From NCBI GenBank assembly GCA_018806915.1, contig JAGKQI010000047.1, positions 186,001 through 250,000 on the forward strand: a stretch of 64,000 nucleotides of DNA, given 5' to 3'. Both the position numbers and the translations under genes were made by a program. Every line of letters starts with the position of its first letter. The first letter of the stretch is position 1. Source of the stretch: Phytophthora colocasiae. Its lineage: Eukaryota > Oomycota > Peronosporomycetes > Peronosporales > Peronosporaceae. The notes under the pieces were generated by a model. That model was given only the letters and a program-made list of their open reading frames with translations. It searched no databases and was not told where the DNA came from. This document shows positions 1-64,000 of the stretch, piece after piece.

Positions 1-85
1 TTAGCTTCTAGTGGGCGTTGGAGGCCTGTTTTACGCTTAAAAGATAGCTGAAGGGCTATAGATTCTGACCGGAATGTCACTATAG
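1..85 (+). other. Intron (3' part) of the AK6 gene
   Basis: The AK6 reading frame cannot be extended left of base 86, because an in-frame TAG lies at 83-85. That TAG sits in a good 3' splice acceptor context (CACTATAG). The conserved protein resumes exactly at base 86, so bases 1-85 are read as intron, or intron plus the tail of an earlier exon. The donor site and upstream exon lie outside the window or are not recognisable. Confidence 0.6.
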
Positions 86-496
86 GTTAAGGAACGCGGT
101 CTGCACAATGGTCGCGACGAGGAATTCGACTGTTTCATTCTAGACGAAGACAAGGTTTGCGACGAAATGGAAGACATGATGGCCGAAGGAGGAAAAGTTG
201 TGGACTTCCACACGTGCGACTTCTTCCCGGAACGCTGGTTCGACCTCGTGGTGGTGCTTCGTGTGGACAACACGACGCTCTTCGACCGTCTGCAGAAGCG
301 TGGCTACTCGGAGAAGAAGGTGGCCGAGAACGTCGAGTGTGAGATCATGGAGGTGGTTCTGCAGGAGGCACGGGAGAGCTATGCACCGGAGACTGTTCAG
401 GAGCTGCCGAGCCGCACGGTCGAGGACATGGAGAGCAACATTGAGCGTGTACTGGCGTGGGTGCAGCACTGGATGGTGCAACACGCGGATGATTAA
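86..496 (+). CDS. Adenylate kinase isoenzyme 6 / Fap7 homologue, 3' exon
   Basis: This is the last exon of a nuclear AK6 (Fap7/hCINAP) gene, a small P-loop NMP kinase/ATPase. In other eukaryotes the family acts in the nucleus in late 40S ribosome maturation with Rps14. The translated part begins at the conserved segment before ILDEDKV, then has the family signature GGKVVDFHTCDFFPERWFD, the lid-like RGYSEKKVAENVECEIMEV block and the usual C-terminus ending in VQHADD. Family members are about 170-180 residues; about 136 are present here. The N-terminal P-loop exon is off the left edge. The start shown is a splice acceptor, not a start codon. It is an ordinary single-copy housekeeping gene beside the repeat-rich block. 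Confidence 0.88.
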   Translation, partial: VKERGLHNGRDEEFDCFILDEDKVCDEMEDMMAEGGKVVDFHTCDFFPERWFDLVVVLRVDNTTLFDRLQKRGYSEKKVAENVECEIMEVVLQEARESYAPETVQELPSRTVEDMESNIERVLAWVQHWMVQHADD

Positions 497-689
497 GTCA
501 AGATAGAGTTGCTTGGATAACGGGTGAGAGGCAAGTAGCATGCTTTGTAAATGTATAGAAGGGTTTGACGGTCTCATGCGATGTTATATTATTCGTTTGA
601 TCTATTGCCGACGTAAAGCGAAGCAATTGTAGGTGGTTGCACACAATCAACATTGCGATTTCTTTCCATTCACCTTCCAACAAACCGAA

Positions 690-850
690 ATCTGTTGTTT
701 GAACTCAAAGTGTACCCATTTCCACCACAACGAGCAGCAGCTTCTTCTTCTTTCCTTCAGGTGGTTGGTGAGTCCACTCGACTCTGTGAGTCTCGCACGT
801 GACCTTGACGCAACGATTTCTTCTTGTTCCCAATTCTTCACGTTGTCGAA
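690..850 (-). pseudogene. CRN C-terminal module fragment (module-1 type)
   Basis: On the minus strand this stretch matches the last about 50 codons of the CRN module 1 seen at 23850-23995 and 41930-42085. It shows the NWEQEEI-like segment, the CETHRVEW segment and the lysine run before the stop, with indels. It is isolated from any CRN body and opposite in orientation to the CRN pseudogene just downstream, so it is a stray fragment. From 851 the sequence switches abruptly to a copy of the CRN 3' flank found at 25193-25320. Confidence 0.7.
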
Positions 851-983
851 CAGAAGTTCTCATCGGTGCGAAAGCCGGAATGGTATGCCGCAGCATTGCT
901 GGCATGTACCTCTGGACAAGGTAAGTACAGTATCGAGCAAACTATAAGAATATATTGACCAAAGTTACTCTTTGTGTAAGTTG

Positions 984-1190
984 TAACTACTTACCGAGGC
1001 CAATTTGACGACGGATCCTTCGCTTCCACCCGATTAGTTTGTAAAAGGCCGTTCGAAGGCCATGGCTGGCACGATCGCATTTGTTCTAGGAGCATAACTG
1101 GATGAATTGTTTCTCGTTTCCCTTCGCGTCAACTCATGACAGTGGAAGAAGTGGATCAACAAGTTTGGGATGCTGTTGTTTACAAGTATC
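984..1190. repeat. Duplicated block, copy 1 (pairs with 2627-2885)
   Basis: The run from the CTTACCGAGGCCA motif through the CRN start of similarity (GAGCATAACTGGATG) and on to the GTGGATCAACAAG region occurs again at 2627-2885 with small indels. The repeat begins in non-CRN sequence and crosses into CRN sequence at the same point in both copies, so one junction was duplicated, not made twice. Confidence 0.7.
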
Positions 1191-2440
1191 CTAAATAACT
1201 ACCCATTCTCGCGGCAGGTTTTCCAGATATTTCGTGGATAGCATCGTGGCGTACATGAAAACTCACGAAGATGCCGAACTGTACGAGTTGCTAGACGAAG
1301 CATTTCTTAACGTCAGTAAACGGACGCAGCAGGGCAAGCGTTTCTTAAACACAGAGAGCGGGAAAAGAGCGCAGCAAATGGCAATTTCCTATAGTGTCTC
1401 CAACACGAACTGTGAGCCACCAAACACGGAATGTGAACCACCCATGAAGAGAACGAAGTATGAGATAGATGATGAGGAAGGCTACGGTATGAATGATTTG
1501 GGAGCCTACTGTATGCACTTGCACTTTGCCAATTTGGTGGATCGCCAACTCACGCAAGTAGTGCTGAAAGATGGCGTGCTGCAAGTGGATTGTGAAGATT
1601 GGGTTCCACGGTGTGTTTTTCCTGACATTCAAGACGATATGCTGCTGTACCTCGCAGTATTGGGTGGAAAAGATTATTCGGGCTACTACGACCACAACAG
1701 AAGAATTGCACACTCGACCAAGTCTATTTTCTCGAGATACATGATAAGCAATGGGCTGGCGTTTAATATGAACACGAATGCTCGGAAGAGCGATTACGCA
1801 GCCTTCGAGAATATGATTGCTCATGCGATCTTCTGCGCGTCGCGAAGGAATGGGGGGATCTCTTTCAACGACTTTTTCGCGGGTTTGCTGGGGGAATTAC
1901 AGGACAAATTTGAACCGATGACAATGACCCTTGCGGGTTCGAGCAAACGCATTGTTGCCAGTGACTTACTACACGGGTTTTCTGCGCTTTCAAGCTTGGC
2001 AAATGCAACGATCCCGTTTCTGGCTCCTCCCAACGCTGAATGGCCTGATCCTATTCTGAAAGCTGATGGCTGCAACTTTAGTCATCTCGTTCGCCTCGCG
2101 GACAGTGAAAGATGTGATCCTATGTGATAGATGTGGAGAAGCCTAACACACCACTTTTTATCTGCGAGTGTAAGTGGGAATTTACGCAATGAAAAAAATC
2201 ATTGGCGGCTATTTTGTGCCGAATGGGCAAGCATAAAGACATGGGCAAATAAAGAGATTGGCTGCGTCAAGGTATCGTGCAAGGCTTGCGGTTCTTGCAA
2301 AAGATGCCGAACGGCTCTACGGGTAAGACTCTTCGTACCAGCAACACTTGCTCCAAGACTTGCAGTGTCACGTGGATTCACAAACCATCCCAAAGAAAAA
2401 AGAAAAAAAATGGTCATTGTTGTGGAAATGGGACGGCTGT
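1088..2440 (+). pseudogene. Crinkler (CRN) effector pseudogene, 5'-truncated
   Basis: This is the 3' part of the same CRN gene that is intact at 21536-23998. It starts in the middle of the NTPase region, near the residues equivalent to about 375 of the intact protein, so header, Walker A and Walker B are all absent. A longest open stretch runs 1234-2127. Upstream of it a deletion has removed about 11 bases (VDKYPLVKE region). Near 2115 a small change shifts the frame and gives a stop just before the nuclease module. The remaining bases up to 2440 still match the module-2 type C-terminus, including its cysteine-rich stretch, but in broken frames. It shares with 17841-20393 the junction that lacks module 1. 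It cannot encode a functional effector as it stands. Confidence 0.85.
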
Positions 2441-2608
2441 GAATGGTCCATGCAGCAAGTTCTCATCGGTACGAAAGCCAGAATGGCATGCCGCAGCATT
2501 GCTGGCATGTACCTCTGGACAAGGTAAGTACAGTATCGAGCAAACTATAAGAACACGATAATATATTGACCAAAGTTACTCTTTGTGGATAATGGCATGT
2601 AATTGTTA

Positions 2609-3081
2609 CCTAGGATCCATTGTAACAGCTTACCGAGGCCATTTTTTCTTTCTTGACGACGGGTCCTTCCCGGATCTGCTTCCACCCGATTAGTTTGTGT
2701 GAAAGGCCGTTCATTGCTGGCACGATCGCTGCAGGACCTGCAGGTGCAACTCGCATTGTTCTAGGAGGAGCATAACTGGATGACAATTGTTTTTCGTTTC
2801 TCTTCGCATCAACTCATGACAGTGGAAGAAGTGGATCAACAAGTTTAGGATGCTGTTGTGGACAACTATCCTCTTGTAAAGGATAGCTGTAGATAGACTG
2901 TTCTACCTTGACTGATTGTCAACCCAAATTTGGTACGAAAAGAAGTAAAACTCACACCAGACTCACTTTATGTAAGAAGCATATCTTTGATATGGTCTTT
3001 ACAAACTAAGCTAAAGACTCTTTAGGGTTACATTTTTTGGGGATCAGTTCCTGGATTGAACTGGATCTAGTTCAATAGCCA
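2609..3081. repeat. Insertion with a second CRN fragment
   Basis: Compared with the equivalent flank at 25335-25345, about 470 bases are inserted here after the AATTGTTA motif. The insert contains the second copy of the duplicated block (2627-2885), including a CRN fragment at 2770-2885 that ends inside the PLVK codons. It then has about 195 bases (2886-3081) that match nothing else in the window and hold no recognisable gene. Confidence 0.6.
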
Positions 3082-3339
3082 AATAGTCCGAAATGCAATT
3101 TGACTGTATACAATTTTAAAAACTCTGATCAAGATCTGTAGTTTCGGATCAATGAAATACCAGCGCTTGTCCTCTCTCTACTGCCCTTTACAACCCATCT
3201 GCGCGCTGCGCGCGATCCCAGCCACCCCTTGCGGCTCGCTACGCTCGCGAGTGCAGACCCTAACCATTCTCGCGGCAGTATTTTGTGGATAGCATCGTGG
3301 CGTCCTCAAGAACGGTATGTTGTCAAGATCTGCTGATTG
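3082..3339. other. CRN 3' flank with GC-rich inverted repeats
   Basis: This flank recurs near 25343-25602, and inverted at 17416-17680 and 40322-40590. It contains two GC-rich self-complementary motifs (GCGCGCTGCGCGCG and CTCGCTACGCTCGCGAG), which resemble hairpins at the ends of DNA transposons. It also has a fragment of about 40 bp of CRN coding sequence (CTCGCGGCAG, then TTTTGTGGATAGC) with 11 bases missing. No gene is seen. The last four bases before the LTR are ATTG, the likely target duplication of Rdel-a. Confidence 0.55.
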
Positions 3340-4268
3340 TGTCGGCTTTACTTCTTTTTCCGCCTTGAAATTCCAACTTCGAAGGGAGCCAGTGGTCACG
3401 CAAGCAGGAACTAGAGTCAGCACGTCACCAGAGAGGGACCCCGGCGGACATTGTCCAGTAGAGACGGCTAGGGAGAAGACGTTTTGTAGCAACTACAATC
3501 TTGGGTAGATCTGTAGCTTGTCCTCGTGCTAATCCCAATATACAACATGTACTCATACAAGATGAATGTAACACCTCATTGAAGTTGAAGTGAACACTCT
3601 CTAGTCGAGACGCTATCGATAAGCACCACAACTGCGCGGTTTCTAGCCGCGTTCTCCCGCCACACTACGCATGCATCCTCATCGTCGTACCTCAGAACTC
3701 CGTGCCTCCTCAGCGTATTACCCTAGAGGTCCTCGCCGGTCAGTACACCGCAGAACAAGGCCACTCCCCCAGATAACCCTCAAAATGCTGTTGGGTGAAG
3801 CCGACCAGTTGCCGCACTCCACGCGTAAATCACTTCTTAGTTACTTAACTCTGCACGGTCGCGCAAAATCGTAACTGAGAGTTTTGACGGCCAGCCGCAC
3901 GCCACATAGCTCTCCTAACTACCGTAGCCCCGCTATCTCTACACCTATCCTAAGTATAGTGCCTGCCACCGTCAGGATCCTCCCTCGGCGACTTCTTGGG
4001 TGCCTTCTCCTCCGTTCATTGCCTTGTGTTCATGTCGCCTCGCCTCTCTGATCCACTGTGTCCTTGCTTGTTCTGGTGCCGTGTCATTTCCTCCCATTGC
4101 GATCTTCGAAAGTCACTGACTTCAACTTCAAGGTCTCCACTATCTTCCTGCAATTTCCGATTGACTGATATCCGCGTCACTGTCGCCAGTGAGGTCAATT
4201 ATCACTGCTACCCGAACTTCTTCCAGCGAAGCCGCTCTTCACGAATCGAATGTTGACATTTGTCCACG
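3340..4268 (-). repeat. Rdel-a 3' LTR
   Basis: It begins TGTCGGCTTTACTTC on the plus strand (the LTR end read on minus) and runs to the degraded TGTGGACA end near 4268, where two bases are missing compared with other copies. It matches the LTR at 9373-10282. Short ORFs within it recur in every LTR copy and are not considered genes. Confidence 0.8.
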
Positions 4269-5591
4269 CCATCCCCGCCTGAAGATCGTCCCCGATCTTT
4301 CCTTGGTCGAATAGTGTCTCGAACTGCTTAGCTGCGAGCCAGGCAGATACCACTGGTCCACCTGGTCGATTTTGGTACTCCACTCGGTACCTGCGTCTCG
4401 TATCCGGCCAGCTATGTTTCTGACTTTTCGTTGTCCTCGTTCAATAACGGTTCTAGCTGTAGCCTCCTCCATGATGGTTTTAGCTGCGGATGGCCATCGC
4501 GATTGTCCGTGTCCTCGAAGAGCTCGCGTAATTCCGTCCCTTGGTGCTGCGTCACCGTGACTAGTGCCTTCCGGAGTCTCCTCCTGGTCGTTGTTGTTGT
4601 TCTCTAACTTCCTCGTTCGTACCTAAAATTCCGTAGTACTTGATACCCCCTGCAATCTGCATCTGAATCCATCGTTTCGGCTTCTGCTTGTGTCGATCGG
4701 TCACGAAGAGCACTCCGTCTCGCTGCTCGTGCTTCACGTGCCGCCGTCTTCCGCGCGTCGTTTAGCCTGTTGCTCTTGTTGGTTACCGCTGTGCACTTCG
4801 TCATCGCGCCTTCTCTTGCGCTGCTTATTCGTCACTGCAGTCTGTGAGGTAGTTGTAGTCGTCGCAGCCGGCGTTGGTATCTTACTTCCAACTGACTGTT
4901 CACTTGCTGGGGTGTTGGAACGTTCCTGCTGCCGCACTGTGCTGATCGCTCGAGGACGTTGCTGGTACGTCCGTGGTTTTCGTAGCTATTCTTGCAATTT
5001 CCCGTTGAGTGACTTCCGTTCTTGTCGTCGTTGCAGTACGTTCAACGGTTCCACGGTTGCCTGTCGTGCCGCCATCATTACCACCTGTCCTCTTCGACGT
5101 CCTGCTGGTGCTGCCCTGCTGAAGATTACACGGACTGCTTCTCCTCGACTTGTTCCTTGAGTCCGTTCTTCTCAGGCCTTGGTACTCGTCCTTCACCTTC
5201 AATGAGCTCGTCGTCCTTGGCTAGATCTTCCAGTATCCGATCTGCCACTACTGCTAATTGACTGCGAGGTCGGTAGTAAGAGACTAGAAAGCTACAATGG
5301 GCCACTAGCTCTTCCCCTGTATCTTCTCGACGTACAATCCAGTTGTCAAACCCTCCATCGGTCGTGATCTTTGCTGGTCCGATCCATTGGTGAAGCGAGT
5401 TTCGTCACTCCCGTTCCACGTGGCGGTCTGAAGATCCAAACCATGTCTCCAACCTTGAAATGCACGTTGTTTCTTACTTTGCGGCTGTAGTACCGTTCCC
5501 TTCTCAACTGATCCTTCTCCAGTGCCTGCTTCGCGATCTTCGCTGCCGACTCATGTTTGCCACCAGTTTCCGGTGGTATTCGGGCCAACCT
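4269..5591 (-). pseudogene. Rdel-a integrase C-terminal remnant
   Basis: Reading right to left, the region encodes broken pieces of the integrase C-terminal fold (VGDMVWIFRPPRG and the HQWIGPAKI segment), followed by a long low-complexity Thr/Gln/Arg-rich tail. Frames change several times. The catalytic DDE core is absent in this and the other three copies. Confidence 0.7.
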
Positions 5592-8500
5592 TCAATCTGC
5601 TACGCTGTACTGCGCCCCAGTATCAAGCTTCACCGTCACGGTTTGGCCTCTGACGTTAATCGTGGCTGTCGGTAGCTGGTCAACCGCTTGGGCTTGTACT
5701 GCTCGCTAACTTCCTGTTGTGCACTGCCGCTCATCTGCTTCATGCCACTCGGAACTTGCACTACAGTACGTGCTCTGGCTGTGATACTCGTAAGTATTTG
5801 TGACCTTATGATTCTTGGTGCGCTTTCACCTGCTTGACTGACGCTGGTTCAATGTACTCGATTCCTTCGGTCTCAGAACTCGTACGTAAACTCGCCCGGC
5901 CGTGTGTCCGTCGGTGCTCGTCATACTGGTAATAGCTATTGGGCGGGTAATTCGACTGTGCATCACGGTGCTGAAGTTCCCTCTGTTCCTTAGCGTGCGC
6001 CTTCCGTTCCCGTTTCTCTTGTCGTCTTCGAGCTCGTGACGCCCGTACGTGCACGTTGTCCCCTTCCAATTGCTTCTCACTGACATATCCGTGGTTCGTC
6101 CGTCTGAAACCTCCTGAGTGTCAGATGTGGCTGTCCCGTCGAGGTTAGTCACTGTAGAGGACCCTCCGTCGGATTTCTTGGCCAGTCGCACAGCTCCGTG
6201 TCGTTCTCTCCGTGTTTGTCGTGCTAGCACATTTCGTTCCCACCGACGTTCAGCTTCTGCTTCACTGACATCCCGTCGTCGTTGTGCTGCCCGTAGCTGT
6301 AAGACCCTTGCCCGTGGACTCATCTTCGATACTCATTTCCTGTCCGAGGATCTGCTGGGTTCTGTCATGAGCTCCGCCATCCAGTGATCAACACTTCTGG
6401 GCGTCGCGAAGTTCCGTCGGTAGCTTCTGGTCCAGACTTTGTTTCTTCGTCGGTATCGTCCGCATTCCTTTTGCCTTCGGCGTCCGGAGTTCATGCATTC
6501 GTCCACTTGGTCGTCAGTTCCTGACGTAACTTCATCAGTGCCAGTTCCGACTTCTCGTGACTCGTGCTGTACCAGTTCCTCGGTGTCACTTGTCCGTATG
6601 TCGTTGGTAGGCCTGGGCGTAGCGAAATCTCCATCGTTGGCGTCGACCTGTCTTCACCAGGCCATCTCCCGTTGCCTTGGTTCCGCCATCCTCATTGTCC
6701 AACCCGTCTGTAACTTCAAAATGCACGCGACGTCCCTTCTTTCTGTCGTGTCCCGCGTCCCGTGTCTCCGTCGTTCTCCTTATCTTCTTGTTTGGTCACC
6801 ACCGTTGTACCAGTATTGCCCACCGCCGGGTGCCGTAGTATCTTCCGGCCGCACACCACTGTTGCTCGGTGCCACCGTGCCGTTCTCATCCTGAGCCGTT
6901 GGGACGATTTCCACTGTCCTCGTGACTGGATCTCGTACTCCACAACCCGCCTTCTTCCTCTTCCGTTTCCTCTTCCGTCCGGTCAACCGGGCCTCGTTCC
7001 ACAGTTGCCGCCCTCCAGGTGCCGCCACTGCATCTGCCAGTCGCTGGAACTCCACTTGCCGTTCTGGTCCCTGTCGCCTGATGCCGTGCTTACCTGTTTC
7101 TTCCTCTCCCCGTGGGCTTGATGCGCGATGCTGGGCCGGGGCCCCTACATCCGCTGTCCGTTTCCCGTGCTTCCGGTGGTAGCTTGGTTGCTGGTATCAC
7201 TCCTCTGGTTCACCACTGGACTGGACTCCTCTTTGTCTTCCTTCCTGAGGGCACACGCGTGGTGTCCATACCCATGACAATAGAAGCACATATCATCTGG
7301 CCGTACTGTAGACGCTCTTGTTGGCTGCTGCTGCTGTGATCGTCTGTCCAGATACTGTTGGTGGTTACGCAGTCGGTCTTCCTTGGTTCTCAGTGGTTCG
7401 GTTTCCATATTTGCGGCCGCCTTTCCACCGTTGTTGCTGAGACTGCTGTTGAGACTGCTGTGATCCTTGGGCTTCCATCTGTAGTGCGCGTCCTGGTCGC
7501 TGAGCCTGTTTGCCATTACCATCTGCACGTTGGTTCGAAGAGTTCTGCTGCCGGTTCTGAGTCTGTCGCGTCGGCGTCGCCGCAGTTGTCGTATTGGCTG
7601 CTTGACTTGCTGGTCGCGGCCTCTTCCGGTACAAGCCGGTATCCTGCTGGGATTACTGCGTTCCACTGGCTTCCACTTTGGAAGTACAGCGCCATCTTGA
7701 GGCACCATTAACCGTCCTTCAACATCGTATCTGGGCGGAGGTCCTGTGGCTAAGCCAACCGTGTCGTAGCCCGTCACAATAGTCCCCAAGTTTCCACCTG
7801 CCGTCGAGACCTGCTGAATCGTCGCCAAACTGGGGACCAACGCCGTCGGTGCAGCACCGGCTGATGCCGTTCGCTCGTCATGGACTCGCATCGCCGTCGC
7901 GAGTCAACACCGTAGCCTTCCGTACTTCGCCGACTTGATCCACCGCAAAGTTCACCGCCTCATTCAGCGTAGTTGGTCGGCGTCCCCGTACTAGAGTCGA
8001 GCACCAAGCGTTACTCATACCTCGACAAGAACGAGTCGACTAGCCATTCTTCGTCCACTGGATTCGTCGACGCAATCTCCGTAGCTTCTGCGTATTCTAC
8101 CAGGACTCTCCTCCGTTGCTGGCATCGCTGTCTCAGTCTCGCCACTCACCTCTGGATTCGAGCGCTTAACCATGTAACGATCCTTCATCATCTGACTCAG
8201 GTTGCCAAACGTCTGGTCTTCGCGTTTACTGAACGCATCTTCCACCGTGTCATACCATTACGAGAGCTTCACCTTCCAGACTTCCGCCACCATCTTAATG
8301 AAGACTTCATGTTCACGCCACTCAGTATGCAGTATAGCTGTTTGACGACGCAGTTCATTCCTGACTGCCTTCAACCATGCTTTGACTGCAACTTCTGGTT
8401 CTTCCTAGGCCCTTGAACTTCGGCAGACGCAACTTCTCCCGGGTCGGTCTGAGGTGCTTGCGGTACTGCGCGAAGAACTGTGGGGCAACTTGTACAGGTG

Positions 8501-9031
8501 GAGTTGGTGGCAAAGGTGGTGCCATCGCTGCTTGATCCACAGGGGCTCCTACTCCTGCTCCGCCTCCTACCGGTACTGCTGCTGCTTGACCCTGTCCAGT
8601 ATCACCACCGTCTCCAGCGTTGTCCTGACCCTGGTTCCATTGCCATCACCGTTATTACCGTTGTGACCACCGTTTCCGCCTTCGCCGTTACCTCCAGGGA
8701 CTGCTGCTGCTCCGGGTGCCGGTATAACTGGAGCTTTCACCGGTGCTTGTCGTCCTCCTCCGGAGACCGGTACGTAACCCATCAGAGCTGCTTCTCCGCT
8801 TCCACTCGCTTGCTCGCGGAGTCTGACTCGCCGTTACCCGTAGGTTTACTGACGGCGGTACTGTGTTTCCTCCTGCGTCATGCAGGGCCGCCTGTGGAAT
8901 CCTGCTTTCCTCCTCCGTGAGCTATTCCTGGGCCTGCAGATACATGTGCCGCCTCAGCCACTGCGTCATGAAACGAAGCACGCCTCTCAGCTCGCTCGTC
9001 TCGCGCAGCACTAGCCGATCGTCGAAACCAT
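5592..9031 (-). pseudogene. Rdel-a gag-protease pseudogene
   Basis: The minus strand holds the same Gag as the better preserved copy at 34648-38082: a Gly/Asn/Pro-rich N-terminus, capsid segment (FGNLSQMMKDRYM region), a cysteine/histidine knuckle near 7300, an acidic linker and the start of a protease. In this copy it is split among at least six frames. The region stops at the protease active site, where pol has been deleted. Many long ORFs on the opposite strand are shadows. Confidence 0.72.
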
Positions 9032-9372
9032 GCTCTTCAGCTAAACTTCCTTATCCGTGTCCGTGTCCGTGTACTTCTGTAATACAAAACTCATCCGTAT
9101 GTTCAGTATCCGCACTTTCCGTGTCAATATCTAATTCTGTAAACTGTGCAGTGCTTAAGAACTCAGTAATGGCTCTCATCTGTGTCTCTGTCTGATACAG
9201 GCCCTTATTGCCCATTCTGCTAACGGATAGACCAGTGTTGTCTGGCGCCAGTATTGCACCATCCCCAGCGTTACAGGATGTCCTCGCTTATGGTTCTTGC
9301 CCACTGTGATTGGCCTCGCAAAGTCTACCATTATTGCAAAACTCGCCCAGAAAGCCACTGTAACGACCACCA

Positions 9373-10282
9373 TGTCGGCTTTACTTCTTTTTACGCCTGA
9401 AATTCCAACTTCGAAGGGAGCCAGTGGTCACGCAAGCAGGAACTAAGTCAGCACGTCACAGAGAGGACCCCGGCGGACATTGTCCAGTAGAGACGGCTAG
9501 GAGAAGACGTTTTGTAACTACAATCTTGGGTAGATCTGTAGCTTGTCCTCGTGCTAATCCCAATATACAACATGTACTATACAAGATGAATGTAACACCT
9601 CATTGAAGCTGAAGTGAACACTCTCTAGTCGAGACGCTATCGATAAGCACCACAACTGCGCGGTTTCTAGCCGCGTTCCTCTCACACTACGCATGCATCC
9701 TCATCGTCGTACCTCAGAACTCCGTGCCTCCTCAGCGTATTACCTAGAGGTCCTCGCCGGTCAGTACACCGCAGAACAAGGCCACTCCCCAGATAACCCT
9801 CAAAATGCTGTTGGGTGAAGCCGACCAGTTGCCGCACTCCACGCGTAAATCACTTCTTAGTTACTTAACTCTGCATCGGTCGCGCAAAATCAACTGAGAG
9901 TTTTGACGGCCAGCCGCACGCCACGCATAGCTCTCTAACTACCGTAGTCCCCGCTTATCTCTACACCTATCCTAAGTATAGTGCCTGCCACCGTCAGGAT
10001 CCTCTCGGCGACTTCTGGGTGCCTTCTCCTCCGTTCATTGCCTTGTGTTCATGTTCGCCTCTCTGATCCACTGTGTCCTTGCTTGTCTGGTGCCGTGTCA
10101 TTCCTTCCATTGCGATCTTCGAAAGTCACTGACTTCAACTTCAAGGTCTCCACTATCTTCCATGCAATTTCCGATTGACTGATATCTGCAACACTGTCGC
10201 CAGTGAGGACCAGTATCACGGCTCCCCGAACTTCTTCCAGCGAAAGCCGCTCTTCACGAATGAATGTTGTCATTTGTCCACA
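9373..10282 (-). repeat. Rdel-a 5' LTR
   Basis: It is bounded by TGTCGGC at 9373 and TTTGTCCACA at 10282. The bases just left of it (reverse complement TGGTCGTTAC) are the tRNA primer binding site, one or two changes from the TGGTGGTCATTAC of other copies. The interval 9032-9372 is the untranslated leader; no gene is seen in it. Confidence 0.8.
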
Positions 10283-10476
10283 AATTGTATTGAACTTTCC
10301 TAATTCTGTGCTTTGAGTTTGATACAGCAACGAGTACCACGGGTTTCCAGTTCTGAATTAGCTTGGACGCTGCCGGTATCACCAATCCGAGTTTCTAAGG
10401 TGTGTTTACAGTACGGTTTCTAAATACTTTAGTTCAGTGCGTCAAAACTATTATAGTTTTCAGGCGGGGGATGGCG
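10283..10476. other. Centre of palindromic unit 1
   Basis: A single spacer of about 194 bp separates the two head-to-head 5' LTRs. Its left end is ordinary flanking DNA ending in the reverse complement of CAAT. Its right end (CAGGCGGGGGATGGCG) is the polypurine tract that normally precedes a 3' LTR of this family. So the right-hand LTR sits in a 3' LTR context although it serves as the 5' LTR of Rdel-b, which points to recombination between LTRs. Confidence 0.65.
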
Positions 10477-11400
10477 GGTGGACAAATGTCAACATTCATT
10501 CGTGAAGAGCGGCTTTCGCTGGAAGAAGTTCGGGTAGCAGTGATAATTGACCTCACTGGCGACAGTGACGCGGATATCAGTCAATCGGAAATTGCAGGAA
10601 GATAGTGGAGACCTTGAAGTTGAAGTCAGTGACTTTCGAAGATCGCAATGGGAGGAATGACACGGCACCAGACAAGCAAGGACACAGTGGATCAGAGAGG
10701 CGAGGCGACATGAACACAAGGCAATGAACGGAGGAGAAGGCACCCAAGAAGTCGCCGAGGGAGGATCCTGACGGTGGCAGGCACTATACTTAGGATAGGT
10801 GTAGAGATAGCGGGGCTACGGTAGTTAGGAGAGCTATGTGGCGTGCGGCTGGCCGTCAAAACTCTCAGTTACGATTTTGCGCGACCGTGCAGAGTTAAGT
10901 AACTAAGAAGTGATTTACGCGTGGAGTGCGGCAACTGGTCGGCTTCACCCAACAGCATTTTGAGGGTTATCTGGGGGAGTGGCCTTGTTCTGCGGTGTAC
11001 TGACCGGCGAGGACCTCTAGGTAATACGCTGAGGAGGCACGGAGTTCTGAGGTACGAGGATGAGGATGCATGCGTAGTGTGGCGGGGAACGCGGCTAGAA
11101 ACCGTGCAGTTGTGGTGCTTATCGATAGCGTCTCGACTAGAGAGTGTTCACTTCAACTTCAATGAGGTGTTACATTCATCTTGTATAGTACATGTTGTAT
11201 ATTGGGATTAGCACGAGGACAAGCTACAGATCTACCCAAGATTGTAGTTGCTACAAAACGTCTTCTCCCTAGCCGTCTCTACTGGACAATGTCCGCCGGG
11301 GTCCCTCTCTGGTGACGTGCTGACTCTAGTTCCTGCTTGCGTGACCACTGGCTCCCTTCGAAGTTGGAATTTCAAGGCGTAAAAAGAAGTAAAGCCGACA
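10477..11400 (+). repeat. Rdel-b 5' LTR and primer binding site
   Basis: The LTR starts with G where other copies have TGTGGACA and ends AAAGCCGACA. It is followed directly by TGGTGGTCATTACAGTGG at 11401, whose TGG start is expected for priming by the CCA end of a tRNA. The leader 11419-11737 shows no gene. Confidence 0.82.
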
Positions 11401-11737
11401 TGGTGGTCATTACAGTGGCTTTCTGGGCAAGTTTGCAATAATGGTAGACTTTGCGAGCCTAGTCACAGTGGGCAAGAACCATAAGCGGGGACATCCTGTA
11501 CTGGGGATGGTGCAATACTGGCACTAGACAACACTGGTCTATCCGTTAGCAGAATGGGCAATAAGGGCCTGTATCAGACAGAGACACAGATGAGAGCCAT
11601 TACTGAGTTCTTAAGCACTGCACAGTTTACAGAATTAGATATTGACACGGAAAGTGCGGATACTGAACATACGGATGAGTTTTGTATTACAGAAGTACAC
11701 GGACACGGACACGGATAAGGAAGTTTAGCTGAAGAGC

Positions 11738-14700
11738 ATGGTTCGACGATCGGCTAGTGCTGCACGAGACGAGCGAGCTGAGAGGCGTGCTTCGTTTCAT
11801 GACGCAGTGGCTGAGGCGGCACATGTATCTGCAGGCCCAGGAATAGCTCACGGAGGAGGAAAGCAAGTTCCACAGGCGGCCCTGCATGACGCAGGAGGAA
11901 AATACAGTACCGCCGTCAGTAAACCTACGGGTAACGGCGAGTCAGACTCCACGAGCAAGCGGTGGAAGCGGAGAAGCAGCTCTGATGGGTTACGTACCGG
12001 TCTCCGGAGGAGGACGACAAGCACCGGTAGCTCCAGTTATACCAGCACCCGGAGCAGCAGCAGTCCCTGGAGGTAACGGTAACGAAGGCGGAAACGGTGG
12101 TCACAACGGTAACAACGGTGATGGCAATGGGAACCAGGGTCAGGACAACGCTGGAGACGGTGGTGATACTGGACAGGGTCAAGCAGCAGCAGTACCGGTA
12201 GGAGGCGGAGCAGGAGTAGGAGCCCCTGTGGATCAAGCAGCGATGGCACCACCTGTACCACCAACTCCACCTGTACAAGTTGCCCCACAGTTCTTCGCAG
12301 TACCGCAAGCACCTCAGACCGACCCGGGAGAAGAAGTTGCGTCTGCCGAAGTTCAAGGGCCAAGGAGAACCAAAAGTTGCAGTCAAAGCATGGTTGAAGG
12401 CAGTCAGGAATGAACTGCGTCGTCAAACAGCTATACTGCATACTGAGTGGCGTGAACATGAAGTCTTCATTAAGATGGTGGCAAGTCTGGAAGGTGAAGC
12501 TCTCATGTGGTATGACACGGTAGAAGATGCGTTCAGTAAACGCGAAGACCAGACGTTTGGTAACCTGAGTCGGATGATGAAGGATCGTTACATGGTTAAG
12601 CGCTCGAATCCAGAGGTGGTGGCGAGACTGAGACAGCGACGCCAGCAACGAGGAGAGTCCCTGGTAGAATACGCACAGAAGCTACGGGAGATTGCGTCGA
12701 CGAATCCAGTGGACGAAGAATGGCTAGTCGACTCGTTCTTGTCGGGTATGAGTAACGCTTGGTGCTCGACTCTAGTACGGGGACACCGACCAACTACGCT
12801 GAATGAGGCGGTGAACTTTGCGGTGGATCAAGTCGGCGAGTACGGGGAAGGCTACGGTGTTGACCTCGCGACGGCGATGCGAGTCCATGACGAGCGAACG
12901 GCATCAGCCGGTGCTGCACCGACGGCGTTGGTCCCCAATTTGGCGACGATTCAGCAGGTCTCGACGGCAGGTGGAAACTTGGGGACTGTTGTGACGGGCT
13001 ACGACACGGTTGGATTAGCTACAGGACCTCCACCCAGATACGATGTTGAAGGACGGTTAATGGTGCCTCAAGTTGGCACTGTACTTCAAAGTGGAAGCCA
13101 GTGGAACGCAGTAATCCCAGCAGGATACCGGCTTGTACCGGAAGAGGCCACGACAGCAAGTCAAGCAGCCAATACGACAACTGCGGCGACGCCGACGCGA
13201 CAGACTCAGAACCGGCAGCAGAACTCTTCGAACCAACGTGCAGATGGTAATGGCAAACAGGCTCAGCGACCAGGACGCGCACTACAGATGGAAGCCCAAG
13301 GATCACAGCAGTCTCAACAGCAGTCTCAGCAACAACGGTGGAATGGCGGCCGAAAATATGGAAACTCCGAACCACTGAGAACCAAGGAAGACCGACTGCG
13401 TAACCACCAACAGTATCTGGACAGACGATCACAGCAGCAGCAGCCAACAAGAGCGTCTACAGTACGGCCAGATGATATGTGCTTCTATTGTCATGGGTAT
13501 GGACACCACGCGTGTGCCCTCAGGAAGGAAGACAAAGAGGAGTCCAGTCCAGTGGTGAACCAGAGGAGTGATACCAGCAAACCAAGCTTACCACCGGAAG
13601 CACGAAACGGACAGCGGATGTAGGGGCCCCGGCCCAGCATCGCGCATCAAGCCCACGGGGAGAGGAAGAAACAGGTAAGCACGGCATCAGGCGACAGGGA
13701 CCAGAACGGCAAGTGGAGTTCCAGCGACTGGCAGATGCAGTGGCGGCACCTGGAGGGCGGCAACTGTGGAACGAGGCCCGGTTGGCCGGACGGAAGAGGA
13801 AACGGAAGAGGAAGAAGGCGGGTTGTGGAGTACGAGATCCAGTCACGAGGACAGTGGAAATCGTCCCAACGGCTCAGGATGAGAACGGCACGGTGGCACC
13901 GAGCAACAGTGGTGTGCGGCCGGAAGATACTACGGCACCGGCGGTGGGCAATACTGGTACAACGGCGGTGACCAAACAAGAAGATAAGGAGAACGACGGA
14001 GACACGGACGCGGGACACGACAGAAAGAAGGGACGTCGCGTGCATTTTGAAGTTACAGACGGGTTGGACAATGGGGATGGCGGAACCACGGCAACGGGAG
14101 ATGGCCTGGTGAAACGGGTCGACGCCAACGATGGAGATTTCGCTACGCCCAGGCCTACCAACGACATACGGACAAGTGACACCGAGGAACTGGTACAGCA
14201 CGAGTCACGAGAAGTCGGAACTGGCACTGATGAAGTTACGTCAGGAACTGACGACCAAGTGGACGAATGCATGAACTCGGACGCCGAAGGCAAAAGGAAT
14301 GCGGACGATACCGACGAAGAAACAAAGTCTGGACCAGAAGCTACCGACGGAACTTCGCGACGCCCAGAAGTGTTGATCACTGGGGATGGCGGAGCTCATG
14401 ACAGAACCCAGCAGATCCTCGGACAGGAAATGAGTATCGAAGATAGTCCACGGGCAAGGGTCTTACAGCTACGGGCAGCACAACGACGACGGGATGTCAG
14501 TGAAGCAGAAGCTGAACGTCGGTGGGAACGAAATGTGCTAGCACGACAAACACGGAGAGAACGACACGGAGCTGTGCGACTGGCCAAGAAATCCGACGGA
14601 GGGTCCTCTACAGTGACAAACCTCGACGGGACAGCTACATCTGACACTCAGGAGGTTTCAGACGGACGAACCACGGGATATGTCAGTGAGAAGCAATTGG

Positions 14701-15173
14701 AAGGGGACAACGTGCACGTACGGGCGTCACGAGCTCGAAGACGACAAGAGAAACGGGAACGGAAGGCGCACGCTAAGGAACAGAGGGAACTTCAGCACCG
14801 TGATGCACAGTCGAATTACCCGCCCAATAGCTATTACCAGTATGACGAGCACCGACGGACACACGGCCGGGCGAGTTTACGTACGAGTTCTGAGACCGAA
14901 GAAATCGAGTACATTGAACCAGCGTCAGTCAAGCAGGTGAAAGCGACCAAGAATCATAAGGTCACAAATACTTACGAGTATCACAGCCAGAGCACGTACT
15001 GTAGTGCAAGTTCCGAGTGGCATGAAGCAGATGAGCGGCAGTGCACAACAGGGAAGTTGCGAGCAGTACAAGCCCAAGCGGTTGACCAGCTACCGACAGC
15101 CACGATTAACGTCAGAGGCCAAACCGTGACGGTGAAGCTTGATACTGGGGCGCAGTACAGCGTAGCAGATTGA
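11738..15173 (+). pseudogene. Rdel-b gag-protease pseudogene
   Basis: Gag starts at ATG 11738. Order: Arg/Ala-rich start, Gly/Asn repeat region, Pro/Val linker, then capsid in the frame 12280-13623 (KLRLPKFKG, MWYDTVEDAF, FLSGMSNAWC), a Gln-rich stretch and a zinc-knuckle-like CFYCHGYGHHAC (spacing CX2CX4HX2C, shorter than the usual HX4C). The frame then changes into 13713-15173, an acidic and basic linker ending in a retropepsin-like active site KLDTGAQYSVAD and an immediate stop. In the copy at 36040-36792 these two frames join, so gag and protease were once one polyprotein. A frame change between N-terminal part and capsid is shared by copies b, c and d, so it predates the duplication. Confidence 0.78.
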
Positions 15174-16493
15174 AGGTTGGCCCGAATACCACCGGAAACT
15201 GGTGGCAAACATGAGTCGGCAGCGAAGATCGCGAAGCAGGCACTGGAGAAGGATCAGTTGAGAAGGGAACGGTACTACAGCCACAAAGTAAGAAACAACG
15301 TGCATTTCAAGGTTGGAGACATGGTTTGGATCTTCAGACCGCCACGTGGAACGGGAGTGACGAAACTCGCTCACCAATGGATCGGACCAGCAAAGATCAC
15401 GACCGATGGAGGGTTTGACAACTGGATTGTACGTCGAGAAGATACAGGGGAAGAGCTAGTGGCCCATTGTAGCTTTCTAGTCTCTTACTACCGACCTCGC
15501 AGTCAATTAGCAGTAGTGGCAGATCGGATACTGGAAGATCTAGCCAAGGACGACGAGCTCATTGAAGGTGAAGGACGAGTACCAAGGCCTGGAGAAGAAC
15601 GGACTCAAGGAACAAGTCGAGGAGAAGCAGTCCGTGTATCTTCAGCAGGGCAGCACCAGCAGGACGTCGAGAGGACAGGTGGTAATGATGGCACGACAGC
15701 AACCGTGGAACCCGCTTGAACGTACCTGCAACGACGACGACAGAACGGAAGTCACCAACGGGAAATTGCAAGAATAGCTACGAAAACCACGGACGTACCA
15801 GCAACGTCCTCGAGCGATCAAAGTACAGTGCGGCAGCAGGACGTTCCAACACCCCAGCAAGTGAACAGTCAGTTGGAAGTAAGATACCAACGCCGGCTGC
15901 GACGACTACAACTACCTCACAGACTGCAGTGACGAATAAGCAGCGCAAGAGAAGGCGCGATGACGAAGTGCACAGCGGTAACCAACAAGAGCAACAGGCT
16001 AAACGACGCGCGGAGACAGCGGCACGTGAAGCACGAGCAGCGAGACGGAGTGCTCTTCGTGACCGATCGACACAAGCAGAAGCCGAAACGATGGATTCAG
16101 ATGCAGATTGCAGGGGGGTATCAAGTACTACGGAATTTTAGGTACGAACGAGGAAGTTAGAGAACAACAACAACGACCAGGAGGAGACTCGAAGGCACTA
16201 GTCACGGTGACGCAGCACCAAGGGACGGAATTACGCGAGCTCTTCGAGGACACGGACAATCGCGATGGCCATCCGCAGCTAAAACCATCATGGAGGAGGC
16301 TACAGCTAGAACCGTTATTGAACGAGGACAACGAAAAGTCAGAAACATAGCTGGCCGATACGAGACGCAGTACCGAGTGGAGTACCAAAATCGACCAGGT
16401 GGACCAGTGGTATCTGCCTGGCTCGCAGCTAAGCAGTTCGAGACACTATTCGACCAAGGAAAGATCGGGGACGATCTTCAGGCGGGGATGGCG
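15174..16493 (+). pseudogene. Rdel-b integrase C-terminal remnant and polypurine tract
   Basis: Directly after the truncated protease comes the end of an integrase: a basic helix (AKQALEKDQLRRERYY), the beta-rich DNA-binding segment VGDMVWIFRPPRG with HQWIGPAKI, then a Thr/Gln/Arg-rich tail. Reverse transcriptase, RNase H and the integrase catalytic core are gone. The tail shifts frame near 15720 and 16140. A later segment (YRVEYQNRPGGPV) may be the last coding part. The purine-rich GGCGGGGATGGCG at 16481-16493 abuts the 3' LTR. Confidence 0.72.
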
Positions 16494-17415
16494 TGTGGAC
16501 AAATGTCAACATTCATTCGTGAAGAGCGGCTTTCGCTGGAAGAAGTTCGTAGCAGTGATAATTGACCTCACTGGCGACAGTGACGCGGATATCAGTCAAT
16601 CGGAAATTGCAGGAAGATAGTGGAGACCTTGAAGTTGAAGTCAGTGACTTTCGAAGATCGCAATGGGAGGAATGACACGGCACCAGACAAGCAAGGACAC
16701 AGTGGATCAGAGAGGCGAGGCGACATGAACACAAGGCAATGAACGGAGGAGAAGGCACCCAAGAAGTCGCCGAGGGAGGATCCTGACGGTGGCAGGCACT
16801 ATACTTAGGATAGGTGTAGAGATAGCGGGGCTACGGTAGTTAGGAGAGCTATGTGGCGTGCGGCTGGCCGTCAAAACTCTCAGTTACGATTTTGCGCGAC
16901 CGTGCAGAGTTAAGTAACTAAGAAGTGATTTACGCGTGGAGTGCGGCAACTGGTCGGCTTCACCCAACAGCATTTTGAGGGTTATCTGGGGGAGCGGCCT
17001 TGTTCTGCGGTGTACTGACCGGCGAGGACCTCTAGGGTAATACGCTGAGGAGGCACGGAGTTCTGAGGTACGACGATGAGGATGCATGCGTAGTGTGGCG
17101 GGAACGCGGCTAGAAACCGCGCAGTTGTGGTGCTTATCGATAGCGTCTCGACTAGAGAGTGTTCACTTCAACTTCAATGAGGTGTTACATTCATCTTGTA
17201 TAGTACATGTTGTATATTGGGATTAGCACGAGGACAAGCTACAGATCTACCCAAGATTGTAGTTGCTACAAAACGTCTTCTCCCTAGCCGTCTCTACTGG
17301 ACAATGTCCGCCGGGGTCCCTCTCTGGTGACGTGCTGACTCTAGTTCCTGCTTGCGTGACCACTGGCTCCCTTCGAAGTTGGAATTTCAAGGCGTAAAAA
17401 GAAGTAAAGCCGACA
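16494..17415 (+). repeat. Rdel-b 3' LTR
   Basis: It runs from TGTGGACAAATG to AAGCCGACA and matches 10477-11400 apart from small indels. It is followed by CAATCAGCAG, the first bases of the flank. Confidence 0.85.
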
Positions 17416-17840
17416 CAATCAGCAGATCTTGACAACATACCGTTCTTGAGGACGCCACGATGCTATCCACAAAATACTGCCGCGAGAATGGTTAGGGTCT
17501 GCACTCGCGAGCGTAGCGAGCCGCAAGGGTGGTTGGGATCGCGCCGCGCGCAGATGGGTTGTAAAGGGCAGTAGAGAGAGGACAAGCGCTGGTATTTCAT
17601 TGATCCGAAACTACAGATCTTGATCAGAGTTTTTAAAATTGTATACAGTCAAATTGCATTTCGGACTATTTGGCTAACAATTACATGCCATTATCCACAA
17701 AGAGTAACTTTGGTCAATATATTATCGTGTTCTTATAGTTTGCTTGATACTGTACTTACCTTGTCCAGAGGTACATGCCAGCAATGCTGCGGCATGCCAT
17801 TCTGGCTTTCGTACCGATGAGAACTTGCTGCATGGACCAT
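17416..17840. other. CRN 3' flank, inverted copy
   Basis: This is the mirror of 25179-25602. It holds the 40 bp CRN scrap, the GC-rich inverted repeats, an AT-rich stretch, and on the minus strand a GTAAGT motif near 17755 that could be a splice donor of an older exon. No gene can be supported. Confidence 0.5.
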
Positions 17841-20393
17841 TCACAGCCGTCCCGTTTCCACAACAATGACCATTTTTTTCTTTTTTCTTTGGGATGGTTT
17901 GTGAATCCACGCGACACTGCAAGTCTTGAAGCAAGTGTTGCTGGTACGAAGAGTCTTACCCGTAAAGCAAGTCTTGCCCGTACGACATCTTTTGCAAGAG
18001 CCGCAAGCCTTGCACGTTACCTTGACGCAACCGATCTCTTTATTTGCCCACGTCTTTATGCTTGCCCATTCGGCACAAAATAGCAAAATCGTCCACTTTT
18101 CATCCCAGACCTCTTGCAGCCCGCCGATGATTTTTTTCATCGCGTAAATTCCCACTGAATCATTCCAGTACTTACACTCGCAGATAAAAAGTGGTGCGTT
18201 AGGATTCTCCACATCTATCACGTAAGAATCACATCTTTCACTGTCCGCGGGGCGAACGAGGTGACCAAATTTGCAGCCATCAGCTTTCAGAATAGGATCC
18301 GGCCATTCAGCGTTGGGAGGAGCCAGAAACGGGATCGTTGCATTTGCCAAGCTTGAAAGCGCAGAAAACCCGTGTAGTAAGTCACTGGCAACAATGCGTT
18401 TGCTCGAACCCGCAAGGGTCATTGTCATCGGTTCAAATTTGTCCTGTAATTCCCCCAGCAAACCCGCGAAAAAGTCATTGAAAGAGATCCCCCGAACGCC
18501 ATTCCTTTGCGACGCGCAGAAGATCGCATGAGCAATCATATTCTCGAAGGCTGCGTAATCGCTCTTCAGAGCATTCGTGTTCATATTAAACGCCAGCCCA
18601 TTGCTTATCATGTATCTCGAGAAAATAGACTTGGTCGAGTGTGCAATTCTTCTGTTGTGGTCGTAGTAGCCCGAATAATCCTTTCCACCCAATACTGCGA
18701 GGTACAGCAGCATATCGTCTTGAATGTCAGGAAAAACACACCGTGGAACCCAATCTTCACAATCCACTTGCAGCACGCCATCTTTCAGCACTACTTGCGT
18801 GAGTTGGCGATCCACCAAATTGGCAAAGTGCAAGTGCATACAGTAGGCTCCCAAATCATTCATACCGTAGCCTTCCTCATCATCTATCTCATACTTCGTT
18901 CTCTTCATGGGTGGTTCACACTCCGCGTTTGGTAGCTCGCAGTTCGTGTTGGAGACACTATAGGAAATTGCCATTTGCTGCGCTCTTTTCCCGCTCTCTG
19001 TGTTTAAGAAACGCTTGCCCTGCTGCGTCCGTTTACTGACGTTAAGAAATGCTTCGTCTAGCAACTCGTACAGTTCGGCATCTTCGTGAGTTTTCATGTA
19101 CGCCACGATGCTATCCACAAAATATCTGGAAAACCTGCCGCGAGAATGGGTAGTTATTTCCTTTACAAGAGGATACTTGTCCACAGCAGCATCCCAAACT
19201 TGTTGATCCACTTCCTCCACTATCATCAGTTGATGCGAAGGGAAACGAGAAACAATTGTCATCCAGTTATGCTCCCCCTTGTAGCTTCCACCCGACTGAT
19301 CAACTAAATCGGTGATCTTCGAGTCAGTTCCCATTACCATCACAACTAGTCCACAGGCACGAAAAACATTGCGCTGAAAAGCCACCACTTTCATCCCTGC
19401 GCAAGCTTCGGTATTGTCGTTGGTAGTCATTTCATCCAGGATGAAAAACGGGAGAACTTTCCCATCTGCAACCATTTTGTTTCGAACAGCAGCGACAGTG
19501 GTTATAGTGCACTTCTCGATGTGAAGCGTCGTTTGATTTTCAATGCGAATCATCTGCGGCTCCTGACAGTCTCTCGAGCTGCAATATTCGAGCAAAGCGT
19601 AAATGAATCCGTAGGTATACAGCGCGTCCATCTTGTACATGTCAGACCAGCAATTCAGCGTGAGTTCCTTCTCCTTCTTTATCACTTCGTCCATCGCTGT
19701 GACTTTGTTAAATGCACTCGAAATGAAGCTGAAGTTTTTGTAAAGCATCTGAGACTCAGACCCAAGGCGAGTTGCTGGCCAGTAAAAGTATGGACGTTCT
19801 CCTCCCAAGGCAAATGCGAGTTGTGTTTTTCCCATTCCCGAAGACCCTTGCACACAAATGAACGGGGTCGGTGAACGTTCAGATTCGTAGTGAGCTGTAA
19901 CTAGCTGCAGGATGTCTTCACAATAGGCCGAGCATTTGCTTCGAATCGCTTCTCCGCGCTGTTGATAATACTCCAGCTCCTTTTGGTAGCAACCACTTGG
20001 GTTATCTCCCATTACTAGGTCGACTCCCGAAGGAGGGACAACGACCAGTACGTTCACAGGGCTCTTCTCTTCTGTAATTTCTTGCTTCGAGGCTTGGACC
20101 TTAACATCATCTGCTGATAATCCAACAGTGCCAATTTCCGCTCGCATCGTAGCTAACGGCTTCAAACCCGCTGTGTCACTCACGCCATTCCTCACGTCTC
20201 CCTCCGTCAGCCATGCACCGCGACCTTCATCTCTCCTTGCGAGGAAGAGCTGCAGCAGGTCGGCTGGTCCTTCATACTTTATCTCTTTCGCGATCTTTTT
20301 CTTCAGGGAAGCTATCGGTGAGTTCTCGTCGATGTTCACCATGACAACGAGTCTCCCTTTGGTTGTGTCAGCCCCACAGTAGAGAACCACCAT
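17841..20393 (-). CDS. Crinkler (CRN) effector-type protein, module-2 C-terminus
   Basis: An intact 850-residue ORF without introns. Residues 1-120 form the CRN header: a ubiquitin-like fold with the LQLFLARR motif at about 47-54 (canonical LxLFLAK, with Arg for Lys) and NVLVVVP at 114-120 in place of HVLVxxP. Next comes a P-loop NTPase: Walker A GSSGMGKT at 183-190 and Walker B FFILDE around 316-321. The C-terminal module from 721 has a PD-(D/E)XK-like nuclease signature, D727 then ECK at 739-741, followed by a cysteine-rich insert (CKACGSCKRC) and a lysine run near the end. This header-NTPase-nuclease order is known for Crinkler-RHS-type proteins, which in oomycetes are thought to enter host cells. 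No classic signal peptide is obvious, and secretion is not shown by the sequence. It lies head to head with 21536-23998. The first 720 residues are nearly the same there, but the C-terminus differs. Confidence 0.88.
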   Translation of the reverse strand: MVVLYCGADTTKGRLVVMVNIDENSPIASLKKKIAKEIKYEGPADLLQLFLARRDEGRGAWLTEGDVRNGVSDTAGLKPLATMRAEIGTVGLSADDVKVQASKQEITEEKSPVNVLVVVPPSGVDLVMGDNPSGCYQKELEYYQQRGEAIRSKCSAYCEDILQLVTAHYESERSPTPFICVQGSSGMGKTQLAFALGGERPYFYWPATRLGSESQMLYKNFSFISSAFNKVTAMDEVIKKEKELTLNCWSDMYKMDALYTYGFIYALLEYCSSRDCQEPQMIRIENQTTLHIEKCTITTVAAVRNKMVADGKVLPFFILDEMTTNDNTEACAGMKVVAFQRNVFRACGLVVMVMGTDSKITDLVDQSGGSYKGEHNWMTIVSRFPSHQLMIVEEVDQQVWDAAVDKYPLVKEITTHSRGRFSRYFVDSIVAYMKTHEDAELYELLDEAFLNVSKRTQQGKRFLNTESGKRAQQMAISYSVSNTNCELPNAECEPPMKRTKYEIDDEEGYGMNDLGAYCMHLHFANLVDRQLTQVVLKDGVLQVDCEDWVPRCVFPDIQDDMLLYLAVLGGKDYSGYYDHNRRIAHSTKSIFSRYMISNGLAFNMNTNALKSDYAAFENMIAHAIFCASQRNGVRGISFNDFFAGLLGELQDKFEPMTMTLAGSSKRIVASDLLHGFSALSSLANATIPFLAPPNAEWPDPILKADGCKFGHLVRPADSERCDSYVIDVENPNAPLFICECKYWNDSVGIYAMKKIIGGLQEVWDEKWTILLFCAEWASIKTWANKEIGCVKVTCKACGSCKRCRTGKTCFTGKTLRTSNTCFKTCSVAWIHKPSQRKKKKMVIVVETGRL

Positions 20394-20409
20394 TTCCTCC
20401 TCGAGTCGG

Positions 20410-20426
20410 CAAATTCTGGAATGAAG
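20410..20426 (-). promoter_or_regulatory. Oomycete core promoter-like element
   Basis: On the minus strand TTCATTCCAGAATTTG lies about 20-30 bases before the CRN start codon. It fits the oomycete initiator plus flanking consensus GCTCATTYYNCAWTTT in most positions, including TCATT, the YY pair and AATTT. The placement implies a very short 5' untranslated region. Confidence 0.65.
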
Positions 20427-20871
20427 GAAATCTCGATCTACTCACTGTCATGCCGAGTCATGGAATTGACCACTAAAGATGTATGAAATTGACCACTGAG
20501 TGATAGAACAAAATGAAAGATGAATGTTTCCTTACAATGACAGTTTTGTACCTGGATGCTTGCGTGGACTTGGCGTCTTTCACAACCTTGGCGTCTTCAC
20601 TACAACTGACGAAGTCGAATTAGCCTCTGTCAATCCAATTGAGTCCAAATCGAGATGTGGACCACGCCACTACATGGTTTCCGGAAGTATTGCATGGACT
20701 CCATGAAGAAGGATGTGTTTCCCATTTCTTGACAAGATTGAAATGTCGCTAGCTCGCTTGCCAACCCACACGCACACGTATGTAGTCTACTAAAAATCCT
20801 CATTGATACAGTAAGTAACGCTGTCTGGACTGCAAACCACTACGCATGTATCAGGCCGAATCATCTGGTAC
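20427..20871. other. Upstream region of the divergent CRN pair
   Basis: About 445 bases with no gene recognised. The sequence is copied directly at 44519-44963. A short direct repeat GAAATTGACCACT/GAATTGACCACT occurs at 20461-20500. Short ORFs here have no family resemblance. Confidence 0.4.
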
Positions 20872-21389
20872 TCCCGATTAATACCCTCTACCCGAATAGT
20901 ACCCTCCGAGGGTAACCCGATAGTAACCTTGCAGTAACCCAGCGTTGATCTCTTAGTAGAGTAGGTCCTTGAACGTCTTGTAGATGCAATGTCATGGAAT
21001 GATGGCATTTTGCTGAATGAGCGTTGCTGGTATAGGACAGACGCACACCTGTAGACAGTGCTAGTGAATGGCTGGCTATGCCGTCGGTAGCTGTAGTTTG
21101 TGAGTGGGTAAGAAAGGCATGGCGAGATACTGACAGCAACGCTGTCATCAACTCCGTCGCTGCCGCTGGCTCTTCAGACAGCTACCTGGACTGGCATGTT
21201 GTGAAGCACGACGTCTACGGTGAGCGATTCCGTAAGCCGCTGACGAAGGTCACGAGGACCCTGATGACGTGGGAAACTTTATTCTGGACGAGCTGCACGA
21301 CGCTCTTGATGATACTGCCCTGATCGTCGAGTAACCTTTTGGGATTTTGCGAGGGTACTATTTAATAATGCCCGGGGTATTAATCGGGA
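20872..21389. mobile_element. Remnant of a pogo/Tc1-like DNA transposon
   Basis: An imperfect terminal inverted repeat pair bounds the segment: TCCCGATTAATACCC with AATAGTACCCTC at 20872-20906, and the reverse complement motifs at 21351-21389. Between them is the end of a transposase-like coding region. Target duplications were not resolved. The second copy (from 44964) lost its right end to the Gypsy-1 insertion. Confidence 0.55.
21078..21334 (+). pseudogene. Pogo-like transposase C-terminal fragment
   Basis: The frame from 21078 reads VCEWVRKAWRDTDSNAVINS, then AAGSS. This resembles the W(V/I)xxAWxxI...I..SF..AG segment near the end of pogo/Tigger DDE transposases. After a frame change near 21260 it continues in another frame as an acidic tail (DPDDVGNFILDELHDAL) to TAA at 21332. 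No catalytic core is present. The family assignment rests on this short pattern only. Confidence 0.45.
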
Positions 21390-21504
21390 ATTTCCGTTAG
21401 TAGTACTAACTTAGTACATATTACCCAGATGTGGACCACGTCATAAGTATAACATTCAGATTGAACCGTAACGACACCGGCTTGCCAAGCTAAAGCAGGC
21501 TTGT
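21390..21504. other. Boundary between palindromic units 1 and 2
   Basis: Sequence from 21336 rightward is found only here, because the other copy is interrupted at the matching position (45428). Nothing coding is seen. The two divergent CRN promoters share only about 40 bp before the ATG. Confidence 0.4.
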
Positions 21505-21518
21505 TCATTACAGAATTT
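21505..21518 (+). promoter_or_regulatory. Oomycete core promoter-like element
   Basis: TCATTACAGAATTT lies 18 bases before the ATG at 21536. It fits the initiator consensus less well than its counterpart upstream of 20393, because one pyrimidine position is A. Confidence 0.55.
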
Positions 21519-21535
21519 GCCGACTCGAGGAGGAA

Positions 21536-23998
21536 ATGGTGGTTCTCTACTGTGGGGCTGACACAACCAAAGGGAGACTCGTTGTCATGGTGAACATCGA
21601 CGAGAACTCACCGATAGCTTCCCTGAAGAAAAAGATCGCGAAAGAGATAAAGTATGAAGGACCAGCCGACCTGCTGCAGCTCTTCCTCGCAAGGAGAGAT
21701 GAAGGTCGCGGTGCATGGCTGACGGAGGGAGACGTGAGGAATGGCGTGAGTGACACAGCGGGTTTGAAGCCGTTAGCTACGATGCGAGCGGAAATTGGCA
21801 CTGTTGGATTATCAGCAGATGATGTTAAGGTCCAAGCCTCGAAGCAAGAAATTACAGAAGAGAAGAGCCCTGTGAACGTACTGGTCGTTGACCCTTCTTC
21901 GGGAGTCAACCTAGTAATGGGAGATAACCCAAGTGGTTGCTACCAAAAGGAGCTGGAGTATTATCAACAGCGCGGAGAAGCGATTCGAAGCAAATGCTCG
22001 GCCTATTGTGAAGACATCCTGCAGCTAGTTACAGCTCACTACGAATCTGAACGTTCACCGACCCCGTTCATTTGTGTGCAAGGGTCTTCGGGAATGGGAA
22101 AAACACAACTCGCATTTGCCTTGGGAGGAGAACGTCCATACTTTTACTGGCCAGCAACTCGCCTTGGGTCTGAGTCTCAGATGCTTTACAAAAACTTCAG
22201 CTTCATTTCGAGTGCATTTAACAAAGTCACAGCGATGGACGAAGTGATAAAGAAGGAGAAGGAACTCACGCTGAATTGCTGGTCTGACATGTACAAGATG
22301 GACGCGCTGTATACCTACGGATTCATTTACGCTTTGCTCGAGTATTGCAGCTCGAGAGACTGTCAGGAGCCGCAGATGATTCGCATTGAAAGTCAAACGA
22401 CGCTTCACATCGAGAAGTGCACTATAACCACTGTCGCTGCTGTTCGAAACAAAATGGTTGCAGATGGGAAAGTTCTTCCGTTTTTCATCCTGGATGAAAT
22501 GACTCCCAACGACAATACCGAAGCTTGCGCAGGGATGAAAGTGGCAGCCTTTCAGCGCAATGTTTTTCGTGCCTGTGGACTAGTTGTGATGGTAATGGGA
22601 ACTGACTCGAAGATCACCGATTTAGTTGATCAGTCGGGTGGAAGCTACAAGGGGGAGCATAACTGGATGACAATTGTTTCTCGTTTCCCTTCGCATCAAC
22701 TCATGATAGTGGAAGAAGTGGATCAACAAGTTTGGGATGCTGTTGTGGACAAGTATCCTCTTGTAAAAGAAATAACTACCCATTCTCGCGGCAGGTTTTC
22801 CAGATATTTTGTGGATAGCATCGTGGCGTACATGAAAACTCACGAAGATGCCGAACTGTACGAGTTGCTAGACGAAGCATTTCTTAACGTCAGTAAACGG
22901 ACGCAGCAGGGCAAGCGTTTCTTAAACACAGAGAGCGGGAAAAGAGCGCAGCAAATGGCAATTTCCTATAGTGTCTCCAACACGAACTGCGAGCTACCAA
23001 ACGCGGAGTGTGAACCACCCATGAAGAGAACGAAGTATGAGATAGATGATGAGGAAGGCTACGGTATGAATGATTTGGGAGCCTACTGTATGCACTTGCA
23101 CTTTGCCAATTTGGTGGATCGCCAACTCACGCAAGTAGTGCTGAAAGATGGCGTGCTGCAAGTGGATTGTGAAGATTGGGTTCCACGGTGTGTTTTTCCT
23201 GACATTCAAGACGATATGCTGCTGTACCTCGCAGTATTGGGTGGAAAGGATTATTCGGGCTACTACGACCACAACAGAAGAATTGCACACTCGACCAAGT
23301 CTATTTTCTCGAGATACATGATAAGCAATGGGCTGGCGTTTAATATGAACACGAATGCTCTGAAGAGCGATTACGCAGCCTTCGAGAATATGATTGCTCA
23401 TGCGATCTTCTGCGCGTCGCAAAGGAATGGCGTTCGGGGGATCTCTTTCAATGACTTTTTCGCGGGTTTGCTGGGGGAATTACAGGACAAATTTGAACCG
23501 ATGACAATGACCCTTGCGGGTTCGAGCAAACGCATTGTTGCCAGTGACTTACTACACGGGTTTTCTGCGCTTTCAAGCTTGGCAAATGCAACGATCCCGT
23601 TTCTGGCTCCTCCCAACGCTGAATGGCCTGATCCTATTCTGAAAGCTGATGGCTGCAACTTTGGTCATCTCGTTCGCCCCGCGGACAGTGAAAGGTGTGA
23701 TACGTACGTGGTAAACGTGAATACGCCTGAAAGACCACTCTTTATCTGCGAGTGCAAGTACTGGAATGAAGAGGTTGGAAGTGACAACGTAGGAAACATC
23801 GTCGGTGGACTGGAGGAGTTCTGGGGTGACAAGTGGACGATTGTGCTGCTATTTTGTGTCGAGTTTGAAAACGTGAAGAATTGGGAACAAGAAGAAATTG
23901 GTTGCGTCAAGGTCACGTGCGAGACTCACAGAGTCAAGTGGATTCACCAACCACCTGAAGGAAAGAAGAAGAAGCTGCTCATTGTGGTGGAAGTGTGA
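21536..23998 (+). CDS. Crinkler (CRN) effector-type protein, module-1 C-terminus
   Basis: An intact 820-residue ORF starting at ATG 21536. Header, NTPase and middle region (1-720) match the gene at 17841-20393, with few changes (VVDPSSGVN for VVVPPSGVD near 117-125; single changes near 286, 324, 337 and 403). From 721 the C-terminus is a different version: CDTYVVNVNTPERP, then the nuclease-like FICECKYW with ECK, an acidic-aromatic segment (EEFWGDKWTIVLLF), and a lysine run. It lacks the cysteine-rich insert of module 2. D, E and K of a PD-(D/E)XK site are less clear here, because the residue matching D727 is N. The gene is probably an effector candidate; expression and secretion cannot be judged. 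Confidence 0.88.
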   Translation: MVVLYCGADTTKGRLVVMVNIDENSPIASLKKKIAKEIKYEGPADLLQLFLARRDEGRGAWLTEGDVRNGVSDTAGLKPLATMRAEIGTVGLSADDVKVQASKQEITEEKSPVNVLVVDPSSGVNLVMGDNPSGCYQKELEYYQQRGEAIRSKCSAYCEDILQLVTAHYESERSPTPFICVQGSSGMGKTQLAFALGGERPYFYWPATRLGSESQMLYKNFSFISSAFNKVTAMDEVIKKEKELTLNCWSDMYKMDALYTYGFIYALLEYCSSRDCQEPQMIRIESQTTLHIEKCTITTVAAVRNKMVADGKVLPFFILDEMTPNDNTEACAGMKVAAFQRNVFRACGLVVMVMGTDSKITDLVDQSGGSYKGEHNWMTIVSRFPSHQLMIVEEVDQQVWDAVVDKYPLVKEITTHSRGRFSRYFVDSIVAYMKTHEDAELYELLDEAFLNVSKRTQQGKRFLNTESGKRAQQMAISYSVSNTNCELPNAECEPPMKRTKYEIDDEEGYGMNDLGAYCMHLHFANLVDRQLTQVVLKDGVLQVDCEDWVPRCVFPDIQDDMLLYLAVLGGKDYSGYYDHNRRIAHSTKSIFSRYMISNGLAFNMNTNALKSDYAAFENMIAHAIFCASQRNGVRGISFNDFFAGLLGELQDKFEPMTMTLAGSSKRIVASDLLHGFSALSSLANATIPFLAPPNAEWPDPILKADGCNFGHLVRPADSERCDTYVVNVNTPERPLFICECKYWNEEVGSDNVGNIVGGLEEFWGDKWTIVLLFCVEFENVKNWEQEEIGCVKVTCETHRVKWIHQPPEGKKKKLLIVVEV

Positions 23999-24782
23999 AA
24001 GAGTTTGAATTGTACACCACATTGTTTTGTTTTCCTTTGATTTCCTATGTGAAACCACCACAACGGATGAACACGTTGTGACATGGAGTAGAATCTGAAC
24101 TAGACGTAATCGGCGAAAGAGGAGCCGCAGAGAAGCCTTCGTTTCCGTTCACTAAAGAAGAAAGTGGTCGAGATGCTGATAACTGGGAGCTCTTGAATCG
24201 GTCAAGTAACACTCGTTGTTCCACAACCAGATTCTCATTAACTCGACGTGGAGATTTTCATGTCTGTGAGCATAAATACCAGTTATTGTACGGGACAGTG
24301 CACTTGGCACCACTCGAACTTCAACATCAGGTAGATCAAGGCGTGGTGCAGTCAAAACTGTCGCCACTGCGCAGCAAACACATAGAATCTATAGATAGAT
24401 ATCAAAGCTGCCCTCTGGGCCAAAATCGCTAAGCAGCGTTTATTTTTGAGCGAGCACGGCATGCCTCAAGGCGTGGGTCTCACAGCTGGCGAGAAGCAGT
24501 TTGTGGTGAATGCACACAACTTCTTCACCGCTGCACACACGCAAGGCCTTACACGAAGGGGACGAACGCGAGACATTGTAGCAGAGTGTCTTGGGATCTC
24601 GTCTAACAGTGTCAAGGCTTGCCGTTCGAGGTGAGTGGGCCCAAATCCAGCAAAACATGACAACTTGACGATGACAAATGAACCTCCTATATTTTATAAA
24701 TGTGACGCAGCAGTAAACGGATAGTACCAGTAGCGTTGCATTGGATACCTGTGCAAAATTAATATTTTGGTGGTACACATCA
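23999..24782. other. Insert between CRN C-terminal modules (arm c)
   Basis: About 780 bases separate the stop of the CRN gene from the orphan module. They are mirrored at 41146-41929. The part 24062-24394 shows no gene. The part 24395-24634 holds a transposase-like N-terminus. The insert is absent from unit 1, where the two flanking modules have recombined. Confidence 0.6.
24395..24634 (+). pseudogene. Transposase N-terminal (helix-turn-helix) fragment
   Basis: The open frame gives about 79 residues, including MPQGVGLTAGEKQFVV, the basic RRGRTRDIVAECLGISSNSV segment and a stop. The last part looks like the N-terminal helix-turn-helix of Tc1/pogo-type transposases of oomycetes. No catalytic domain follows. 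The bases GTGAGT right after the last codons could be a splice donor. Confidence 0.4.
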
Positions 24783-25178
24783 TGTGATTCTTACGTGATA
24801 GATGTGGAGAATCCTAACGCACCACTTTTTATCTGCGAGTGTAAGTACTGGAATGATTCAGTGGGAATTTACGCGATGAAAAAAATCATCGGCGGGCTGC
24901 AAGAGGTCTGGGATGAAAAGTGGACGATCGTGCTGCTATTTTGTGCCGAATGGGCAAGCATAAAGACGTGGGCAAATAAAGAGATCGGTTGCGTCAAGGT
25001 AACGTGCAAGGCTTGCGGCTCTTGCAAAAGATGTCGTACGGGCAAGACTTGCTTTACGGGTAAGACTCTTCGTACCAGCAACACTTGCTTCAAGACTTGC
25101 AGTGTCGCGTGGATTCACAAACCATCCCAAAGAAAAAAGAAAAAAATGGTCATTGTTGTGGAAACGGGACGGCTGTGA
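24783..25178 (+). pseudogene. Orphan CRN nuclease module (module 2)
   Basis: A second CRN C-terminus without a body, read in one frame from TGTGATTCTTACG to TGA at 25178. It has the VIDVENPNAPLFICECKYW core (D, E, K of a PD-(D/E)XK-like site), KKIIGGLQEVWDEKW, a cysteine-rich insert and the final lysine run. It corresponds to residues 721-850 of the gene at 17841-20393. With no ATG-led header it is not a gene by itself, but it is intact as a cassette, and unit 1 shows the result of fusing it to a CRN body. Confidence 0.75.
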
Positions 25179-25602
25179 ATGGTCCATGCAGCAAGTTCTC
25201 ATCGGTACGAAAGCCAGAATGGCATGCCGCAGCATTGCTGGCATGTACCTCTGGACAAGGTAAGTACAGTATCAAGCAAACTATAAGAACACGATAATAT
25301 ATTGACCAAAGTTACTCTTTGTGGATAATGGCATGTAATTGTTAGCCAAATAGTCCGAAATGCAATTTGACTGTATACAATTTTAAAAACTCTGATCAAG
25401 ATCTGTAGTTTCGGATCAATGAAATACCAGCGCTTGTCCTCTCTACTGCCCTTTACAACCCATCTGCGCGCTGCGCGCGATCCCAGCCACCTTGCGGCTC
25501 GCTACGCTCGCGAGTGCAGACCCTAACCATTCTCGCGGCAGTATTTTGTGGATAGCATCGTGGCGTCCTCAAGAACGGTATGTTGTCAAGATCTGCTGAT
25601 TG
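25179..25602. other. CRN 3' flank (arm c)
   Basis: It contains a short open stretch (MVHAASSHRYESQNG...) ending at a consensus splice donor AAG/GTAAGT near 25259, AT-rich DNA, the GC-rich inverted repeats (about 25466-25520) and the 40 bp CRN scrap (25528-25567). Its last bases ATTG abut the LTR. No gene is claimed. Confidence 0.5.
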
Positions 25603-26527
25603 TGTCGGCTTTACTTCTTTTACGCCTTGAAATTCCAACTTCGAAGGGAGCCAGTGGTCACGCAAGCAGGAACTAGAGTCAGCACGTCACCAGAGAGGGA
25701 CCCCGGCGGACATTGTCCAGTAGAGACGGCTAGGAGAAGACGTTTTGTAGCAACTACAATCTTGGGTAGATCTGTAGCTTGTCCTCGTGCTAATCCCAAT
25801 ATACAACATGTACTATACAAGATGAATGTAACACCTCATTGAAGTTGAAGTGAACACTCTCTAGTCGAGACGCTATCGATAAGCACCACAACTGCGCGGT
25901 TTCTAGCCGCGTTCCCCGCCACACTACGCATGCATCCTCATCGTCGTACCTCAGAACTCCGTGCCTCCTCAGCGTATTACCCTAGAGGTCCTCGCCGGTC
26001 AGTACACCGCAGAACAAGGCCACTCCCCCAGATAACCCTCAAAAATGCTGTTGGGTGAAGCCGACCAGTTGCCGCACTCCACGCGTAAATCACTTCTTAG
26101 TTACTTAACTCTGCACGGTCGCGCAAAATCGTAACTGAGAGTTTTGACGGCCAGCCGCACGCCACATAGCTCTCCTAACTACCGTAGCCCCGCTATCTCT
26201 ACACCTATCCTAAGTATAGTGCCTGCCACCGTCAGGATCCTCCCTCGGCGACTTCTTGGGTGCCTTCTCCTCCGTTCATTGCCTTGTGTTCATGTCGCCT
26301 CGCCTCTCTGATCCACTGTGTCCTTGCTTGTCTGGTGCCGTGTCATTTCCTCCCATTGCGATCTTCGAAAGTCACTGACTTCAACTTCAAGGTCTCCACT
26401 ATCTTCCTGCAATTTCCGATTGACTGATATCCGCGTCACTGTCGCCAGTGAGGTCAATTATCACTGCTACCCGAACTTCTTCCAGCGAAAGCCGCTCTTC
26501 ACGAATGAATGTTGACATTTGTCCACA
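25603..26527 (-). repeat. Rdel-c 3' LTR
   Basis: 925 bp from TGTCGGC to TTTGTCCACA, preceded by ATTG and followed by the complement of the polypurine tract (CGCCATCCCCCGCC). Confidence 0.85.
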
Positions 26528-27850
26528 CGCCATCCCCCGCCTGAAGATCGTCCCCGATCTTTCCTTGGTCGAATAGTGTCTCGAACTGCTTAGCTGCGAG
26601 CCAGGCAGATACCACTGGTCTACCTGGTCGATTTTGGTACTCCACTCGGTACTGCGTCTCGTATCAGCCAGCTATGTTTCTGACTTTTCGTTGTCCTCGT
26701 TCAATAACGGTTCTAGCTGTAGCCTCCTCCATGATGGTTTTAGCTGCGGATGGCCATCGCGATTGTCCGTGTCCTCGAAGAGCTCGCGTAATTCCGTCCC
26801 TTGGTGCTGCGTCACCGTGACTGAGTGCCTTCCGAGTCTCCTCCTGGTCGTTGTTGTTGTTCTCTAACTTCCTCGTTCAAAATTACCTAAAATTCCTTAG
26901 TACTTGATACCCCCTGCAATCTGCATCTGAATCCATCGTTTCGGCTTCTGCTTGTGTCGATCGGTCACGAAGAGCACTCCGTCTCGCTGCTCGTGCTTCA
27001 CGTGCCGCCGTCTCCGCGCGTCGTTTAGCCTGTTGCTCTTGTTGGTTACCGCTGTGCACTTCGTCATCGCGCCTTCTCTTGCGCTGCTTATTCGTCACTG
27101 CAGTCTGTGAGGTAGTTGTAGTCGTCGCAGCCGGCGTTGGTATCTTACTTCCAACTGACTGTTCACTTGCTGGGGTGTTGGAACGTCCTGCTGCCGCACT
27201 GTGCTGATCGCTCGAGGACGTTGCTGGTACGTCCGTGGTTTTCGTAGCTATTCTTGCAATTTCCCGTTGAGTGACTTCCGTTCTTGTCGTCGTTGCAGTA
27301 CGTTCAACGGGTTCCACGGTTGCTGTCGTGCCATCATTACCACCTGTCCTCTCGACGTCCTGCTGGTGCTGCCCTGCTGAAGATACACGGACTGCTTCTC
27401 CTCGACTTGTTCCTTGAGTCCGTTCTTCTCCAGGCCTTGGTACTCGTCCTTCACCTTCAATGAGCTCGTCGTCCTTGGCTAGATCTTCCAGTATCCGATC
27501 TGCCACTACTGCTAATTGACTGCGAGGTCGGTAGTAAGAGACTAGAAAGCTACAATGGGCCACTAGCTCTTCCCCTGTATCTTCTCGACGTACAATCCAG
27601 TTGTCAAACCCTCCATCGGTCGTGATCTTTGCTGGTCCGATCCATTGGTGAGCGAGTTTCGTCACTCCCGTTCCACGTGGCGGTCTGAAGATCCAAACCA
27701 TGTCTCCAACCTTGAAATGCACGTTGTTTCTTACTTTGTGGCTGTAAGTACCGTTCCCTTCTCAACTGATCCTTCTCCAGTGCCTGCTTCGCGATCTTCG
27801 CTGCCGACTCCATGTTTGCCACCAGTTTCCGGTGGTATTCGGGCCAACCT
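26528..27850 (-). pseudogene. Rdel-c integrase C-terminal remnant
   Basis: The best open frame is 26883-27722, 279 residues with VGDMVWIFRPPRG, HQWIGPAKI, then the Thr-rich region, the KQRKRRRDDE basic patch and the Ala/Arg-rich end. A frame change near 27745 separates it from the AKQALEKDQLRRERY helix. The catalytic core is missing. Confidence 0.75.
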
Positions 27851-30800
27851 TCAATCTGCTACGCTGTACTGCGCCCCAGTATCAAGCTTCACCGTCACGG
27901 TTTGGCCTCTGACGTTAACCGTGGCTGTCGGTAGCTGGTCAACTGCTTGGGCTTGTACTGCTCGCAACTTCCTGTTGTGCACTGCCGCTCATCTGCTTCA
28001 TGCCACTCGGAACTTGCACTACAGTACGTGCTCTGGCTGTGATACTCGTAAGTATTTGTGACCTTATGATTCTTGGTCGCTTTCACCTGCTTGACTGACG
28101 CTGGTTCAATGTACTCGATTCCTTCGGTCTCAGAACTCGTACGTAAACTCGCCCGGCCGTGTGTCCGTCGGTGCTCGTCATACTGGTAATAGCTATTGGG
28201 CGGGTAATTCGACTGTGCATCACGGTGCTGAAGTTCCCTCTGTTCCTTAGCGTGCGCCTCCCGTACCCGTTTCTCTTGTCGTCTTCGAGCTCGTGACGCC
28301 CGTACGTGCACGTTGTCCCCTTCCAATTGCTTCTCACTGACATATCCCGTGGTTCGTCCGTCTGAAACCTCCTGAGTGTCAGATGTAGCTGTCCCGTCGA
28401 GGTTTGTCACTGTAGAGGACCCTCCGTCGGATTTCTTGGCCAGTCGCACAGCTCCGTGTCGTTCTCTCCGTGTTTGTCGTGCTAGCACATTTCGTTCCCA
28501 CCGACGTTCAGCTTCTGCTTCACTGACATCCCGTCGTCGTTGTGCTGCCCGTAGCTGTAAGACCCTTGCCCGTGGACTATCTTCGATACTCATTTCCTGT
28601 CCGAGGATCTGCTGGGTTCTGTCATGAGCTCCGCCATCCCCAGTGATCAACACTTCTGGGCGTCGCGAAGTTCCGTCGGTAGCTTCTGGTCCAGACTTTG
28701 TTTCTTCGTCGGTATCGTCCGCATTCCTTTTGCCTTCGGCGTCCGAGTTCATGCATTCGTCCACTTGGTCGTCAGTTCCTGACGTAACTTCATCAGTGCC
28801 AGTTCCGACTTCTCGTGACTCGTGCTGTACCAGTTCCTCGGTGTCACTTGTCCGTATGTCGTTGGTAGGCCTGGGCGTAGCGAAATCTCCATCGTTGGCG
28901 TCGACCCGTTTCATCAGGCCATCTCCCGTTGCCTTGGTTCCGCCATCCCCATTGTCCAACCCGTCTGTAACTTCAAAATGCACGCGACGTCCCTTCTTTC
29001 TGTCGTGTCCCGCGTCCGTGTCTCCGTCGTTCTCCTTATCTTCTTGTTTGGTCACCACCGTTGTACCAGTATTGCCCACCGCCGGTGTCGCCGTAGGTAT
29101 CTTCCGGCCGCACACCACTGTTGCTCGGTGCCACCGTGCCGTTCTCATCCTGAGCCGTTGGGACGATTTCCACTGTCCTCGTGACTGGATCTCGTACTCC
29201 ACAACCCGCCTTCTTCCTCTTCCGTTTCCTCTTCCGTCCGGCCAACCGGGCCTCGTTCCGCAGTTGCCGCCCTCCAGGTGCCGCCACTGCATCTGCCAGT
29301 CGCTGGAACTCCACTTGCCGTTCTGGTCCCTGTCGCCTGATGCCGTGCTTACCTGTTTCTTCCTCTCCCCGTGGGCTTGATGCGCGATGCTGGGCCGGGG
29401 CCCCTACATCCGCTGTCCGTTTCCCGTGCTTCCGGTGGTAGCTTGGTTGCTGGTATCACTCCTCTGGTTCACCACTGGACTGGACTCCTCTTTGTCTTCC
29501 TTCCTGAGGGCACACGCGTGGTGTCCATACCCATGACAATAGAAGCACATATCATCTGGCCGTGCTGTAGACGCTCTTGTTGGCTGCTGCTGCTGTGATC
29601 GTCTGTCCAGATACTGTTGGTGGTTACGCAGTCGGTCTTCCCTTGGTTCTCAGTGGTTCGGAGTTTCCATATTTTCGGCCGCCATTCCACCGTTGTTGCT
29701 GAGACTGCTGTTGAGACTGCTGTGATCCTTGGGCTTCCATCTGTAGTGCGCGTCCTGGTCGCTGAGCCTGTTTGCCATTACCATCTGCACGTTGGTTCGA
29801 AGAGTTCTGCTGCCGGTTCTGAGTCTGTCGCGTCGGCGTCGCCGCAGTTGTCGTATTGGCTGCTTGACTTGCTGTCGTGACCTCTTCCGGTACAAGCCGG
29901 TATCCTGCTGGGATTACTGCGTTCCACTGGCTTCCACTTTGAAGTACAGTGCCACCTTGAGGCACCATTAACCGTCCTTCAACATCGTATCTGGGTGGAG
30001 GTCCTGTAGCTAAGCCAACCGTGTCGTAGCCCGTCACAACAGTCCCCAAGTTTCCACCTGCCGTCGAGACCTGCTGAATCGTCGCCAAATTGGGGACCAA
30101 CGCCGTCGGTGCAGCACCGGCTGATGCCGTTCGCTCGTCATGGACTCGCATCGCCGTCGCGAGGTCAACACCGTAGCCTTCCCCGTACTCGCCGACTTGA
30201 TCCACCGCAAAGTTCACTGCCTCATTCAGCGTAGTTGGTCGGTGTCCCCGTACTAGAGTCGAGCACCAAGCGTTACTCATACCCGACAAGAACGAGTCGA
30301 CTAGCCATTCTTCGTCCACTGGATTCGTCGACGCAATCTCCCGTAGCTTCTGTGCGTATTCTACCAGGGACTCTCCTCGTTGCTGGCATCGCTGTCTCAG
30401 TCTCGCCACCACCTCTGGATTCGAGCGCTTAACCATGTAACGATCCTTCATCATCCGACTCAGGTTACCAAACGTCTGGTCTTCGCGTTTACTGAACGCA
30501 TCTTCCACCGTGTCATACCACATGAGAGCTTCACCTTCCAGACTTGCCACCATCTCAATGAAGACTTCATGTTCACGCCACTCAGTATGCAGTATAGCTG
30601 TTTGACGACGCAGTTCATTCCTGACTGCCTTCAACCATGCTTTGACTGCAACTTTTGGTTCTCCTAGGCCCTTGAACTTCGGCAGACGCAACTTCTTCTC
30701 CCGGGTCGGTCTGAGGTGCTTGCGGTACTGCGAAGAACTGTGGGGCAACTTGTACAGGTGGAGTTGGTGGTACAGGTGGTGCCATCGCTGCTTGATCCAC

Positions 30801-31289
30801 AGGGGCTCCTACTCCTGCTCCGCCTCCTACCGGTACTGCTGCTGCTTGACCCTGTCCAGTATCACCACCGTCTCCAGCGTTGTCCTGACCCTGGTTCCCA
30901 TTGCCATCACCGTTGTTACCGTTGTGACCACCGTTTCCGCCTTCGTTACCGTTACCTCCAGGGACTGCTGCTGCCCCGGGTGCTGGTATAACTGGAGCTA
31001 CCGGTGCTTGTCGTCCTCCTCCGGAGACCGGTACGTAACCCATCAGAGCTGCTTCTCCGCTTCCACCGCTTGCTCGTGGAGTCTGACTCGCCGTTACCCG
31101 TAGGTTTACTGACGGCGGTACTGTGTTTCCTCCTGCGTCATGCAGGGCCGCCTGTGGAACTTGCTTTCCTCCTCCGTGAGCTATTCCTGGGCCTGCAGAT
31201 ACATGTGCCGCCTCAGCCACTGCGTCATGAAACGAAGCACGCCTCTCAGCTCGCTCGTCTCGTGCAGCACTAGCCGATCGTCGAACCAT
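27851..31289 (-). pseudogene. Rdel-c gag-protease pseudogene
   Basis: Frames: 30615-31289 (N-terminal 224 residues from the ATG), 29624-30748 (capsid and Gln-rich part), then broken frames through the zinc-knuckle-like motif and linker (27895-29292). The end is a truncated protease. Compared with Rdel-b there is a 1-base change near 29640 that truncates the capsid frame early. Confidence 0.77.
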
Positions 31290-31626
31290 GCTCTTCAGCT
31301 AAACTTCCTTATCCGTGTCCGTGTCCGTGTACTTCTGTAATACAAAACTCATCCGTATGTTCAGTATCCGCACTTTCCGTGTCAAAATCTAATTCTGTAA
31401 ACTGTGCAGTGCTTAAGAACTCAGTAATGGCTCTCATCTGTGTCTCTGTCTGATACAGGCCCTTATTGCCCATTCTGCTAACGGATAGACCAGTGTTGTC
31501 TAGTGCCAGTATTGCACCATCCCCAGTACAGGATGTCCCCGCTTATGGTTCTTGCCCACTGTGACTAGGCTCGCAAAGTCTACCATTATTGCAAACTTGC
31601 CCAGAAAGCCACTGTAATGACCACCA

Positions 31627-32551
31627 TGTCGGCTTTACTTCTTTTTACGCCTTGAAATTCCAACTTCGAAGGGAGCCAGTGGTCACGCAAGCAGGAACTA
31701 GAGTCAGCACGTCACCAGAGAGGGACCCCGGCGGACATTGTCCAGTAGAGACGGCTAGGGAGAAGACGTTTTGTAGCAACTACAATCTTGGGTAGATCTG
31801 TAGCTTGTCCTCGTGCTAATCCCAATATACAACATGTACTATACAAGATGAATGTAACACCTCATTGAAGTTGAAGTGAACACTCTCTAGTCGAGACGCT
31901 ATCGATAAGCACCACAACTGCGCGGTTTCTAGCCGCGTTCCCCGCCACACTACGCATGCATCCTCATCGTCGTACCTCAGAACTCCGTGCCTCCTCAGCG
32001 TATTACCCTAGAGGTCCTCGCCGGTCAGTACACCGCAGAACAAGGCCACTCCCCCAGATAACCCTCAAAATGCTGTTGGGTGAAGCCGACCAGTTGCCGC
32101 ACTCCACGCGTAAATCACTTCTTAGTTACTTAACTCTGCACGGTCGCGCAAAATCGTAACTGAGAGTTTTGACGGCCAGCCGCACGCCACATAGCTCTCC
32201 TAACTACCGTAGCCCCGCTATCTCTACACCTATCCTAAGTATAGTGCCTGCCACCGTCAGGATCCTCCCTCGGCGACTTCTTGGGTGCCTTCTCCTCCGT
32301 TCATTGCCTTGTGTTCATGTCGCCTCGCCTCTCTGATCCACTGTGTCCTTGCTTGTCTGGTGCCGTGTCATTCCTCCCATTGCGATCTTCGAAAGTCACT
32401 GACTTCAACTTCAAGGTCTCCACTATCTTCCTGCAATTTCCGATTGACTGATATCCGCGTCACTGTCGCCAGTGAGGTCAATTATCACTGCTACCCGAAC
32501 TTCTTCCAGCGAAAGCCGCTCTTCACGAATGAATGTTGACATTTGTCCACA
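31627..32551 (-). repeat. Rdel-c 5' LTR
   Basis: 925 bp, TGTCGGC to TTTGTCCACA. The primer binding site (reverse complement TGGTGGTCATTACAG) lies at 31612-31626. The leader 31290-31611 holds no gene. Confidence 0.85.
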
Positions 32552-33389
32552 ATTGTATTGAACTTTCCTAATTCTGTGCTTTGAGTTTGATACAGCAACG
32601 AGTACCACGGGTTTCCAGTTCTGAATTAGCTTGGACGCTGCCGGTATCACCAATCCGAGTTTCTAAGGTGTGTTTACAGTACGGTTTCTAAATACTTTGG
32701 TTCAGTGTCAAAACTATTATAGTTTTCAGGCGGGGGATGGCGTGTGGACAAATGTCGTAAATCACTTCTTAGTTACTTAACTCTGCACGGTCGCGCAAAA
32801 TCGTAACTGAGAGTTTTGACGGCCAGCCGCACGCCACATAGCTCTCCTAACTACCGTAGCCCCGCTATCTCTACACCTATCCTAAGTATAGTGCCTGCCA
32901 CCGTCAGGATCCTCCCTCGGCGACTTCTTGGGTGCCTTCTCCTCCGTTCATTGCCTTGTGTTCATGTCGCCTCGCCTCTCTGATCCACTGTGTCCTTGCT
33001 TGTCTGGTGCCGTGTCATTCCTCCCATTGCGATCTTCGAAAGTCACTGACTTCAACTTCAAGGTCTCCACTATCTTCCTGCAATTTCCGATTGACTGATA
33101 TCCGCGTCACTGTCGCCAGTGAGGTCAATTATCACTGCTACCCGAACTTCTTCCAGCGAAAGCCGCTCTTCACGAATGAATGTTGACATTTGTCCACACG
33201 CCATCCCCCGCCTGAAAACTATAATAGTTTTGACACTGAACCAAAGTATTTAGAAACCGTACTGTAAACACACCTTAGAAACTCGGATTGGTGATACCGG
33301 CAGCGTCCAAGCTAATTCAGAACTGGAAACCCGTGGTACTCGTTGCTGTATCAAACTCAAAGCACAGAATTAGGAAAGTTCAATACAAT
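32552..33389. repeat. Centre of palindromic unit 2
   Basis: The spacer found once in unit 1 occurs here twice in opposite orientation (32552-32742 and 33199-33389). Between them is a 5' piece of the Rdel LTR: 14 bases of LTR start on the plus strand (32743-32756), joined to a 442 bp minus-strand LTR fragment (32757-33198). Both inner junctions carry the polypurine motif. So the true axis lies within a truncated LTR, near 32970. Confidence 0.8.
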
Positions 33390-34310
33390 TGTGGACAAAT
33401 GTCAACATTCATTCGTGAAGAGCGGCTTTCGCTGGAAGAAGTTCGGGTAGCAGTGATAATTGACCTCACTGGCGACAGTGACGCGGATATCAGTCAATCG
33501 GAAATTGCAGGAAGATAGTGGAGACCTTGAAGTTGAAGTCAGTGACTTTCGAAGATCGCAATGGGAGGAATGACACGGCACCAGACAAGCAAGGACACAG
33601 TGGATCAGAGAGGCGAGGCGACATGAACACAAGGCAATGAACGGAGGAGAAGGCACCCAAGAAGTCGCCGAGGGAGGATCCTGACGGTGGCAGGCACTAT
33701 ACTTAGGATAGGTGTAGAGATAGCGGGGCTACGGTAGTTAGGAGAGCTATGTGGCGTGCGGCTGGCCGTCAAAACTCTCAGTTACGATTTTGCGCGACCG
33801 TGCAGAGTTAAGTAACTAAGAAGTGATTTACGCGTGGAGTGCGGCAACTGGTCGGCTTCACCCAACAGCATTTTGAGGGTTATCTGGAGTGGCCTTGTTC
33901 TGCGGTGTACTGACCGGCGAGGACCTCTAGGGTAATACGCTGAGTAGGCACGGAGTTCTGAGGTACGACGATGAGGATGCATGCGTAGTGTGGCGGGGAA
34001 CGCGGCTAGAAACCGCGCAGTTGTGGTGCTTATCGATAGCGTCTCGACTAGAGAGTGTTCACTTCAACTTCAATGAGGTGTTACATTCATCTTGTATAGT
34101 ACATGTTGTATATTGGGATTAGCACGAGGACAAGCTACAGATCTACCCAAGATTGTAGTTGCTACAAAACGTCTTCTCCCTAGCCGTCTCTACTGGACAA
34201 TGTCCGCCGGGGTCCCTCTCTGGTGACGTGCTGACTCTAGTTCCTGCTTGCGTGACCACTGGCTCCCTTCGAAGTTGGAATTTCAAGGCGTAAAAGAAGT
34301 AAAGCCGACA
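33390..34310 (+). repeat. Rdel-d 5' LTR and primer binding site
   Basis: TGTGGACAAATG to AAAGCCGACA, then TGGTGGTCATTACAGTGG at 34311. The leader to 34647 shows no gene. Confidence 0.87.
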
Positions 34311-34647
34311 TGGTGGTCATTACAGTGGCTTTCTGGGCAAGTTTGCAATAATGGTAGACTTTGCGAGCCTAGTCACAGTGGGCAAGAACCATAAGCGGGG
34401 ACATCCTGTACTGGGGATGGTGCAATACTGGCACTAGACAACACTGGTCTATCCGTTAGCAGAATGGGCAATAAGGGCCTGTATCAGACAGAGACACAGA
34501 TGAGAGCCATTACTGAGTTCTTAAGCACTGCACAGTTTACAGAATTAGATTTTGACACGGAAAGTGCGGATACTGAACATACGGATGAGTTTTGTATTAC
34601 AGAAGTACACGGACACGGACACGGATAAGGAAGTTTAGCTGAAGAGC

Positions 34648-37600
34648 ATGGTTCGACGATCGGCTAGTGCTGCACGAGACGAGCGAGCTGAGAGGCGTGC
34701 TTCGTTTCATGACGCAGTGGCTGAGGCGGCACATGTATCTGCAGGCCCAGGAATAGCTCACGGAGGAGGAAAGCAAGTTCCACAGGCGGCCCTGCATGAC
34801 GCAGGAGGAAACACAGTACCGCCGTCAGTAAACCTACGGGTAACGGCGAGTCAGACTCCACGAGCAAGCGGTGGAAGCGGAGAAGCAGCTCTGATGGGTT
34901 ACGTACCGGTCTCCGGAGGAGGACGACAAGCACCGGTAGCTCCAGTTATACCAGCACCCGGGGCAGCAGCAGTCCCTGGAGGTAACGGTAACGAAGGCTG
35001 AAACGGTGGTCACAACGGTAACAACGGTGACGGCAATGGGAACTAGGGTCAGGACAACGCTGGAGACGGTGGTGATACTGGACAGGGTCAAGCAGCAGCA
35101 GTACCGGTAGGAGGCGGAGCAGGAGTAGGAGCCCCTGTGGATCAAGCAGCGATGGCACCACCTGTACCACCAACTCCACCTGTACAAGTTGCCCCACAGT
35201 TCTTCGCAGTACCGCAAGCACCTCAGACCGACCCGGGAGAAGAAGTTGCGTCTGCCGAAGTTCAAGGGCCTAGGAGAACCAAAAGTTGCAGTCAAAGCAT
35301 GGTTGAAGGCAGTCAGGAATGAACTGCGTCGTCAAACAGCTATACTGCATACTGAGTGGCGTGAACATGAAGTCTTCATTGAGATGGTGGCAAGTCTGGA
35401 AGGTGAAGCTCTCATGGTATGACACGGTGGAAGATGCGTTCAGTAAACGCGAAGACCAGACGTTTGGCAACCTGAGTCGGATGATGAAGGATCGTTACAT
35501 GGTTAAGCGCTCGAATCCAGAGGTGGTGGCGAGACTGAGACAGCGACGCCAGCAACGAGGAGAGTCCCTGGTAGAATACGCACAGAAGCTACGGGAGATT
35601 GCGTCGACGAATCCAGTGGACGAAGAATGGCTAGTCGACTCGTTCTTGTCGGGTATGAGTAACGCTTGGTGCTCGACTCTAGTACGGGGACACCGACCAA
35701 CTACGCTGAATGAGGCGGTGAACTTTGCGGTGGATCAAGTCGGCGAGTACGGGGAAGGCTACGGTGTTGACCTCGCGACGGTGATGCGAGTCCATGACGA
35801 GCGAACGGCATCAGCCGGTGCTGCACCGACGGCGTTGGTCCCCAATTTGGCGACGATTCAGCAGGTCTCGACGGCAGGTGGAAACTTGGGGACTGTTGTG
35901 ACGGGCTACGACACGGTTGGCTTAGCTACAGGACCTCCACCCAGATACGATGTTGAAGGACGGTTAATGGTGCCTCAAGGTGGCACTGTACTTCAAAGTG
36001 GAAGCCAGTGGAACGCAGTAATCCCAGCAGGATACCGGCTTGTACCGGAAGAGGTCACGACAGCAAGTCAAGCAGCCAATACGACAACTGCGGCGACGCC
36101 GACGCGACAGACTCAGAACCGGCAGCAGAACTCTTCAGAACCAACGTGCAGATGGTAATGGCAAACAGGCTCAGCGACCAGGACGCGCACTACAGATGGA
36201 AGCCCAAGGATCACAGCAGTCTCAACAGCAGTCTCAGCAACAACGGTGGAATGGCGGCCGAAAATATGGAAACTCCGAACCACTGAGAACCAAGGAAGAC
36301 CGACTGCGTAACCACCAACAGTATCTGGACAGACGATCACAGCAGCAGCAGCCAACAAGAGCGTCTACAGCACGGCCAGATGATATGTGCTTCTATTGTC
36401 ATGGGTATGGACACCACGCGTGTGCCCTCAGGAAGGAAGACAAAGAGGAGTCCAGTCCAGTGGTGAACCAGAGGAGTGATACCAGCAACCAAGCTACCAC
36501 CGGAAGCACGGGGAAACGGACAGCGGATGTAGGGGCCCCGGCCCAGCATCGCGCATCAAGCCCACGGGGAGAGGAAGAAACAGGTAAGCACGGCATCAGG
36601 CGACAGGGACCAGAACGGCAAGTGGAGTTCCAGCGACTGGCAGATGCAGTGGCGGCACCTGGAGGGCGGCAACTGCGGAACGAAGGCCCGGTTGGCCGGA
36701 CGGAAGAGGAAACGGAAGAGGAAGAAGGCGGGTTGTGGAGTACGAGATCCAGTCACGAGGACAGTGGAAATCGTCCCAACGGCTCAGGATGAGAACGGCA
36801 CGGTGGCACCGAGCAACAGTGGTGTGCGGCCGGAAGATACTACGGCACCGGCGGTGGGCAATACTGGTACAACGGCGGTGACCAAACAAGAAGATAAGGA
36901 GAACGACGGAGACACGGACGCGGGACACGACAGAAAGAAGGGACGTCGCGTGCATTTTGAAGTTACAGACGGGTTGGACAATGGGGATGGCGGAACCACG
37001 GCAACGGGAGATGGCCTGGTGAAACGGGTCGACGCCAACGATGGAGATTTCGCTACGCCCAGGCCTACCAACGACATACGGACAAGTGACACCGAGGAAC
37101 TGGTACAGCACGAGTCACGAGAAGTCGGAACTGGCACTGATGAAGTTACGTCAGGAACTGACGACCAAGTGGACGAATGCATGAACTCGGACGCCGAAGG
37201 CAAAAGGAATGCGGACGATACCGACGAAGAAACAAAGTCTGGACCAGAAGCTACCGACGGAACTTCGCGACGCCCAGAAGTGTTGATCACTGGGGATGGC
37301 GGAGCTCATGACAGAACCCAGCAGATCCTCGGACAGGAAATGAGTATCGAAGATAGTCCACGGGCAAGGGTCTTACAGCTACGGGCAGCACAACGACGAC
37401 GGGATGTCAGTGAAGCAGAAGCTGAACGTCGGTGGGAACGAAATGTGCTAGCACGACAAACACGGAGAGAACGACACGGAGCTGTGCGACTGGCCAAGAA
37501 ATCCGACGGAGGGTCCTCTACAGTGACAAACCTCGACGGGACAGCTACATCTGACACTCAGGAGGTTTCAGACGGACGAACCACGGGATATGTCAGTGAG

Positions 37601-38082
37601 AAGCAATTGGAAGGGGACAACGTGCACGTACGGGCGTCACGAGCTCGAAGACGACAAGAGAAACGGGTACGGGAGGCGCACGCTAAGGAACAGAGGGAAC
37701 TTCAGCACCGTGATGCACAGTCGAATTACCCGCCCAATTGCTATTACCAGTATGACGAGCACCGACGGACACACGGCCGGGCGAGTTTACGTACGAGTTC
37801 TGAGACCGAAGGAATCGAGTACATTGAACCAGCGTCAGTCAAGCAGGTGAAAGCGACCAAGAATCATAAGGTCACAAATACTTACGAGTATCACAGCTAG
37901 AGCACGTACTGTAGTGCAAGTTCCGAGTGGCATGAAGCAGATGAGCGGCAGTGCACAACAGGGAAGTTGCGAGCAGTACAAGCCCAAGCGGTTGACCAGC
38001 TACCGACAGCCACGGTTAACGTCAGAGGCCAAACCGTGACGGTGAAGCTGATACTGGGGCGCAGTACAGCGTAGCAGATTGA
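34648..38082 (+). pseudogene. Rdel-d gag-protease pseudogene
   Basis: Gag starts at ATG 34648. Two early stops lie in the Gly/Asn region (TGA near 35000 and TAG near 35045). A 2-base loss near 35415 (MW codons of MWYDTVEDAF) shifts the capsid frame, and a 1-base change near 36137 ends the capsid frame at 36158. The frame 36040-36792 joins the zinc-knuckle-like motif to the linker without interruption, showing that gag and protease were fused. A TAG at 37898 cuts the linker (37900), and the DTGA protease motif is frameshifted by a lost T near 38050. Confidence 0.77.
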
Positions 38083-39396
38083 AGGTTGGCCGAATACCAC
38101 CGGAAACTGGTGGCAAACATGAGTCGGCAGCGAAGATCGCGAAGCAGGCACTGGAGAAGGATCAGTTGAGAAGGGAACGGTACTACAGCCACAAAGTAAG
38201 AAACAACGTGCATTTCAAGGTTGGAGACATGGTTTGGATCTTCAGACCGCCACGTGGAACGGGAGTGACGAAACTCGCTCACCAATGGATCGGACCAGCA
38301 AAGATCACGACCGATGGAGGGTTTGACAACTGGATTGTACGTCGAGAAGATACAGGGAAGAGCTAGTGGCCCATTGTAGCTTTCTAGTCTCTTACTACCG
38401 ACCTCGCAGTCAATTAGCAGTAGTGGCAGATCGGATACTGGAAGATCTAGCCAAGGACGACGAGCTCATTGAAGGTGAAGGACGAGTACCAAGGCCTGGA
38501 GAAGAACGGACTCAAGGAACAAGTCGAGGAGAAGCAGTCCGTGTATCTTCAGCAGGGCAGCACCAGCAGGACGTCGAGAGGACAGGTGGTAATGATGGCA
38601 CGACAGCAACCGTGGAACCCGTTGAACGTACTGCAACGACGACAAGAACGGAAGTCACTCAACGGGAAATTGCAAGAATAGCTACGAAAACCACGGACGT
38701 ACCAGCAACGTCCTCGAGCGATCAGCACAGTGCGGCAGCAGGACGTTCCAACACCCCAGCAAGTGAACAGTCAGTTGGAAGTAAGATACCAACGCCGGCT
38801 GCGACGACTACAACTACCTCACAGACTGCAGTGACGAATAAGCAGCGCAAGAGAAGGCGCGATGACGAAGTGCACAGCGGTAACCAACAAGAGCAACAGG
38901 CTAAACGACGCGCGGAGACGGCGGCACGTGAAGCACGAGCAGCGAGACGGAGTGCTCTTCGTGACCGATCGACACAAGCAGAAGCCGAAACGATGGATTC
39001 AGATGCAGATTGCAGGGGGTATCAAGTACTACGGAATTTTAGGTACGAACGAGGAAGTTAGAGAACAACAACAACGACCAGGAGGAGACTCGGAAGGCAC
39101 TAGTCACGGTGACGCAGCACCAAGGGACGGAATTACGCGAGCTCTTCGAGGACACGGACAATCGCGATGGCCATCCGCAGCTAAAACCATCATGGAGGAG
39201 GCTACAGCTAGAACCGTTATTGAACGAGGACAACGAAAAGTCAGAAACATAGCTGGCCGATACGAGACGCAGTACCGAGTGGAGTACCAAAATCGACCAG
39301 GTGGACCAGTGGTATCTGCCTGGCTCGCAGCTAAGCAGTTCGAGACACTATTCGACCAAGGAAAGATCGGGGACGATCTTCAGGCGGGGGATGGCG
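38083..39396 (+). pseudogene. Rdel-d integrase C-terminal remnant
   Basis: Frames 38079-38366 and 38366-39061 together give the helix, DNA-binding segment and the Thr/Arg-rich tail, split by a one-base loss near 38355. A further frame, 38862-39425, carries the YRVEYQNRPGGPV segment up to the 3' LTR. Confidence 0.73.
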
Positions 39397-40321
39397 TGTG
39401 GACAAATGTCAACATTCATTCGTGAAGAGCGGCTTTCGCTGGAAGAAGTTCGGGTAGCAGTGATAATTGACCTCACTGGCGACAGTGACGCGGATATCAG
39501 TCAATCGGAAATTGCAGGAAGATAGTGGAGACCTTGAAGTTGAAGTCAGTGACTTTCGAAGATCGCAATGGGAGGAATGACACGGCACCAGACAAGCAAG
39601 GACACAGTGGATCAGAGAGGCGAGGCGACATGAACACAAGGCAATGAACGGAGGAGAAGGCACCCAAGAAGTCGCCGAGGGAGGATCCTGACGGTGGCAG
39701 GCACTATACTTAGGATAGGTGTAGAGATAGCGGGGCTACGGTAGTTAGGAGAGCTATGTGGCGTGCGGCTGGCCGTCAAAACTCTCAGTTACGATTTTGC
39801 GCGACCGTGCAGAGTTAAGTAACTAAGAAGTGATTTACGCGTGGAGTGCGGCAACTGGTCGGCTTCACCCAACAGCATTTTGAGGGTTATCTGGGGGAGT
39901 GGCCTTGTTCTGCGGTGTACTGACCGGCGAGGACCTCTAGGGTAATACGCTGAGGAGGCACGGAGTTCTGAGGTACGACGATGAGGATGCATGCGTAGTG
40001 TGGCGGGGAACGCGGCTAGAAACCGCGCAGTTGTGGTGCTTATCGATAGCGTCTCGACTAGAGAGTGTTCACTTCAACTTCAATGAGGTGTTACATTCAT
40101 CTTGTATAGTACATGTTGTATATTGGGATTAGCACGAGGACAAGCTACAGATCTACCCAAGATTGTAGTTGCTACAAAACGTCTTCTCCCTAGCCGTCTC
40201 TACTGGACAATGTCCGCCGGGGTCCCTCTCTGGTGACGTGCTGACTCTAGTTCCTGCTTGCGTGACCACTGGCTCCCTTCGAAGTTGGAATTTCAAGGCG
40301 TAAAAAGAAGTAAAGCCGACA
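39397..40321 (+). repeat. Rdel-d 3' LTR
   Basis: 925 bp, TGTGGACAAATG to AAGCCGACA, nearly the same as the 5' LTR. Confidence 0.87.
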
Positions 40322-40749
40322 CAATCAGCAGATCTTGACAACATACCGTTCTTGAGGACGCCACGATGCTATCCACAAAATACTGCCGCGAGAATGGTTA
40401 GGGTCTGCACTCGCGAGCGTAGCGAGCCGCAAGGGGTGGCTGGGATCGCGCGCAGCGCGCAGATGGGTTGTAAAGGGCAGTAGAGAGAGGACAAGCGCTG
40501 GTATTTCATTGATCCGAAACTACAGATCTTGATCAGAGTTTTTAAAATTGTATACAGTCAAATTGCATTTCGGACTATTTGGCTAACAATTACATGCCAT
40601 TATCCACAAAGAGTAACTTTGGTCAATATATTATCGTGTTCTTATAGTTTGCTTGATACTGTACTTACCTTGTCCAGAGGTACATGCCAGCAATGCTGCG
40701 GCATGCCATTCTGGCTTTCGTACCGATGAGAACTTGCTGCATGGACCAT
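40322..40749. other. CRN 3' flank, inverted copy (arm d)
   Basis: Mirror of 25179-25602, with the CRN scrap at 40356-40396 and the GC-rich inverted repeats near 40408-40465. Nothing coding is supported. Confidence 0.5.
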
Positions 40750-41145
40750 TCACAGCCGTCCCGTTTCCACAACAATGACCATTTTTTTCTTTTTTCTTTG
40801 GGATGGTTTGTGAATCCACGCGACACTGCAAGTCTTGAAGCAAGTGTTGCTGGTACGAAGAGTCTTACCCGTAAAGCAAGTCTTGCCCGTACGACATCTT
40901 TTGCAAGAGCCGCAAGCCTTGCACGTTACCTTGACGCAACCGATCTCTTTATTTGCCCACGTCTTTATGCTTGCCCATTCGGCACAAAATAGCAGCACGA
41001 TCGTCCACTTTTCATCCCAGACCTCTTGCAGCCCGCCGATGATTTTTTTCATCGCGTAAATTCCCACTGAATCATTCCAGTACTTACACTCGCAGATAAA
41101 AAGTGGTGCGTTAGGATTCTCCACATCTATCACGTAAGAATCACA
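40750..41145 (-). pseudogene. Orphan CRN nuclease module (module 2, arm d)
   Basis: Mirror of 24783-25178 with the same open frame and ECK core. It lies downstream of the frameshifted CRN copy and is separated from it by the 784 bp insert. Confidence 0.75.
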
Positions 41146-41929
41146 TGATGTGTACCACCAAAATATTAATTTTGCACAGGTATCCAATGTAACGCTACTG
41201 GTACTATCCGTTTACTGCTGCGTCACATTTATAAAATATAGGAGGTTCATTTGTCATCGTCAAGTTGTCATGTTTTGCTGGATTTGGGCCCACTCACCTC
41301 GAACGGCAAGCCTTGACACTGTTAGACGAGATCCCAAGACACTCTGCTACAATGTCTCGCGTTCGTCCCCTTCGTGTAAGGCCTTGCGTGTGTGCAGCGG
41401 TGAAGAAGTTGTGTGCATTCACCACAAACTGCTTCTCGCCAGCTGTGAGACCCACGCCTTGAGGCATGCCGTGCTCGCTCAAAAATAAACGCTGCTTAGC
41501 GATTTTGGCCCAGAGGGCAGCTTTGATATCTATCTATAGATTCTATGTGTTTGCTGCGCAGTGGCGACAGTTTTGACTGCACCACGCCTTGATCTACCTG
41601 ATGTTGAAGTTCGAGTGGGGCCAAGTGCACTGTCCCGTACAATAACTGGTATTTATGCTCACAGACATGAAAATCTCCACGTCGAGTTAATGAGAATCTG
41701 GTTGTGGAACAACGAGTGTTACTTGACCGATTCAAGAGCTCCCAGTTATCAGCATCTCGACCACTTTCTTCTTTAGTGAACGGAAACGAAGGCTTCTCTG
41801 CGGCTCCTCTTTCGCCGATTACGTCTAGTTCAGATTCTACTCCATGTCACAACGTGTTCATCCGTTGTGGTGGCTTCGCATAGGAAACGAAAGGAAAACA
41901 AAACAATGTGGTGTACAATTCAAACTCTT
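41146..41929. other. Insert between CRN C-terminal modules (arm d)
   Basis: Mirror of 23999-24782. It contains the transposase-like N-terminal fragment on the minus strand (41294-41533, GLTAGEKQFVV and DIVAECLGISSNSV). Remaining sequence shows no gene. Confidence 0.6.
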
Positions 41930-44485
41930 TTACGAACTCAAAAGTGTACCCATTTCCATCACAACGAGCAGCTTCTTCTTCTTTCCTTCAGGTGGTTGGT
42001 GAATCCACTCGACTCTGTGAGTCTCGCACGTGACCTTGACGCAACCGATTTCTTCTTGTTCCCAATTCTTCACGTTTTCCAACTGGACACAAAATAGCAG
42101 CACAATCGTCCACTTGTCACCCCAGAACTCCTCCAGTCCACCGACGATGTTTCCTACGTTGTCACTTCCAACCTCTTCATTCCAGTACTTGCACTCGCAG
42201 ATAAAGAGTGGTCTTTCAGGCGTATTCACGTTTACCACGTACGTATCACACCTTTCACTGTCCGCGGGGCGAACGAGATGACCAAAGTTGCAGCCATCAG
42301 CTTTCAGAATAGGATCAGGCCATTCAGCGTTGGGAGGAGCCAGAAACGGGATCGTTGCATTTGCCAAGCTTGAAAGCGCAGGAAACCCGTGTAGTAAGTC
42401 ACTGGCAATTCGAACCCGCAATGGTCATTGTCATCGGTTCAAATTTGTCCTGTAATTCCCCCAGTAAACCCGCGAAAAAGTTGTTGAAAGAGATCCCCCG
42501 AACGCCATTCCTTCGCGACGCGCAGAAGATCGCATGAACAATCATATTCTGCGTAATCGCCCTTCCGAGCATTCGTGTTCATATTAAACGCCAGCCCATT
42601 GCTTATCATGTACTTCAAGTACAGAAGTATCTCGAGAAAATAGACTTGGACGAGTGTGCAATTCTTCTGTTGTGGTCGTAGTAGCCCGAATAATCCTTTC
42701 CACCCAATACTGCGAGGTACAGCAGCATATCGTCTTGAATGTCAGGGAAAGCATACCGTGGAACCCAATCTTCACAATCCACTTGCAGCACGCCATCTTT
42801 CAGCACTACTTGCGTGAGTTGCCGATCCACCAAATTGGCAAAGTGCAAGTGCATACAGTAGGCTCCCAAATCATTCATACCGTAGCCTTCCTCATCATCT
42901 ACCTCATACTTCGTTCTCTTCACGGGTGGTTCACATTCCGTGTTTGGTGGCTCACAGTTCGTGTTGGAGACACTATAGGAAATTGCCATTTGCTGCGCTC
43001 TTTTCCCGCTCTCTGTGTTTAAGAAACGCTTGCCCTGCTGCGTCCGTTTACTGACGTTAAGAAATGCTTCGTCTAGCAACTCGTACAGTTCGGCATCTTC
43101 GTGAGTTTTCATGTACGCCACGATGCTATCCACAAAATATCTGGAAAACCTGCCGCGAGAATGGGTAGTTATTTCCTTTACAAGAGGATACTTGTCCACA
43201 GCAGCATCCCAAACTTGTTGATCCACTTCCTCCACTATCATGAATTGATGCGAAGGGAAACGAGAAACAATTGTCATCCAGTTATGCTCCCCCTTGTAGC
43301 TTCCACCCGACTGATCAACTAAATCGGTGATCTTCGAGTCAGTTCCCATTACCATCACAACTAGTCCACAGGCACGAAAAACATTGCGCTGAAAAGCCGC
43401 CACTTTCATCCCTGCGCAAGCTTCGGTATTGTCGTTGGGAGTCATTTCATCCAGGATGAAAAACGGGAGAACTTTCCCATCTGCAACCATTTTGTTTCGA
43501 ACAGCAGCGACAGTGGTTATAGTGCACTTCTCGATGTGAAGCGTCGTTTGATTTTCAATGCGAATCATCTGCGGCTCCTGACAGTCTCTCGAGCTGCAAT
43601 ATTCGAGCAAAGCGTAAATGAATCCGTAGGTATACAGCGCGTCCATCTTGTACATGTCAGACCAGCAATTCAGCGTTTGTTCCTTCTTCTTCTTTATCAC
43701 TTCGTCCATCGCTGTGACTTTGTTAAACGCACTCGAAATGAAGTCGAAGTTCTTGTAAATTATCTGAGACTCAGACCCAAGGCGAGTTGCTGGCCAGTAA
43801 AAGTATGGACGTTCTCCTCCCAAGGCAAATGCGAGTTGTGTTTTTCCCATTCCCGAAGACCCTTGCACACAAATGAACGGGGTCGGTGAACGTTCAGATT
43901 CGTAGTGAGCTGTAACTAGCTGCAGGATATCTTCACAATAGGCCGAGCATTTGCTTCGAATCGCTTCTCCGCGCTGTTGATAATACTCCAGCTCCTTTTG
44001 GTAGCAACCACTTGGGTTATCTCCCATTACTAGGTCGACTCCCGAAGGAGGGACACTTTCGATAGTGATGTAGCAGTCGTTCCTATTGTCTCGGATCATA
44101 ATGACTTTCTCCTCTGCCATTCGGGAGGGACAACGACCAGTACGTTCACAGGGCTCTTCTCTTCTGTAATTTCTTGCTTCGAGGCTTGGACCTTAACATC
44201 ATCTGCTGATAATCCAACAGTGCCAATTTCCGCTCGCATCGTAGCTAACGGCTTCAAACCCGCTGTGTCACTCACGCCATTCCTCACGTCTCCCTCCGTC
44301 AGCCATGCACCGCGACCTTCATCTCTCCTTGCGAGGAAGAGCTGCAGCAGGTCGGCTGGTCCTTCATACTTTATCTCTTTCGCGATCTTTTTCTTCAGGG
44401 AAGCTATCGGTGAGTTCTCGTCGATGTTCACCATGACAACGAGTCTCCCTTTGGTTGTGTCAGCCCTACAGTAGAGAACCACCAT
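41930..44485 (-). pseudogene. Crinkler (CRN) pseudogene with module-1 C-terminus
   Basis: The same gene as 21536-23998, disrupted in several places. Header frame 44096-44485 (129 residues) includes LQLFLARR. It is cut by a 77 bp insertion (about 44054-44130) at the header/NTPase junction. The NTPase frame 42615-44120 keeps GSSGMGKT and FFILDE. A 17 bp insertion near 42610 and small deletions near 42545 and 42410 break the region before the nuclease module, which reads openly again at 41930-42421. The 77 bp insert contains a new ATG in frame with the NTPase, so a header-less protein is conceivable, but the downstream breaks make a functional product unlikely. Confidence 0.83.
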
Positions 44486-44502
44486 TTCCTCCTCGACTCG
44501 GC

Positions 44503-44517
44503 AAATTCTGGAATGAA
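44503..44517 (-). promoter_or_regulatory. Oomycete core promoter-like element (pseudogene copy)
   Basis: The same TTCATTCCAGAATTTG initiator-like motif as at 20410-20426, about 20 bases before the start codon of the disrupted CRN copy. Confidence 0.55.
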
Positions 44518-45427
44518 GGAAATCTCGATCTACTCACTGTCATGCCGAGTCATGGAATTGACCACTAAAGATGTATGAAATTGACCACTGAGTGATAGAA
44601 CAAAAAGAAAGATGAATGTTTCCTTACAATGACAGTTTTGTGCCTGGATGCTTGCGTGGACTTGGCGTCTTTCACAACCTTGGCGTCTTCACTACAACTG
44701 ACGAAGTCGAATTAGCCTCTGTCAATCCAATTGAGTCCAAATCGAGATGTGGACCACGCCACTACATGGTTTCCGGAAGTATTGCATGGACTCCATGAAG
44801 AAGGATGTGTTTCCCATTTCTTGACAAGATTGAAATGTCGCTAGCTCGCTTGCCAACCCACACGCACACGTATGTAGTCTACTAAAAATCCTCATTGATA
44901 CAGTAAGTAACGCTGTCTGGACTGCAAACCACTACGCATGTATCAGGCCGAATCATCTGGTACTCCCGATTAATACCCTCTACCCGAATAGTACCCTCCG
45001 AGGGTAACCCGATAGTAACCTTGCAGTAACCCAGCGTTGATCTCTTAGTAGAGTAGGTCCTTGAACGTCTTGTAGATGCAATGTCATGGAATGATGGCAT
45101 TTTGCTGAATGAGCGTTGCTGGTATAGGACAGACGCACACCTGTAGACAGTGCTAGTGAATGGCTGGCTATGCCGTCGGTAGCTGTAGTTTGTGAGTGGG
45201 TAAGAAAGGCATGGCGAGATACTGACAGCAACGCTGTCATCAACTCCGTCGCTGCCGCTGGCTCTTCAGACAGCTACCTGGACTGGCATGTTGTGAAGCA
45301 CGACGTCTACGGTGAGCGATTCCGTAAGCCGCTGACGAAGGTCACGAGGACCCTGATGACGTGGGAAACTTTATTCTGGACGAGCTGCACGACGCTCTTG
45401 ATGATACTGCCCTGATCGCCGAGTAAC
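44518..45427. repeat. Direct copy of 20424-21335, with truncated pogo-like remnant
   Basis: The segment repeats the region upstream of the CRN gene at 20393, nearly base for base, in the same orientation. It includes the left inverted repeat (from about 44964) and the transposase C-terminal frame (45170-45426). It stops abruptly after GTAAC, where the LTR of Gypsy-1 begins, so the right inverted repeat is missing. Confidence 0.75.
45423..45427. other. Target site of Gypsy-1 (GTAAC)
   Basis: Gypsy-1 starts right after GTAAC. The uninterrupted version is at 21331-21335, where the sequence goes straight on. The second copy of the expected 5 bp duplication would follow the 3' LTR, which is cut by Gypsy-2, so it cannot be seen. 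Confidence 0.6.
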
Positions 45428-45844
45428 TGTCCCGTGCCCGGGAATGAGACCCTCGAACCAGCGTGTTCGGCTGTGCACCATGCCCCGGGGCCTTGTCGCC
45501 CGTCGCACTCGCCGTGCTGCGGTCACTTAGCGTAGTAGACTGTCCGCGGTCCACTCCGGGGTACGTCCCCGTTTTCCTCACCAGAGCGGTCCAGCAACAT
45601 CCTCCCGCGAGTGTCGTGCGGAGGGAGGACACTACCGAAGGCTCCTGCTCTACTATTTCGACGGGGGTTATCCCTACAAGCGTACGTTGGAGTGAAATGA
45701 GCTCCCTATATAACTAGTCAGTCGTGATTTTACCTGCTAAGAAGACAAGCAATAACAAGTTACTTATATTTGTTCAAGTTAGTCTTAAGCTCCCTGCCCG
45801 GACCCGCACTCACATAACAGCCCGCTAGTACCCGATCCTTAACA
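45428..45844 (+). repeat. Gypsy-1 5' LTR
   Basis: 417 bp starting TGTCCCGTGCCCGGG and ending CCTTAACA. The first 245 bp recur at 58735-58979. A TATA-like CTATATAA lies near 45705. The primer binding site is not clear: no TGG directly follows the LTR, and TGGTGGAGAAGC starts 12 bases further on. The leader 45845-46070 has no gene. Confidence 0.75.
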
Positions 45845-46070
45845 GGTCGCGACAAGTGGTGGAGAAGCAGGGTAATAGCCTGCTGGAGAAGGGTCCTCGG
45901 AAGTGAACTTCAAGTGACTACTTAAACGAGGAAGTGAAGTACTCTTGTCCTACCAACTAGTTGTTAGTTGGTTAACTGAGTGGTTCGTCTGGGCGGGAGT
46001 GCGGCAACTACCGGAACTCAAGACGGCACAAGAGGAACAGGAGCGGGACGAGCAAGAACCCGAAATCGAG

Positions 46071-48497
46071 ATGTCTTCGTTCGGACCCGGTGTCGGAGAT
46101 GACGACAGGAGCACTACCTCGAGTGAAAACGGTGGCACGGACCCATCTGCTACTTCCTGGTTCAGGGGAGGAGCGAGTCGCCCTCCTACGGTGACTCCTG
46201 CGAGCCCAGGAGGCAGTGACAGTCAACATGCGACTTTGTGGTTTGGACTCGGGGGACCTTCTGCTACTACGCACCCGGGGAGGCCGAGCTTAACTGCTCC
46301 TGGAGGGTTAACCACGGTCCAGGCCATGGTACGTAGAGCTGCCCTGGGTTCTACTCGCCCAGTGCAACAACCTCCTCCTGCAAGGCCTCGACTGACTCGG
46401 AGTCTCTCCGAGCCCAGGAAGGGATAAGCTAGACCACTTGCTAGCCCCGTAACTACTCACGGCGGATTTACCTTACATGGAGTGACTTCCAGTACCGGAC
46501 TCGCCGCAGCGACTTCTGTGCCCCAGAGTGAGACTCAATTCCAAGCTTCAACTCCTATGGCCAGCTAGCCAGCGACTAAGCCGATGACTCCAGTAGTTCC
46601 CGTTCCCCTTACTCCGTCAGCGACTCAACCGGGAGTCGCGACTATGGGAGTAGCTGATGCTACCAAGCACTACCTGTACCCGCCTCAACTGATGGCTCAA
46701 CCTGGATACGCTGCTAGTGTGGGGACTGGTGTGAACGTAGCTGTTAGTTCTACGGGAACTAATCCAACCGGATGGAGTGGTCAACTCCCTGGACTACCAC
46801 CTACTGCTCCGATGATGACTCCTGCTACCAGCGTACCTCAGTCTACTCGTTCAGCGATCCCGAGTTATCAGAACGTGACTCTTGGCGCGACTCCTGGCAA
46901 TCCTGGCACCGGACTGAACAATCCGTTCATCCAGCCCGTCGGATGGTCGGCAGCGGCCGGTTTCTCCTACGGCACTCCAGCTCCTATCTCCTATGCGACT
47001 ACCTCCGTGCCGCCTCAAGTGACTCATGTCTCTACGACTCAAGTACCTCCTAGCAGCGCTCTTACGACTCCTATGAACGTGGCTCCACAGTTGACTTCAG
47101 CTCCTGCTATGACGACTCCTGCCACTACTAGTTACCCGCAAGCGACTGCTGGGCAGACAGCTTACTGGAGTCAACCGCAGCAACCTGGGAATTCGGCTCA
47201 AGCCACTAGTCTACCCCATCCCGTGACTGCTCCGACCTCGGTGACTGCTGGACATCTCGCGAGTGGCGTAAGTAGCCAACCTTACTCTACCGTACCTAGT
47301 CAACTTCCCGGACACTACACTCCGAACTACCAACAGTCCGTGAGTCAGGTGACTAGGCCTCCTCTAGGTATGCCGTCCAACATCAAGAATGCAGTCCGGA
47401 TGATCCAACCGTTTTACTCCGATGGAGCTTCAGCAGACAAAGCTCGATCCTTCTGGAGTGCATTCGAGAGAGCTACGGAAGGACTTGACGACTCCTTACG
47501 GTTGAGTGCCTTCAGGGAGTGTCTTAAGGGCAAAACTGGTGAAGAATGGCGGACTTACTCCCAGATTAACGACTTCAACACTCTGAGAACTCGCTTCCAC
47601 AACCAGTTCGTGTGTCAGACTCCACTTCAAATGATTGAGCGACTGAAGGTGACCAAACGGTCTCGAGGTATGTCGGCCGAGGTGTGGGGCGACTTAATTT
47701 CGAGTCTCTGTGACGCCGCTCAGTACTTTGACCCAGGGATGAGATACCAGTACTTCTTGTCAGGACTCCGCAACAAGCAGTGGCGAAACACACTTGACAC
47801 TTCATTGGTGAACTCGATTCCTCAGGCTGTAGCAGTGCTGCTTTACAAGAACCAGCACTTGCCTGTGGAGGACGATGCCGACTTCGAGGACGAGCCTCCT
47901 AAATCGACTCACAACGATGACTTGATGAAGCAAATGTTGACCGTGATGCAGCAAACTCAGAGTCTCTTGGCTCAACAACAAGTGCAGGCTACTTCAGCTG
48001 CTACTCAGGGAGGAACTACAGCGGCTGCCATTCAGTACCAAAACATGCCTGCTGCTAGTCAAGGAGTGTACGCAATTCAGCCCACTACTTCTCTACCGGT
48101 GACTCCTACTCGTGGTATTCGACAGGGACCTGACTTGTACACTCAGGAAGGACTCACCGTGTGCGGGAGGTGCCACACGTTGGGGTGCAGTCGACTTAAC
48201 TGCCGCAGGAACAACTCGACTTGCTCGAACTGCCAAGGAACTGGTCACGTTTACGTCGAGTGTGAGTTACCCCGAGGGTACCAACGTCAACAGCAGTCAA
48301 CGGGCCAGCGTCAGCAGCAACTACAGTCGCAGAACACGAACTCCAACTCTCGCTCAAACTACCAAGCCAATCGAGGCCCTAGGGCCTGCTTCCTGTGTGG
48401 AACTGCGGATCACGTAGTGGCCAACTGCCCGTCGAGGGAGGCGCTGAACCAGCTAGTCCAGAAGGCTGGGGTTACAGCGAGCTCCAGTCAACACTGA
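46071..48497 (+). pseudogene. Gypsy-1 gag, with two internal stops
   Basis: Taking the first in-frame ATG (46071), the frame runs to TGA at 48495 but is broken by TAA at 46425 and TAG at 46566. The uninterrupted part from ATG 46584 is 637 residues. The N-terminal third is rich in Pro, Thr and Ser and has no clear fold. Then comes a capsid-like block (FYSDGASADKARSFWSAFE, then LKGKTGEEW, then YFLSGLRNKQW) and two zinc knuckles, CSNCQGTGHVYVEC and CFLCGTADHVVANC, both CX2CX4HX4C. Both internal stops could come from Gln codons by a single C to T change. The region packages the RNA and builds the particle. Confidence 0.8.
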
Positions 48498-49859
48498 AGG
48501 GGGCTGGAGGAAGGGAAGGGTGAAGTCACTCCTTCCTCCTGCCAGCTAAGTGACTTGAGTGAAGTCACTTCCAAATCTACGACTACCTGTGACGGAAATG
48601 GAGTGAGTTCAACTGAGACTGTAAAGAGAACAACGACTGATAATGGAGTGAACATGATTGAAACTGAGAAGACTGAGTGTGAAGGTGCTGAGGCGGGTCA
48701 CTTGACTGCCGCTTACATCGGAGACTGGCTGAAAGACCCTTCTTGGGAAGAGTATGCCGATGAGGTACGGGTGAAGTCGAACCCAGTGAACTACTGGAAC
48801 GCGCCCCGTGAAAAGAGTGAAGTTGTCCACTGCGAGTGGAAGACTAGTGGAACAAGTAAGAAAGGAGAAACTACTTCCCTCGGTGACTTGGGAGTTACTG
48901 AGAGGCAGTCCGAGAGGGATGACGAAAGTGAAATTAATCGTCCTGAGTTCGATGAGAGTATTTTCGACCCTGGTATGCGCGAGAATAGAGATGAACCTGC
49001 GAAGAGCTGTGAAGAACTGCTTGACCAGACGAGTGTGAAGACTGATGACCGACTACGAAATAACGAGACCTGTACTAGCGAAGGTACTCCAGGAGTGACT
49101 ACTGACAAGACTGACGAGACGGCAACTGTGCCGTCTACCACCGATGCTGATGGTGGAGGTGAGGCGAACACTACCGAAGTCGCTACTGAACTAACTACTG
49201 GTGAACTGGTGAGTGACCTAACCGAAGAGGGAGTAGCTCGAACTGAGGTCGAGGCCGTTAGAGTGACTCAAGAAACTCAAGGAGTAGTTGAACTGAGTGA
49301 AGCTGAGAGTGAGTCGTCTACCACCGATGCGGATGGTGGGGATGAGGCGAGCACTAGGGGTGGCGTCGCGGGAGCGGCTAACAAACTCGCAAGGGTGTAT
49401 TCTGAAGAGGAACTGAATGAACTAGCTGAAAGCGTAAACAATGGAGTACTAGAAGAAAAAGAGGAATACGACAAAGAGCTCGAGGAGCGACTCTTCCCAC
49501 TGGACGAGGTAGAACTCAAGAGAAGAATGGAAGTGAATGCGTCGCAGTCGCAGAAAATGTCACTAGCCGACTTAAGCACCATATTGGGAATCACGGAGGA
49601 AGTCATCAGTCGTACGAGGGAGTCGTCTCCAGGGGTGCTAGCTACGCCCGAATACTGGACTGCCTGGTATCGGAAGACGCTAGCCGCGACTAACGCAGCT
49701 AAGCGAGCTAACCGCGACTTCAGCGACTTAAAGAAGTCGAAGGAGATGACCACTCCCCATGAACAGCGAGAGGAGTCGCTGATTCGGACGAACGCGATGT
49801 GGGAGGTGGAAGAACCGAGAGTACTTCTAACCGGGATCAGACTGAGGCAAGTGAGGTAA
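48498..49859 (+). CDS. Gypsy-1 acidic ORF between gag and pol
   Basis: This frame is continuous with gag apart from the single TGA at 48495-48497, then stays open for about 450 codons. The first ATG is at 48654. The product is strongly acidic and Thr/Ser/Glu-rich, with a coiled-coil-like stretch (EEELNELAESVNNGVLEEKEE region, split here) and a basic end. No known domain was recognised. It overlaps the pol frame by 61 bases (49799-49859) in the -1 frame. It may be a gag-pol linker reached by stop readthrough, or a separate protein; TGA may also be a mutated Arg codon. Confidence 0.6.
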   Translation, partial: RGLEEGKGEVTPSSCQLSDLSEVTSKSTTTCDGNGVSSTETVKRTTTDNGVNMIETEKTECEGAEAGHLTAAYIGDWLKDPSWEEYADEVRVKSNPVNYWNAPREKSEVVHCEWKTSGTSKKGETTSLGDLGVTERQSERDDESEINRPEFDESIFDPGMRENRDEPAKSCEELLDQTSVKTDDRLRNNETCTSEGTPGVTTDKTDETATVPSTTDADGGGEANTTEVATELTTGELVSDLTEEGVARTEVEAVRVTQETQGVVELSEAESESSTTDADGGDEASTRGGVAGAANKLARVYSEEELNELAESVNNGVLEEKEEYDKELEERLFPLDEVELKRRMEVNASQSQKMSLADLSTILGITEEVISRTRESSPGVLATPEYWTAWYRKTLAATNAAKRANRDFSDLKKSKEMTTPHEQREESLIRTNAMWEVEEPRVLLTGIRLRQVR

Positions 49860-52800
49860 TACCCTCCTATTCGTACGATGAAGAGGCTGTGATCGCGAAT
49901 GTGGCCATCGATTTATCGGAGGTTCCTGGTGGTGCTGTTAGCGCTGTGACGGTATCCTCCCGACGAAGGAAACGTTTTGATCCGAGATGGCGTGGGTTAG
50001 TGCAGCGGATGGTGTATTACCTCGTCAAGGAAGAAGAAAAGGTGAATTCCGTGTGTGTCGACTGTGGGTCGCTTCTCTTGAGTGACTTCGTTCTCCCGGA
50101 AGTCGACTGGGGAGAAAATGACCTTAAAGAACGAGCTCTGGCTAAAGTAGCTCAGTACTATCGAGCGATGAGTAACTCCGTGATGAAACGTCTCGTGAGT
50201 GTGATAGTGGAGAAGTACTTGAGTGAAGGTCCACTCATTCGAGCTAAGTTGAAAGAGCGAGAAGACCGGTGTGACGACTGTCTGAAGTTGGCTCTCCCAT
50301 CGCGAAAAACGCGGAGCTCGAAGCAAGTGCGCTTCGACTACTCGTCTTTGACTGGTCTAAAGATCGAAGAGCTAGGGCCCCGATGTTCGCGTGACGACTC
50401 GAACAGCGTGTACGAGTACGCGTACGTAGTGACTGATCCCGTGCGAGTCTCTACTCAGGAAGGAAATGGTGACTCTCGGAAGACTGGACTAGTTGAACTG
50501 GATGTACTCGACGAGAGTGAAGACACCGATGTAGTACCTGAAGGTAAGCGGGTGATTGGCTCAGTGGGTGGTGTGGAAGCCACTTCTCCCGGATATGTTG
50601 ACTGTGTACCCGTGGATATACTCATCGACTCTGGTGCGGTGGTGAGCTTGATCGACCGTAAATTACTCCGTCGGATAGGGCGAGGCAATGACTCTCTGCG
50701 ACCGTACAATGGAAACTTGAATGGAGTGTCGGGTCACCAACTCAAGATACGAGGTGTTGCCGACCTCCCTCTCAGACTTGGGTCGTTGGAGATTGTTCGA
50801 CCTTTTGTGGTCGTCGATCACATGCATGTGGATGTGATACTTGGGACCGACTCACTTCGACAGTTCCGAGCTGTTGTCGACTTAGACTCTAACTCCGTGA
50901 CTCTGAAGGACACGGGTGAAGTGTTTTCGTTGGGTACTCCTAGAGTCGAAGAAGTGCACTCTGCCCGAGTGAGTTCGACTGTTCGCATCTGCCCTGGTGG
51001 TCAAGCTCTAGTAGTGTCGGAAGTCCGAGGCCAAGCAAGCGACGGACAAACTGTGTTGGTTGAAGGTGTCCCGGGACTGGACGGAACTGTGCGAGTTGCC
51101 CGTACGCTATGTACTGTGAATCAAGGGAAGTTATTGGTCGAGGTCTGCAATGCTTCTACTGAGGAACTGATCATCAAGAAAGGTACTCTAGTTGCTGCCG
51201 CCACGGTGGTGCTGGAGTCGGCTTTCGAGTTCGAGTCCCCGGCGACTCTTCTGTTGAGCAGTGACTCGGGACCTGTCGAGTCCCGGAAAACTACTGAAGA
51301 AGACTGGGTGCACTCTGTAGTGAGTGCTGCCGGCGCTACTACCGACTCGTCATACCACTCCATGCCGAACCTCGAAAAGGAACTAATTGATGAGTTTGCA
51401 GTTGACTTCACCGATTCGAAGCTGAGTGAGGAACAGAAGAGGCTGTTCCGGCAGACACTCGGGTCCTACAGAGACTTGTTCGTCGAGACTTCCATGAAAC
51501 CGGGTCGGACGCATCTACTCGAGTTCGAGATTGACACTGGTGACCACCCCCCTATCAAGCAGCGACCCTATCGCGTCTCCAAAGCTGAAGGTGATGTGAT
51601 GGAGGCCGAAGTGCAGCAGTACCTGGACTTGGGACTCATTCGACCCTCGAGTAGTCCTTGGGCTAGTCCTGTACTGATGATACGCAAACCCGACGGGGGC
51701 ATCCGCTTCTGTATCGACTACCGTCGACTCAATGCAGTGACTGTGAAGGACTGTTATCCGATGCCACTCATCGACGACATCCTGGACGTACTAGGAAATG
51801 CTAAGCTCTTCTCTACAATGGATATTGCCTCGGGGTACTGGAATGTGCCGATGGCGGCGGGCAGTGTCGGGAAGACGGCCTTCGCCTGCAAATTTGGACT
51901 GTTCGAGTGGCTAGTTATGCCATTTGGACTGTGTAATGCAGTGCCTGCATTTGAGCGACTTATGGAAGGAGTACTAGTCGACTTGAAGTGGCGAACTTGT
52001 TTAGTCTACTTGGACGACTGTGTGGTCTTCAGTGACGACTTCCCGACTCACCTTGTGCGACTTCGGCAAGTACTCGAGCGTTTTAGGACTGCTGGTTTTA
52101 AACTCAAGATGGTGACCAAGTAGCTTTCCTCGGTCACATAGTCACTCCCTCCGGCATACTTCCTAATCCTGAGAAAGTGAAGGCAGTCATGAATGTCGAG
52201 CGACCCAGTGACCTCCGTGCGGTTCGCGCGTTCCTGGGCTTGACTAGTTACTTCCGAAGGTATATACCGGGGTACGCTGCTATCTCTGCGCCCATCGAGA
52301 GGCTGAAGGCCAAGGGTATACCCTTCGAGTGGAGTCCTGATTGCGAGTCCGCCTTTGTACAACTAAAACGTAAGCTAGTCGAACCTCCTATTCTAGTCTA
52401 CCCGGACTTCAACAAGCGGTTTAAGCTCTATGTCGACTCCTCGAAGCTAGCAGTGGGTGCCTGTTTGATGCAAGAAGTCGCCGGTCGTGACCGAGCTATC
52501 GCCTACGCTAGTAAACTACTAGTTGGGTCAGAGAAGAACTGGGTGAACAACCAGAACGGCACTTCGAGATCGAGTGCTAGGGAATCGTGTGGGCGACTCG
52601 CAAGTTTAGGTGCTACCTCGACCGTTGTGAGTTTGATCTCTTCACCGACCATAAGGCACTACTGTGGGTGTTCAGTGACGCGAACAGAACTAACAACGCT
52701 AAACTAGCCAGGTGGGCGATGGAGTTGTCCCAGTTGCGGTTCAAAGTGTATCACAGGCCTGGTACTTCGATGGGTCACGTGGACGGACTCTCTAGACTAC

Positions 52801-54785
52801 ATGCAGTGACTGTCAACGCAGTTACTATGGCCGATCTACTGAATGAGGCTAACGAAGAGGACCCGGTTCCCATTCTGGTCGGGGAGGGTGAGACTGAAGT
52901 TGCGACTGAAGAAGTCACTGGGGCGACTCCTACTAGTACCGGAGGAAGTGGTCAAGTCGCGGTCGGGGAGCGACTCCCTGCCGAAGATCCTACAGCCGCC
53001 CCTACTACTCCGACCCCTCAGCCTAAAGAGACTTCCCTAGACGAAGAACAACTACTTGTCTCCCCCGTTGATGTGTTCGGCCTGGATCAGGCCCGCTTTA
53101 AGGAAGAGAAGAAACGTACTCCTTGGATTCTGGCAATGATTGCCTTCTTGGAGAGTGGTGCACTGGCCTTGGATGCCCAACTGCGAGCGAAAGTGTTGTC
53201 CTTGGCTCCACACTACACTGTGAAAAATGGAGTTCTGATGCGACGAGTCCATTTGAAGGCTCGAGCTGGCCACGCTCGATCCCTGGAAGTCCCAGTGATC
53301 CCGGTTACCTACGTCGCGACGGTACTGCACCACTGCCATGCTGACGTGTTCGCTGCTCACGTGGGAGTCACTAAAACTATGGACAAAGTGCGCAAGCACG
53401 CCTACTGACACGGCTGGAAGAAGGACGTCGCCGAATACGTCCGCGAGTGTACTATTTGCGGGAGTGGCAAAGGCTACCGCCCTTGGCGGAATGGACTCAT
53501 GCAGAAGATGCCCATCCAAGAACTGTCTGGTCCCTTTTCGCTACTTGTGGTGGATGCTGTTGGCCCTCTCGTGACTACTCCTAGATGCAACAAGTTTATC
53601 CTGGTGTTTGCGGACTACTTCACCCGGTGGGTGGAAGCTTTTGCTGTTGAGCGTTTGGATTCGGTGACTTTTGTGGAGGTTATGGTGAACGAGGTGATCT
53701 CGCGGCATGGAGTGCCTGAAAAGCTACTAAGTGACCAAGGGTCAAACTTTATCTCCGAGCTGGCGAGGTCGCTGTACGAGACTCTAGAAATTAAAAAGTT
53801 GTTCGGGGCGGCTTATCACCCACAAACTCAAGGACTTGTCGAACTATTCAACGGGACTCTAATTGGAATGCTACGCATGTACGTGAGTGAGTCCCAAGAT
53901 GACTGGGACTTATATCTACCTAGAGTACTCTTCGCCTATCGGACTTCCTTCCACGAGGCCCTGGGTGACTCTCCGTTCTTCAGTCTGTACGGTCGTGACC
54001 CTGTGCTACCCCTCGACTTGGCTTTCCTGAACACTTCCTCTCAGTGGAAGAGTAATGAGGTCGCTACATACCGACGTCGACTCTACCTGTCCCTACGTGA
54101 TACTCGCCGACTAGTCGAAAGACAACTACTCAAGGCTCAGAGTCGCCATGGACAGCGACTCCAAGGTCAAGTGTCTGTGAAGTTTGAGGAAGGTGATGCT
54201 GTCTGGGTCTACCAGTATTTCAGGGCTCGCCAAGGAGAAAAGACTTCGAAGAAGTTAGCCTTCTCCTGGCATGGTCCTTACTGAATAGTGGGCACTGTCG
54301 GAGAGAACGCCTACCGCGTCGCCATCCCGACTCACCCGAACAGAGTGGTCACCATCAATGTAAACCGACTCAAACCCTTCCGGGGTCGCTGGAGTCGACC
54401 TTTTCCTACCGAAGTACCTGAAGGCATTACTACTACTCCGGGTGAGGATGACGAGGGTCCACTCGCTGAGGAAGACTTACCCTCGACGAGCTATATCGAA
54501 CGACTTGTCATTGGATCTGAAGAAACTGCTTTCGCTGGAGCGAGTCTACCGGTGGTCGACATACTTGCTCGAAGAAAGAAAGCCGGTGAGTTGCAGTATC
54601 TAGTACTACTTGCTACCTACGAGACGAGTTGGTTGCCTGCGACTTCCCTACGCCCTGATTTTGACGCGCTGATCACATTGTTCGAGAGTACTCGGCGAAA
54701 AGAACAGGGACTCCCTCAACTCCGCCGTAGTGCCCGGCTGGTCGACGCCAACGCGGCTGTCGACATGGATGAGTTACTCTTCTAA
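49799..54785 (+). pseudogene. Gypsy-1 pol (PR-RT-RNase H-IN), frameshifted
   Basis: Frame 49799-52123: an N-terminal Cys pair region, retropepsin-like LIDSGAVVSLID, then reverse transcriptase with YRRLNAVTVKDCYP, MDIASGYW, FGLCNA and the catalytic YLDDCVVFSDD. It breaks near 52123; 52177-52707 continues RT (AFLGLTSYFRRYI) and early RNase H (LYVDSSKLAVGACL). It breaks again near 52555; 52587-54785 carries the rest of RNase H (DLFTDHKALLW) and integrase: HHCC zinc finger, then D (VVDAVGP), D (LLSDQGSNF), E (GLVELFNGTL), and the C-terminal DAVWVYQYF segment. TGA stops at 53406 and 54282 interrupt the last frame. No chromodomain was recognised. Confidence 0.85.
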
Positions 54786-55034
54786 GGAATAAGCTGGACT
54801 AGTCAAGACGGTGACGACTCCTCTTGACGATAAGTCTTGCGACTCGAGTGTTCAAGTGGAACTCTCTTCTTTTCATTTTCTTTTACTGCATTTGGATGGT
54901 CCGGTGACTGTCCCTACGTGAATCTGTGAACTTCCGGCGGTTACTTAGCTTGGGATACTCGCGGCGGAAGTCGTGACTGCCGACTATTACTAGTTGTTGG
55001 AGCGGACAGCTACTCGGGATCGACTACTTACTTG
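54786..55034. other. Post-pol spacer of Gypsy-1
   Basis: Non-coding as far as can be seen. It leads into the tandem repeats, and nothing else is recognised. Confidence 0.4.
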
Positions 55035-55295
55035 GTGACTGGCTACTGCTCGACGATTGAACTCTACTGGGAGACTGACTACTGCTCGACGATTGAACTC
55101 TACTGGGTGACTGGCTGCTGTTTGACGATTGACCTCTCCTTGATGAATTACTACCGCTAAATGAACTCTGCTTACTTCGGCGACTGACTGTCGCGTGGTG
55201 ACTTTGACGACTTCGACGACTGACTGTCGCGTGGTGACTTTGACGACTTCGGCAACTGACCGTCGCATGGTGACTTTGCCGACTTCAGGGGCTAT
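55035..55295. repeat. 36 bp tandem repeats in Gypsy-1
   Basis: Two neighbouring blocks, each about three copies with a 36 bp period. Block one is marked by GACGATTGA at 55052, 55088 and 55124. Block two is marked by GACTGACTGTCGC at 55182 and 55218, with a variant at 55254. On the minus strand 54990-55460 stays open, giving 12-residue repeats (VVKVTTRQSVAE). It lies downstream of the antisense ORF. Whether it is translated is unknown. Confidence 0.75.
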
Positions 55296-55550
55296 CAGAT
55301 ACGCTGTGACCTTAACGACTTGGTGATCCCTTTTTCTCTTGGGAGATTGGTGGCGGGATGAATTCGCCCTGTGACCTTGAGTATTACTAAACTGGTGGCT
55401 GACTTTACTACTCGTGAAAAGGGGCGGTCCTGACAAGAATAGTGTGGATGATACGAGCAAGTAACCTGAGATTACGCAGTTAGGACCTGATGACTACACG
55501 AAGTGATATGAACTGCCACCCTACTACCACCTCGAAGCCTAGCTGCATCT

Positions 55551-57217
55551 TCACACTGGCGAAAAATTAACCGGCGCCGGCGGCTTTTCCTCGTCGAGAT
55601 CTTCCTCCTCGGACTCGCACTCCGCTCCGGACTCACTCTCGGCTCCGGACTCACTTTCCTCCGACTCCTTCTTTCCCGAAACTCCCTTCAAAGGGGTTGC
55701 TATCTCGGCGGTATAGCTGCCGTCAGGGCGAGTCCAGCGAGTATACCCCGGGACGTTCTCTTCCTTGGCACTGAATGCTGGGACGGAAGAAGGCCTGTAG
55801 CTGCCGCTCTTGACCTCTTCTTTTATCCCTCTCTCTCTCTTCTCAATGCGGCTGCTGTGAGTTAACTTGTACCAGACTCCTGAAAGGCGATCGCCCACCC
55901 ACCGTTCCTTGTCAGGATCCTCCTTGGAGCAAACGTCTCGACGAACCAGGGCCAGAGCTTCATCCGTCAACCGGTTCTCGGGTTTCTGATCGGGGTCCAA
56001 GGCGTTGGTGGAAACGAGCAAGGACGTGATGTTGCGGAAGCCTCCTTGATCCAACTGGAAGGGCTTCAGAGCTCCCTTTACGCGAGCTTCGTACGCCTCT
56101 CGGTCTTGCGAATATAGACTCGTGAGATTCTGAATGGTCGGACCATCATACTTGTTCGCGTCCGGGGCGTTCTTACCCGGTTGCCCTCCCATCCACATAA
56201 GCCGCCGGTCAGGTTCGACTCCCTCGAAGAGTCGCAGGAATCCATAGTAGCCCCAGTTCTCGATACAGAGGCTGATGAACTTGAGTCGCTCAGTACAGGC
56301 CAACTGCTTCCAGCGACGCCTCTGACCTTTGGCTGTGGAACTCCGCAGTGGAGCTTGAAGCTGCCACTCAAAGAAGCGACTGCGATTGGCCATCCAGAAG
56401 CGCCAGTGGGCGGTGTGCAAGTCTCGGTTCGTGAGTGGGTCGTACCAAATCTTCGAATGTTCCCAAGGGTACGCGAATTCGAAACAAAACTTATCCATGT
56501 TGGAAGCCCGACGGTAAATAGCTTCGATGTCAACGGCGATCTTAGTGGGCGTGTTATCAGCTAGGACGAGAGGACTAAAGTCCGTCTCGGGTGGGGCGAT
56601 GATCGAATCCCCCTTCTCCTTCGCTTTCTTCGACGCATTGGGTGCTTTAGGAGTTGATTTCCGCTTACCCAACGCTGACGAGGACTTATCCTTTCCCAAA
56701 GCCAGAAGAGCGGCGCTGGTAGCCGCCTCTGATGCCGTCGTTTTCCCCTTTTTCTTGGGGGCCTTGTACTTGGGGGTGATCTTCGCGAGGGGAGGGGCAT
56801 TGCCGTGAATCACGGGGGCCGAGTTAACCTCTGGATTCGGGAGGTCGTGTGTGTCCGAGAATCGATCGTGGACATAGGCGTTCGTGGCTTCGCGCTGTGC
56901 TGACGGCTTGGGCAGCAGCATGACCGGGTCCGTGAACCCGTGTCCTTGTCGTCTGCGTCGTCGAGAATAGCCACTGCGATCTGGTCCAAGACGAACAGGC
57001 CCGACGAACTCTCATTCACCGAGATCCTCTCCCTCATAGCTGTCCAGAACTCACGTTGCGCTTGCTTCTTGATTTTCTCCTCAGACGAGGTTACTCCCGG
57101 GACGATAATCGCCGCGATCTGCTTCACTATTTCGTCATTCGAGGACGCTGTGGCGGGTGTAGCGGCGGCCGGCGAGGCGGGTCGAGGTGTTCTGGGGGCG
57201 GACTTAGTTGCTCCCAT
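55551..57217 (-). CDS. Gypsy-1 antisense ORF, unknown function
   Basis: Two overlapping minus-strand frames (56810-57217 from an ATG, and 55551-56921, 456 residues) join into one likely protein of about 550 residues. One missing base near 56945 (a G run in DKDTG) would explain the split; a short intron or frameshift is the alternative. The N-terminus is Ala/Pro/Thr-rich, followed by a conserved-looking globular block with many Trp and aromatic residues (KFCFEFAYPWEHSKIWYDP, then WRFWMANRSRFFEWQL, CIENWGYYGFLRLF), and an acidic Glu/Ser tail. I do not recognise a family. Its place between pol and the 3' LTR, opposite to the element's direction, matches the 'additional antisense ORF' arrangement known from some plant Gypsy elements. 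Confidence 0.6.
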
Positions 57218-57653
57218 GGTGCTACTGGAAGAATGACGACTGTGAGTCAGTGCTCCGGGTGTTTGAGGCGAGGCAAGTTGTGGAATGAGAGCCTCTCGTT
57301 GGCTGTGCGGTAGACTATCCGGTCCCCTGTGTACCCCTCCTCTCTATGAACCTTGCCTTCGAATTCCTTTGTGCTCTGGGACGAGACGTGCGTGTTTCCT
57401 AGCACTCTCCGTGAAAAACCTGAGTGATAGATCGGAATTGCACTGTGGAATTTCTTGGATTTCTCTCCATACTGGAGTCAAGAGTGACTGCCCTCCTCCT
57501 TGGCGGAGTTCGAGACTATCTACTAAGTCAAGATTATTGTTCGACTCAGTTCTCTGCTACGAGACTACTTCAGTCACTTCCTCTTTGGACACCTCCGGAT
57601 CAAGTGACTCCCCGTGACTCGACTCCTACTAGCGACTCTTACCTGGCTTTGTC
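57218..57653. other. Divergent spacer between the two extra ORFs of Gypsy-1
   Basis: About 435 bases between the starts of the antisense and sense ORFs, so it may hold promoters for both. I see no clear initiator or TATA box. Plus-strand short ORFs here have no family resemblance. Confidence 0.35.
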
Positions 57654-58734
57654 ATGCGCGAACTGCTGCAGTCTGCATATGAGAACTACTTTCGCCTCGA
57701 GTTACTTCCTGCCTACCTAACGACTGTGCTACTCTGGGTACTGACGTCTTCTGTCCGAGGAGTTGTCTGGTCCTTGATAACTCAAGCCTGGATGGTAGCG
57801 TCGGTGAACTCGTCAATAATCACCAACTTCGTGACTCGTTACCAAGAAGTGCTTCGAGATCCGGAACTCAATCAACTCGCTGGACCCTCGTATGTTTTTG
57901 CCCTGTGGAATGCCTTCTTTGCCGTACCTGTTCAGGTACTGGAGGAGGGTGAAGTGGAATATGGACGGTATGGAGTAATGTTACGAAGCTGGTGGACTGC
58001 CTTGTTGGTCACCTTTGGCGATTACCTCCCGGACTTGAGTATGCGTTCGGGGCACTCCTACTTAGCCTACTCTCGTGCGTCGTGGGAGGCGTGGGCTACC
58101 GTCGTTCAACGAGTTGTTGCTGTGGTCAAGGGTGTATGCTGGTTCGTTCTGCTGACACTCTCTCTCTCTGACCATCCATTTGCCTATGATGCTGTTCGAC
58201 TTGCTGGAATTCCTAACTCTAGGGACTTACGGTCTGGCCGTAGTATTGGCTACTATGAATTCACTCAACCTAATGTTCGAATGAACCTGTTGGGTGACTC
58301 CCGCGACTGGGGTGACGGTGATGGTTGGAATTATAACTCACTGCTGGCGTTTCGGTCAAGGAAGCGGCCATTTAGAGAACGCTACTCCGCACGTCGTAGT
58401 GAAGAAAGCGCTCAAGTCGGTGCGCCGTGAAGTGAATCGCTGTAACCGACGGGAAGCCGCTTGCCTCGCCAGTCTCAAGGGACCTACCGTCCTTCCTGTG
58501 GTAACTGATCGTCACTCGACTACCCCTTTTGAAGAGAAGATCCCAGACTCCTCGTATCGATCCTCGCCTGGAGTTTCGACGACTGTTCCCTCGCCAACGG
58601 CTTATCTTCCTGATGTCGAGTCAACCGAAGCCGCAGTCTTCCTCAGCAGTGATGAGCAGCGTGTCGTACAATGCCTCCGCGACATGGAGCACGGCCGTGC
58701 CGATCGAGGGCGCTCGGCTTATGGTCGGGGAGTT
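57654..58734 (+). CDS. Gypsy-1 3' sense ORF with hydrophobic segments
   Basis: The ORF starts at ATG 57654 and reads 258 residues to 58430. A second frame (58294-58842) carries on with a plausible basic sequence (VVVKKALKSVRREVNRC) and runs into the LTR, so a single frame change near 58380 probably splits one protein of about 370 residues. Hydrophobic stretches lie at about 17-50, 80-96, 112-122 and 150-171. The position of env in retroviruses and errantiviruses is the same (after pol, before the 3' LTR). No signal peptide, furin-like site or fusion peptide is evident, so calling it env would go beyond the evidence. It may be a membrane protein acquired by the element. Confidence 0.5.
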
Positions 58735-58979
58735 CGTCCCGTGCCCGGGAATGAGACCCTCGAACCAGCGTGTTCGGCTGTGCACCATGCCCCGGGGCCT
58801 TGTCGCCCGTCGCACTCGCCGTGCTGCGGTCACTTAGCGTAGTAGACTGTCCGCGGTCCACTCCGGGGTACGTCCCCGTTTTCCTCACCAGAGCGGTCCA
58901 GCAACATCCTCCCGCGAGTGTCGTGCGGAGGGAGGACACTACCGAAGGCTCCTGCTCTACTATTTCGACGGGGGTTATC
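58735..58979 (+). repeat. Gypsy-1 3' LTR, cut by Gypsy-2
   Basis: The first 245 bp of the LTR, nearly the same as 45428-45672, with C for T at the first base. It stops after GGGGGTTATC, where the 5' copy continues with CCTACAAG. Gypsy-2 starts at the next base. The remaining LTR must lie beyond the window. Confidence 0.85.
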
Positions 58980-59340
58980 TGTAACGGGGTTACATTGAAG
59001 AGTGACTTTAGTCACTCTTCCGAAGTGGATACATTTGGTGTGTCACACATCATGGTGACACGTGGCAGGTGGCTCCGCAGCCACCTATCACCTTCTATAT
59101 AGGTTACACTATAGATATCTTTTAGTTTGTATTGCAGGCCAAGCTAACAAGTATCTATAATATATTCAGTCTTAAATCTACCTAATCTTTAGTTAGTCTC
59201 CCCAAGTCTTTGGGGACCGAGTGAACTGCCGTTCACTAGGAGTTTGTATACTCCAAGCCTTCCTCTGTGTGAAGTGCTGTGTGACCCCCGTCACACTTGG
59301 TAGCACTTGTAGTCAATCCTACGCCTACGCGGGTAGATTG
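58980..59340 (+). repeat. Gypsy-2 5' LTR (right end not resolved)
   Basis: It begins TGTAACGGGGTTACA, itself an inverted repeat. A TATA-like TTCTATATAGG lies at about 59092-59102. Perfect hairpins include 58997-59020 (arms 10), 59067-59086 (arms 8) and 59220-59237 (arms 7). Without the 3' LTR the inner boundary cannot be fixed; 59340 is a guess. Confidence 0.6.
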
Positions 59341-59379
59341 ATTACCTGAATCCTCTGTGGCCAGAAGTAGTTGGCCACC

Positions 59380-60450
59380 ATGGATCGAAGTGAGTTTCCT
59401 CACTTGACCGACTCTCAGTTTGAGTCGGTCCGGAAGATGGCGGGCATCTTTGGGATGGATGCCTTCCGAAGCTTGGCGGCGGCGACGCCGGCCGAGCAGG
59501 TCGAACGCGTGGAGGCGTTCGACATGTACGAACGTGGGCTCATTGAGCACGTTCGAGGAACCTTTGAGGCTCCTGTGGTTGAACCGAGGCCGGTTCAACC
59601 TAAGCCTTTAAGACTCAAGGTTCTTCCCTATGAAGGGAAAGAAGGTGAAAACCTTCACTTCTGGATCCGAGAAGTTGAGCTCGCCATGGAGGCGGCTCTC
59701 ATCTCGGTGGAGCGACTTCGGGTCGCTTTCGCGCTGTCTAACCTCGGGGGTCGAGCGAAGACATGGGCGTACACGCGCAAAGCGACGTCGCCTGGATGTT
59801 TTACATCCTGGGCCCAGCTGTGCGAACAGCTTCGGGCCGCATTCCTCCCGGCGAACTATGAGTATCGCCAGCGGTCACGCTTCCTAGCCTGCAAGCAAGG
59901 GAAACGTGACCTGCACGAGTACATCCAAGAGATGCGCGTTCTCGCGGCATCTCTGGTAGGGAACCCCCTACCTGAACACATCCAAGTAACTGTGTTCATG
60001 GACGGCTTAAGAGTAAGCCCGGCCCGCACGCAACTGTTCCGCGTGCAGGTCAACACGATGGAGGAGGCGATTCAAGTCGCGCTCCAGGAGGAGTACAGCC
60101 ATACACAGGCTCAGACTCCTGCCTCTGCGTGGCAAGGCCACAGCGGGCCGACGACGGCGTCGGCCAGTGCTCCTGGGAATGGAGCAGGCTCGGGACCAGC
60201 CCCTATGGACTTGGGGCTCGCCGAGCAGAAACGCATCCGCTGTTTCGAGTGCGGGCGTTTCGGACACTTCGCACGTGTCTGCCCCTCTGGGGGGCAATGG
60301 AAGAGGTCTTCCAAGCCTCAAGGCTCTAAGGGCCGCTGGAAGAAGCCGGCGCCCATAGTCAGGAACTCCGGGGACCTGTTGGGGGGGGGCGCCCTACTGG
60401 GTAAACACTACGTCCCCATGCGGTTGGGGCGGGAGGCACACGCTGTGTAG
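59380..60450 (+). CDS. Gypsy-2 Gag
   Basis: Open frame of 356 residues. ATG 59380 is chosen because it sits in GCCACCATGG, an ideal start context. Content: an N-terminal helical part (PHLTDSQFESVRKMAG), a capsid-like retrotransposon gag domain at about residues 75-240 (LPYEGKEGENLHFWIREVE, then WAQLCEQLRAAFLP, then FMDGLRVSP), a Gly/Pro/Ala linker, and one zinc knuckle CFECGRFGHFARVC (CX2CX4HX4C), then a basic tail. It forms the particle and binds element RNA. No lesion is visible in this frame. Confidence 0.88.
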   Translation: MDRSEFPHLTDSQFESVRKMAGIFGMDAFRSLAAATPAEQVERVEAFDMYERGLIEHVRGTFEAPVVEPRPVQPKPLRLKVLPYEGKEGENLHFWIREVELAMEAALISVERLRVAFALSNLGGRAKTWAYTRKATSPGCFTSWAQLCEQLRAAFLPANYEYRQRSRFLACKQGKRDLHEYIQEMRVLAASLVGNPLPEHIQVTVFMDGLRVSPARTQLFRVQVNTMEEAIQVALQEEYSHTQAQTPASAWQGHSGPTTASASAPGNGAGSGPAPMDLGLAEQKRIRCFECGRFGHFARVCPSGGQWKRSSKPQGSKGRWKKPAPIVRNSGDLLGGGALLGKHYVPMRLGREAHAV

Positions 60451-61170
60451 AATTAGCCCCAGAGATTCTTGGGACTCTCAAAGCGTATATGGGCAGCGGT
60501 GGGCTGCTGGTGGTTCACGCGAGTGTACGGGGGTTTAACAACTCCTTTAGAGTCTTGATAGACTCTGGGGCGAGCAAGAACTTTGCTCGCCGGCAAACTG
60601 TCGCGAGGAACCGCGGCAAGTTTGAGGACGTTCTACGCGAGAGTGAGGGAAGTGGGCTAGTCGCTGTACGACTAACTGATGGTACGGTGGTGGAAATACC
60701 AAAGGTCCAAGTGGACCTGGCTGTGAAGTTTGAGGACTTCGACAGCGTGGAGTCGTTCATTGACCTCGAGATGGACAAGTACGACTTGATCCTAAGGATG
60801 GCGTGGCTTGAGAAGCACGAGCCCTGGATCGATTGGCGCGGCAAAACCGTTGGGGCTAGCTGGCCTGCAGTCTCTGAGAGAGCCTTGGTGAGTCATGTTC
60901 CCGCCTCTGTCAGGCCTAAGGGCGTTCGCTGGAACCGCCAGGACGCGGCAGCGTCCGAGGAGTATTTGGGGGCTGGTGTAGTCGGTGCTACATCGCCCCA
61001 CACGAGAAGTGATCGTGGGCCAGGGATGGCCGGGGCAACGGGCGGAGGCCCTTGCCCTACGTGTGGGTCTGCAACGATAGCAGGGCCCCACGCACGAAGT
61101 CGCAGCGACGTACAGGCTGCGACTGTGGTAGTGCCCGAGAGCACTAACCAGGTGGGTAACGTAGGTCCAC

Positions 61171-61505
61171 AAGCGGATCAAAGAGTTCCGCAGGAAGCCA
61201 AGATGGCTCGCGATGCCGAAGTAGTGGCATCGCCAGGCGTACGAGAAGTAGTTCGACGCCAGGTCGCTCAGACCATAACTGATGCGGGTAACAGAGTTCC
61301 GCATGGAGCCACGAGGGCTCGTGATGCCGAAGTAGTGGCATCACCAGGCGTGAGAGAAGTAGTTCCACGCAAGGTCGCTCAGACCATAACTGATCAGGAA
61401 GACACCAAGGGTGCTTCCGATGCGGGTAACGCAGTTCCGCACAGAGCCATGAGGGCTCGTGATGCCATCGTAGTGGCATCACCTGGCGTGGGTAAGTTAA
61501 CCCCA
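61171..61505 (+). repeat. Internal repeats in Gypsy-2 pol linker
   Basis: Three in-frame units of about 111 bp (about 37 residues, containing ARDAEVVASPGVREVV), starting near 61173, 61284 and 61423; the third is shortened and preceded by an extra 28 bases. Each carries the same set of hairpins, with some changes on both arms. It lies between protease and RT. Confidence 0.8.
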
Positions 61506-63847
61506 CGCCATGGTCGTAAGCCGGGGTTGGTAGAATACCATCCCGAAGAAGTCCACGAGGACTTGGGACAGGAGCTAAAGGCTCCTAGGTCACAGTCGGT
61601 CGAAGAATGCTATCACATCTTCGACGGCGTGACCGGGCATCGCGTGAAGGCGGGGGCCATCGAGTTGGCACCCCTGCCTGAGGTATCAGAGCTATTGAAC
61701 CTCGAGGAAGTCGCGATGGAGGACTTCCTGGCCGAGTTGAAGGCCGGGGAGATATCGGAGATGGTTCTCCTTAGGCCGGAGCCCACTCCAGAGGAATTGA
61801 ACTCCTCCTCAGTTATGGACGAAGACGTCCTGGAGGAGTTCCGGAAGCAACGTGCGTCGCGCACGGGCTCCGAGATTCTGAAGAATCCAAAGGATCCGCT
61901 GTATCCTTTAGTGAAGGAGTTTGAGGACGTGGTGTCCAAGGACCCACCCTCAAAGCTCCCACCAGACCGAGGGATCAGGCACGAGATTGATCTCGTGCCA
62001 GGCACAAAGTATTGTGTCACGCGTCAATGGCCCCTGCCCCGAGAGCAGAGCGACGTCATTGACGCGATCTTCGCGCGTAAGGCGAAAGCGGGAATGGTGC
62101 GGGAATGGTGCGGGAATCGAAGTCCCCGCACTCGACGCCAACCTTCTGCGTTCGCAAGCCGAACGGGAAGTGGCGTCTGGTTCATGCTTACAATAAGCTG
62201 AACAGCGCGACTGTGCCAGCACAGACGCCGATCCCTCGCAAGGATGTGTTGTTGAACAACATGGCCGGCTGCACGCTGTATAGCGCGCTGGATCTGGTGG
62301 ATGGATATTACCAGATCCTGATGCGGGAGTGTGATATCCCGCTCACGGCCGTGAGCACGCCGAGCGGTATGCTCTGGGAGTGGCTGGTAATGCCACAAGG
62401 TCTATCCAACGCACCAGCGACCTTCAATCGCTTGGTCACACAGTTGTTTAGACCTTTGCGTGCGTTCACGCAGACGTACTTTGACGATATATTCGTCCAT
62501 AGCCGTGCCGAGGGAGGCAATACGGCTATAGAGGTGCATCGAGAGCACCTCCGTCGAGTGTTTGAGGTCATGAGAGCTAACAAGCTCTATGCCAACATCG
62601 ACAAGTGCGTCTTCGCAGCTGAGGAGATTAAGGTCCTCGGCTGCTTCGTCAGCAGCGTCGGGGTCCGGAGCGGATCCTGACAAGGTCAAAGCCATTGCGG
62701 CATGGCCTGTTCCTCGGTCACAGAAGGACCTGAGGAAGTGGTTGGGCTTAGCCAACTACTTGCACAAGTACAGTGCTGGCTATGCGGGACTCGCAAAGCC
62801 TTTGTCGGACCTTCTGAAGAAGGAGGCCGAGTGGTGCTGGGAGCGCCAGCACCAGGATGCTTTTGATAGCATCAAGGCGAGCTTGCAATGCGCGCCCGTC
62901 CTGGCGTTGCCGGACGATGCCAAGTCGTTTAGCGTTGTCTGTGACGCTTCCGACTATGCAATTGGCTGTGCGCTATTGCAACAGGACGATGAGGGACGAG
63001 ATAGGGTGATCTCGTTCCAGTCCAGGCAGCTGAAGGCTGCCGAACGGAACTATCCCGTTCACGACAAGGAACTCTTGTCGATGAAGTATGCCCTTGTCAA
63101 GTTCAGGGTGCATCTTCTGGGCTCAAGGCCCTTTGTGGTCTATACGGACCACGCGTCCTTGCGGACAGCCATCCATACGCCGCACTTATCGCAGCGGATG
63201 GCGCGTTGGCTGTCATTCTTCGCGGAGTATAACTTCCGCGTTGAATACAAGCCTGGCAAGCTCAACACGCTTGCCGACGCTTTGTCGCGCAGGCCCGACT
63301 ATGAGTTCGCTCATATTAGTCGGGCCACGACGGATCTTTACGATCGAATACGCTTGGCGTATCGGGACGATGACGCCCTCGCACCTATTGTGCGGTATTT
63401 GTCCGCTGGCACGGATACCAAGGTCGAATGGCTTACGCCTCGACAGCGGGCACGGCTCCACCGCTATGAGTGGGCCGATGGCCTGCTCCACTATCGGGTG
63501 GAGCCCGGGGATCCTCCGCGGGTCGTTGTTCCGAACGACGAGGATCTGAAGTATGATATACTTCACGAGGCACACGATGTGCCTTCGAGTAGCCACTTGG
63601 GCCGAGAGAAGACCTATCATGGGGTCTCTCTGATGTTTTGGTGGGCCCACATGTACAAGTGGGTGGCCAAGTACATCAAGACATGTGAAACATGTCAGCG
63701 CGTGAAGCCTGTGGGGCACGCGTCGGCTCCGCCGCAGAGCCTGCCAGTCCCACTGGACTGCTGGAAGTCGATGAGTCTCGACTTTGTCTTCGGCCTTCCG
63801 GCCGATGACCAGAAGAACACCGGCATTGTGGTGTTTGTATGCCGGTT

Positions 63848-63936
63848 GAGCAAGATGGTGCATCTTGCTCCGGTCTCTGAGACCATTACCGGGGAACAAA
63901 CTGCGAAGTTGTTCCTTGATAGCGTTTTCCGCTATC
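63848..63936 (+). repeat. Cluster of four perfect hairpins in pol
   Basis: Four in 89 bp of integrase-coding sequence: 63848-63870 (arms 10, loop 3), 63872-63884 (arms 6, loop 1), 63893-63915 (arms 7, loop 9) and 63918-63936 (arms 7, loop 5). This is the densest example of a pattern seen throughout the element. Confidence 0.85.
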
Positions 63937-64000
63937 ACGGGTTGCCTGAGACTGTTGTCTCTGACCGCGACCCGCGGTTTACCGCTGCGTTTTGGAAAAC

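Follow-up and report, generated by a model that had tools for sequence, protein, structure and literature searches.

Some RNA viruses possess genome-scale ordered RNA structure (GORS), and the part of the GORS study cited here quotes a folding-energy excess of 15% in SARS-CoV-2, with 23.4% as the top value given among vertebrate RNA viruses (PMC7642675). Structured genomic RNA has also been described by SHAPE in the yeast retrotransposons Ty3 and Ty1 (PMC11381356, from the section used here). A first-pass annotation of the DNA analyzed in the present study knew of no coding sequence saturated with short perfect hairpins; this statement must be corrected, as GORS viruses represent a published precedent. 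None of the papers listed in our literature searches dealt with an LTR retrotransposon structured in this way.

The window, a stretch of 64,000 nucleotides from Phytophthora colocasiae, ends inside a hairpin-rich element. This element is a Ty3/Gypsy LTR retrotransposon of 8.3 kb, and the host genome carries dozens of relatives. The element is young. Its mutation pattern suggests that natural selection keeps the RNA folding, as in some RNA viruses.

Results

The features of the element are summarized in Table 1. The hallmarks of Ty3/Gypsy elements were present: two LTRs, a target duplication, gag, and the order protease, reverse transcriptase, RNase H, and integrase, with the integrase core lying partly in the window and its rve match scoring below the curated Pfam cut-off. 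Each end of the LTR is itself a hairpin, and one hairpin was counted in the leader in the full scan. The second copy of the target duplication is located downstream of the 3' LTR, beyond the window. The pol frame is interrupted in the window copy, and other copies have longer open frames. No Rfam match reached the gathering score in the 8601 bases of the element locus that were scanned.

Table 1. Positions of the retrotransposon features and representative hairpins in the window.
Feature	Position	Strand	Remarks
Target-site duplication, 5 bp, 5' copy	58975..58979	+	Same 5 bases directly upstream of the 5' LTR and downstream of the 3' LTR
5' LTR, 316 bp	58980..59295	+	2 differences from the 3' LTR; 8 perfect hairpins
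Putative primer-binding site, start	59298..59304	+	Likely; presumably initiator-Met tRNA type, by Ty1/Ty3 sites
Leader hairpin, arms 6, loop 10	59357..59378	+	Immediately 5' of the gag start codon; read from the sequence
gag (Retrotrans_gag, Ty3_capsid, CCHC zinc knuckle)	59380..60450	+	24 perfect hairpins, 5.2 expected
Hairpin in gag, arms 9, loop 7	59406..59430	+	Sample
Hairpin in gag, arms 10, loop 4	59577..59600	+	Sample
pol, first open stretch (aspartyl protease RVP_2)	60489..62201	+	21 hairpins, 4.9 expected
Hairpin in pol, arms 9, loop 4	61978..61999	+	Sample
pol, reverse transcriptase stretch	62105..62680	+	Different frame
pol, RNase H, integrase H2C2, and start of rve	62589..64000	+	28 hairpins, 5.8 expected; continues past the window end
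Hairpin in pol, arms 7	63765..63784	+	Sister family has a hairpin centred at the same point, with a base pair swapped
Hairpin in pol, arms 10, loop 3	63848..63870	+	Sample
3' LTR	G000:C10:252988-253303		Outside the window

All 22 hairpins quoted in the first-pass annotation were present at the given places with the given arms (for the one at 61980-61997, the loop is 2). With arms of at least 6 and loops of 3-12, 90 perfect hairpins were counted in 58980-64000 (17.9/kb) versus 127 in 1-58979 (2.15/kb); with arms of at least 8, the counts were 24 and 4. Each of the five 1-kb bins from 59 kb onward contained 12-25 hairpins, and every other bin contained 0-8. Counts in gag and in both pol pieces examined exceeded those in all 500 shuffles preserving protein, codons, and dinucleotides. 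The shuffle means are the expected values in Table 1, and the shuffle maxima were 13 for gag (shuffled region 59371-60447), 12 for pol 60489-62198, and 13 for pol 62589-63998. The LTR and leader (58920-59370) had 9 hairpins versus a dinucleotide-shuffle mean of 1.0 and maximum of 4. As the annotation had stated from sampled stretches, the pattern was absent from the rest of the window: six ORFs outside the element had hairpin counts inside the shuffle range, the nearest being in the other Gypsy element (12 versus 6.5, maximum 15).

The excess ran along the full 8.3 kb, with a small perfect hairpin at intervals of approximately 50 bases, within the genes as well. Over the whole element (8324 bp), 153 non-overlapping hairpins with loops of 2-12 had a median centre spacing of 40 nt, and perfect hairpins occupied 36% of the sequence. 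Inverted repeats with loops of 0-9 reached 16.7/kb versus 2.1 in window positions 1-45000, and those with loops of 10-29 were also raised (5.0/kb). Direct-complement repeats were mildly raised (4.8 versus 1.7 elsewhere), and mirror (2.4) and direct (2.0) repeats showed no rise in the element. Loop length peaked at 4 nt, with few loops of 0-1. GNRA and UNCG tetraloops were not enriched (GNRA in 4/70 loops, its reverse complement in 6/70), and the codon phase of stems (31/41/43) showed no clear bias by inspection of the counts.

Local folding energy, a comparison of which had been proposed together with the original observation, was also in excess. In 350-nt fragments compared with dinucleotide shuffles, the mean MFED of the sense strand was 26.8% (23 fragments, z -6.2), and it was positive in 23/23 fragments (minimum 10.1%). 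The antisense strand had a higher MFED (32.7%), the sister family had 11.0%, and three other window stretches had 0.2, -1.5, and -0.2%. The predicted paired fraction of bases was only slightly higher than in shuffles (0.649 versus 0.603), and perfect hairpins took up 36% of the sequence; what is in excess is thus the length and stability of the helices. Helices of 6-11 pairs were in excess (192 versus 376 summed over three shuffles), and those of at least 12 pairs were not (2 versus 5 summed over three shuffles). G-U pairs made up approximately half of the shuffled share of predicted pairs on the sense (0.076/0.141) and antisense (0.050/0.108) strands, and isolated hairpins were equally stable on both strands (67 versus 67 of 144). 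Among wobble-dependent stems, G-U was not clearly favored above A-C in the sense strand (GU 18 observed, 7.9 expected; AC 15 and 6.8). A second analysis of wobble stems gave a similar result, except for the longest stems, and a sense-strand preference for G-U is suggestive only.

Variants were counted in 39 copies, from matches exceeding 250 bp and 88% identity, and a column was used if 10 or more copies covered it. The first 2900 columns were covered nearly fully by 31/39 copies, fewer copies covered pol, and copies L038 and L039 carried family DNA over approximately 2.8 and 2.2 kb only. Singletons were equally frequent in perfect stems and outside (0.116 per column in each). Variants common to at least 3/39 copies occurred in 18 of 2096 stem columns versus 114 of 5751 others, and a fraction of 0.0018 of circular shifts gave a value as low. 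This depletion faded at higher cut-offs (shift fractions of 0.07, 0.16, 0.15, and 0.60 at >=4, 5, 6, and 8 copies), and it was not significant in perfect stems defined by arms of at least 5 or at least 7 (p about 0.25). Two-copy variants were not depleted in perfect stems (41/135 versus 243/910 for singletons) and were depleted at paired sites in some of the RNAfold tests only.

The same contrast was found at sites paired by RNAfold, where variants shared by at least 3 copies were 2.4-3 times rarer and private variants ignored pairing. Sites at which a folded copy had the minor allele, and those whose pairing calls were mixed, were excluded from this test. With one and three folded copies, respectively, the unpaired/paired rate ratio was 1.12 and 1.07 for singletons versus 2.44 and 2.95 for shared variants, and the odds ratio of shared versus singleton variants was 2.18 (p=0.0003) and 2.75 (p=0.0006). 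At codon position 3, the ratios were 2.71 and 3.36 for shared variants and 1.21 and 1.30 for singletons. In non-coding sequence, pairing had no effect on shared variants (6 at paired and 2 at unpaired sites; ratio 0.74). The GU:AC ratio among shared stem-breaking variants was 12:2; counted free of polarity, it was 15:6, which did not differ from the 80:74 of singletons (p=0.11). Within the family, double changes gave 4 Watson-Crick and 2 mismatched cells, too few to weigh.

The hairpin excess recurred in the fetched copies of the family and more weakly, as did the folding excess, in a sister family; it was absent or marginal in the few other elements sampled (these controls comprised four 3-kb reverse transcriptase loci, six ORFs, and three window stretches). 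The sister family accounted for 111 of the 150 reverse transcriptase matches scored. Three of the five sister copies were used in the pol alignment, and one was used for MFED and the protein-conservation test. Pairings changed between the families. Only 1/45 pol hairpins had every pair Watson-Crick in each of the three sister copies, and double changes relative to the sister were Watson-Crick in 9-10/26, near the chance expectation of 1/3. Since covariation of homologous pairs was mostly absent, fixed functional structures were rejected for the majority of hairpins in the aligned portion of pol, 63765-63784 being an exception. Hairpins kept nearly the same places: with arms of at least 6, the mean distance of sister hairpins to family hairpins was smaller than under any of 262 local shifts, a result obtained for each of the three near-identical sister copies, and with arms of at least 5, this recurrence failed in one of the three. 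The substitution rate relative to the sister was 0.314 in stems and 0.328 outside, and stem codons had fewer amino-acid differences from the one sister copy compared.

Discussion

We consider the probable and best explanation of the hairpin excess to be that the genomic RNA is selected for generic pairing. The avoidance of paired sites by shared variants, the unsacrificed protein in stems, and the recurring hairpin places in the sister family, where the pairings differ, support it. The RNA would fold into the predicted stems in cells, and private variants would mostly have arisen after insertion. Generic pairing may be favored with individual pairings replaceable. The likeliest benefit may be shielding the RNA from RNA-directed silencing by the host: small RNAs would gain less access, sense and antisense RNA would anneal less, and the helices would stay below Dicer length. 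Compaction for packaging into particles would be the next candidate.

A variant of selection for generic pairing, compatible with it, is that hairpins stop the annealing of sense to antisense RNA or of RNA to cDNA. If hairpins block annealing, perfect Watson-Crick pairs would be preferred over G-U, and the halved G-U share on either strand, the equal stability of hairpins on both strands, and the high MFED of both strands are consistent with this idea. Strand symmetry alone is, however, weak evidence because perfect hairpins are inherently symmetric, and we know of no antisense transcript of the element; we regard this variant as a tentative possibility. We are similarly cautious about the related view that the hairpins form a genome-wide, strand-symmetric armor of a DNA-borne mobile element, the transcript and antisense of which anneal poorly and evade small-RNA silencing; it is conceivable rather than expected.

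The first-pass annotation offered two causes, of which RNA-structure selection gained support and template switching did not. In the latter, the nascent strand would fold back at an imperfect palindrome during reverse transcription and rewrite one arm from its partner, so that mutation would both generate hairpins and keep them perfect with no benefit. This process is documented for DNA replication in the parts of the two studies cited here (PMC8794818, PMC8604942). In its favor, the stems of the element are strand-symmetric and almost purely Watson-Crick, the loops are small, hairpin density in the LTR (8 in 316 bp) is similar to that in the genes (24 in gag and 56 in pol as far as 64000), and a few clustered differences resemble inversions of an arm or spacer. 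However, pairs of differences from the sister fell on the same arm in 109/208, 107/206, and 109/213 cases, close to chance (104, 103, and 107), and the stem substitution rate was not above that outside, both of these comparisons being diluted by sister-branch changes. Among 63 clusters of at least 3 differences between another copy and the window copy (unpolarised), the longer best arm was in the other copy in 16, in the window copy in 32, and in neither in 15. The fewer amino-acid differences in stem codons also argue against template switching, which we judge unlikely. Less likely still is mismatch conversion, in which single-stranded minus-strand cDNA folds in each round and host or polymerase repair fixes stem mismatches singly. 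It agrees with strand symmetry, the lack of one-arm clustering, and the scarcity of shared variants where bases are paired; however, it predicts neither the 12:2 GU:AC ratio among shared breaks (a weak point) nor the higher protein conservation in stem codons, and we know of no example of it. Chance, base composition, codon usage, and low complexity have a negligible probability: shuffle controls, exceeded for hairpins, helices, and MFED, rule out chance and composition, other repeat types were less raised, and the excess recurs in family copies and weakly in the sister family.

If pervasive RNA structure can be selected for in retrotransposons as well as in RNA viruses, neither vertebrate innate immunity nor RNA replication is required as its cause. 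This one host provides a natural comparison between a family with strong structure, its sister with weak structure, and Gypsy elements with none, and dozens of copies record tolerated mutations. If the silencing reading is true, escape from RNA silencing is encoded across the whole sequence of a retrotransposon.

The element resembles other Phytophthora Ty3/Gypsy elements in its gag protein, which has Retrotrans_gag and CCHC domains and shares 72% identity with the P. infestans "gag protein" Q5MGC1 by protein comparison; 11 Phytophthora species were named among the matches listed (120 of 298 proteins), and the gag/pol relatives came from P. infestans, P. ramorum, P. cactorum, and P. palmivora, among others. 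It shares structured genomic RNA, predicted in our case, with yeast Ty3 and Ty1; however, according to the section cited, the yeast RNAs are mosaics in which stable regions make up as much as 30% of an A-rich RNA (PMC11381356), whereas hairpins occur throughout the element. Hairpins made by template switching are likewise perfect inverted repeats that occur in genes and have short spacers, as described in the parts of PMC8794818 and PMC8604942 used here; in the element, tests that were diluted or unpolarised found no one-arm signature of multi-base change. The closest likeness is to GORS viruses. In the portion of PMC7642675 cited, as in the element, the folding-energy excess spans the genome including coding regions, short stem-loops are numerous in sequence and long duplexes are not in excess, individual pairings are poorly conserved with locations partly kept, and, in SARS-CoV-2, multiply represented variants are 2-3 times rarer at paired sites and single ones are not. 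The excess in the element is larger than the two viral values quoted from that source (PMC7642675), under similar, not identical, shuffling. As an LTR retrotransposon, the element lives as DNA and is not an RNA virus, and we class it as working like GORS. In contrast to GORS viruses, it is built from perfect Watson-Crick hairpins of 6-11 bp that are equally good on both strands.

Hairpin density and folding energy

Perfect hairpins (arms of at least 6, loops of 3-12) were strongly concentrated in the retrotransposon at 58980, as the first-pass annotation had claimed, and all 22 hairpins it listed were found in the sequence. A whole-window scan identified 90 in 58980-64000 (17.9 per kb) versus 127 in the other 58979 bases (2.15 per kb). 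Density jumped abruptly at the left end of the element. The right-hand boundary was judged on L032 only, the sole fetched family stretch extending well past its 3' LTR, where successive 500-base counts dropped to 1, 0, and 2. In shuffles that preserved protein, codons, and dinucleotides, the counts of three open stretches of the element were above 500 of 500, whereas the counts of six ORFs elsewhere in the window did not exceed all 500.

Among the repeat arrangements compared in the element, only inverted repeats showed a strong rise. Arms were 6 to 11 long and loop length peaked at 4, with 2, 9, 9, and 20 hairpins at loops of 1, 2, 3, and 4, respectively. A loop of 3-4 whose ends happen to be complementary is scored as one of 1-2, and the counts at loops 1-2 are probably close to the chance yield from loops 3-4. 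Read this way, the loop spectrum points to physical hairpins that need a minimum loop length.

Folding energy was in excess as well. The mean excess in the family was 26.8% in sense and 32.7% in antisense, versus about zero in three other window stretches, and one sister-family copy showed 11.0 and 16.8%, respectively. In both families, the antisense value was the larger (this family measured on L031, 81-8404), perhaps because a surplus of G relative to C in the sense sequence shifts the baseline. The proportion of bases predicted to be paired rose slightly (0.649 versus 0.603 in shuffles). In these folding models, the unusual feature is the length and stability of local helices.

Element identity and distribution

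In Pfam, gag matched Retrotrans_gag and Ty3_capsid and had a CCHC knuckle, and pol matched, in order, protease, reverse transcriptase (RT), RNase H, and integrase H2C2, followed by the beginning of rve at a score below threshold; by this domain set, the element is assigned to Ty3/Gypsy. It is a recent insertion because its 316-bp LTRs differ at only two sites and a 5-bp duplication flanks it. The pol frame of the window copy is interrupted, and other copies have longer open frames. A search of the genome (92.5 Mb, 105 contigs) revealed at least 119 gag matches, and 150 of 2927 RT candidates were scored, 39 at 94-100% identity and 111, the sister family, at 81-82%. Gag relatives among the matches listed in a protein search were Phytophthora proteins, which makes Phytophthora the probable host genus.

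Features of the window and of L031, the fetched stretch (8601 bases) containing the window copy
Feature	Window position	L031 position	Observation
Element	58980 to beyond window end	81-8404	Extends ~3.3 kb past window end (LTR match at 8089-8404)
LTR ends	58980-58994; 59280-59295		Both perfect hairpins, each starting with the terminal TGTRAC motif; integrase ends of the LTR could therefore fold
Direct repeat in pol	61173-61490	2274-2453 vs 2385-2591	Imperfect (76%), offset ~111 nt, between protease and RT stretches; in most family copies compared
Hairpins in register with direct repeat	61210-61233; 61321-61344		
Haplotype split	65045-65105 (beyond window)		Family copies fall into two multi-site haplotypes; candidates: subfamily recombination or arm conversion
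Second Gypsy-like element	45945-54300		Protease and RT in one frame; pol with 12 hairpins vs 6.5 in shuffles (max 15), a marginal excess only; without folding-energy excess
Repeated blocks	1193-20331 vs 22770-44423		Many, spacing ~21.6-24.1 kb, identity mostly 98-100%, among the 20 repeat families listed of 39; looks like recent segmental duplication over much of the first 45 kb

All 15 fetched family stretches (L031-L045) were hairpin-dense across their family-matching parts, which in L038 and L039 span just 2.8 and 2.2 kb, and 31 copies carried 45-64 hairpins each in the first 2900 columns. The annotation had proposed repeating the count in related Gypsy families, and the excess extended to these in part: it was weaker but present in five sister copies (58-73 hairpins each, local-shuffle means 17-20, versus 142 in the window copy), and four other RT loci were low (0.3-1.7 per kb).

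Variants and the sister family

We projected 39 copies onto the columns of the window copy. Singleton variants, which probably reflect mostly decay after insertion, were equally frequent inside and outside stems. Variants in at least three copies, presumably arisen in lineages still transposing afterwards, were ~2.3 times rarer in stems (18/2096 columns versus 114/5751 outside). With perfect stems, this depletion depended on their definition: it was significant at arms of at least 6, was not significant at arms of at least 5 or 7, and weakened at higher variant frequencies. With pairing taken from RNAfold, and sites dropped where a folded copy has the minor allele, shared variants were 2.4-3.0 times rarer at paired sites versus 1.07-1.12 times for singletons (odds ratios 2.2 and 2.75, p below 0.001). 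Third codon positions agreed with the all-site result. The antisense fold gave the same result as sense; therefore, this test does not identify the strand.

Pol is 67% identical in nucleotides between the families. Among 322 stem pairs compared with the sister copy L046, 145 showed no change, 150 differed in one of the two bases, 26 in both bases (9/26 Watson-Crick), and 1 was gapped; by this alignment, individual stems are not conserved. Sister hairpins (arms of at least 6) lay within 10 columns of family hairpins in 64-69% of cases versus 37-38% when shifted, in three near-identical sister copies with 12-14 hairpins each; the recurrence held in two of the three with arms of at least 5.

Selection or mutation

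The annotation offered two causes, selection for RNA structure and RT template switching. Template-switch mutagenesis would itself make hairpins. However, changes relative to the sister family showed no clustering in one arm, and stem codons were better conserved in protein, both in gag (0.76-0.79 versus 0.67, nine relatives compared) and in pol (0.73-0.78 versus 0.69). Because of these results, the rarity of shared variants at paired sites, and unconserved stems that nevertheless recur in place, we favor selection for generic pairing over template switching. The element's RNA would be under such selection, with individual pairings replaceable.

Selection may also act on both strands, or a DNA-level conversion process may operate. 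Neither strand has the advantage in perfect Watson-Crick hairpins, and each held about half as many G-U pairs as its shuffles. Stem-breaking singletons were balanced (66 in the GU state, 65 in AC), and shared variants merely hint at a preference for G-U in the sense strand (GU:AC 12:2, or 15:6 without assuming polarity; 17:9 shared versus 146:159 single variants in the RNAfold test). Since the strand evidence is symmetric and the G-U preference weak, there is room for both alternatives beside sense-strand selection. Generic pairing may benefit the element by protecting it from small-RNA silencing, by keeping sense:antisense duplexes from forming, or by making the RNA compact enough to package.

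Comparison with known systems

A search by title and start of abstract, largely of journals outside subscription, found no report of structure resembling genome-scale ordered RNA structure in retrotransposons or of hairpins in Phytophthora Gypsy elements. In excerpts of PMC7642675, folding-energy excess is 15% in SARS-CoV-2, 7.5-10.7% in HCV, and 23.4% in the highest vertebrate RNA virus; the element's 26.8% is above this maximum, under shuffling similar but not identical to theirs. Ty3 genomic RNA is described, in the part of PMC11381356 consulted, as a mosaic in which stable regions are interspersed with dynamic ones. Maize transposable elements carry miRNA-like local structures, described in the consulted part of PMC10760457 as a signal for a silencing response, which is contrary to a simple shielding role.
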